Below are positions 1-64,000 of a stretch of 64,000 nt of DNA, piece by piece. Position 1 is the stretch's first letter, and each line of letters begins with the position of its first letter. The stretch comes from Tubiluchus corallicola (Eukaryota > Priapulida > Priapulimorpha > Priapulimorphida > Tubiluchidae): NCBI GenBank assembly GCA_030141605.1, contig JAQGDQ010000693.1, positions 1-64,000 on the forward strand. Reading direction: 5' to 3'. A model generated the notes under the pieces. The model was not told the DNA's origin. It did not search any database and saw only the letters and a program-made list of their open reading frames with translations. Both the position numbers and the translations under genes were made by a program.

Positions 1-79
1 TGGTTCAGTTTCAATTTTTCTTCTTCTTTTAGCTGTAGATTATTTAGGTGTAGATGTTTAAGTGCACACTGTCAATTTG

Positions 80-121
80 TACTGGTCACTAAAAACTTGT
101 ACAAGTTTTTAGTGACCAGTA
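80..121. repeat. Perfect 42-bp palindrome
   Basis: Each half is the exact reverse complement of the other with no spacer: the left arm contains actggtcactaaaaacttgt and the right arm acaagtttttagtgaccagt, plus one more pair outside. It lies in an intron 45 bp before a tandem duplication. It could extrude as a cruciform or be a foldback relic. No function can be assigned. Confidence 0.9.
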
Positions 122-165
122 AACTTGAACTGCAGCAATCTGTGTGGCACTGGAAAACGGTATGA

Positions 166-898
166 AAACCAGCTTCAGAAAGTTTTTGTTACTTGAGGTT
201 TAATACTGAAATGCTACCTACTAGATACTGCTTAATGATCGTAGGATCGGTGTCTTGTCTTGGGATTGTGATGTTGCATGTTGCAAGCACCATAATATGA
301 GTACTTGAAATCAAAGGTGCACTGTTCACCCATATGATATTCTATTTTTGTATTTTAGAAAATTGGTGAGGATATTCAGTCACATGAACCATCAGTGACA
401 AAGTTACTAGAGAGAGCTGCCAACCTGCTTGAAGTGAAAACCGACGAGTCAATAAAGACAAGTGTACAACAAGTTAAAGAGCAGTACGAGAGTCTGAGCA
501 ACCAAAACCAGGTAATCCAGTGTAATTATTACCTAGTCTTGCTAGTTGTCAGAAGCTTCTGGGTTCAATTCTTAAAGGAACCTCTATTTTTTTACCAGCG
601 TATCAATAATTATAATTGTTTGAAACAATTTTGGCTTTTTGATTTTGTTTATAAAACATTAAGTATAAAAAGATGATTGATTTCTGGCACTTCAGGGAGC
701 CTAAACTCATTTGAATTTGCTTATTTCACATTTCTAAAGACATTGTTCAATATACGAAATCTTACATCTAATGAAAGTCATCTTGGCACCTAAAAAAGGA
801 GTTCTTCACATGAGGACGGTTGATATGTGTAGAACTAATGTGTATTAAATTTTAAATCTTCAACAGACCATTATTTTAATTATCCAGTTTTGCAGAAT
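166..898 (+). repeat. Tandem direct duplication, copy 1 (733 bp)
   Basis: Every base I compared matches 899-1631 at an offset of 733. The unit contains one complete 153-bp exon (359-511) with its acceptor and donor sites and flanking intron. The lack of divergence means either a very recent duplication or an assembly artefact. Confidence 0.92.
359..511 (+). CDS. Exon 1: half spectrin repeat (duplicated exon, copy 1)
   Basis: 153 nt, phase 0-0, between tattttag and gtaatc. It codes for 51 residues including SVTKLLERAANLLEVKTDES, a helical spectrin-type segment. It is identical to exon 2. Confidence 0.85.
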
Positions 899-3800
899 AA
901 ACCAGCTTCAGAAAGTTTTTGTTACTTGAGGTTTAATACTGAAATGCTACCTACTAGATACTGCTTAATGATCGTAGGATCGGTGTCTTGTCTTGGGATT
1001 GTGATGTTGCATGTTGCAAGCACCATAATATGAGTACTTGAAATCAAAGGTGCACTGTTCACCCATATGATATTCTATTTTTGTATTTTAGAAAATTGGT
1101 GAGGATATTCAGTCACATGAACCATCAGTGACAAAGTTACTAGAGAGAGCTGCCAACCTGCTTGAAGTGAAAACCGACGAGTCAATAAAGACAAGTGTAC
1201 AACAAGTTAAAGAGCAGTACGAGAGTCTGAGCAACCAAAACCAGGTAATCCAGTGTAATTATTACCTAGTCTTGCTAGTTGTCAGAAGCTTCTGGGTTCA
1301 ATTCTTAAAGGAACCTCTATTTTTTTACCAGCGTATCAATAATTATAATTGTTTGAAACAATTTTGGCTTTTTGATTTTGTTTATAAAACATTAAGTATA
1401 AAAAGATGATTGATTTCTGGCACTTCAGGGAGCCTAAACTCATTTGAATTTGCTTATTTCACATTTCTAAAGACATTGTTCAATATACGAAATCTTACAT
1501 CTAATGAAAGTCATCTTGGCACCTAAAAAAGGAGTTCTTCACATGAGGACGGTTGATATGTGTAGAACTAATGTGTATTAAATTTTAAATCTTCAACAGA
1601 CCATTATTTTAATTATCCAGTTTTGCAGAATGTATTAAAGAAATTTAAAAATAGTTGTTGTGTTGTTGCAGTTAAATGGAGATGAAAATGTGTTTCTAAG
1701 ACGTTACAGTACTTTTGTCTTACTATATGTAGGCCTATGTATATTAACTGTGATTCTGGCACTTTTACTGGCACTTGTTCAAGACATGTCGTTGTTTCTT
1801 AGGTTCTGCAAGTGAAATGCACTCAGTACATCTCGGATCATGAAAAGTTCCGAGATGCATATAAAAATGTCAGTGAGTGGATAAACTCGGCCAAGGCTGA
1901 GCTTAAATTATGCGATAATGTAACAGGAAGCAAGTCTGATACTGTCAGCAATAAAGATTCACTGGAGGTAAAATTTAAAATAACGTTATAGGCTAATGTA
2001 ATTTAGCAACATTTACGGCTCATTTTTTGACGATGTACTATGGATTTGTAAATTTAAAAAAGTATGGTACTCTTTTTGTGAATGTGAAGTGAATTGGGCA
2101 AAAATAAAAATAATTTTTTTGGTGGTCAGGTCAATTTTCGAGTTACTGCATGAATCATTTATTTATTTGTGAATTTAACTGGTTCAACAAATATCGGAGA
2201 TGTATTTTGTGCTTTAGTTGCTGGCAACTAAATTACCAGAAGGTGAAAACAGACTCTCATCTGTGACAGAGCTAGGACATGTTGTTTTGGAGGAAACTTC
2301 ACCAAACGGTCACCCGGTGATTTGTCAAAATCAGGTGGAACTACAAAGTGCATGGGAGCAGTTGAATGCTGACATGGAGTCGACTAGAAGTCTGTTGACA
2401 GAATGTATTATTAACTGGCAAGACTATGAAGATATCAGGACTTCATTTTCTGATTGGCTGTTAGCAAAAGAAGAGGAGCTAAACACATACGAATCAAACC
2501 CGTTGCCAGTTGAAACTGCTGTTTCCATGATCAATGTAAGCTTTTAGGTTATTTTGAATCGTTCTAAAATGTTATCACCTGGTACTATTGAATGTTTGTG
2601 TCAATTTTGTCTGGACTACATTGATTCATTGTGTGGGCTTTTTTTAATTTAATCAATTCCTTAGCAATAGCACATTAATGAGATTTATTGAATCAGAACA
2701 CCAAAGTATAGGTACTTCACATTAAGTATGTAATGAATATTTTTGCTTATTTCAATTATTTAATTTATATGAAAATATTTATTGTCAACTTGATCACTAT
2801 TTTACATGAAATAAACTATTACCAGCGCCGTTTACAGCTCTTGTATGACATCTGCTAAAATTATTAATGATCTAACAATGTAGTGCATCCTCTATTTGTA
2901 CAAAAAATTACTTGCATCTGAGTCTGACAGCTTGAGTTTAAAGTATGTAACTCCTACTTCATATTGCTAGGCAGGGAACCGAGGCAAGACTAAGTTGTTT
3001 TTAAAAAATAAACAGAATCTTCATTCATATAATCTACTGCATTTCGTAAATTTTGTGTTTGCCATTGTAATTAAGAATTACGGTATAAATGTATTTATTT
3101 TAATTTGATTTATTTTATATTTCGTCTATGGGATAGGATTTGAAGACAGAATGGCAATCTAAGAAAGACGATGTCGAGAAATTGCGTGAAGTGAGTGAAC
3201 ATTTGCTAGATCGATACGGCTGTGATTCAACTCCTCGTGTGGAGGTGGCATTACTGTGTAATAGATACTCTTCTCTACAGGAAACAATACAGGTATTTTA
3301 CCTCTGGTTTTATGCAAAAGCTAAAATCCCTTTGTGGCATTATATTGTTGTTTTTGCTTTTACTGGCATGTATCGCACACTGTTATTTCTTAAGATCCTA
3401 TTATAAACCGCTGATTTAGTTAAAAATTAATATTACAGTGATTTAGAACTATCAGACAACTAAATTTATTACTACAGTAGGCACCGTTTAATAGACTCTG
3501 GGACCGACGTGTTCTGACTCAATTAACAGACTGAACCTTTTAACCGATGGGTGTAGCATTGCAGGTATTGGAAGTATGAGTCATCAGTTTACTATGCACT
3601 GCAAAGGTTTTAATGAATTTTAGAAATAAAGTAATGCCTAAATTCATTTGTGCAGCTAAAAAATAGAATTTTTTTTTTAAAATATTAACTTATGTATGTG
3701 AATTAGCAATAAATTAAAAAGTATACTTTTCTAAATCACAGACTATTCTAAGTTTGTTTATTTACAAAAATTCCTTCAAAGTCGGCTGCTTCATTTTCTC

Positions 3801-6800
3801 GCGAAGAATTTGGCCCACAAAGTTCTCGTAATTGTAAAAACGTTGAAAATCTGTTGTTGTGCGTGACTAAAACAGTTCTGGATCTTCTGCTCCCTTACAT
3901 TGCTCTTATTTACTATACGATGTTTACCGGCTGATTACTGTACCTGCATCTTTGACTGTTAACTCATTAAGCCTGAAAGCGTGATTGGCAACCAAAGGAA
4001 ACCACTAGGTAAGTGATTAAATGTTTAGCTTCCAGAAATTCTTTGGGTAACAGTGGGCGAGCGGGTAACAGATTCAAAGCAAAACCGCTACGCCAGCATA
4101 TTAGCACATGATAAACGTACCTGCTTACAAACAAAACGGTACGAAACATGATTGTTTCTGTATACGTAGTGCACAAAAGGAAAGTAAAGATGACATAAAA
4201 GTAGGAAAGGCTCTTTTGGCACATACAAAAGTCTTATTTTAAGTCGAGTCAATGTTGAGTCAATTACCGATAGTTTTGTGTATATTTGAATAGAAGCGGC
4301 CCGTTCCCGGCGTTTTTGAGTGAAGTAAGTGTTTGAGTCTACTAACCGTGAGTCTATTAAGCGGCGCCTACTGTAGATTTTTCTGTGTGGAGTTCTCGCA
4401 CTGCAAAACTGGTACACTGTAATTACGTAATGTTATCTGACTTACGTTTTTCTAAACTAATTTTACTTTTTGCTTTATTTTATCTGCTTGCGTACTTATA
4501 CAAAGCATTGTATTAGACAAATTCTATTTCTTTGCATTTCATTTTTTATAACAACAGTTTAAGAATATGGATTAGTTCACACTTTGTCATGATGTTGTTA
4601 TGTTTTTAGTTTAATACGACATCAAATCTCAATTATATTTTTATATTTCGTTATGTGTTCAGCTGACACATTGAACTTCATCCATTTGCAGAAACAGCTG
4701 ATTCAAGCAAAAGCAAAGTATGATGCAATGAACATGTTACTTCAACAGCATGAGACTTACTTGAATGAAGTTGAACCTGTTGATGTTGGACAGCCAGTTA
4801 AAGCAACTACAGCTGAAGACGTGCAAAAATTGCTTGTTCATAAACAGGTGAAAGATTTATATTTGGTACCAGTCTTTGCAATGAGAGCAGTTCTTTCTGT
4901 GTAGTTCGCAAAACTTTTTAGCAATCATTATAATTCAAATTTAGCAGCAAGAATGTGGTTATGATTGGTGTCACATGTACTCGCAGCATTTTACTCCTTT
5001 TTGTTTTTAATTATTAGCAGCTGCTTGATTTAAAACTTTTATGAGGCCACTTTAGGTGTTTGTGTTTCTGTGATGTCTTTTGTCATTATTGATTTTTTAT
5101 TTACTCTTGTTTAGGAACTCTTAGAGCAAGTCAACAATCGTAGACAAGATTTATTAGCAGCTTTGGAACAAGCAGGGCCCTTGGGTGATGGTAATTTGCA
5201 AGGCACGAGTAATAACGTTACTCAGAAATATGATGACCTGATTAAATCTGTAAGTTTTGCTTCATTTTTCTATAATATTATTTTGATTTGTGTATGTTAT
5301 TGATTTTGAATGGAATATAAGCATTCATGTACAGCTGCACACACTGTGCATAAGTTTTTTTCTTAAGGCAGACTGGGCGGCAGTCTGCTGGTCACAATAA
5401 GCACATAACCTTTGCATCACTATGAGCATGCTACAAATGTTCTTTAAAATTATTGTTAATGAAAGTTGAATTGTTTGCAAGTTATTGTATCAGCTCTGTT
5501 TTCTGTAGCTTGAGCAGAGAATGCATGAGATTAGAGAAGCATTCTTAAACTGGGCTGATTATCAGAAGTTGAAATCTGATGTGGAAACCGTGGTGCTTCC
5601 GCATATTCCGCAAGTGCAAGAACTGGAGACACATCCACTATATCTAAGTGCAGAAAAACTTAACTCTGAAATACAGCAAATACAGGTATGTACTTAACAG
5701 CGCAAATAAAATTTAGAAGTTAATAAAAGAAAAATTATTTTTCATGCCAGCAAGCTCTTCAGCAGAATAATTAATAGTAACCACTTTATGTGACATTTAA
5801 ATACCAACTATCAAAAGTGGAACGGCAAGAAAAAGAGCAGAAATTTTAACAGTTAATCAATTATTTTCTGAATACAGGATGTAGAAGAAGAGCTTTCTGA
5901 GACGGGAATGTTATTTGGTGAACTGGAGCGAATGTACTCAAACCTTTGTCCTGATCGTGACGTCTCTGAGGACCCTGATCAGTTGGAACTAAGGGCTACC
6001 TGGACCGACCTTAAAAACAGAGCTAATTCATTACAGCAGAAGTGCGAGAGGTATGAAACTATTCATTTAATTCATTCAACAAATATGACATTAAAAACTA
6101 ATATTCTAATATCTATGATATATCAGTGTAAGTTGTACATTAATTTTTATATAGTCATCTGTTACCAATGATGTCTTACTTTGTGTTTACTATTTCAAAG
6201 CTTGTACTGAGTTGTTCCGTATAATATAAGAGTGGAAGTGCAAACAATCACTAGCAGTGACTGTGCGTTTCTTGGCTTCAGTGTTTAACACTTACTCCAT
6301 ATTATGTTCATTGTCTTCATTGATGCTTTCACTATAAGGCCAAAAGACATGCAAAAGGGGCATTCTCCATCAATGCTAACTAGAATGCTTTTGTAAGTAA
6401 CGCAGATAAGCTATGCTCCATTACTTACAAGGGCATTCCAATATGCTTTGATAGAATATGCCCACCGCTGTTCATTTTGGACAATATAAAGGAAAAATAG
6501 CTAAATAAAATTTTGGCTGCTGGGCAGGAAGCAGGTTTTCCAGTTGAACCCATTAATGAAGCATGATAGCGTTTGATGACTGTTTGCTCTTCCATAGCTA
6601 CATCTTGTACTATTGAACTTTTTTATGAGGATTCAGTATCAATTTCACACCAAAACCTCTATGTTGTATATTGTTAACTATTTTGTCTAACAGGTGTCAG
6701 GAACTGACAATTGAATTTGAAAAGCTCGCTGATCACATCGAATCAAAATGGGTGGAACTGGAAAAGGAAGTTTTTGCCATAAAACATGATGAGAACATGC

Positions 6801-9800
6801 CTGATCAAGAGAAGATTAAAAATCTTGAGGTAAAATTGTTTTAATTTTTTTCTGGTTAAAATCAGAGTTGCCTAAGGTTTTTCAATACTTTAAAATTAAA
6901 GCTGCTTTCATAGCTGAGAACTAAGCTCTGCTAAATAATATTATCTTAGTGAGTGTCATTTTGCTTCATTTTTTTATGATTTTTTGTTATCCATTGTAGG
7001 TTATTTTGGATAAAATGCAGCCTATTCAGACTAGCTTAGATTCTCTTAAAATTACTGCTGCCGAATTGGTTCCTCTGCTGAATTCTACTGATGCACAGCA
7101 AGTTGAGAATATCATCAGGTTTGACTCCCAATATTATTTTTATGCAAGTGCAAGCAGGACAGAAGGATCTAGTGCAATTAGTTTCTATGTGTACTTTATT
7201 TTGGGACTATAACGTTCCTAATTTTCTGTAGTCTTACAAAACATAAATTAACATAGTTTAATAATTTTTCAACAGATGAGTTTGCTCAGCCCATTAATTG
7301 TATGTCGTTTGTATGTATCCCTTTATGCTATTTCACTTCAGAATGGACTATCCAGTGTTTACCTGGAAATTAGGCATTACCATACTGAGCATTTGATATC
7401 TTTAATGTATGACTATTTATTAAAAATTATTAGTGTTTTGATAAACGTGATTTTCTTGTCTCCAAATTTTTGTCTTTTTAAACAATTTTTAAACCCAGAA
7501 AACAACATAAACTTTAAAGAGATTTAGTGAGAAAAGCTAAAACAATATTGACAAATGCATTTTACTAGACATTTAGCTGTTAAAGGAAAAGCCAAGGCTC
7601 TCAGAAAATTGAACTTATTTTAATATTTGAGCAAAATATTTGAAAGTTCCAACAATGAAACTGTGATAAGCACCTTGTAGAATTAGTAAAATCAATTCAA
7701 AGTCACGATTGTTTTAAACTTGGGCATGCTCATTTTGAACGAAAAGTGGCTTGATCAACACCCATCCCACCAAGTGCTTGATATTTTGCAGGTGTATTTA
7801 CATTTGTCAACTATAATGGTTAATGTAACCAAAACAACCATAAACATCCAAAAAGTTATAGTAATTAATGTAGTGAAAAACAGTTACACTGCCGATAGTG
7901 TAATAATATGGAATTAAACCCAACAAAGTAATAGAATAATTATTTAGCAAGCTAAAACTTAACTCTATAAACTAAGTAAAATGCCTGGCACCTGCTGTAT
8001 GCCCACCGAAATGCATGCTTATCTGAAAGCCAACAGAAATTTGTAAATTGGTTATGTACACTCTATACAGTACTTACACATTTTAATCCTATAGATTAAA
8101 GCTAAGTGATCACTTTAAAGTTACTGTTAATTGAGCCAATGGCTAATTTTTACATAAACACAGTTAAACGCAATGCTAAAAAATAGTGGAATTTTCGAGT
8201 GAACTGCAGAAATTTTGTTACATGTATCTTCACAGCATTCACGCTCTCCACCAGCTTTGTCATCACTTTTTTTTAAATTGTCTAACAACGAGGCTTGTTT
8301 GGTGGGAGATAAGAATAATTTAGTTTTTTTTATATTTTATGCACTTATATTGTGCGGTAATTTCAATATTTTTAGTTGAGTATTAAAATACAATGACTGT
8401 TGTTCGAGAATTCGTTTTTCCTTTACTATTACACAATTTTTTAGTGAGAATGTGTTACGCTGATTGCATTTTCATAAGTTATTTACAGACACTTTTTAAC
8501 TGTTTTCATTTAGAGGTAAATTACAACATACTAAAAGTTTAAAATATTTCACATAACTTTTTTGCAGTGGTTTAGAAAGAAAATACTCTGACTTACATGA
8601 TGACACTCAGCAGTGTATAGCTCATCTCAAATCTCAAGCTTCACACAATGAACTAATAACTGCTCTGGTAACAAGAGAGTTGACTTGGATAGAAATGACA
8701 ACGAGCAAACTAAATGAACCTGTTAGATTTGGTATACAGCCAGAAGATGGAGATAAACCTATTTCAGATGTGAAGGTACATTGAAAGCAGACATTTACAC
8801 ACATGCATTTTCATTTTATACTTTTTCCCTATTAAAATTTTTACTTGCCATTATTGTTTTACTAAATACTCATATAAAACAGTTGTCATTGATAAGCAGT
8901 TACTGTGAATATGATTGTATAGGATTGTTTGAAATTTTATATCTATAAATTTATTCTACAGAATTTTTCGTCAAACACTTGTAAAAGACAGAAATTCAAT
9001 CAAAGAGTGCTAAATCACTTTTTCTGATCAAAATCTTTTTATGTATATTTTAGGCCAATAAAGATCTTGTTCAGCAGAAGTGTGACAAGTTTAAAGCTGA
9101 ACTGAGTAGTTTAATGTCCCAGATGTCTGCAGATGGTGCCACTGTTTCAACAGAACTGAAATCGTTGATTGATACTGCTGAACCTGCTTATCAACAATTG
9201 CAGGTGAGAATGCTTATTGTTCTCGGAGATGTTTTAATTTTTCTCAGAAAAGAAAGAAGATTTTGCAAAAGTATATAGAAGAATATAGAGGTGTATGTTA
9301 GTTTGTGCAAAAGAGCCAGATTTATTTTCAGCTTGATAATGGTCGTTAAACCAAAATGATCGCTGCGCTAAGTGTGTACGTAAACGTATATTAATTGCAC
9401 ATTACCAAGCTAATTTTTTTTATTTCGCGTAATATCTCGCACTGATTCATCACTCTTAATCGTTTTTTTGCTTTTCAGGATCTGACGGATTCTAGAGAAC
9501 AAGAACTTGCTACCGCTAAGGTCGACCGTCAAACCTATACAGTGTCATTCCAGACTATTACAGCTTGGTTGAGTAAAGCAGATGAGTTGATAATTATGCC
9601 CAGTGATGGCATAGATTACGAAAATTTACAGGAAGCTATGGAACAAATTGAGGTAGGACAACTTCCAAATCTTAGCTTCTCTATTAGCCGTAAAAATAAA
9701 TTATTTGCAAAGATTCTCGTTTGCCATTAACACGGTTTGTGGATAAAGTCTTGTCTGTTCTACATATAATTTTGGTTTTTGTTATAGGCACATTTCTCCA

Positions 9801-12800
9801 ATACAGACACTGTGAATTCAGAATTAGATCAGTTGCAGTCTCTGTTAAACAAAATGTCATCTGACTTAGACCCGGAGGATCAGGAGGAAGAAGCCGCAAA
9901 ACTTCTTGAACTTGCATGTCATAGAAATAAGGCAGTAGATGACAGTAATATAACATTAGATGCTCTTTCTAAACAATTGGGTATGTACTTAATTACTCTA
10001 CTTTTCTTCATTAAGCAATTCTAGTAACACAGAATGCTTTCATCAATAGCACATTACGTAAAAACTAGTATCCTTAGTAGCTAGATGCCCGGGACTGCTT
10101 GATTATTTAGCAATAAACTATCGATATATTGGTTCTCACCAAGTATTGTAAATCTTAGGAGAAGCTAAGTTTAATCATGTGTGGTACTTAAGTGATATGA
10201 GCGATGTTACAATTTTCTTGGTTTTCTTTTTTCATCTGTTTTTGACACCTAGTATGCAATTTTATTACAAGAAAGCATTTGGGAGTAGTATCATTCAAAG
10301 CAGACATTGATTTGAATTATTATTTTTATAATTTTGACTTATTTTAATATTTAAGAGACTAGCAAATGAACTGAAACAAACTGTGAACACTGTTAGATGT
10401 TATTCCCAATTTGCAAAATGTCTATAATTTCTGCTTTGTCTGAAACTATGTATTTTAATTAAATTAATATTTTTTTAATATTTTAACAGGCATCACTATT
10501 GTGCAAAATAACAAACAACAACTTGGTATATGTTATAATTGGTATATATGGTATATTAGATTATTGGAAAGAGTACCAAGCTAACACAGTACAAATGGGA
10601 CTGGCTCTAGATGAACTTGAGGAGGAACTGAAAACGTTACAAGAAGCTAAGCCTTATCAACTTCACAATGTTGAACAATGCTTGTCTGCAAATAAAGTAA
10701 GAATTTTTTCACCTTTATTTCATCTAGTATTGTTTAAATTACCTTGCTATGTTTAATCTTCCTTACTAAATTTAATCTTCTATGCAACTTCAAATTATTT
10801 GTGTAAGATTTACACAGTGTGATTAACTTTAAGTGATTACAACGATACCAGTGGTGACGAATTTTTAGTGATTTAGCAGTAGTTTAAGCTTTTGATTTGG
10901 TATTGTCTTGTGAAAGGTTTTGTGCTGAGATCAAATGTTATTTAGGAATTTACTGCAAAAGTTGACATGCAGAACAAACTATTAGACAATGTCAAATTAT
11001 CTGCACAAAGGATTGAGCAACATGGAAATTCGGAAATTCGAGCAGCTGTGGCTGGAATGGTGCCCACTCTAACTGAACGTTGGATGAATCTGAGGACTAT
11101 CACCAATGTGTTACTCCAGGACTGCACCAGGTAGGTACCTTTGTTGATAATCTTTTTTTATGATTTCGTCATCACAGTCATCGTCAATGTCATTGTAATC
11201 ATTGACATCAAGACCACCATCATCAAAAAGACTGCTTTTTGAGAGACTATATTTGTAGATAATATTATATTATTTGCACTAGATGTCAGAAGCTGAAAGT
11301 GGAGCTTGAAAAACTTGCTGATGCAGTTGAATCAAAATGGGTAGAACTGGAAAAGGAAGTTTTTGCCATAAAACATGATGAGAGCATGCCTGATCAAGAA
11401 AAGATAAAAAATCTTGAGGTAAATTAGCTAAATTTCTAGCTGGTGCAGCATTACAAAATATTTTAGACTAAACTTCTCGATGCTTTTGAAACTAAAACTG
11501 TCTTCATAAGTAACAATGCATTCAGGCTAGAGAGTTTTCTCCCGAGAGTTCTGTCTGAGAGTAAATTCGCAAGAGTGAGCAGCTTTGTGAGTTCTCTCGG
11601 CAAGTTATTGCAAACTCTCCAAGAGTTGCAGGAGGTCCCTCGCGGGTTTCTTGCAGACAAGCTCTATTCATTGCAACAACTCTCAGAGAGAACTCGAGAG
11701 AGAAAATTGTCTTGTTTGAGTGCTAAATGCACGTAAAGTTTGTTAAATAATTTTCTTTATTTTGATGTTTATTGTTGTGTTGTAGTGTTATACGTGATAC
11801 ATTGAGTATTGAGATGTTTTCTGGCTGTTTGATGTTTTTTTTAAACTTTGTAGACTGTTTTGGAAAAAATGCAGCAAATTCATGCTGACTTGGATTCATT
11901 TAAAACCACTGCTTCTGAATTGATGCCACTGTTAAATGCTGCAGATGCACAGCAAGTACAAGACACAGCAAGGTTTGTTAGTTACAATATAACCTGCCTT
12001 GGTATTGATAATTTGATGATGAACTACGTAGCTTTGCATAAAGATGCCTAATTATTATTTTTGTCATTACAAAAGAATTTAATTAATATTTTGAAAGAAA
12101 AATAGCTGAATTTCTGTATTATTTCTAGTAAACAGATGTAAGCCTTTAAAAAAGTAGTTCTTCCCTGTTAGTATGTTGTAGTTAACTTTGTTTTAAAACC
12201 TGTTGCTAATACGTTTTTTGTGTTAAATCAAAATTGATTGCTTGTTTGTTCTGTTACTTGTGATGATGGTTTTTGTTTAAAACCATACGAATTATTACAT
12301 TGAAGTTTTCTGAAATTTTTAGTGGTTTGGAAAGAAAATATGGGGACTTATGTGAGGACACTAAGCAATGCATAGCTCATCTCAAGTCTCAAGCTTCACA
12401 CAATGAAGTAATAACAGCTTTAGTGACTAGAGAGATGACTTGGATAGAAAATACTACAAGAGAATTTAGTGAACCTGTTAGATTTGGTATACAACCTGAA
12501 GATGCGGACAAACCTGTCTCAGATTTGAAGGTATAGTAGCCTAAGTCAACAATTATGCATTAACGCATTGTTTATTCTTAAAATTAAATTTTTATCTGTT
12601 GTTAGCGCTGACAAGTGTTCACTTTGAAATTAATGGACAAAACATGTGTATAATTGTTACCTGTGTTTGTAAATGTTTTGTCAGCATTAAACTCATTTAG
12701 ACAAAGTTTATAAGTAAAGTAAAATTATAAGCAATAGAGTGTTTTATTTTTTTGTTGAAAACTTTTTAGGCCAATAAAGATCTTGTTCAGCAGAAATGCG

Positions 12801-15800
12801 ACCAGTTTAAAGCTGAACTGGGTAGTTTAATGTCTCAGATGTCTGCAGATGATGCCACCGTTTCAGCTGAACTGAAATCGCTGATTGATACTGCTGAACC
12901 TGCTTATCAACAATTGCAGGTGAGAATGCTTGTTCTTCTAATAGGTTTTCTAGTTTTTTGATTACTGGTACTTTAAAAAAAAACTAGTTTCTGTGAAAAA
13001 CTTCCCTGGAAAAACATAGAGGCATATGTTATAAGATTACTTAGTATGTTTTAAAGTAATTGTTTGTTTCTTTGTTTGTTTATTTGTTTCATGCAGTATC
13101 TGATATTATCACTTTTCAGACTCTACATTTATATGTATGACTTTTTTCTCTAGGATCTAGTAGGTTCTAGAGAACAGGATCTTGCCACCTCTAAGGTCTA
13201 CCGTCAAACCTACAAAATAGCATTCAAGACTATTGCAGCTTGGTTGAGTAAAGCAGATGAGTTGGTAGTTATGCCAACCGATGGCATAGATTATGAGACT
13301 TTGCATGAAAAAATGGAACAAATTCAGGTCTGACACCTTCGAATTCTTAGTTTTTCAGATGGTTTTAAAAAGTATAATATATCTAAAAATTCAAGTTAGT
13401 TAAATATCTCAATTTGTGGATGCTTATAAAGTCTTGTCTGTTCTACATATAATTTTGGTTTTTGTTATAGGCACATTTTTCCAATACAGACACTGTGAAT
13501 TCAGAATTAGATCAGTTGCAGTCTCTGTTCGACAAAATGTCATCTAACTTAGACCCGGAGGATCAGGAGAAAGAAGCTGCAAAAATCCTTGAACTTGCAT
13601 CTCATAGAAATAAAGTAGTAGATGACAGTAATATAACATTAGATGCTGTCTCTGAACAATTAGGTATGTGTTACTATTTCCCTATTTATCTTTATTAGAT
13701 AATTTTAGTAACATAAAATGTGTTCATTTGCCTATTATGTAAAAATCGGCATCCAGAACAACCAGATGCACGACCTCAAACTTGAAAACATAATTGATTG
13801 CTTATCAATAGAGTACTGGTATACTTGTACTTCGCATGTTTTGGTAAATCTTAGGAGCCTATGTTTAATGAAGTATGACAATTCTAAGTGATATGAGTGA
13901 TATCAGAAGTAACCAAATATGGTTATGTCTTGTATTTCGATCTGTTTTGTGGTCCTATACAACAGTAGTGTCTAAATTTTATTAAAACTGCATGATGAAG
14001 TGGTATCATTCCAAGCAGATTTTACTTTAAATTACTATATTTTGCTTCTTTGCTTATTCTTTACACTTAGATGCATTTAGTAGCAAAATTGAATGTTTGG
14101 TTTATAATCTGGCTGAAACTACATTTGTTAAAATTTTTTGAAGCTGTTTGAATAATACTCAGGTATACAAAATTACAATCAACTTAATTGGCATTACAAT
14201 ATTAGGTTATTGGAAAGTGTACCAAGGTAACACAACTCAGATGGGATTGGTTCTAGATGAACTGGAGCAGGAATTGACAGCATTACAAGAATTAAAGCCA
14301 TATGAGTTACACGGCATTGAGGAGCATTTATGTGCACACAAGGTAAGAATCTTTTTCATCCTAGTGTCATCTAATGTGGTATAAATTTCCTTGTTACTGT
14401 TTAACTTTAATCTTCTATGTAACTTAACTTAATTTTTGGAAAATTTTCACAATGTGATTGACTACAAACTCGGTGTGTTCAAAATACTTTAAAACCTCTA
14501 TAACTGAGTAAAGTTTATGCAGAAAATATGTTATTTAGGAATTTACTGCAAAAGTTGGTGCTCAGAATGAGCTGTTAGGCGATGTCACAACTTCGGCACA
14601 AATGATTGAACAACATGGAATCCAGGAAATTCAGACAATGGTGACTGGAAAGGTGGCCTCTCTCGTGGAGCGTTGGTCGAATCTGACAACTGTTGCCAAT
14701 ACTTTGCTCCAGGAATGCACCAAGTAGGTAGCTTTGATTATTTTTAATTGTTGATTAAATGTTGATACGTGTTTTTTATGACTTTATTATCATCATTAGC
14801 ATTCTTTAGCATTAGCATCATGATTATCATTATCAAAGTGAAATACAATAACCGCCGTTTATTAGATTCGCGATTAATAAAAGCAAATGCCTAATTGACT
14901 CAAAAACGTCTAGTATGGGCCGCTCCTATCCAAATATATATATAAAAATTATCGGTAATTGGCTCAAATAATTTCGCGTAATTGACTCAATACTTTTCCT
15001 TCACGTACTTAAAATAAGACTTGTGTGTGCCCAAAGAGCTTTTATTGCTTTTATATCATTCTTTACGTCGATTATTTTGTATTTACAATGTAGGAACAGT
15101 CATGTTAGGTACAGTTTTTGTAAGCAGGTACAGTACATTTATCATATGTGCTAATATGTTAGCGCAGCAGGTTTGCTTTGAATGTTTCACCTGCAGTTAA
15201 CCTCGTTTCTGGAAGCTAAACATTTAATCACTTGCCCAACGATTTGCTTTTGAAGCTCCCTCTGCTCTTCACAGGGAAAACAAGGTCATCACCAACTGCA
15301 GCTAGGTGACTAGGCATTTTATGTGAATATATGCAGTATACAGCAACAGATTTTTAATGTTTTTAGCGCTATGAGAAACCAACTTGTTGATGAAGAAATA
15401 ATATTTAGTGTGATAATCAGATTTGTGTGATTTTTTATTTTATTTTTTTATTAATTCACTTATATAAATTAATATTCTTAAATCTTAAATAATTGCACAT
15501 AAGAATTTTGACATTAATTCGTTTCTAAAATTCATTTAAAGCCTTTGCAATGAATACAAAGGTGATGAGACATGACTCATACTTCTATAGTACACCAGTA
15601 GGCTAATTGAATCAGTTACTTAATTGTGTCAAAACGCTTCCTTCCCAAAGTTAGTCTGTTAAGCGGCACCTACTGTATTATCATTATTTGAAGAATAGCT
15701 GTAAATGATGTTTTTTACTTACTTGCACTAGGTGTCAGGAATTGACAGTTGAGTTTGAAAAATTTGCTGATCACATTGAATCAAAATGGGTGGAACTAGA

Positions 15801-18800
15801 GAAAGAAGTTTTTGCCATAAAGCATGATGAAGGCATGCCTGATCAAGAGAAGATTAAAAATCTTGAGGTAAAATTATATGAACTTTAGGTTCAGTACAGC
15901 ATTACAAAATGTTTATCTCTAAGTTTTCCGATTCTCTAAAAATAAAATTCATCTTTTAACTAGCATATGTTACCTAATTTTTCTTTGTTTAAGGTTTATT
16001 GTTTTGTTTATATCTTGTCTTGAAATATCTTCTAAAATCTGTCATGTTTTGTTTACATTTGCAGCTTGTTGTGGACAAAATACAACCAATTAAAACTGAC
16101 TTGGATTCCCTTAAAACCACTGCTGCAGAATTGACACCACTGCTGAATCCTGCAGATGCACAGCAAGTACAAGACATAATAAGGTTTGTTAGTAAAACAG
16201 CCTGTTCTTATAGTGATAGCTTGATAATGTAACTTGTGCTTTTGCATAAAGATGCCTAATGGTTCTTTATTTCATTCAAAGGTCTAAATTAATATTTTAA
16301 TTAAGGTAAAAATAATTAGTTATCATATCTGATCACTTATATAATCAATCTAGTCATTTCTCTGCGAGTCCTACAATATTGTAGCTAGCTAGCTTTAAAT
16401 GGGCTGTTAGCAACTTTTTGCTGTTTCAACTATGGCAATTTTTTTATTTTTTCTTTGCTGCTATAAGGATTTTCATTGCAAAATTGTATTCAAGTTTCTG
16501 GAACATTTTAGTGGTTTGGAAAGAAAATACTCGGACTTGTGCGACGACACTCAACAGAACGTAGTTCATCTCAAGTCTCAGGCTTCACACAATGAACTGC
16601 TAGTTGCTCTAGTAACTAGAGAGATGACTTGGATAGAAACTACTGCAAGAGAATTTAGTGAACCTGTTAGATATGGTGTACAGCCAGAAGATGCAGACAA
16701 AGCTATGTCAAATGTCAAGGTACCAATTCTCATATTTGTAGCATTAGTGTTTTCAGTTTATAGATGTTTGCAGATTAAATTTTGTAGAGCTACCTTGGCA
16801 CAGTGCATTTTGCTATGACATGTTTGTAACTTTGGGCATCGCAATTAATAAGCATTAATGATTGCTATTTAATTTTTTTCTGAATTATTACTATTATGTC
16901 TAACATCCTTTGCTACTATCGTTAAAAACTCGGACTTGGAAATTTTTGGATTGTAAGTGAAATTTTTATGTACAGACTTATTTGCAGCTTGTTGCTGTAG
17001 ATTTTTTTCTATTTGTAACAACTGTGATATCACTAATTAGTTTGGGCCCAGTTCTCACTTTTCCCTTGTGCAATCCGTTTGCATCTTCCGGTTTTATTTA
17101 GATTTATTTATATCCGGCTTGCTTATGGAATGCCTAAACCATAAACGAGAATAGTATCTAGCGACTTAGAATTGTTGTTTTATTCAAACGGAAACTAATG
17201 TTACAAAGTTAGTATTGGTAATATATTTCAAAAACCATAACCCTAAATACTCATAAAATCTAAAATTTCTGGATAAATATTCATTGTTTGTTCATTCAGT
17301 GCCTATAAATGTTTCAGGTTAGTCATGATCTTGTTAAACAACGAAATAACCAGTTTAAAGAAGAACTTGACCATTTAGTGACACAAATGGCCACTGATGG
17401 TGCCTCAGTCTCAGCAGAAATAAAATCAAAGGCAGATATTGTTGAACCTGCTTATCAGCAATTATTGGTAAGAAAATTTAACCTAAATGTATATTGTATA
17501 CTACAAATAACTATATCTTACATGGTTACAGTGTCCATTATAATTTATTTTCTCACTTTAGCACCGAATTTTTCTTATTAAGTATCTCACTATCTCTCAT
17601 TAGTTAAGCAGTTTTTTTATATTGTTCATTTTTTCTATAGGATCGAATAAGCTCAACAGAGCAGGAACTCATTCTGTCTAAAGTTCATCGGGAGAATTAT
17701 GCACAAACATTTAAAACTATTACAGCTTGGCTGAGCAGAGCTGACAAGCTGTTAGTTATGCCCAGCGATGGTATAGATTACGAAAATTTGCAGGAATCTA
17801 TTGGGCAAATTCAGGTAAGAGGCTTTGTACAAAGTTGAATTAAATGAAGTTAAACAAAACTTAAATAGTGTTGCAGCTAGGATTTTCTGGCACATTGTCA
17901 GCTTTTCAGTCTGAGAGCTTAATTTTTGATAATTTACAGTTATAAAGTTTGGATTTCAAAATGATCCCCATGAAACGGAGATTTAGGATATGTGAATAAT
18001 TGTTCTGAAATGCATTAAATTGTGTAATTGGATCTTAATTTATCTACTGGTATTTTGACCGTAGTGATGCATTGTAAAGAATTAATTTTTGACTCTGATC
18101 ACTAAAATGTGTTGTTTCCTGGGTACATGAAAGCTTATTTCAAACAAGTTAACATAAAAATTTTATTTATTTTATTCTAGGTTCATTTCTCGAGTGCTGA
18201 TGCTGTAAAATCGGGACTTGATCAGTTGCAATCATTATTGGATGCAATCTCCATTAATCTAGATCCAGAAGACGAATTGGAAGAAGCTTCTGAAATAAGT
18301 GAACTTACAAGTCACATGAATAAAGTAGTAGATGATGGTGCAACAGCTTTAGATGACATGTCTAAACAACTGGGTATGTCGCTAATTTTCTGATTTTAAT
18401 TTAATTTAAGTTAACAAAAGCAAGACGTTTAAAAGGTAATTACGATATAATATATATAAATATAATTTGCAATATAATGCTAGGTTATTGGAATGAGTAT
18501 CAGGCTAATGCTAGTCAAATGGCTAAAGTTCTTGATGATTTAGAAGAGGAGCTGAAAGCTTTACAGGAATTGAAGCCACATACATTGCACGATATTGAAG
18601 CTCTCATGCACAGAAATAAGGTATGTAAAACTATATTATCATGTTTTTATTTGTCCATATACATTTATGACATAACTTAGCCACAGTGTCTATTTTATTG
18701 CACTGTATGAGTGAAACAAGAAAAAGACATAAACACATAAAAATGCTGTATTGCTGAAAGTTGGTTTGTGCAATTTAGGAATTTGCCGCTAAAGTTGATG

Positions 18801-21800
18801 CTCAAGACCAACTGTTAGATGATGTCACTTCATCAGCGAGAAGGTTGGAACGTTCTGGCAACTTGGATTCGCGCACCATGGTGGAAAGAGCCGTAACTAG
18901 TCTGATGCAGCGATATCAGCAGCTGGTCAACGAAATTAAAAACCAAGAGAAATTACTAAATGAGCAAATTGAAACTTGGCAGGTATATAGTTTTATTGTG
19001 ACATATCTTTGTATTGTTACGTTAAACTTTGATCATTATAGTGACTAAGCCCTAAATTATATTATATATGTTGATGATTCAGTGTATTGCAGTCATTGCC
19101 TTGATTCATTGCAGGCTTTTTATGCACATCCTATTAATAGTAATTACGATTAAAAAGCATCTTAAGATACACTGATTTCTGTTAGTGCGTGTCTGCTATT
19201 TTGCAGCAGCTCTATTTAAGCTCCTAGCTTGATTATTATGTGTAGGAGGCAGATTTACATTCTGTTATACATTCTAGCCTCCATTTACTAACTAACACTA
19301 TGTTTTTAAAACAAATAAGTTCAGCTTATCTTCCATCCTGGGTGTTCGGCCAGAGGTCTTGATTTTGGATTGGAACCATACGGTCTTGAGTTCGAGACTA
19401 GCGGCTGCCAACACCAGGGCATGCGCCCTACGTGGTTATTTATTATTTTTGCGTTGCGTCCTTGCCAGTATTATTGCAAGTCGCTGTCTAGCCATTAGTG
19501 TTAATGTTATCACTTAAATAAGTGACGGTAAGTAACTGTGGTCTTTGTCTTTTTCTTTTATGTATCGTTTCCTAAAATAATCGAAGTTTCAAACTTGAAA
19601 ATTTGAATATTCAAGCATTAGAAATAGTAATAGTAATAGTAATAAAGTGAGTTTGTGAAACCTACTGCCACTTCAAAGATAGTTAAGAATGGTGCATAAA
19701 AAAGCTAATGATTTATGGTTTATGGCTTTTGTTATTGCAATTTTAGCTGTTCAATGAACACTTAGCCTCACATGCGAAGAAAATTGATGCCACGGAAAAT
19801 AGTTTGCCATCTTTAGATGTAGAGCAGTACAGTACAAAAATTCTTGAACAACACATAGCAAAGATCGAGGTGTGTTAAACGTCAACTTTTTTCATTCATT
19901 TATAAGTCTAATTATGGATCGAACTATATAATAATGAGTGGGTACAGCATGCTAGTGTGTTAAATTTCAGTTTTTCAGCAAATTTTAAATTTTATGCAAG
20001 AAATGTCATAGTGGTTTTTTTCCTTGAATAAAACTCAACTGTGGGATAATTCAGTTCATAATGATTAAATTGGTGATAGCTTGTAAACATGTAACTTTTA
20101 ATTATACATTTGTCATTTAATGATCGAGCAAACCTGCAATTTTTTAAGAGATAAAGTTTAGTCGAAGAATTTGAATGTTTTTTGTTGGCGTTGGTCCAAG
20201 GACCATTGTGCAGTTGAAGTTTTTTCTGTACAATCTTAACATTTCGGTTATTAATGTTATGCTGTTTTATTACACTAGGAATTGACAACAGATATCAAAG
20301 CAAACAAATCTGATGTAGACGTTCTTATTAAAACTGGTGAAGATTTGTGCAAAATTTTGCCAGGCGAGGAGGCCAATTATTCCATACTCGCAGAAGCTTC
20401 AAATGTGGAGATTCAGTATCAAGCGTATGAATCAAGTTTTCACTCAGATTATTTTTAGCTTATCAGGGTTTGCTTAGAATACTTTTACAAGTCATCTTAT
20501 TTGTGTTGTATGTATTCACAAAGGTGTTTGCAAGTCGACTATATATTGATGTTTTAATATTTGGTGTAGAAATTCTGACTGGAGCGTATGTAGAAAAACG
20601 TTTTTGTTATTTTACAATTTCAACAACAAATTGAATTATCTCTTGCCTTATTTTGAAATGTTTGAAATACTACTGTTTTCGTTAGTTGTGCCACGCTTTT
20701 TGTTTCTTGACTTTGTTTATTCTTTCTGTCTTGTTATGTTTTTTTCCCTTTGCATGGTCTTTTCCTGAACTGTTCGGGCCTTCCTTGCCTTATCCGCTTT
20801 CTGGCTAACTATCTCTGCTGCTTTTGGTGGGACCTGTCTCTGGGGCTCTAATACAAAACTACTTAGTGTATTCTGTCACAGCTGGTTTACATCCTGACAT
20901 ATATTTTTTTTGATTTTATTTTACATCACTTTATTTTGCAATGTTTTGGTTGGCTATGATTCATCTCTGCACAAAATGATCTTGTTTGTCTTATTGGATC
21001 CATTCCATAGATGGGCGCTTAAGTGATTGTTTCTGTCACGTTGCAATTTTGGAGTTATAGACACAATCTAAAAAAAGACCAGAACTAGCAAACGCAGAGG
21101 GCAAGAGTCATGAAACTTGTAGAGCACTTTGCAACATAAGATGTTTATATTTATGTATGTCTCCGCCTCAAGTCAAAGGTCATAAAGTCGGCATGGTCAC
21201 CTTTTTATCATTAGGTTGTATCTCCTCCTACAATTTTAAGCTAGGTCTACAATATTTGGTATGTGGCTATTCGTGTTGATGACTTGTGCATGGCTAAATA
21301 TCGGCCATGTGAATGTACTAAAATTTTCAGGGACCAGGTAGCGAAACTAGCAGGTTGGGCTTATAAATTTTTCGAGTACCGAACAACTTGTACTGTATCA
21401 AAAAAAGGGTTTCGATGAGACAGAGTTAGTGGTTTGAGTTACGTACAGATTGGTGATCCCTTGGCCCCAGTAAAGGACTAAAACCAAAATAGGAGATTAA
21501 GCTATCTATGAAAGATTCTGGTTTTGTTTACTTTATCTTACTTCATTATTTTCATTTTTATCTTGTCTTATTTGTTCTTTCCTTTACTGTATCATTTCTT
21601 TTGATATCTTTCTAATTTTATCTGGTTACACATTCCAGTGTATTTTTTCTGTTATGATGTTTAGCTTGGAATCACGAGTGAAAGACATATACAGCGCACT
21701 AGTCCAAGCACTTAGTGATAAACAATCTGTAGATGAACAAATTGCTGCTGCATTTACAACATTGCAGGAAGCTGAAATACAATTACAGCAACTGGACACT

Positions 21801-24800
21801 GAGCCAGATACCATAGATGCAAAGTTAGCTAAGCATGAGGTTTGTACAACTATCATTCATCCTATGTACATTATTATCATTGCATTGAGTAATTCTGTTA
21901 TTATTACAGCCTCCTACATGGCTACTGCTTGATGTTGAACGTATTAAGTGATGGGGTAGCGACAACATGATCTGATAGGGAATTTCATAGATCAACAATC
22001 CTCAAAGAGAAATAATGTTGCCCAACAAATGTTCTACAGTGTGGTTTTTTCAATTTCTTGCTATGCCTTCTAGTCCTACTCATGCCATCAAACCCTTTAA
22101 TAGTGCCTTTGCCTATTATATCATGCCAGATTAGGCGCATAGGTAATTCAGAACTTTCAAACAACTTATCCGCAAACAACAAACAAAGTTTGTGTTCCAC
22201 TGTGTATATCCCGGAGATTCTTTTCAAACAAATTTGTCTGTACAATTCTTATTAATAAGCATATCACTTATGCACAGGCGCTGACTCAAAGAGTAGGATC
22301 AGACTTGTCTAGAGTAGAGTTAGTCATCGAGAATTATAAGCAAGGGGTACAGCATCAGAACGTTCCGCAAGAAACAGTGGAAATGTTTACGCGTCTACAT
22401 AATGAGAAGGAACCAGTTTTGGCAAAAATCCAGGAAAGTGAGGAAAGACTAAAAAAGGTATGCAAAGAAATCATGACATTGCAGTTTGGGTTTTATAAAA
22501 GTCCCAGTATTATGGTGATTTTAAAAATCCCTATGAAAAACTTTTTCTGATAAAAAATTTGTGCATTTGCTTTTGTTTACTGTGAAACTCATTGGTACAA
22601 AAACTGGCAACATGCAAGGTTTTACTGAAGTCTTTTCAGTATAGGTGTTAGTAAAAAAAAGTTCGTACTACTATTTTTTATTGCTTGGCAGCTGGTCAGT
22701 GCTTTAGAATCTGCGTGATGCGCTTCTTAACAGTTAAGATTAATTTACCTAGCGAACAATTTTAACATTGCTATCATAGTAACTATAGCCCAATTTGACA
22801 CTTAGACTCGAGCGTCTTCATCATGTCTGGCTTATACTGACGGAATTAAGCGACAAAATAATTTCTCTCAAACAAAAAGCACAAGTTGTAATGCAAAAAA
22901 GTCTAAAAATTGATGAAATGATTAAAGATCTTAGGGTTTTCTATGTATAAATTCATTCACACTTACAACCGTCCAGTGCAACAAAATATTTTGGTTTTGT
23001 GAAAATTGTAATATTTGGAATTGATTGTATTTTTGTGCCATTTTGTGTTCAATTCTATGTCATCATATGCACATTTAGTCAGTTTTTGACAATGATCCAT
23101 CCGCTTATGAAGTGTTGACACTTCCATCGATATGTCTCTCTCTGATAGTTTTTGAATTTAAATGGTTTAGTGAGAGAAAGAGAGAGGGGGAAGGGATAAG
23201 GGGATATGGTAGTAGAGAGAGAGAGAGAGGGGGGTCTTGTGAAGTGCAATTATTATCTCTTAACAATAGACATGGTCTTGTGATTAAATTATTAAGTTTT
23301 GAATTCATTATCATTCACGAAATCATCAATATTTCAAATGATAACGGAATAAAATGAAGAAATTTCTGACATACATTCATGAGTTAACATAACCCTTGCA
23401 CTACAACATCAAAACAATCATCACATATGATATTGTATTTTATATCTAGATTGGGAATATATTGTCTGTTTGAGTATTTTTGTCTATGTTGCTTCACAGA
23501 ACATTTTCTAAGCAGCACCCAATAGCTCTGCAATGACAGGGTGGTCTCAAAATTGTACGTGTATAACAATGGTATAGTTTTACGACTTGTGTGTGTATGA
23601 TGAACTTTTTGTCTTGCAGGCTCAATCGTACTTAGTAAAATTCCATGTGACTGTACAGGAAATACAGATCTTCTTAGAACAAATAGAAACTAGAATAACT
23701 CACACGTATTTACTGCATAACATTCCTGAAGCAAAGGAAGAACATATGGTAATGCTGTTCCTTATTAATGTAAACAAATAAAAAAACTGTACTCACTAGA
23801 TCAGTTTTTTGTTTTTGTAGGTGCTAACTTCTAAAATATGTTAACATAGTATATAAGCATTTACAGATTGATTGTTCACAAATGCTTTTAAATTGTAAGT
23901 TATGTTATGTCATGTCATGTTATGTTGTGATATGCTAGGTTACGTTAGGTTATATTACGTTATGTAACTACATGTTATAAGTCTCTTACGTCTGTTCCTT
24001 ATGCTTGTAGAGTTTTTGTACTCCCGTTTTAAAATTTCATAATTGCATTTCCGTGAAGCAGATGCTTTTATTAATAACTGTGTTGTAACATTTTTTTATT
24101 GCTGTTAAGTTATTTTGTATTACCTCGTCCTATAGGTTACTGATTTTTCAATTCTTTATTTTAGGCTTTGTGTAATGAACTAGGCATTCATAAGACTAAA
24201 CTAGAGATGGCTCACCAATGCGCTGATGTAATCAAACATTGTTCAACTGATCCTCAGGAACTTGCTACCATCAGCGACCAAGTCTCATTGTTAGAAACTC
24301 AGTTAGCTCAGGTAGGTTTGCAATAAGTAAGAAACGTGAAAATACAGTTTGTTTGTGAATCTTGAAATTTTGTTAGATTTTTTAGACCTTTTGTTATATT
24401 TAGTGGCTAACAACTTGTAGATCATTAGAGGTATTGTATCCATTGTGCAATTCCCAATACATTGTTTTTTCATGTAGGCACCAGGTGGTCATATAAATTT
24501 ATCCTGCAATCCAAAGGCTTTGTACATTTTTCATTTTGATTATTTGGTTGTTCACGTGCATTATCCAAACCTGGAAATGAGTTCACTAAAGTGGATAAAT
24601 TTTCACTTTGGCATTCTTTTTATTTTATTTTCCTGTTTGTTTCATCTGACTTGACAGTTTTTCATGTTTGCTCAGGTGCAACAGAAAGCGGATGAAAAAA
24701 CCCCACGTCTCGATGAAGCCACTCACTTGTGGAATGTGTGCGAAGAAGCAAGTGTATTTGTGACAGATTGGAGGAAGAATTCGGAGAATGTCATCTACAC

Positions 24801-27800
24801 AGAGTTACAGAGAAGCAGCCGAGATCAGCTAATAGCACAAGTTTCTCAAAGCGAGGTACTACTTTAATACAAAACTAGTGCACTGATGCAAAACTTATTA
24901 CTTTACAGTTGCTTATACATGTAACCAGCAATTATACATACATACACAATAACATACGTATGTTTTCTTAGAATCAAAAACAAAATTTACTCTCAGTTTA
25001 TATCAGAAACTTCTAAATAGGCTTAACTGTGCTTTTTTGCAGATGCTCATGAATGATTCAGTAGAAGTTGAACAAAAATTGAAATTGATGGAAGACGGTC
25101 TTGCAAAACTGGAACTATTACCTGAAATCGACATTGACGAAGAGAAAAACAAATTTACCCATTTATCAACTATGATTGTTGAGGTGGGTTAAACAAAATT
25201 ATTTGAGCATATTAGCCGCTTTTCATTTTATTATTATCAACCATTACTTACAAGGATATTTACTTACAAGGATATTGTTTATGCATTACAGATAAAGAGC
25301 ATATTGCAGCATAGAATTTTGGCCTTAAATGAAGCCATTGAGGAAACTACGGAAGGGACAGAGCCACAATTACAGCTGGAATTGTCACAAGTTTTAGCAC
25401 CCGATACTGGTGCTATTGAGCCCGTTAGCAGTTTTACTGCTGATAGCATGGTTGATGGCTTTACTGACACAACTGTTGAGGAAAATGTTGCTTTAACACA
25501 GACTACTGAACCTGTTTCTCCTCAAGAAAAGGGTTACTATAGCATGGAAACATCAATGGAAACCATTGATACTTCTCCAGTTGTTATTGCCCACACACCT
25601 GCAGACTTCAACATATCTCCGGATGAACTGTTGGATAACGTGACATCAACCAAAGCAATGCCTGATAAGGAAAGTGAGGATATCAGTGAACTAGTCGATA
25701 ATGCCATTGTTTTAGACTCTGAAGGTTCATCTACTGAAATAGTAAATGGACAGCTTCCTGAAATGACTGGCATCGATGTTCTACCAATTCAGAAATTTAG
25801 AGAACCTGAGGAATCAGAAATTTTGGAAGATAATTCTGTCCCAGAAGAAGTGACTGAAGCAATAGAAGAAGTTGGAGAAGACAAAGTTGAAGTTTGGGAG
25901 GAACAAGGAGAAGAAAGAAGTATGTCTGCTATAGGAGCTCTTATTAAAGCGACCACGTCATCGGTAACAACGGTCGTAACTCGTGTGTCCGAGGTTGCTG
26001 ATCAACATATCACTGATGAAGAGGGAGTGGAGGCCTTACCTGATGAAGATTTTGTAATGGCAGATGAATCGTACCCTGAAACTGGAAATCAACCAGTAAT
26101 CACAGCAACTGAAGATGACTTAACTGGTTTTATTGTTATTGACGAAGAAGAGGTTGACACGGGAACTTCAGAATTGAAGCTTGCACCTGGTGAGGCAAAT
26201 GTTATTGGGCCAGGCGAGGAATTTGTTGTAGTTCTAGGTGAAGATGTACTACAGGATTCAAAATCTGAACCTGAACACATCACAAGTGATAATGTATCTA
26301 TAGATCACTTGCCAGAAGAAGAGCAAGGAATTGACATTTCTAAAACTGATGGTGCAGTTACAACGATGGTTAGAACAGTTGAAGAATACGAAGTTGACAC
26401 AAGACATACAGCAAGTGAAGATATGGAAAAAACGACGCAAGAAGAATCGACAAGTACTTTAACTACAGTTACTAAAATAATAACAACTAAACAGATCATA
26501 ACAACTTCAACTCTCTTAGAATCATCTGAAGTTGAACCGTCAGTCATTATAACAGAGGAAACAGATGACACCCATCCCAGAAAGCAAGAAAGTATTGGCA
26601 CTTGCAAGGAGGAGATGACCTATCTGGAATTGGAAACTGAGCCTTTTGATAAACATTGGATTCCTGAGAAAGATTATGAAAAGAAACCAGAGGACATTCA
26701 TTTAGTAAAGCATGAAGTAACTGATAGTCAACTTAAAGATCAGGGTTCTGATGAAGAGAAGCCACTTTCTGAATTTAAAACGCCAGTCATCCAGGCTGTG
26801 GAAGACGAGGTAAGTGTCTGATTTTAGCACTTTTAGTAAATTTTGTTAGTAAGTCCGGATGACCATTACTAATATATTAATCTCAATACAGCGTAGTAAA
26901 GAATGCCACCTATGCAAGCTTGTCAACTGCTTTCAGCTAGCTAAACCATTTCTAAAATGTTAACTGTCTGTTGGAAGTTTTTAACCAGGCTACTAGGTAT
27001 TTTAACTTTATGATCAAGCAATTCTATAATCATAAAAATTACTTCACCTGCAAGTCTGTGATTAGCTACATGCTTTCTGCATTAAATGAGCATTTTATAA
27101 TTTGTATCTTTAGTAAAAACCACATTCCATGGTGTGATTGCACCCAGCCTTACAATACTAACAAATATCACAGTTTTTACAATTACTTGCACATGAAGTT
27201 AATCATCCACTATACAATACATGCTTGCACCTGTCATGTAGACCACTATGCACTAGATCACTGTCTGATTGGTAGTTGTAGTACCTAAAAAAATCTATTG
27301 TCACTTTCCTTCTCTGCATGTAAACTGTCTTTTAAATGTAAGAGGTGTCTGCTAATTACTACATGTGGACGAATTTCATCATTGCGGGACATTGCGATTA
27401 CTTTAAAAAAAACTTTGTGCAATGATATAGTACATCTTTAGTTACATGTGCAATTGTACTGTATGTACTTTGCAAAAACAGCTAGTGTGGTATATAGTTG
27501 GTTTTTATAATAAAAGTCTGAGAATAAAGTGAACTGCTTGCTGCCTTCTGGCATGTGACTTTAAAGACTAATATTACATTAAATTTAAGCTGCCAAATTG
27601 AAAAATATTTCTTACACATGTAGAAAACGTGTGAATTCACTTTACTTCATTGTGTATGATTCTAGTACATTTTTGCTACTTGAAACAGTGTTTTGAGCAA
27701 GCTGCTGAATTTTGTCTGAAGTGCAAACATGCTGTTCACTTTCAATTGTCCACAAGTTGATAAAGCAGATGTTCTCTTATTAAAGAGTATTTTTCAGTGT

Positions 27801-30800
27801 TTCAAAGTGATGAGCGGTATTAAATCTATTAACTAAATTTGTTGTGCTTTCTCTCTGCACTTTTTTTTGTCTAAAGATAATTTGGCTTATCTGTAACAAT
27901 TACAGTATCATATGTAGGAATGATCTATTAATATTGTTTCATGGTGTAACTTCTGTTGCAATGCTTTTATTAAACAAAATAATAATATTATCATGCTTTA
28001 TTGACTGAAGGCTGCAACTGAATATTTTATTTTGTGCTTTTTCTGCTTGGTTTCTTGCAAATGGTTGATATTTCGCTTCTGTTGCTGTGTTTGTAAACTA
28101 TATGTTTTTGCATGTTATTTTCTTTTCTCAGACACTTCTAGTGACACCAGATGATATGCGAAACATGGACACAGTGTCACACTCACTCTTAACACAAACA
28201 ATCACCACTAAAACATTTGAAATTTCTGACACCACGGCTCATAAAACAGTAGAGCAACAGCCTGCTGTTACTGCTGAAGTTGACATTGAAGTGTTGGAAG
28301 TTGATTCGGATGTGCAACCAGATAAAATGAAAAGTGGCAAACCCTTAGAAATTGGTTTACCTAATGTTAATCTCCTGCAGCCATTAACAATAGAGACAAC
28401 TGCATCTGATGTTGTTGACAGGTGCGAGCAATCATCAGAATTAGAAACACCTGAACCTTCTGAAGTGGTTAGTATCGATGTTCAGCTTGAGAAACCGTCA
28501 GAGCCGGAAATTCATCCTGTTGATGTTTCTGTTGAAATTCCATCTGAAATTACAGCAAGCAGTACTGCAACATATATAACCGCTGAAGTAGAAACTAGCA
28601 AAGTTGATGTCGATCACGTGCCAGCTTCAGAATCATGGTCTACAATTAATCTTAAACTTGAACAGCAATCAGACTTGCAAAGTCTCGCTATTGATTTGAC
28701 ACGCGAAGCTCCTACTCAAACAATCACTGCTGAAGTTGAACATGAACAGTCTTTAGAATTAGCTGCAGCAGCTGTAGAGCAGAACAAACTGCTCCACAGT
28801 TCTTCTCTTGATCTTGAAGTTGAGCAGCTGCCTGAGGCACAAATGCCTGAGTTGACTGGCAGGAAACCTTCAGAAATCAGAACTCTTGTTGTTGATCTCA
28901 TGCAACCATCAGAAATAACTGATGTTAATGTTAAAGCTGGGCAATTGTCAGGCTTGCCTGAATTCACTGACGTGGCTGGTATTGATGTTCAGCGTAAAGA
29001 ACCAGCAGAAAACAAGATGTATCATGTTGAAATAGCTTCTGATATTACAATAGACGATACTGAGCTCCACGAAACTGCAGAAGTAGGTAGCTTGGAAACT
29101 GATATTGAGGCACTTTTAGGACCAGAACAAACTATAGTTGATGTGGACATAAGGCATGCATCTGAACAAAGAACTAGAGCTGTTGATCTGAAACAAGAAA
29201 GCCTTATTGAAACAGTTCATAAAATTGAACCAGCACAAGAAATTGAAAAAGATTTGGTTGCTGTTGAATTACAACATAAGGAAACTCCCAAATTTTCATC
29301 TGCAGAGCTCGAAAAGGAACAAATATCTGAAGTACAAAATCTTGAGCTTGAAGATGACAAACATTCAGGTACTAAACCTGTACAATTATCAGAAACAGTT
29401 AAAACAGTTGATACTGAAGTTCAGCAGCCACTAGAATTAGAAATTCCAAAACCTGCTAATGCTGATGTACAGACTGAAAGATCACCAGGAGAAGAAATAC
29501 TTCCTACTGGTCTTATTGAAACACCTTCTAAAATAACAGCAGGCGATGTTGAATTCTCTATAGAAATGGAAACCACTGACATTGCACTTGAGCAACATCC
29601 AGAAATGGAATTGTCTGCTGTTGACTTAGAACAAAGACAACCATTCCACATTGCTGATTTTGAAATTCAGCAAGTGCCTAAAATGCACACTGCTGAAATA
29701 AAAGGTGATAGACCTTCAGAAACTACTGCACTTGATACTAAACTCCTGCAACCATTAAAAATGGAGGTGGCTGAAGATAGCATTGGAGTTCAGAAACCTG
29801 CAGATATAGAAACATCTATACTCTCCAAAATGCAGGCAGCAACAGTTGGTACTTCTGCGTTATTTACATGTAAACCTTCACAAATCGAAACAACCACAGT
29901 TGATATTGAAGTTCAGTATCCATCAGATTCATATTCACCTAAACCCGTACCAACTGTGCAACGAGAATTGCATGGGTCTGTCAAGTCTCACATTGAGGTA
30001 CCTTCTAAATTGACAATAAGTGATGCTGAAACGGAAGCAGCTGAAGTTGTTACCGATCTTTTGCCAGCTTCTGGAGTGCAGACTGCAAACAATGTTATAT
30101 GGCAATACCCAGTAAAATTGGAAACTGAACCCCTTGAAACAGAAGATGAAAGTTATAAGACTGTGTTCGAACCACAGCCAAAGCAAAATTTAGTTTCTGT
30201 AGATTTAGAATTTAAGGAATCACTTGAAGCTTCTGCTACTGATGTAGGCATAGAGCATGTGCCAACTGCTGAAATGGAACCTTGTGTGGAGTCAAATTTA
30301 GGTACTATAAACCAAAAAGCAGAGTCTAGTGTGCTACTAGAAAAGAGTTTGGATTCTTCCGGCATGAAGGAACGGTCTGAAGTAATTACTGAAATGCCCA
30401 ATGAATTACTTAAAACTGAAATTGATGTGCAAGTAACTGAAGCTGTGGAAAAGCCAGATATGGTCCAGAGTATAGCTAAAATGAATGAACGTTTGAGTGA
30501 ATCAGCAGAAGCCTTGGCTGATTTTGATTTGCTTGAGAAAACTGAGGCTGATGCTTATGATGGATTCATTGTAATTGATGATGCTTTTGAAATTGGTACT
30601 GAAATTACAGAAAATGCTGGTAATCAAAAAAGCTCATTGCAAATAAGATCAGAAATTCTTCCCGTTGAAATGAAGCCAAGCGGCAAAGGAGATGATAGTC
30701 ACGTCAGTGATGGCAAATTTACTGCTTTACCTGTGCCATTTGCAGGGTTCGATAACTTGGCATCAAAACATGGCAGTGAACATAAAGAAGACAAATTATC

Positions 30801-33800
30801 AACAGTGGACACTCAAGTTACGGTTATCACCGAATGCTTAACAGAAACTATAACTGAATTTCTCGATGAACAAACAGTAGTTGAACAACCAGAAGAACTG
30901 AAAATAACCACCGTTGAAGATGAAAACAAATTTACGGAGTTAGAAATTACTGAAATAGGTCTAGTGAAACCTGCAGATGAATTTTATGACTCTACAGATT
31001 TAACCACAGTTATCAGTTCTGCTTCAGTTGACATACCATCTAATAATAAAAATGCTGCAACCACTTTACTTGATTCTTCTGAAAAACTTGATAGAACAAA
31101 ATCGAAGAAAGTCATTGTTACTGAAACAACAAAACAAACAAAGGAAACCATTTTTGATATCAAACCTACTTTTGAAGTAGAAGAAGATCAAATAAAGAAA
31201 GGCATTGCCAAAGGCATTGCCGAGAAGAAAGAGCCTATGGGTATTGCTGTACCAGCTTTATGTATCATGCAAGATGGTGACACATCTGAAATGAAAATTG
31301 ATGATTTGATCGGACATGGAATGGATGTGAAGAAAACAAAAGAAGTGAAAGCGAATGTCTGCAAGAATGAGGAGATTTCTGGAGAAGTGCAAAAATCCAC
31401 AGAAGTAATTTCAGATGTATTGGAAGTACACACACACGAACAAATGGTTTTGGATTTGGTGGAAAAGAAGCCCAAAGATGACTTGAAGAAATACTCAGAG
31501 GCAGATGTAGAGAGTGTGGATGAACCCAAAGAAACAACTTCATCTGTCATAGAAGATGAAGGAGTTCAGGAAGTGGAAGATAGAGCAATTATTACACATG
31601 ATGTGCATGGGGACTCTAATGATATCACTACATATGTGGTGAAAGAAAAGACTACTGAAGTTGTTACAGATGATGTAGAAGTGAAACCAAAAGGAATGAT
31701 TACATTTGTCGTGAAGAAAGTGAAAGAAGTGGTTACAGGTTCTGTAGATGGGCACAAACTAAAATATATGACTGCTAATACTATAGAAGAGGAGAAGTTA
31801 AAAGAATTGGTTGCTGATACTACAGAACAAGAAGAGTACAAACCAGAAAAAGTTGATGCATTTATTGTTGAAGAGAAGCCTGGTGAACTGTTTATTGATG
31901 CCAAACCAACAGAGATGATAGCAGATTTTACAGAGGTAAAGAAATCCAGCAAAGTTAATATTGATTTTGCAGGGAAGGTAAAACCTAAAGAAATTACAAT
32001 ACCTATTAAAAATAGCATAGAAGAAAAACCCAAAGAAATTAGTACTGATGAAAATATTTTGAGTATTGTCGAAGAAGAGTATAGCGAAGAATTGCTTACA
32101 GACAAGAAACCCGAGGAAATCTTTGTTGGAGTTACAGAAGAGAACAAACCAAAAAGGGTTATTGAGAACATAGTGGAGCAGAAAAATGAAGAAGCTATTA
32201 TGGATACTAGAAGGGAAAGGGCTAAGGAATTTTCTGTAGAGCATCATGCACCCGAGGAGCTTGTTCTTGTTCATTCAGAGGAGAAGCTCGAGGACATTAC
32301 ATTACAAGAAAGTCCTGAAGAAGTTATGATAGATGATTTAGAGACTATAAATTTCATAAAGGATCAACTGCCAGAAGTTGTGGACACTAGTGACAAAGAA
32401 GAATCAAAAGATTTTCTGGATGATATTTCGGAGACTGTAAATTTCATAAAGGATCAAATGCCAGAAGTTGTGGACACTAGTGAAAAAGAAGAATCGAAAG
32501 AAGTTATTCCTAAAGGTGAGGAAGAAAAAGCAGAAGAGTTTATTATGAGTCGTGCAAAAGAACAGAAACATGAAAAATTTACAGAAGTTAGTGATGATAC
32601 TATAACAGAGAAGCAACTAAAAGAAGTTGTAGCTAATCTTGCAGAACAGAAATCTCAAGAAGATGTTACAGATAGTAAAGAGGTGGAAGAAGAAGCTAAC
32701 GTGACACCAAATCTTAAAGAAGAAAAAGCAAAGGCAATTATTACTGATTCATTTGAGGAACAGAAACTTGAAGAAGTTTTTATTGGTGAGGAAGTTGTTG
32801 TGGACACTAAGGAGATGGAACAAGCCAAAGAAGGGAAGTCAAGGAAAATTACTGATTTTGTAGAGGAACTGAAACCTAAAGACATTACTGTGGGCACATC
32901 CGAGGAACTTGAAACTGGTGAAATGTTTTCAGAAATCATAGAAAAGGAGAAACAAGCAGAAGTTATCGTTAATACTATACAGGAAAAGAATTTCAGTGAA
33001 ATTACTAGTAAAAGAGACAATAGCAAAGAAATTTTTTCTGATACCGTTGAGAAGAAACCTAGAGATGTTGCTGTCATGGAATCTGTAAAAGAGCAACCTG
33101 CAGAATTTATTCTGATGACCTCCACATCAGCTACTGCTCAACAAAAAGATGTAGAAAAGTCTGTGGATTATGTAGAAGAATGTCCAGAAGTTAATACATG
33201 TGGTACCTTACTTATTGGAGATGACGGCATTCAGCCAAAATTTAGTGAGAAAGCATTTGCTCTTACTGTTGAGCCTCATAAGAAATCAGATTTAACAGAA
33301 GTAGTAAATGAACTACACAAAATTCACAAACAGGTACCATTAGTAATATCATCAGAAACAGACATATCTACATATCCAGAGGGAGCAGCAGAAACAACTG
33401 CTGATGACATCACTTTGGAAAAAATTTTACTCCAGGTAACGTCATCTAAGAAGATCAATTAATATGTATTAATTTATAAATTAATGCAGTTTGATAACTG
33501 TGTAAATTTTATGTATAATATTTTATAGATGGTTAGCTTTGTAAGTTTAATACAATAGTTTCATGTAATTGAATTAAAAGCGAATGTATGCAAACGGATG
33601 TTTTACTGTATTCTGCAAACTAATTTGTGGCCTTTTTATAACAGTAATGTTTAAATTTAAGTTTAAAGATTTTCTTTACATAATGTTTTATTAAAGCTGT
33701 TTGTTTCTAGTTGAGAACTTATATAGTGCATCGTCTACTCCTTGCATTTTTTCAGGGTTAAAAGTCTCTTTTTCTCCCATTTTGCAAAATTGTGTAACTT

Positions 33801-36800
33801 GTTTGCTCTTTAAAATGCTTTAGTTTCAGAATGTTAGCCTGCTTCTTTCAGTGTTTCATTTTTTTAATTTTTCTTTAGGAAAAATTTGAAGAGGTGCCTA
33901 TTCGTGATGCTGAAAAAGTCGATCATGTTGAGGTGGAGGTGAGCTCTCTTATCTTAACTAATATACCACTTACCTGATAACCCTGTATTATTTCCAATCT
34001 TGGAACTACAAATTCATTATATTTGTATGCGCTAAATTTATTGTCTATGCAACAGTACTGAGCGCAGGCAGACATCGATTTATTCATTATTCTTTTCCAG
34101 AGCTTTTCAACGTGTAGAATTGTTTGTTTTTGAGAAGTCAGTGCTCAAATTTGATAGAAAATAGTGAGTCTCTATTGTCAATGGACTCATTTTAATGCCG
34201 ACTTTGTGATGCCATTGAGTCTATAACATGTTACAGAAGTGTAAAACTGTCGAAACCCGAAACTTGATGTATTTTCAATTTTGGAAAATCTGAAAATCAT
34301 TGCATGTAATGAATATAAATTGTTAATTTTTAATATCAATTAATATTGAAATAAACCTACAATTATTAAAATCACAAAACAAAAGACATTCGAAAAGTTT
34401 CTTGTTTAAATTCTGACTCAGTCTCAGCTTTTTTCTTTTCTTTATAGCAATGGTTTTGCCTCAATGTGGGTTTTGTTGTTCTGTGAAAAAGACTTGGGAA
34501 ATTAAGTGATATTAGTTGATAGTTAAACAACTAGATATTGTTCTTCCACTTCAGTCAAGTATTTATGTTTGGCTTGTGTAAATAATCTGCATGTAGTTTT
34601 GCCCTCATATATCTAAATTACCTGTTGTTGACAGTGTTAAAACCTAATTAATTATGCAATTAGTGGCTGACTTGCAGGGAATGATTATCGTAATTTGCTC
34701 TGCTTGATGTGTCTGCATGAAAAAACCACAAGACAACAACTAAATGTCAGTTGTTAACTAGAAACACCTCACCAATTGCTCTAGTCTAACAGTCCTTTGC
34801 AAAATTTTTTATAAACATTTGACATCGCATGTTTCACAGATAACATTAATAACAAAAATGTAACTCATAAATTTTCCCATCATTAAGCAATATACATGGC
34901 TTGCATATCTTCTTACATATATATATATATATATGTGTGTGTGTGTATGTGTTTGTCTCTTACTTGTATGAGATATTTGCTTTCATTTTCTTTTTTGATA
35001 GTATAGATTACCAGTTTCTTGTTTACTGACTTTACACTGTTCACTGTGTGCTTTTATATTATTAATTTCTTTTGTTGCTAATTGTTATAGCTTATTTGCG
35101 TACATTAGAAGCAGTGGTGAATATGCTGCAGCAAATATATTGTAATTATTTATATTCAGATGCATTAAATTGTTATTAATCTACATGCATGACATCTGTA
35201 TCACATCTTCATTGCAACAATCAGTAAGATCATTAACTAACTTATTACCAAAATCAGTTACATCTCAAGACAAGTTTTTCATTTGGCATTCTCATACTTG
35301 GCATTCAGAAAACTGATGCACAATTTTTAATTTCGTGTTTGCTTTTTTCCTTCGGTTCTTTAGTTTTTGCTCTCTTGTACTTCTTGCACGATGCATTAAT
35401 CCCTTAAACTTGAGTTTCTAGAGCTTTGTTTGTGGTGTGCACTCTTTGGTTATTGGTTCTATTCTATCCTGTGTCTGCTTTTTACCACTTTTGTGTCTGT
35501 TGTCACAGAGATTATCACCTGTTGCTGGTAAAGATGTCGGAGAACTAGAAACAAACGTGGATGAAAGCAAACATATGCTATCAAAACAACAGAAGAAACA
35601 CAAAAAAAGGAGACGAAGGAAGAAGCAGAACAAACTTCCTGAAGTCAGTGTAGCTAATACGCGAGGGGCCATTGCTGCCTGTGAAAATGTAATGCCTGAC
35701 AAAAAGTCAAAACATGCAAAGAAGAGTAAAAAGAATTCCCCCGATCCAGAAGCTGGAGTAGTTGAAGTTGCACCTGTTCAAGATAAAGAATCTCTGCTGG
35801 AAGAATCTGAAAATTGGATTGACAACAGGAAGAGTCTGAAAGCTGTATCCGAACAAGCATCACAGTTAATATGTACAACAGCTGACAATGTGTTGAATGA
35901 AGAAGATGATGAATTGGCCACTCACCTTGCTGAAATAAGAGCAAAATTGTTAAATTTGTCAAGCACTGTTTCTCCGCCAGAAGAGACTGAAGATAAATCC
36001 CTTCCAATTATTGATAATACAAGTGCTGTTGACCATGATTCCATTAATAGTGATGGAATGCAGATTTTTGGTGATATTGTGCCCGAAGAAACAATATCTG
36101 AGCAAATTCATATAGAGCAGGGTATGGCTGAATTAATGTCAAACATTCAAAAAATAAAGGACAGAGTTGGAATTTATGATTCTAGTCTGACATTGCTGGA
36201 AGAAGTAGCGCAGACTAACGGCTATCAAAATGAAGATGATGAGTTAGGCAAACCATTAGACCCTGAGTTGTCATTTAAAAATGCAGTGGATGAAGTTCCA
36301 GATGAATCCATTGAACTGGCAGAAGAAAGTGTCCAACTTCAAGAGGTTGAGGTAGAAAATGATCTTTGTTTGCAGCTTGCTGCATTGAAGCAGAAGCTTA
36401 AAAATCTCTCAGAAGCTGCATCATTTAAACTCGAGGAATTGTCAGAAGATGATGTAAAAGCATTAGACATTGATCATGCTAAACTTGGTGATATTTCTGA
36501 ATTTGTCCAGGAAACAGGTCTTATTCAGTCTAGCATAGCAGAGGCAGAGCCTGTTTGTTGCGTGGACGAAGTAAAAAAACCAGCTGAAACTATTATTAAT
36601 TTTCCAGAAGAAACAGACTTTGATGAACTTCAGCTTCAAATATCTAATATGAAAGCTCAGCTGCAGAAAATTATGGGTCAAACAAATAACTTAGATCAAG
36701 AACAACAACTTGAACGGTGTAAACCAGAGCCAGAGTTTGATAACGAAGTCGAACAATTCAGTATCCATGAAGCACAACGTGATTTCGAAGGCGAGCTCAG

Positions 36801-39800
36801 TCATTTTGATGAACCAACTCCTAGTGCCACAGTAGAATTAGCACTTAGTGATAACATACATCCGGAGACTCGGGCTGACGAGTCAGAAGACGAGCTTTAT
36901 ATGCAAGTTCTAGAATTAAGACAGAGACTTAAAAACCTAGCAGAAACTAACCAGGAACAAGAGAGTCAGCAAACTGATGTCATTCACGCACTTGATGAAC
37001 GGCAACAGGTTTGGCAAATAGATCATCAAAAACAGCCTCAATTAGACAGGAACAGTGAACCGTTTTCAGAAGCTGAAGCTGAAGCTGATACACAGATGTC
37101 AACTCCTGAAACTGAGCAGCAACTTTCTGAGATGAAACTGGATCTTGTCAAGCTAATCAAAGGTGCTGGTCTAGGAAAGTCAGCTATATTGGAAACATTT
37201 TGCGAAAACATTGATAGTAGATCCGATGAAGGCCTATTAACAAGTAATTTTGAAGACAATGATGAAGTTGAAGATACAGATGATGAAGATGACTTGCAGA
37301 CCAGAATTAATGAAACAAAGTTGCAATTGCAAATGCTTATGACTAAAATAGCAAGTGAAGAAGTTGATAAAAATGATGATTTGGCTGAGTCTGAGCTTCC
37401 AGTTGTAGGAGATCTATACATTGGCGCGAGTGATGCACAGTATGATATGGAACAACAAGTAGCTCCTACAGAAGTGCCTGTCAATACCAATCTGGTAAAT
37501 ATAGCACTGCCTGTTAACACTTCTGTATTTTCATTTTCAATTATTTATACAACAATCATGTTTTGTTTTTTTAGATTAATTTTTTTTGTCAATCATTAAA
37601 TTTCAATCATTTAATTTATTTACATGAATATAAGTAGCTGCTTTTTTATGCATTTTGCACCAGACTGCAAATGCAAATCTACTGAGTGTGTATCATTCAA
37701 TATGGATCAATATGGTCTGAGCTTGAACCGTAATGGTTCAATAAATCTTTTGGCATCAAAAGTAACTGAAAATTAACCAAATTTGTCAACTTTTATTTTT
37801 AGTACACATTTTGCAAATTATTTAAAAAAGGTACAGCGTATGCTGTCCACTGGTTGCCGCTCACGAGTTATCATATTAAGTCCTGATTACGATTGAACAG
37901 AAAACAGTCTCAATCCTGACTGGCTTAAATAGCTGATCTTGAGTGAAACAATTCTCAGTCTTTGCAAGATTTGCTGATGGGAGTTAGGTATAAATATCAC
38001 AAATCTGAACACAGATTACTGGAGACACATCAGTCTGACCTTCTCGTTAACATTTTTTACACTATAGGAAAAAAGTGCTACATGCCACATTTTCAAAATT
38101 TTTACCAATTACTAAAGTGCAATTGTACTAAAAGCTAGAGTGTTTTGCTTTACTAGGTTTCCAATTTTAGTTCATAAGTTTTGTCTATTGCACAAGTTCG
38201 TTAATGGCGTCTAAAAAAATAGACATTGCATTTTTATAGTGCTACTAACAATGTCACTGCGGAGCTTGGTACGTTTTATGCAAACAAGTGGTAAATTTCG
38301 ATTTAATATAAAATATTTTGTTGTTATAGAATGGCACTTCAACGACTGGAGAAGTTTCATTTGAAGGCGAGGTAAGTAGAGCTTTCAATAAACATGTAGC
38401 GTTATTAGTGTCACAGCTGCCTTCAGACTGGCTCACTCCATTATTCGATCACTCTAAACTATACATAAGTCTCTGGCATTTCAAACCTGCAACAGAGCGT
38501 AGAAACATGCAAATATTTTACAAGAGTTCAGCCATTTCTAAGGCCCTGAAAATTAAATACAAAATGTGTTGCAGTTTCACATTTTTTGATTGCACAATCA
38601 CACAGTTGCACTATGAAGAAATCTGTATTTAATATACTGGCCATCTCCTGGAGAATGTTGTTTCTTAATTTGAAATGTACTGCACTATATGCTGTAGCTG
38701 CAGTGTAGCAGTTTCTTAGCTGCAATTCTCTGAAGCATTATTATTGTCTTCTCTCGTGCATTTATATTTTTCTCGGCTCTTGCACAAGCTGTATATGAGT
38801 GATCAAACACACGCTAGAACACAGCACAGTCGTGTTAGACTTCTATGCTTATACTTTCAGCACATAGCTTTTCTTGCTATAATAATGCTGGTTGTGAATC
38901 TTTTGCTTTATCTTTTGCACTATATTATTGCTTTTAGTCGTTTTTCGGTTATATGGTGAAGGTTGCATGATTGTGCTTCTTATCCACGTGCGCTATCGTC
39001 GCAGATCTGTGAGAACCCCTGGCACTGATTTTCATTTTTCATTATGCTAGGCATCAGGGTAGATATGTGTCTGTGCTTTTAAAGAAATCAGACTCTCTAA
39101 GGGCCTGAGATAGGAGCCAAAATGACTAACACTGAGTAAGTCTAAAACTAGAGCAACTAGCATCATGAAATTTGCAGGGAAGACTCAAACAGCGATATGG
39201 TTTAAAAAGCTTAAAAAAAATTTAAGGGCTCGATATGGGAACCAAAGTGTGAAAATTAGGTCATCCATTTTTAATTTGTATTAACTCCTAAAGCAGGGAA
39301 CTAGAGTCTCGAAACTTGCACAAATTTTTCAAGGCCCTTCACCTGGGAGGAGGGCTTGACTGTAGTATGGTGAAAGTTGACCTCAGCTAAAAGGTCCTGG
39401 ACACTGGATCAGTCAATTTTTTATTACATGTACCATTTAACTCCACCTAGTGCTTTGAGTTAAGTTCAAAATTCTTGTCTTAGTTGTGTAGTAAAAAGCT
39501 GGGATTCTTTAAGGGCCAAGATAGGAGCCAAAATGTGTTACAGCTCAGTAACTCTAAAACGATAGTAACTACAGTCACGAAACTTACTGGGAAGACAGCT
39601 GGAGTCGGGATGTCAAACAAATGTGTAGTTAAATGAAAAGGCAGCATTCTTTAAGAGCCCGAAATGTGAAAATTAAGGCATCCAGTTTTGATTCACGTTA
39701 ACTCTCCAAGGGTAGACACTTGACCCATGTCAAATTTTTAAGGTATTGACGTATTGACATGAGTTAACCACACTCGACCAAATGTAGTTAGTTGTAAACA

Positions 39801-42800
39801 TGGTCACGGCGTTACGCTTGTGGATTTGGTTCTGTAGTCACTCAGTCTTGTCTATATTGTTTTATCTGTTTCTGTGGTGGTAGTAATATAATGATACTGG
39901 TTGCTACTCTTGAATGTTTTCATAAATTTTATATAATTTAATAGTAGTCTTTTGTTATGTCTATAAATTATTTTGGTGACAGTCCTTATTTAAAGCATGT
40001 ATTTATGTAAATCATCTGTTTAATGTTTATGTGGTTTTATTCAGTTTGGTGATGCTATGTGATTGGTTCTTTTTCTTATTCGTTTTGTTACTTCTTCTTC
40101 TTTCTAGCCCATTGTAGGATACGGAGCCATTGCGTTAACAGATCGTTCTCATACTGCTCTAACTACACAAATAAGTGATACTTATTTACCTGATTTCACA
40201 ACTGATGATAATTTACATGCAAAATTAGCTCACAACAATTTACAAATAAATCACCCTTCTACAGAAGAACATGCAATTAGTGCAGCACAAACCATAATTG
40301 AACAAGGAAAGCAAGCTGACACATTAGGTTTATCTGACATGCCGAAACAGATTGAATTACAATACAAAGAAGCACTTGAAATTTCTAAATCTGCTGATTC
40401 TGACAGAGAGCAACAACCAGAAATAGAACCTTCTACCTTGAAAAGTGACTTTGAAATTGTTAACATTGATGTTCAGCTTGAGGAACCATCGGAAATGGAA
40501 ACGCTACCTGCTAAGCTTCTTTCTGAAATAACACCAGATGATGTTGAACTTCATAAACCTACAAAAATAGAAGGTCAAGTTGATATCATGCTGCCTGAGC
40601 AACTTCCAAGAACAGACTTAGCTGCTGTTGAATTAGATCAAACTGTTCATCTTGGAATTAAGCAAGTATCCGATTTACAAATTGCTGAGATAGAAGGAGA
40701 TAAGTCTTTAGAAATCTGTGCTTTTGCTGAACATGTGGCACCATCAAAACCAAAGACAGCTTCAATTGATATTGAAATTCAGCAGCTGCCAGAATTAGAA
40801 GCTCCTAAGCCCTCAGAAATTGTTAGTATTAATGTTCAGCTCGAGAAGTCATCAGAAAAAGAAATGTTTCCTGCTGAGGTTAATATAGAGGCTCCACCTC
40901 AAATGACAGCAGAGGATATGGAGCGCTCCATAGAAATTGTTGGTACTGATGTTCACCTTGAAGAACCAGTAGAATCAGAAATGCATCCAACTGAACTTCA
41001 CATTGAGGTGCCTTCTGAAGTAACGTCAGTAGATATTGAGCCTAGCAAAATTACAGAAATAGAAACTGCTGAAATTGATATTGCACCTGAATATGAATTG
41101 GGAACAGAAATTGACATTGTTGATCTAGAGCAAGAGGTATCACCATCTCCTTCTGCTGTTGATCTTGAAATTGAGAAGCTGTCTGATTTACAAACTGCTG
41201 ACACTAAAAGTGACAAACTTCCAGAAGTTGTTGTTCTTGATGTTGAACTTATGAGGCCACCAGAATTAGAAGGTCCTAAGCCCACAGAAGCTGTTAGTAT
41301 TGATGTTCAACTAGAAAAGCCATCAGAACAAGACATGCTTCCTGCTGAGGTTAATATAGAGGCTCCACCTGGAATGACAGCAGATGATATTGAGCGTTCT
41401 ACAGAAATTGTTGGTACTGATATTCACCTTGAAGAACCAGCAGAATCAGAAATGCATCCAACTGAACTTCACATTGAGGTGCCTTCTGAAGTAACGTCAG
41501 TAGATATTGAGCCTAGCAAAATTACAGAAATAGAAACTGCTGAAATCGATATTGCACCTGAACATGAATTGGGAACAGAAATTGACATTGTTGATCTAGA
41601 GCAAGAGGTATCACCATATCCTTCTGCTGTTGATCTTGAAATTGAGAAGCTGCCTGATTTACAAACTGCTGACACTAAAAGTGAAAAACTTCCAGAAGTT
41701 GCTGTTCTTGGTGTTGAACTTATGAAGCCACCAGAATTAGAAGCTCCTAAGCCCACAGAAGCTGTTAGTATTGATGTTCAACTAGAAAAGCCGTCAGAAC
41801 AAGACATGCTTCCTGCTGAGGTTAATATAGAGGCTCCACCTGGAATGACAGCAGATGATATTGAGCTTTCTACAGAAATTGATGGTACTGATGTTCACCT
41901 TGAAAAACTAGTAGAATCAGAAATGCATCCAACTGAACTTCACATTGAGGTGCCTTCTGAGGTAACGACAGTAGATGTTGAGCTTAGCAAAATTACAGAA
42001 ATAGAAACTGCTGAAATCGATATTGCACCTGAACATGAATTGGGAACAGAAATTGACATTGTTGATCTAGAGCAAGAGGTATCACCATATCCTTCTGCTG
42101 TTGATCTTGAAATTGAGAAGCTGCCTGATTTACAAACTGCTGACACTAAAAGTGAAAAACTTCCAGAAGTTGCTGTTCTCGATGTTGAATTTATGAAGCC
42201 ACCAGAATTAGAAGCTCCTAAGCCCACAGAAGCTGTTAGTATTGATGTTCAACTAGAAAAGCCATCAGAACAAGACATGTTTCCTGCTGAGGTTAATATA
42301 GAGGCTCCACCTGGAATGACAGCAGAGGATATTGAGCGTTCTACAGAAATTGTTGGTACTGATGTTCACCTTGAAGAACCAGTAGAATCAGAAATGCAGT
42401 CAACTGAACTTCACATTGAGGTGCCTTCTGAAGTAACGTCAGTAGATATTGAGCCTAGCAAAATTACAGAAATAGAAACTGCTGAAATCGATATTGCACC
42501 TGAACATGAATTGGGAACAGAAATTGACATTGTTGATCTAGAACAAGTGGTATCGCCATATCCTTCCGCTGTTGATCTTGAAATTGAGAAGCTGCCTGAT
42601 TTACAAACTGCTGACACTAAAAGTGACAAACTTCCAGAAGTTGCTGTTCTTGATGTTGAATTTATGAAGCCACCAGAATTAGAGGCTCCTAAGCCCACAG
42701 AAGCTGTTAGTATTGATGTTCAACTAGAAAAGCCGTCAGAACAAGACATGTTTCCTGCTGAGGTTAATATAGAGGCTCCACTTGGAATGGCAGCAGATGA

Positions 42801-45800
42801 TATTGAGCGTTCTACAGAAATTGTTGGTACTGATGTTCACCTTGAAAAACCAGTAGAATCAGAAATGCATACAACTGAACTTCACATTGAGGTGCCTTCT
42901 GAAGTAATGTCAGTAGATATTGAGCCTAGCAAAATTACAGAAATAGAAACTGCTGAAATCGATATTGCACCTGAACATGAATTGGGAACAGAAATTGACA
43001 TTGTTGATCTAGAACAAGAGGTATCACCATATCCTTCTGCTGTTGATCTTGAAATTGAGAAGCTGCCTGATTTACAAACTGCTGACACTAAAAGTGACAA
43101 ACTTCCAGAAGTTGCTGTTCTTGATGTTGAACTTATGAAGCCACCAGAATTAGAAGCTCCTAAGCCCACAGAAGCTGTTAGTATTGATGTTCAACTAGAA
43201 AAGCCGTCAGAACAAGACATGCTTCCTGCTGAGGTTAATATAGAGGCTCCACCTGGAATGACAGCAGAGGATGTTGAGCATTCTACAGAAATTGTTGGTA
43301 CTGATGTTCACCTTGAAAAACCAGTAGAATCAGAAATGCATTCAACTGAACTTCACATTGAGGTGCCTTCTGAAGTAATGTCAGTAGATATTGAGCCTAG
43401 CAAAATTACAGAAATAGAAACTGCTGAAATCGATATTGCACCTGAACATGAATTGGGAACAGAAATTGACATTGTTGATCTAGAGCAAGAGGTATCACCA
43501 TATCCTTCTGCTGTTGATCTTGAAATTGAGAAGCTGCCTGATTTACAAACTGCTGACACTAAAAGTGACAAACTTCCAGAAGTTGCTGTTCTTGATGTTG
43601 AACTTATGAAGCCACCAGAATTAGAAGCTCCTAAGCCCACAGAAGCTGTTAGTATTGATGTTCAACTAGAAAAGCCGTCAGAACAAGACATGTTTCCTGC
43701 TGAGGTTAATATAGAGGCTCCATCTGAAACGACAGCAGAGGATATTGAGCGTTCTAGCAAAATTGTTGGTACTGATGTTCACCTTGAAGAACCAGTAGAA
43801 TCAGAAATGAAGTCAACTGAACTTCACATTGAGGTGCCTTCTGAAGTAACGTCAGTAGATATTGAGCTTAGCAAAATTACAGAAATAGAAACTGCTGAAA
43901 TCGATATTGCACCTGAACATGAATTGGGAACAGAAATCGATGCTGTTGACCTAGTCCACGAGATTGCTGACACAAAAAGTGACAAACTTCCAGAAATTGG
44001 TGTTCTTGATGTTGAACTCGTGAAGCCATCAGAATTAGAAGCTCCTAAGCCCACAGAAACTGTTAGTATTGATGTTCAGCTAGAAAAGCCATCAGGACAA
44101 GACGTGCTTCCTGCTGAGGTTAATATAGAGGCTCCATCTGAAACGACAGCAGATGATGTTGAGCGTTCTACAGAAATTCTTGGTACTGATGTTCACCTTG
44201 AAGAATCAGTAGAATCAGAAATGAAGTCAACTGAACTTCACATTGAGGTGCCTTCTGAAGTAACGTCTGTAGATATTGAGCCTAGCAAAATTACAGAAAT
44301 AGAAACTGCTGAAATCGATATTGCACCTGAACATGAATTGGGAACAGAAATTGACATTGTTGATCTAGAACAAGCGGTATCACCATATCCTTCCGCTGTT
44401 GATCTTGAAATTGAGAAGCTGCCTGATTTACAAACAGCTGACACTAAAAGTGACAAACTACCAGAAGTTGCTGTTCTTGATGCTGAACTTATGAAGCCAC
44501 CAGAATTAGAAGCTCCTAAGCCCACAGAATCTGTTAGTATCGATGTTCAACTAGAAAAGCCATCAGAACAAGTCATGTTTCCTGCTGAGGTTAATATAGA
44601 TGCTCCACCTGGAATGACAGCAGAGGATGTTGAGCGTACTACAGAAATTGTTGGTACTGATGTTCACCTTGAAGAATCAGTAGAATCACGTGAGGTCACT
44701 GAACTTCACATTGAGGTGCCTTCTGAAGTAACGTCAGTAGATATTGAGCTTAGCAAAATTACAGAAATAGAAACTGCTGAAATCGATATTGCACCTGAAC
44801 ATGAATTGGGAACAGAAATTGACATTGTTGATCTAGAGCAAGAGGTATCACCATATCCTTCTGCTGTTGATCTTGAAATTGAGAAGCTGCCTGATGTACA
44901 AACTGCTGACACTAAAAGTGACAAACTTCCAGAAGTTGCTGTTCTTGATGTTGAACTTATGAAGCCACCAGAATTAGAAGCTCCTAAGCCCACAGAAGCT
45001 GTTAGTATTGATGTTCAACTAGAAAAGCCGTCAGAACAAGACATGCTTCCTGCTGAGGTTAATATAGAGGCTCCACCTGGAATGACAGCAGAGGATGTTG
45101 AGCATACTACAGAAATTGTTGGTACTGATGTTCACCTTGAAGAATCAGTAGAATCAGAAATGAAGTCAACTGAACTTCACATTGAGGTGCCTTCTGAAGT
45201 AATGTCTGTAGATATTGAGCTTAGCAAAATTACAGAAATAGAAACTGCTGAAATCGATATTGCACCTGAACATGAATTGGGAACAGAAATTGACATTGTT
45301 GACCTAGTCCACGAGATTGCTGACACTAAAAGTGACAAACTTCCAGAAGTTGCTGTTCTTGATGCTGAACTTATGAAGCCACCAGAATTAAAAGCTCCTA
45401 AGCCCACAGAAGCTGTTAGTATTGATGTTCAACTAGAAAAGCCGTCAGAACAAGACATGTTTCCTGCTGAGGTTAATATAGAGGCTCCACCTGGAATGAC
45501 AGCAGAGGATGTTGAGCGTACTACAGAAATTGTTGGTACTGATGTTCACCTTGAAGAATCAGTAGAATCAGAAATTGAGTCGACTGAACTTCACATTGAG
45601 GTGCCTTCTGAAGTAATGTCAGTAGATATTGAGCTTAGCAAAATTACAGAAATAGAAACTGCTGAAATCGATATTGCACCTGAACATGAATTGGGAACAG
45701 AAATTGACATTGTTGATCTAGAGCAAGAGGTATCACCATATCCTTCTGCTGTTGATCTTGAAATTGAGAAGCTGCCTGATTTACAAACTGCTGACACTAA

Positions 45801-48800
45801 AAGTGACAAACTTCCAGAAGTTGCTGTTCTTGATGTTGAACTTATGAAGCCACCAGAATTAGAAGCTCCTAAGCCCACAGAAGCTGTTAGTATCGATGTT
45901 CAACTAGAAAAGCCGTCAGAACAAGACATGTTTCCTGCTGAGGTTAATATAGAGGCTCCACCTGGAATGACAGCAGAGGATGTTGAGCATACTACAGAAA
46001 TTGTTGGTACTGATGTTCACCTTGAAGAATCAGTAGAATCAGAAATGGAGTCAACTGAACTTCACATTGAGGTGCCTTCTGAAGTAACGTCAGTAGATAT
46101 TGAGCTTAGCAAAATTACAGAAATAGAAACTGCTGAAATCGATATTGCACCTGAACATGAATTGGGAACAGAAATTGACATTGTTGATCTAGAACAAGTG
46201 GTATCGCCATATCCTTCCGCTGTTGATCTTGAAATTGAGAAGCTGCCTGATTTACAAACTGCTGACACTAAAAGTGACAAACTTCCAGAAGTTGCTGTTC
46301 TTGATGTTGAATTTATGAAGCCACCAGAATTAGAGGCTCCTAAGCCCACAGAAGCTGTTAGTATTGATGTTCAACTAGAAAAGCCGTCAGAACAAGACAT
46401 GTTTCCTGCTGAGGTTAATATAGAGGCTCCACCTGGAATGACAGCAGAGGATGTTGAGCGTTCTACAGAAATTGTTGGTACTGATGTTCACCTTGAAGAA
46501 CCAGTAGAATCAGAAATGGAGTCAACTGAACTTCACATTGAGGTGCCTTCTGAAGTAATGTCAGTAGATATTGAGCCTAGCAAAATTACAGAAATAGAAA
46601 CTGCTGAAATCGATATTGCACCTGAACATGAATTGGGAACAGAAATTGACATTGTTGATCTAGAACAAGCGGTATCACCATATCCTTCCGCTGTTGATCT
46701 TGAAATTGAGAAGCTGCCTGATTTACAAACTGCTGACACTAAAAGTGACAAACTTCCAGAAGTTGCTGTTCTTGATGCTGAACTTATGAAGCCACCAGAA
46801 TTAGAAGCTCCTAAGCCCACAGAAGCTGTTAGTATCGATGTTCAACTAGAAAAGCCGTCAGAACAAGTCATGTTTCCTGCTGAGGTTAATATAGAGGCTC
46901 CACCTGGAATGACAGCAGAGGATGTTGAGCGTACTACAGAAATTGTTGGTACTGATGTTCACCTTGAAGAATCAGTAGAATCAGAAATTGAGTCGACTGA
47001 ACTTCACATTGAGGTGCCTTCTGAAGTAACGTCTGTAGATATTGAGCCTAGCAAAATTACAGAAATAGAAACTGCTGAAATTGATATTGCACCTGAACAT
47101 GAATTGGGAACAGAAATTGACATTGTTGATCTAGAACAAGCGGTATCACCATATCCTTCTGCTGTTGATCTTGAAATTGAGAAGCTGCCTGATTTACAAA
47201 CTGCTGACACTAAAAGTGACAAACTTCCAGAAGTTGCTGTTCTTGATGCTGAACTTATGAAGCCACCAGAATTAAAAGCTCCTAAGCCCACAGAAGCTGT
47301 TAGTATTGATGTTCAACTAGAAAAGCCGTCAGAACAAGTCATGTTTCCTGCTGAGGTTAATATAGAGGCTCCACCTGGAATGACAGCAGAGGATGTTGAG
47401 CGTACTACAGAAATTGTTGGTACTGATGTTCACCTTGAAGAATCAGTAGAATCAGAAATTGAGTCGACTGAACTTCACATTGAGGTGCCTTCTGAAGTAA
47501 TGTCAGTAGATTTTGAGCTTAGCAAAATTACAGAAATAGAAACTGCTGAAATCGATATTGCACCTGAACATGAAATGGGAACAGAAATTGATGCTGTTGA
47601 CCTAGTCCACGAGATTGCTGACACAAAAAGTGACAAACTTCCAGACGTTGCTGTTCTTGATGTTGAACTTGTGAAGCCATCAGAATATGAAGTTCCTAAG
47701 CTCACAGAAGCTGTTAGTATTGATGTTCAACTAGAAAAGCCATCAGAACAAGACATGCTTCCTGCTGAGGTTAATATAGAAGCTCCACCTGGAATGACAG
47801 CAGAGGATGTTGAGCGTTCTACAGAAATTGTTGGTACTGATGTTCACCTTGAAGAACCAGTAGAATCAGACATGCATCCAACTGAACTTCACATTGAGGT
47901 GCCTTCTGAAGTAACGTCAGTAGATATTGAGCCTAGCAAAATTGCAGAAATAGAAACTGCTGATATCAATATTGCACCTGAACATGAATTGGGAACAGAA
48001 ATTGACATTGTTGATCTAGAGCAAGAGGTATCACCATATCCTTCTGCTGCTGAGCTTGAAATTGAGAAGTTGCCTGATTTACAAACTGCTGACACTAAAA
48101 GTGACAAACTTCCAGAAGTTGCTGTTCTTGATGTTGAACTTATGAAGCCACCAGAATTAGAAGCTCCTAAGCTCACAGAAGCTGTTAGTATTGATGTTCA
48201 ACTAGAAAAGCCATCAGAACAAGACATGTTTCCTGCTGAGGTTAATATAGAGGCTCCACCTGGAATGACAGCAGAGGATGTTGAGCGTTCTACAGAAATT
48301 GTTGGTACTGATGTTCACCTTGAAGAACCAGTAGAATCAGAAATGCATCCAACTGAACTTCACATTGAGGTGCCTTCTGAAGTAACGTCAGTAGATATTG
48401 AGCCTAGCAAAATTACAGAAATAGAAACTGCTGAAATCGATATTGCACCTGAACATGAATTGGGAACAGAAATTGACATTGTTGATCTAGAGCAAGAGGT
48501 ATCACCATATCCTTCTGCTGCTGATCTTGAAATTGAGAAGCTGCCTGATTTACAAACTGCTGACACTAAAAGTGACAAACTTCCAGAAGTTGCTGTTCTT
48601 GATGTTGAACTTATGAAGCCACCAGAATTAGAAGCTCCTAAGCTCACAGAAGCTGTTAGTATTGATGTTCAACTAGAAAAGCCGTCAGAACAAGACATGT
48701 TTCCTGCTGAGGTTAATATAGAGGCTCCACCTGGAATGACAGCAGAGGATGTTGAGCGTTCTACAGAAATTGTTTGTACTGATGTTCACCTTGAAGAACC

Positions 48801-51800
48801 AGTAGAATCAGAAATGGAGTCAACTGAACTTCACATTGAGGTGCCTTCTGAAGTAACGTCAGTAGATATTGAGCCTAGCAAAATTACAGAAATAGAAACT
48901 GCTGAAATCGATGTTGCACCTGAACATGAATTGGGAACAGAAATTGACATTGTTGATCTAGAGCAAGAGGTATCACTATATCCTTCTGCTGCTGATCTTG
49001 AAATTGAGAAGCTGCCTGATTTACAAACTGCTGACACTAAAAGTGACAAACTTCCAAAAGTTGGTGTTCTTGATGTTATGAAGCCGTCAGAATTACAAAC
49101 TCCTAAACCATCTGAACAAGAAGTGGTTCTTGCTGAAGTTAATGTAGAGACTTCTGAAATGACAAATGCAAAGGCTTCTTTAGAAATAACAAGTGATATG
49201 AAATATGCAACAGAAATTGTTGGTATTGATGTTCATGTTGAGGAGTCATCAGAACCAGATATACTTCCAACTGGACGTCATGATGACATGCTTGTTGAAT
49301 TAACATCAGATGTTGTTGAACATGACACATCACCGGACTTGCAAGCAATGCTTGTACCAGCCGAGTCAGATAAACCCCAAGACATATTAACACAAATTTC
49401 TGATGCACAGTTAGGTATGAAAGAACCAAAAACTACAAACATAAAATCACCATTACACATTTTAAGTACAAAAATAGGAGAACCTGCTGAGTCAGGCTTA
49501 CCAATAGCACCTCCTGAGAAACAGGACGAACAGGAACAGGTATCATATTATTTTGTTGTGGTATGTTTTGAAATGTGGAACTATTTAATTATGTTTATAA
49601 TGAGTACACTTGCAGAATTTGCTATGATTTGTCATCATATAATTAGTTCGGTGGAAAGACTTGTATCATTCTTTTGAAAGCTTTAGTCTGTAAATAAGAA
49701 AATATTTTGTATATAGTCAATATAATCATGGCTTTATATGCAACATATCAATTTTTCGTAACTTTAATTATTTTTGGTATCTTTTGGGGAATATTTCTTC
49801 CGAGGTAGCTGTTACATTTTGGTTTTCCATTTAACATATAGGTTGAAGATGCTATTGAGACAGTCAGAGAGGAGCCATTTGTTGAGCCTGGAGCAGAACC
49901 AATGCCAAAAGATGTTGATACTAAAGAAGAGACAAATGAGATAACAAAACCAGAAGATGTTGAGCTTGAAAAAGAGCCAAAAGAAGTTATAAGTGCCTTA
50001 CCCATTGACACTTTTAGAGGGGAACAAGTCACACCTCACGAGGAGTTAGAACCGGAAGATGTTGGGGCTGAACCAAACAGGGGGGAAGAAGAACCAAAAA
50101 AAGTAACAAGTGTTTTGCCCATCAAGTTGCATAGAGAGGAACCAGTCGGACCGCATGTTGAATCAAAATCAGAAGCTATTGGTGTTGAAGAAGAGCCAAA
50201 TGAAATAATAAGTGCTTTACCCATCCAATCATTTAGAGAGGAAGTAGTTAAATTTCATGTAGAGTCAAAATCTGAAGATGTTGAGACTGAAAAAGAGACA
50301 AAGGAAGTAACAATTATCTTGCCTATTGAATCATATAGAGAACCCGCTAAATCTCAAGAACCTGAAGAACAATTCAGTGAGGCATTTAGAGATGAACAAC
50401 CAGAAATAGAGGAAGTGGATCTTACAACTGTTGTTACAGAAGATTTACCCACGAACATGTGGGGGTATGATCCAAGAGAGCTTAGTTATGCAGAAGTGTT
50501 AAAGCTGGGTTTGCAAAAATTGGAACCACATGAGGATGAGACGTTTGTCACCACAGAAGAATTGCAACTTGAAGGTGGCCCAATTGAAGAGGTATATATT
50601 TGTTCAGAAACTTTGTTTGTTGTGTGTGTTATCTGTTTCTTTCTTCATCCTAAAGTTGAAAACATGTAAGAGTTTATTTACACGCAATCATGTTAGTGCA
50701 ATGATAGATTCACAAAATTTTGTGGTCACTTAAGTTTTACAGGATCGAAATTCACTAAAGTGACAATTATTATAACAAACTTTTACTGTTTACATCTTCA
50801 AAGAAAATATAAAAAATAAAAACATGTATGTTTTTAATGATGTGTTTTTAATGAACGTTGCAGGTACGGCCTGTTTATCAGGTGCATCATGATGTATTGC
50901 TGCATCGAATAATTCATCGAGTTACAGTTACTGAGATCTGGTTAACAGAAGTCGTGGAAACCTTTATGACTCGTCCTATACAACCTGGCGAAGCCAGTTA
51001 CACCTTACAAGAAAACCTTGTATGTTTTGACTTACGTCTATCATGATTGTAATGTTTAAGGTCTCTAAGATATCTACAACTACTGTTATTTAAAGTAATG
51101 TGACAATCTAGGTGAAATAGCAAAATAAAAGCAACTTTACATGACATTAAAAGATCAACGTATATTTGTGCAGTGAAAATTAAACTCAATAGGAAATAAA
51201 CTGTTTTTGAATTGATACTAGGTTTGTAACTAAATTTTACTGATGCGGAATGAGTATAGAAACTATTACGTATTTCACCTGATAATGCATGCTAGCAATT
51301 TCTTTCTTGATTTTCTAAAAGGCCTGTGTTTTTAGGTGTCATTAAAATTGTATTTGGTTGTGTTTTCTTTATAAATAAGGCATCAGGAGTAGAAAGTACA
51401 TGACACCTTCCATTTATTGTGTCATTATTATTGAATTATTATTTTTAACAGGATTTACAAGAGGCTATTAAGGCAAAAGAAAAGGAGCTTAGTAATTTAT
51501 CCGTACTTTACACTCAGTTGGCTACACATCATTCTCACGAACCAGCAGAAGATATGCTTCCTCGCTTTTCTGCATTACAGACACAACTTTCGCAAGCTAA
51601 TATTATTCTGGATTCTGGTGTAGAAGAACTTGAAACCACTGCTGAGGAAGAAGCCAAAAAACTTGCTGTTCAGCAAGAGGTTTCTTACATCATTCCTGTT
51701 GGTACACAGTGGGAGGAAGCAGAGGTTGACGACTCTGCTAGAAGTCTTTACGGACATGATTTGAGGACAATGACATATACCGAAATGTTAGAGCTTGCTA

Positions 51801-54800
51801 TTGAAAGGCTGCATGTGAGTGAGGAAGAACCAGAAGTGATTTCATTGCCTCAGGCTCAACCCACAGTACTGCCATCTAAAGAAGTAAGGTTTTTTAATTA
51901 AATTATTTTGTCAGTTCAAAAGTAGGCTATTCTTTTTAATAAATGCAGTCCAAGGAGCAATTTGGTAAAGTTTATAGCAACGTCTTGGACCAATTATTCA
52001 TTATTTATCATTAAATATCTCATTTATCAGGTATAATTTCATACTCTGGATAAACAGATGTTCACCGTTTTGTAAACCTGCAGGTGCAGGATACATGCAG
52101 AAGTTATCATGAAAAGTTGGTGCAGCGAATCATTCACCGAGTAGCGGTCACAGAAGTATGGGTTACGCATGTTGCTCAAACGATTATTAACCAACCTATT
52201 CACAACCAAGATGCAGTTGCACTTCTCCAAGAAAATCAGGTGAGAGTATGTTGAACTTTAAGTGGGCAAAAATATAAGTTAAAACAATGTGCACTGTTTT
52301 GTTTGTTCTTATAAAAATGTTGGGTAATAACACTGTGAGGTTTAGCAAGCTACTAAAATACACTAAGTGTTCCAGTCATTTTTTGAAGCTTTGACTTCAT
52401 ATTTTACATATAGTGACCAAGAGGAATATAACGTTATAATGTATTATTATGACATAATGTAATATTAGAACATCTAGTCTGCAATATTTCATGTTACTTA
52501 TTATTTTTATACTACAACTTGTGTGCAGTGTTTTATGAATACCTCTTTGGATGTAAAAGATAAACCTTTACTTGGACTGGTGTCTATAACCTGTTAGATT
52601 CATTGAATATCGCAGTGTAAAATGCAGTAGCAAATATTTCAACATTTTATTACTAGTGCAATTGCATTGTGCAGTTTAAATGTAATAACAAAGTTTTTTC
52701 AATGATAATATATAAGTAATCCACAAGGTAAAACAACATTATTCATATGCATTGACTACTATATTAGGCAAACTGAACAGTTCAGCGGATCACTTTGTCG
52801 GCTTGGTAAATTTTCTGTTACCTTTCTTGAGGCTATTTACTGGTGTTGACTTTGGACGATCTGACTTATTTAAAAAAGAAAAAATAGATTAGAAAAAGAC
52901 TTTTTTGAAGGGAAATTATTTTGAAATATGTGGGGATCTTGCCATTTGTTTTTGATTTTTTAAATAAATGTAATCATAGAAACTTTAATGCTTGTGTCAA
53001 AACCTGTTAATAGTGAAATGCAGTGCAGTCTTTTTTCTCATATAAAAATGTTTAGTACCATCATAGCACATAAAGTCAAAGTAGTTGTTTTTGTATGAAT
53101 AACTCTGTTAGTTATAGTTTCTCTGAGAAACTTTTAAATGTAATGAGCACTTCTGTCAATTTATAATTTATTGTTTAGTTGACTAAACTACAATTTTTTT
53201 ATTTTAAATTACAAGTTAAGATTTAATTTAAACTCACAGGAAACTCAGCAGATGCTTGTATTGAAACAAGGAGATATGAATGAGCTGTTTGTTCTTTATC
53301 ATCAAATTAAACTTAATGAACCAGCCCATAGAGCCGTGACCCTTCAGGCTCGCATTGATGCTGTTTTGGTACAACTTCCCGAACTGGAAAGCAAACTTCA
53401 GTCCAAAGAAATGCAACTACAACTACAAATAGATGTAAGTATGGCCTTCTCTCTAAATAGGTTAATTCATTACACTGTCTTTCTGAAAGTAAGTAGATAG
53501 CAGTGATAAGTCTGTTGTGATGCTAGCAGTACTATAACAGGTATAGTTAGCAATGACATAATAATAGTTTAGGTGGGAAGGTATAGCGAAAATTTGTACT
53601 ACACGACAGTTTTTGTCAGTAGGGCCTAAATACTTCAAAGTAATGCCTAGTTGTTATTGCAAGATAAGTTAAGTTGCTGCACTCCAAATGAATTACTTGG
53701 CATTACTCAAATTTTATTTTAGTAGGGAAAAAATTCATTTAGTCCGTGACATTTTTGGGCATTGCAAATTCTTGCTTGAAAATGTGGAAAGTCATTCGGC
53801 AAGTCTGACAAGTATCAGATGTGTATTTACCTATGTGTAATTTCTTGTGATGAGATGCAATAACCAAATAACTATAACTAATGGTATATAATGGTATATA
53901 GCTCTAATGGTCTATTAATTAATATTTGATAGTTCTATAATTTTTTGGTGTCTTCATGCACTATTTCTTTGTTGTAGGAATGTAAAAAGCAAGAAGAGGA
54001 AGAAAAGAAGAAACCAGAAGAAACAAAGAGTGGATTAGGTGGATGGATGCAGTGGTTAACTCAGAAAGTTGTAAGCAAACCAAAACCTGAAGAGGAGGCT
54101 AAACAAATTGACGAAGCCAAGCCTGGGGATATAGGCACGGAAGCTTTGGAATCTAAACCTACTGATTTCGAAGACGAAGACGAAGACGAAGACAAAAAAC
54201 CTGAAGAAGCAACAGACAAAGAACAAGATGTTCAACATGCTGTGGTGCAAGAACCTGGCAGTTTTGATGATGAAGTTTGCAAGATTTATGAATCTGCAGC
54301 AATTATGGAACTAAGACAAGAAGTACCGGTAGAAAATCAAGAAGATTTTGAAAAATCGGAAGCAATCGATCTCACTCTGGCATCAAGTGATCAAAGTCAA
54401 AAGGAGCCAGAGTTTGCTGACAAGGAAATACCCGTTAAAACAGAACGTGTCGTACAAGGTGACCTAGATGCGACTAGTCAAGAGGAAACAGAGTTTGATT
54501 TGCAACTTTATAAACCACAAACTTTAACTGAAGAGCAACAACCAAGTGATTTTGAAACCAAATTAAGTCTAAAATTAAAACAAGAAGCTCTGGTTGATGC
54601 CAAAGATGCACTTCTTGAACAACCTAAGGGAGTTGCAAAGACTAAAGAATTAGATGATTTTGACGAAAAAATAGATGAAGAAGAAGCTGATGACAAACAA
54701 GCAAATTTACCCATTGAACGTGAAACAGATGTTTGTGAGTTTTCATCACCCGAGGAACAATTCGAAGGAACTCTGGAGGATCTTCAACAAGGTCCACAAC

Positions 54801-57800
54801 CTTCAGTGGCTAGTCCAAAAAAATACATACAAACCATTGATGAAAGGGCAAAAACGTTTACCATTGAAGAGCTTCCTAGTGAAGAGGCAGCAGATGTCAC
54901 TGATGGTACTGATGAAACTTTGGTATGTTTTTCTTTGATATATAAATTGAACTTATTTCATGATGGTCTTTGGTTTGGTGTTGTAGATTCCTACAGTTTT
55001 CCCATTCCTTGTTTTCTTAGACACAACGTCATTATTTTTGAAACAATTCCTACTTTCTGTTGTAGTTAATTGATCCAAGTGCAGTAAGTCATTCTATACT
55101 GATGCAGTCAGTAGCTGACATTGCTTTGCTGACGGAAGAGCCCTTGTCATCAACGGACTTGACCGTTGGACAAGTTGACTCTCAGTGGGAGGTTCTGCAC
55201 TGGTATCTTACACAGCAGGAACTTCAGCTTACCGGAATGGCGTCTCCTCCTGAAGTATGTAGTTTGTTTTTCATTTCAAGTCATAGTACTGTAACATATA
55301 TATATATACATATATATATATATATTCTAGCTTAAAATAGTGACAATTGTTTGCTACTTTTTTTGCAGTCTTTAGTTCTGTTTGCATGCCTTATTTGTAA
55401 TAAACATTCGATTAATCTTGGAAATCAATCTTATTTAGTCAGATTAACCAATAAAACAAAATATGCAGTGTTTGTTTTTCAACCAACTAATAAAGCAGGT
55501 GTACATCTGTTTGATAAAAATCCATTCAAAATAAAAATCCTTTGGTTTTAGGATTGCTGGCTTCTCTAAAGTCCATTCTTATTTTTGGTGAGAAATTGTA
55601 AACTAAATTCTTAATGTTTTGCTAAGTAGCTTATATTTTGTATGTCTGGCAATGCTTGGCAGGACTAGGAATGCTTTATTAATTCACCTTTCACTGATTT
55701 TGTATGTGTACTGCAAAGGTGGCTTGATTTCTACATGTATTGTAATGCCAGAATTTAGTAACTTGCCGACATAATCTCTGAGGCTTATTTATTTTTTGCT
55801 CGTTTATTAAAGTTATTGCTGTATTTTTGTCTGGTTAAAACTAGATTGGTGTTATTGTTGTATTTGTTAGACTGCCTGCTTTATATGCTTGCTTTAATTG
55901 AACTATCATGCCAGGAAGTGAAAGTTGTTCATGGACACTTTTACATTAATATTGTTTACATCTAAAGCTGAAATAAAAAATTTTAGCAAATGTAGAATTA
56001 TATTTTGAAATTCCATATATTTCACTGCTGTTGCTTTTCACATACTTTTTAGGGATTTTGTTGTTTTTCATATTTATATGTAGTGTATAACTCTTACCTT
56101 TCATTTTTTTAATATACAATTTCTGTGTGCCAGCACGATTTTTAATTATGATTTGTCAGCAGGATATGGAAGAGAGGCAGCGTTTTTTTCGTACCTACCA
56201 CATTTTAACAACTGAAACCACTATCACTGAATGGATTACTGTACAGACTTTGATCACACGCTTATATCAGTACTATACAGCAATTCAGGATACTTTGCCC
56301 AATGATTCTCAAGCTCAGCTGCTACTGCTACAGATGTTAAAACAAACCATAGAGCAATTGTGCATGTACATTACAGCCATGCAAGTTAGACTTATGAAAC
56401 CTTCAGGAGAGGATCTGGAAGTGCAGGTCATACAGAATGAGGTAAGATTTTTGAAAGTGTTAAAATTTCTATATACTTTGTTTAGCACTTACAGCCTTTT
56501 AGGGCGAGAGAAATACATCAGTATTGAATCAAAAGTGTTTTTCTTGAGATTATGCAATTGTTACCTTTTTAACCAAGGCACCAAGCGTACATATACCTCT
56601 AGATTTTATTTGAAGAAGATTATTTTTGTGGCCCATAACTATTTTATTCGATCATTTTTAGCGTGACCACATCAGGAATTTGGAAAATTTCCATATGTTG
56701 AGCCTGGAAGATGATGTAGCACATAATGTTGTGATAATTGCTCCATGTTAAATTTTTACATGTGCTTTTGATAGACTATGTAATTGTATGTGTGTGCATG
56801 TAATGCAAAATGTTTCTTGCCTGATAAAAAATAGTTGTCCACTATTCATATGCACCTTTGATTTATTCAAGTAATATTTCAATATGTTCTTTATGGCAAG
56901 TATCTTCGAAAAAATCTTTATCTTGCATCTTTTTAGGAACTGATCGATGACATCAGAAGAGCTGCAGAAGAAGTATCTATCTTGCAAGAAGTGGCTCCTC
57001 TCTATATTGTTCATGCTTCACCACGTACACATGTTTTAGTAAAGCAGTCATTGACTTTGATGCAGAACAGACTATCAACTCTTGAAGACAAAGCAGTGGA
57101 AAAAGGACGACTTTTGCAAGAGAAGAAAAACCAGGAGGCTGTCATACAAGTAAGAAATCATGAGTTACAATAAGTCAATAAAAATTATGCTCTGTTTTAT
57201 TAAAAATGTTTGGTCACTTGTTGTCTTTCTTATTTACTGAATATGTTGAACATGACGTAAGAAAACAATTATAAGAAATATTGTTGATATAAAATTAACA
57301 GAAATTGAGTAAATTTTGATATATGAAGACTTGTGTTAGTTGTTCAAACATAGCTGGTATGGTGATTTCAAAATGCAACTTCTTTCACTTTGGTTTTTGC
57401 TTATCAATAACTCCACTTATTTAGTATGAAATACATTCAGGAAGAAACAAATTCAGAAAAAGTGCCAAATCAGTAGGATTATTTTAGTTATGCTCTTTTT
57501 GTTAAGAATTGTATTTTTGTGGCTAGATGGAAGTGCACAGGTTGTTAACATTAGTGACAACGGTATGGGAGCAGTACACAATAATCGTCAACAACGAAAC
57601 ATTGTCAGCAGCAGAACAGCAATTACCTCTTCAGGTAAGTCAATTCTTTTTTATATTGAAACTTTAGAAATAATTTAAAAAATTCTTCCAATGAACGCCA
57701 TTGTATATGACAATGATTGTGATGGCAAAAGGAGCTCTAAAATTTTCTGAAAATTTTGTTCTTATGAGAAATGTGAGCTACTGCAACAATGAATAATAGA

Positions 57801-60800
57801 AAAAAAGCAGTAAAGTTTCACCAGAAATGCTAGGTAAACTCATTATTGATGGAGTCATTTTGAAATGACATTCAAAAAGATAGATCTTGAAAAGTTATGG
57901 AATACTGTTATTAGGCAGTCTACTAACATTGCACGTATTACAAAAATACAGTCATCAGTTTTACTTAGCATTTGCCATTTCGCTACTTTAATGTAATGCT
58001 AGTAATGTGTGGCAATACAATTAGTCCTTATAAATGTGTTAAAAGAAAACCAGATGATTTTTTAGACTAATTCTTATTTTAATTTACTGTCCAAACTATA
58101 CATTTTCTTACCTATAAAAATTAGCAATTGATTCTTATATTTGAATAATTTGTTTAGGAAGTTAATTAATGGCAACCGAACACACCTATTGCTTACGTCA
58201 GAAACTAACCACAGTTTGTGCAATGGGAGGCATCTTCCTTTGCGCGTCAAGCACGTTTGCACATGTGTTACTGCTTAAACGTGTGAAGTCACAAAAATAG
58301 GCTCTTATATCATATGATGCCAGAAACTAACACTGCAGTTCATGATCGTGGTTATCACGGTACCACCTTCTATTTGTCGGCCACACACATGTGACAAAAA
58401 GTCGGCGTTGCCAATCTTTGTAGATTCACTGAGCTTTGAAAGTTTAACAAAATTTGGGTATCCGAGGTAATTATTATTTATTCTAAGCTTTGACTTAAAA
58501 AAAGCTATTGTAGTTTTCGACATTTTAGAGCACACTTTATTCTGAACTCGTGTTTACACAATCATCCGGTTTTCCTTTAACATTAAAATCTTATTCAGTC
58601 TGCAAGTTAAGTCTGGAACATTTTGCTTTTTGTAATGAAAGATTTTTGATTGCTATATGTATGTGATACCTTCTAGCAACTTGGTTTTTGATATTATAAA
58701 AACAATAAAATGCTTGTTTTAAATGTGAATTAGCAGATGACAACATTTTAACAACTGAACATCTTACTGTACAGCATTTACTTACATGATGTCCCACACT
58801 ACTAGCACTGTTGCTCAAGCTTTCTGTATGAGCTTATGGCAGTGGGTTTAATGCTCTTACAATTGTAATATTTAATTTCTATTCAAAAAACCATTTTGCC
58901 ATTGATAAAAGATTTATTTGTCAGTTACTATTAATACATATTTGCCTATTATAAATGTAGTAATAAAAGTTCTGGCACACATTAGGCATCTACGTTGATA
59001 GTCAGTGTATAAGACGTGAGCTGTTTTAGCATGGTTTTTGTTGGAGAAAAGCACATCCTATATAGCAAAAATATGGTAGGTAGAAGTATATCACTTGTGA
59101 ATCCTTCTAGAAACAGACTAAAACATTGTAACAGATGCAAACCACAGTTACTTAGACTGGACTTTGTTTTCACAGGAAGCTGAGGGCAAGCTTGCCGAAT
59201 GCGAGGATGGAGTAAATCAGCTTCTGATTGTTAACACAGATCACCTAGCAACTGACACAGCATCCAGCATTTATCAACTCAGTACCAATTTCCATAATTT
59301 GCGGTCACTGCTGTCCACTCGTGTCGTGACCTTGCACAAGACTGTGGCCATCCAGAACCTGTATGAGAAATTACTACAGGAGTATGTGATGTTATTAGAA
59401 GCCGGAGAGAGGAAACTGCAGCATGTAACAGCCGCAGATCTTGATGATTTGAAATCACAAATCATTGCAAATAAGGTAAAAGTTTTTATAACTAAATTGG
59501 TGACCACGGGGATTGTATTGTGTAGTTTGTAATACATGTTGTGATGGGCCTGCCCATGTGCTGCATTTGTGAGGTTTTAAGCCAGTGTTTCATGTCTCTG
59601 CAACTTTTTGGAACGATCGAAGATTTTCTGTCCAACAGTCGCTAAAAAATTCCCCCAACCATGTTTTCTCATCTAAGTTGCAAATTATTCGTGTAAAGTT
59701 TTAAATATTTCGCACAATTTTCCCCACTTTTTGGCAAATTTCAAGGTTTTTTCTAGGGCAAAAATCGTGAAAAGGTCACATGAAATTCATATGCCAAGTT
59801 TGCATGTGACGCTTATTCGACAAGGCGAATGTTGCACGACATTTGCGCGAGCACATTGCAATCATTTCCTTAATATGTCACAGGATTTGCATGGAAAAAA
59901 TGCTAGACGAGCAAGCTTCTCCAAAATGTTGAAAAATAGCCCAAAGTTGTCGCAGCAAGCATCTCAAAATGTTCTCTAAGTTTTCATGAATTTTGAAATC
60001 GTTGACGATCATCACAAATAATTGGGCACATATTTGTGCAGGTGTAGCACATGTTCATGATAGTTTGGAGAAAATGATGAACAACCACAAATGATTTGAG
60101 ACTATTCAGGGAACTTTTGGATCATGTCTTGTGACTGTCTGCCATTTTCAGATAGTCGCCAAATTCATGAATCCTGTGAAACACCGCTTTCGTTTTTTTT
60201 AGTGCCAGTGCACAACACTTGTGACAATCAAGCGGTACAAGTTTGATTTTAAATATCCAAATATGTTGCAAGTATGAATATTAAAATTCTGAAAATTAAA
60301 TTAACTACTTTAAAATTAAATACAGTTTTACCTTTAAATGCTTGAAATGAAAATGCTGTTACAGTTACAGTTAACCATCTTTCAATTTTAATAAATCTGT
60401 AGTTAATTTTGTATTGTTTTCATAAATGCTTGTTCCCTATTTTATTTGTGAAGATATATTAATAATTTTCCATTGTGTTGCAGAAATTCTTTCGATACCT
60501 GTGCATATTCCATGCCATATTGAACGCTGTACGTGATAAAGCCGATCCTGTTACCAGAGAACACCTCGTTCAGAAACATCAACACGTGACTAAGCGCACT
60601 TTTGCTGCCCATGCTCAGGCAGTAGACCATGTGGTTAATTTAGAGTGCATTGCTCGTCAGTGGTCAGAGTTTGAGCAGCAGAGACTGAAGATGAATGACA
60701 CAGTAGCTGACGTATATCAGCAATATAAAGCTGCCAAATCCTGCACTTCTGATCAGGAGTTACTTGCTGCATTGAAGGTTAGAAATCTTTAATTGTATTA

Positions 60801-63419: not shown

Positions 63420-63824
63420 GTATGTCTTACAGCTGTGTCAATTTATGAACTCAAATGCTTTGTTGGTTTCTTTGCAGGTGCTGATTTGCTGCACTTACAG
63501 TTTGAATTTTGTTCAGTAATCACAACTTCTGGAAGTGTTAATCAAACTTTCCAGAAGTTCTTAAGCAACCAGCAGTTTAATCTTTGCTACAGTTTTATAG
63601 GAAATGCGTTTTGTCACAAAACAAGGCTGTGAGAAAGGAAAACTAACAAAAATGAATGATCTTGTTATTATTGATAATAAATGCTTAACATCAGCTGTGT
63701 TAAAGAGGCCAATTAAAGCATCATTGCATTCACAGTGCTGTAGATTGCTGAAATTTGTAACTCATTTTGTAAGAAAAAAATTATTTCTATTATTATCTAT
63801 GCAAAAGAAAACATGATATAAATA

Positions 63825-64000
63825 CAGTAGATGTCGCTTAGTAGACTCACTTTGAGAGGGCAGTCTTTTGACCAAATTAACCCGTTCACCGAGGGGTGTT
63901 GTGTTACTAGATGTATGTGTCATCGCTCTTCAAATTAGTATCCACTGCAAAGGCTGAAAAGAGTTTTAAATGTTACGTCGTTATGCTCATCAAAATTAAC
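63825..64000 (+). mobile_element. Pogo/Tigger-like TIR element, copy 3 (cut by window end)
   Basis: Starts cagtagatgtcgcttagtag after a TA at 63823-63824, and follows the same order of motifs as 3475-3630 (caaattaacccgttcaccga, gaggggtgtt, actgcaaaggctgaaaagag). The right end lies outside the window. Confidence 0.82.

Follow-up and report, generated by a model that had tools for sequence, protein, structure and literature searches.

The window analysed here is a stretch of 64,000 nucleotides of the Tubiluchus corallicola genome (contig JAQGDQ010000693.1, positions 1 to 64,000). It contains part of a large gene on the + strand, in which a giant exon is flanked on both sides by spectrin repeats. 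The features that are referred to below are as follows:

1092-25183, + strand, upstream spectrin-repeat exons, including a three-copy tandem block of 8 exon families
25292-26809, + strand, acidic low-complexity exon in the run of the giant exon
28132-33435, + strand, second giant exon (1,768 codons), retaining relics, now diverged, of the 157-aa unit
35509-37494, + strand, acidic low-complexity exon in the run of the giant exon
40108-49539, + strand, giant exon of 9,432 nt and 3,144 codons with no stop, net charge -648
40450-40668, + strand, older, strongly diverged unit piece to the left of the array (16.3 bits, exon residues 115-187)
40747-41196, + strand, left-edge unit, 88% identical in DNA to the consensus (246.6 bits)
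41197-49029, + strand, tandem array of 17 complete units (13 of 471 bp, three of 414 bp and one of 468 bp)
49030-49320, + strand, truncated, diverged right-edge unit (46.8 bits, exon residues 2975-3071)
49842-50591, + strand, exon next after the giant exon, acidic and proline-rich
55066-63419, + strand, downstream exons with spectrin repeats

The giant exon lies in a stop-to-stop frame that extends from 40108 to 49677 on the + strand. Its acceptor ends in ...TTCTTTCTAG directly before the first exon bases, CCCATT, and its last bases, GAACAG, are followed by the donor GTATCATA; both ends fall between codons. The donor was found to be weak (score 0.7), and an alternative GT donor read by eye (GTATGT after ..TTGTG) would add seven codons and move the end to 49560. 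The seven large exons tested were all multiples of three in phase 0 that start and end between codons, so that skipping any one of them leaves the frame intact. The predicted spliced gene model consisted of 50 segments, 44 of which left no codon base pending; it missed several exons, some of which were added by eye for the downstream protein search and the domain and rod analyses, and its segment 15275-15305 is probably false. No match was obtained in the Rfam and tRNA scans; a promoter scan of bases 1-100 of the window, which is irrelevant to the array, was likewise negative.

The motif ADTKS occurred 18 times, giving 17 intervals, of which 13 were 157 codons long, three were 138 and one was 156. 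Tandem Repeats Finder returned the corresponding periods of 471, 468 and 414 (top score 5,771). The initial annotation, which had described a 3144-codon exon with 17 complete units and a period of 471 bp (13 units) with 414 and 468 bp variants, was therefore borne out, with 17 in-frame units in a stop-free 40108-49539. Units 1-17 shared on average 95.3% DNA identity (range 90.6-98.5%) and 90.3% protein identity, in support of the view that the array is young or homogenised. The picture of diverged edges around a young center held only in part: private nucleotides numbered 0-1 in units 9-13, but units 7 and 8, which are also interior, carried 9 and 10. Differences at first and second as well as third codon positions were rare as described, and they were in addition about equal, with 37, 30 and 36 distinct changes at positions 1, 2 and 3, respectively, indicating little selection on residues.

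Older layers were present beneath the array. The 157-aa unit itself contains an internal repeat of approximately 39 aa (offset 39, score 88, compared to 66 for the best of 1,000 shuffles). In the second giant exon, relics of the unit were found within residues 100-524 (56.5, 21.3 and 41.7 bits), followed by a weak fourth piece at residues 521-635 (5.7 bits), compared to a background of 3.6 bits for the best of 20 shuffled sets and 4.1 bits for the best unrelated small exon. Thus, the 17-unit array arose by the renewed expansion of an older repeat, diverged copies of which remain in exon 28132-33435. Identity between units hardly depended on how far apart they lie (95.7% at lag 1 and 95.3% at lag 12). 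For pairs of variant sites, r2 was 0.41 at distances up to 30 nt and dropped to 0.06 at distances above 200 nt; the decay was weaker when the shared tail of three units was left out (0.175 to 0.081, with 26 of 2,000 permutations as extreme). Distant units are as alike as adjacent ones and their variants are reshuffled, which shows by computation, like the anatomy and growth layers described above, that exchange occurs between copies. Growth started from an element of about 39 aa, from which the 157-aa unit was made at least in part. The next layer is the set of units in two exons that are now old and diverged, and the last is the recent re-expansion to 17 full copies, which unequal crossing-over and gene conversion probably keep alike.

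The consensus unit has a net charge of -36 in 157 residues, and the charge-hydropathy boundary places it with disordered sequences. An AlphaFold2 model of two units had a mean pLDDT of 40.7, and none of the 314 residues reached at least 70, on an alignment of 13 rows, nine of them near-copies; low values of this kind do not prove disorder, and 13 of 314 residues were helical, at low confidence. The control, a downstream rod exon folded from its single sequence without an alignment, had a mean pLDDT of 60.0 and long helices, and none of the 68 listed PDB matches in a fold search of it reached E 0.001, so that this search was uninformative. On these models the acidic 157-aa unit looks disordered rather than spectrin-like.

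The proposed setting in a spectrin-repeat giant was confirmed, as PF00435 scored above its cut-off of 29.9 bits in the spliced model both upstream (43.1 bits) and downstream (31.8 bits). With other pieces or joints the scores were 25.5 and 35.1 bits upstream and 26.1 bits downstream, and two further pieces gave no match. A downstream spectrin piece also matched alpha-actinin-2 in PDB by sequence (E 6e-05). The nesprin-specific spectrin models remained below their cut-offs (PF25034, 22.7 and 18.0 bits against 35; PF24615, 17.3 bits against 28), as did the dystrophin-type PF23729 (12.8 bits against 27.6). On these pieces, unrelated models had scores almost equal to theirs (Cdc6_C 20.6, BBS2_hp 20.1 and DUF6630 17.1 bits), which lowers the odds of a nesprin. 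No CH or KASH domain was found with Pfam among the pieces scanned, in a gene that extends past the window, and the Pfam matches from this part of the gene included no plakin/plectin repeat or GAS2 domain. The label of a nuclear tether is therefore unproven. In the repeat frame, PF12379 (betacoronavirus NSP3 N-terminal) reached 30.4 bits against a cut-off of 26.7; no stretch passed alone and no other viral sign was present, and the hit was rejected as a match to the composition of an acidic repetitive protein.

Residues 1-700 of the repeat exon were searched against a collection of 5.8 billion proteins, and none of the 7,967 candidates scored reached E 0.001. The same was true of residues 60-700 of the other giant exon (7,984 candidates, none at E 0.01) and of the spliced downstream part (7,985 candidates, none at E 1). 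Because the downstream spectrin part was also unmatched, the collection is probably poor in animal proteins and absence from it says little about lineage-specificity. The repeat exon had no match in PDB by sequence at 0.1. The lineage-specific expansion suggested initially agrees with the lack of a matched relative, but this collection is a poor test of it, and such an origin of the array is possible.

Between array units, dN/dS was approximately 0.92 (bootstrap 95% 0.59-1.59, a wide interval, and young divergences raise dN/dS). In contrast, the pooled dN/dS of the spectrin blocks that this gene carries in three copies was 0.20-0.28 (418 codons). Two of three pooled dS values were above 1 and near saturation, and one low-divergence comparison, that of E2 between blocks B and C, was likewise high (pS 0.22 and pN 0.17). 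The left-edge unit gave 0.70 (0.37-1.36), a value that could hide constraint. No stop was found among the 103 distinct changes between units (chance 0.04 if non-coding). Charge-changing replacements made up 15 of the 64 single-base replacement variants compared to 23.9 expected (P 0.015, uncorrected, for one of 11 features tried). These findings show that the frame of the array is kept while its residues are hardly guarded.

Taken together, the giant exon is probably a length-adjustable, disordered acidic spacer in a giant spectrin-type cytoskeletal protein, carried by a layered and homogenised array. It would encode a long segment, strongly acidic and for the most part disordered, with prolines at intervals. 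This segment would lie between two spectrin-repeat rods of the host protein, which is perhaps of the nesprin/Msp300 type. If the exon is used in transcripts and disordered in the cell, as we infer, the segment may act as a flexible spacer or entropic bristle, contributing length and negative charge and no folded binding module.

Alternatively, each 157-aa copy could be a docking module that binds a cytoskeletal or motor partner through hydrophobic-x-hydrophobic motifs followed by proline, with copy number providing avidity. The consensus has eight separate places of the form V/I/L-x-V/I/L-...-P (a count with no chance control), and replacements show weak clustering within the unit (P 0.04) with two replacement-free stretches of 11 columns, so some stretches may be constrained. 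However, stretches of this length are within chance expectation for the longest run free of replacements (P 0.28), and a dN/dS near 1 between units, compared to that of the rod, makes docking unlikely. Neutral or nearly neutral expansion, in which unequal exchange in a dispensable disordered exon is tolerated only, maybe in some isoforms only, is consistent with the near-neutral residues, the weak donor and the frame-safe skipping of the large exons; it appears quite improbable in view of a frame kept stop-free across 9.4 kb, the weak depletion of charge changes and an acidic composition common to the neighboring large exons. That the true array is shorter, its copies multiplied or scrambled by the assembler, is very improbable: an exact 733-bp tandem duplication in the window (166-898 = 899-1631) repeats an exon without difference and looks artificial or extremely recent, but every one of the 17 units differs from all others, 11 of them carry private nucleotides (56 in all), the longest exact repeat inside the array is 326 nt and the window contains no N.

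The spacer reading has a more specific and doubtful extension. In a nesprin-type tether, reach would be set by the disordered acidic spacer drawn from a hyper-exchanging array, with selection on length and charge and not on sequence; copy number could then vary between individuals and species and tune the distance at which a nucleus or organelle is tethered, or the softness of the tether.

Repeats inside a giant exon have precedents, and AHNAK and ANC-1 are known parallels. In AHNAK repeats, hydrophobic residues alternate with proline, and the present unit is alike in general terms. The AHNAK giant exon has tandem units of approximately 128 residues and AHNAK2 has 24 units of 165 residues (PMC10682155), so that both resemble the present array (17 of 157) in being a giant exon of 100-170-residue tandem repeats. 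The likeness is one of description only; AHNAK has an N-terminal PDZ domain, and no spectrin rod is named in the AHNAK excerpt of that source (PMC10682155), whereas the present exon lies inside a spectrin-repeat gene. In Caenorhabditis elegans, the middle of the giant nesprin-type ANC-1 consists of six tandem repeats with DNA almost 100% conserved, and deletions in the repeat region impair nuclear anchorage (PMC8139857). By description, the ANC-1 unit is 903 residues long and predicted helical, in contrast to an acidic unit of 157 residues that is not helical in the model. Msp300, the Drosophila nesprin-1 orthologue, has isoforms that use different exons; only isoforms E, M and G include exon 28, and muscle nuclei cluster when this exon is knocked down (PMC8616381). 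Large exons are mentioned toward the 3' end of Msp300 (PMC7055005); the size, composition and repeats of exon 28 are not given in the excerpted source, and its likeness to the present exons is by description only. Bombyx mori Syne1 is a giant insect nesprin of 13,424 aa with 54 spectrin repeats, CH and KASH, and the part of PMC12193018 that describes it mentions no repeat array, unlike the present gene. Among the literature matches listed, in a search that subscription papers mostly lay outside, none described a nesprin that contains a tandem array coding for disordered repeats, and the excerpt of PMC12400953 held nothing on the present gene. New here are the approximately 39-aa internal repeat, the older relic units, the near-neutral dN/dS, the exchange between copies and an acidic unit modelled as disordered.

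The length of cytoskeletal tethers is usually framed as the number of folded spectrin repeats. The present gene has two routes of lengthening, a triplicated spectrin block under purifying selection and a disordered array in which the frame, and perhaps the charge, is kept while residues are nearly free. The two provide a natural within-gene comparison with which to ask whether linker length is under selection. Should individuals of the species differ in copy number, the array would allow tether length to be tested directly against the position of nuclei or organelles.

The forward strand of the window (35% G+C, no N) reads as what is apparently a single large gene. An exon-chaining script gave a predicted model of 50 segments and 9,138 codons without a stop, in which 44 of the 50 segments start between codons; as a prediction, it misses some exons and includes at least one doubtful segment. 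In the spliced model, spectrin repeats exceeded the Pfam cut-off of 29.9 on both sides, with 43.1 bits upstream and 31.8 bits downstream; alternative pieces or joints gave 25.5 and 35.1 bits upstream and 26.1 bits downstream. The upstream and downstream spectrin rods are separated by a run of seven large acidic exons.

Large acidic exons, each a multiple of three with AG/GT borders
25292-26809, + strand, large acidic exon
28132-33435, + strand, large acidic exon
35509-37494, + strand, large acidic exon
40108-49539, + strand, large acidic exon holding the array
49842-50591, + strand, large acidic exon
51452-51883, + strand, large acidic exon
53978-54922, + strand, large acidic exon

Positions 166-898 recur directly at 899-1631, base for base. 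This 733-bp tandem duplication doubles one predicted exon (359-511 and 1092-1244) and is either a very recent event or an assembly error. By eye, exon 35509-37494 holds about five short coiled-coil-like elements (e.g. LAEIRAKLLNLSS, LAALKQKLKNLSE, VLELRQRLKNLAE), another degenerate repeat, and the basic sequence KKRRRRKKQ. Similar motifs (YDPRELSYAEVLKLGLQKLE, YGHDLRTMTYTEMLELAIERL) were seen by eye in exons 49842-50591 and 51452-51883, as were similar helical pieces (HRVTVTEIWLTEV, HRVAVTEVWVTHV) in 50855-51046 and 52084-52239; the alternation of the two motifs with the two helical pieces suggests an exon-pair duplication.

The array exon comprises 3,144 codons. The unit counts of the initial annotation were borne out, with 18 ADTKS anchors delimiting 17 intervals of 157 (13), 138 (three) and 156 (one) codons. 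Mean identity among the 17 units was 95.3% for DNA (90.6-98.5%) and 90.3% for protein. The 138-codon units (6, 9 and 14) have one variant tail and a 57-nt length difference in common, and therefore probably had a single origin event followed by spread via duplication or exchange. When the consensus unit was compared with itself, the best offset was 39 residues, with a score of 88 (best 66, mean 37 in 1,000 shuffles), and 157 is approximately 4 x 39. Since only one sub-repeat pair is clear (gapped score 77) and the remaining comparisons (46, 38 and 30) carry no shuffle control, a fourfold structure of the unit is a guess.

A profile built from the 17 units matched the left-edge copy (40747..41196) at 246.6 bits, the truncated right-edge copy (49030..49320) at 46.8 bits, an older piece left of the left-edge copy at 16.3 bits, and relics in exon 28132-33435 at 56.5, 41.7 and 21.3 bits, with a weak fourth at 5.7 bits; shuffled versions of the other large exons (20 sets) gave no more than 3.6 bits, and the gene's best unrelated small exon 4.1 bits. 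These matches indicate that the unit predates the array and that the array is a later re-expansion.

Identity was flat along the array (95.7% at lag 1 and 95.3% at lag 12). At 33 informative two-state sites, gapped columns excluded, r2 was 0.41 among the 73 site pairs within 30 nt of each other and 0.06 among the 182 pairs more than 200 nt apart; the fraction of pairs with all four combinations rose with distance from 0.19 to 0.42. The tail common to units 6, 9 and 14 contains eight of these sites; when they were excluded, the decay was weaker (0.175 to 0.081; 26 of 2,000 permutations as extreme) and all four combinations still occurred in 119 of 300 pairs. Minor variants common to adjacent units numbered 34 against 21.6 expected, a count without significance test. 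Both neighbour duplication and exchange over distance seem to have shaped the array. Units 9-13 carry few private variants, units 7, 8 and 15 many. An assembly error is possible for the array, and simple multiplication of copies is unlikely because 11 of the 17 units carry private variants and no two are identical.

The dN/dS between units, a check named in the initial annotation, was 0.92 (pS 0.049, pN 0.045; 136 pairs pooled), with a range of 0.59-1.59 on resampling the 157 codon columns. Distinct changes from the consensus, approximately 24 silent and 79 replacing, matched the no-selection expectation (P 0.38) and fell on codon positions 1, 2 and 3 in 37, 30 and 36 cases, respectively; none introduced a stop, an outcome with a probability of 0.04 in the absence of constraint. 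As within-gene control, eight spectrin-rod exon families, each present in three tandem blocks (418 codons), gave pooled dN/dS of 0.28, 0.20 and 0.23, with pooled dS above 1 in two of the three comparisons. Some rod exons nearer the array's divergence were constrained too (E6, blocks A-B, pS 0.15, pN 0.06; E4, A-B, 0.19 and 0.04); E2, blocks B-C, was unconstrained (pS 0.22, pN 0.17). Modest constraint on units over longer times is possible, as the left-edge unit gave 0.70 (0.37-1.36) against the others. Among 64 single-base replacement variants, a subset of the 72 counted, charge-changing replacements were depleted (15 vs 23.9 expected; P 0.015, uncorrected for 11 features); the ten other features all gave P above 0.05. 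Read plainly, these findings mean that in the array the frame is kept, charge perhaps, and the letters hardly. The three rod blocks (6664-19000) are spaced approximately 3.6-4.9 kb apart; A and B are closest in some exons (E4-E6), and B and C in E2 and E3, a shift of nearest pair that hints at exchange among blocks.

The consensus unit is 28% acidic and 10% proline, lacks Cys and Trp, has a net charge of -36, and falls on the disordered side of the hydropathy boundary for its charge (mean hydropathy 0.456, boundary 0.496). AlphaFold2, given two units and an alignment of 13 rows, of which nine were near-copies and four diverged, returned a mean pLDDT of 40.7, which at this alignment depth is no proof of disorder, pTM 0.11, no strand and 13 of 314 residues helical. 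Downstream exon 59176-59475, folded without alignment, reached a pLDDT of 60.0 with four helices of 24, 24, 25 and 13 residues; on these models the unit does not look like a disguised spectrin repeat. Taking the textbook contour length of 0.36 nm per residue, the 17 units (2,611 residues in total) would span approximately 0.9 micrometre, the relaxed size being far shorter. A betacoronavirus NSP3 N-terminal Pfam model matched 40108-49677 at 30.4 bits (cut-off 26.7), an apparent false positive on acidic repetitive protein.

Our literature search found no description of a disordered array of this kind in a spectrin-repeat giant beside a constrained, copied rod. Giant-exon internal tandem arrays and repeat-lengthened nesprin are known, given AHNAK and AHNAK2, whose giant exons contain units of approximately 128 and 165 residues (PMC10682155), and C. 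elegans ANC-1, described as having six 903-residue repeats, near-identical in DNA and thought helical, in which repeat-region deletions affect anchorage (PMC8139857). The middle of fly Msp300 is likewise varied, via exon use; the available passages are silent on the size and acidity of its exon 28.

In two pieces of the upstream part, the best-scoring spectrin-type models were those of nesprin, namely PF25034 (22.7 and 18.0 bits, cut-off 35) and the ANC-1 model PF24615 (17.3 bits, cut-off 28); a dystrophin-type model was weaker (12.8 bits). Because unrelated models score similarly on the same pieces (20.6, 20.1 and 17.1 bits), these sub-cut-off matches only hint at nesprin identity. No plakin or GAS2 domain was among the Pfam matches for the pieces within the window, and CH and KASH domains, if present, are expected beyond its ends. 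The proposal of the initial annotation that the array lengthens a nuclear tether needs the gene to be a nesprin, for which we judge the chance to be somewhat over one half.
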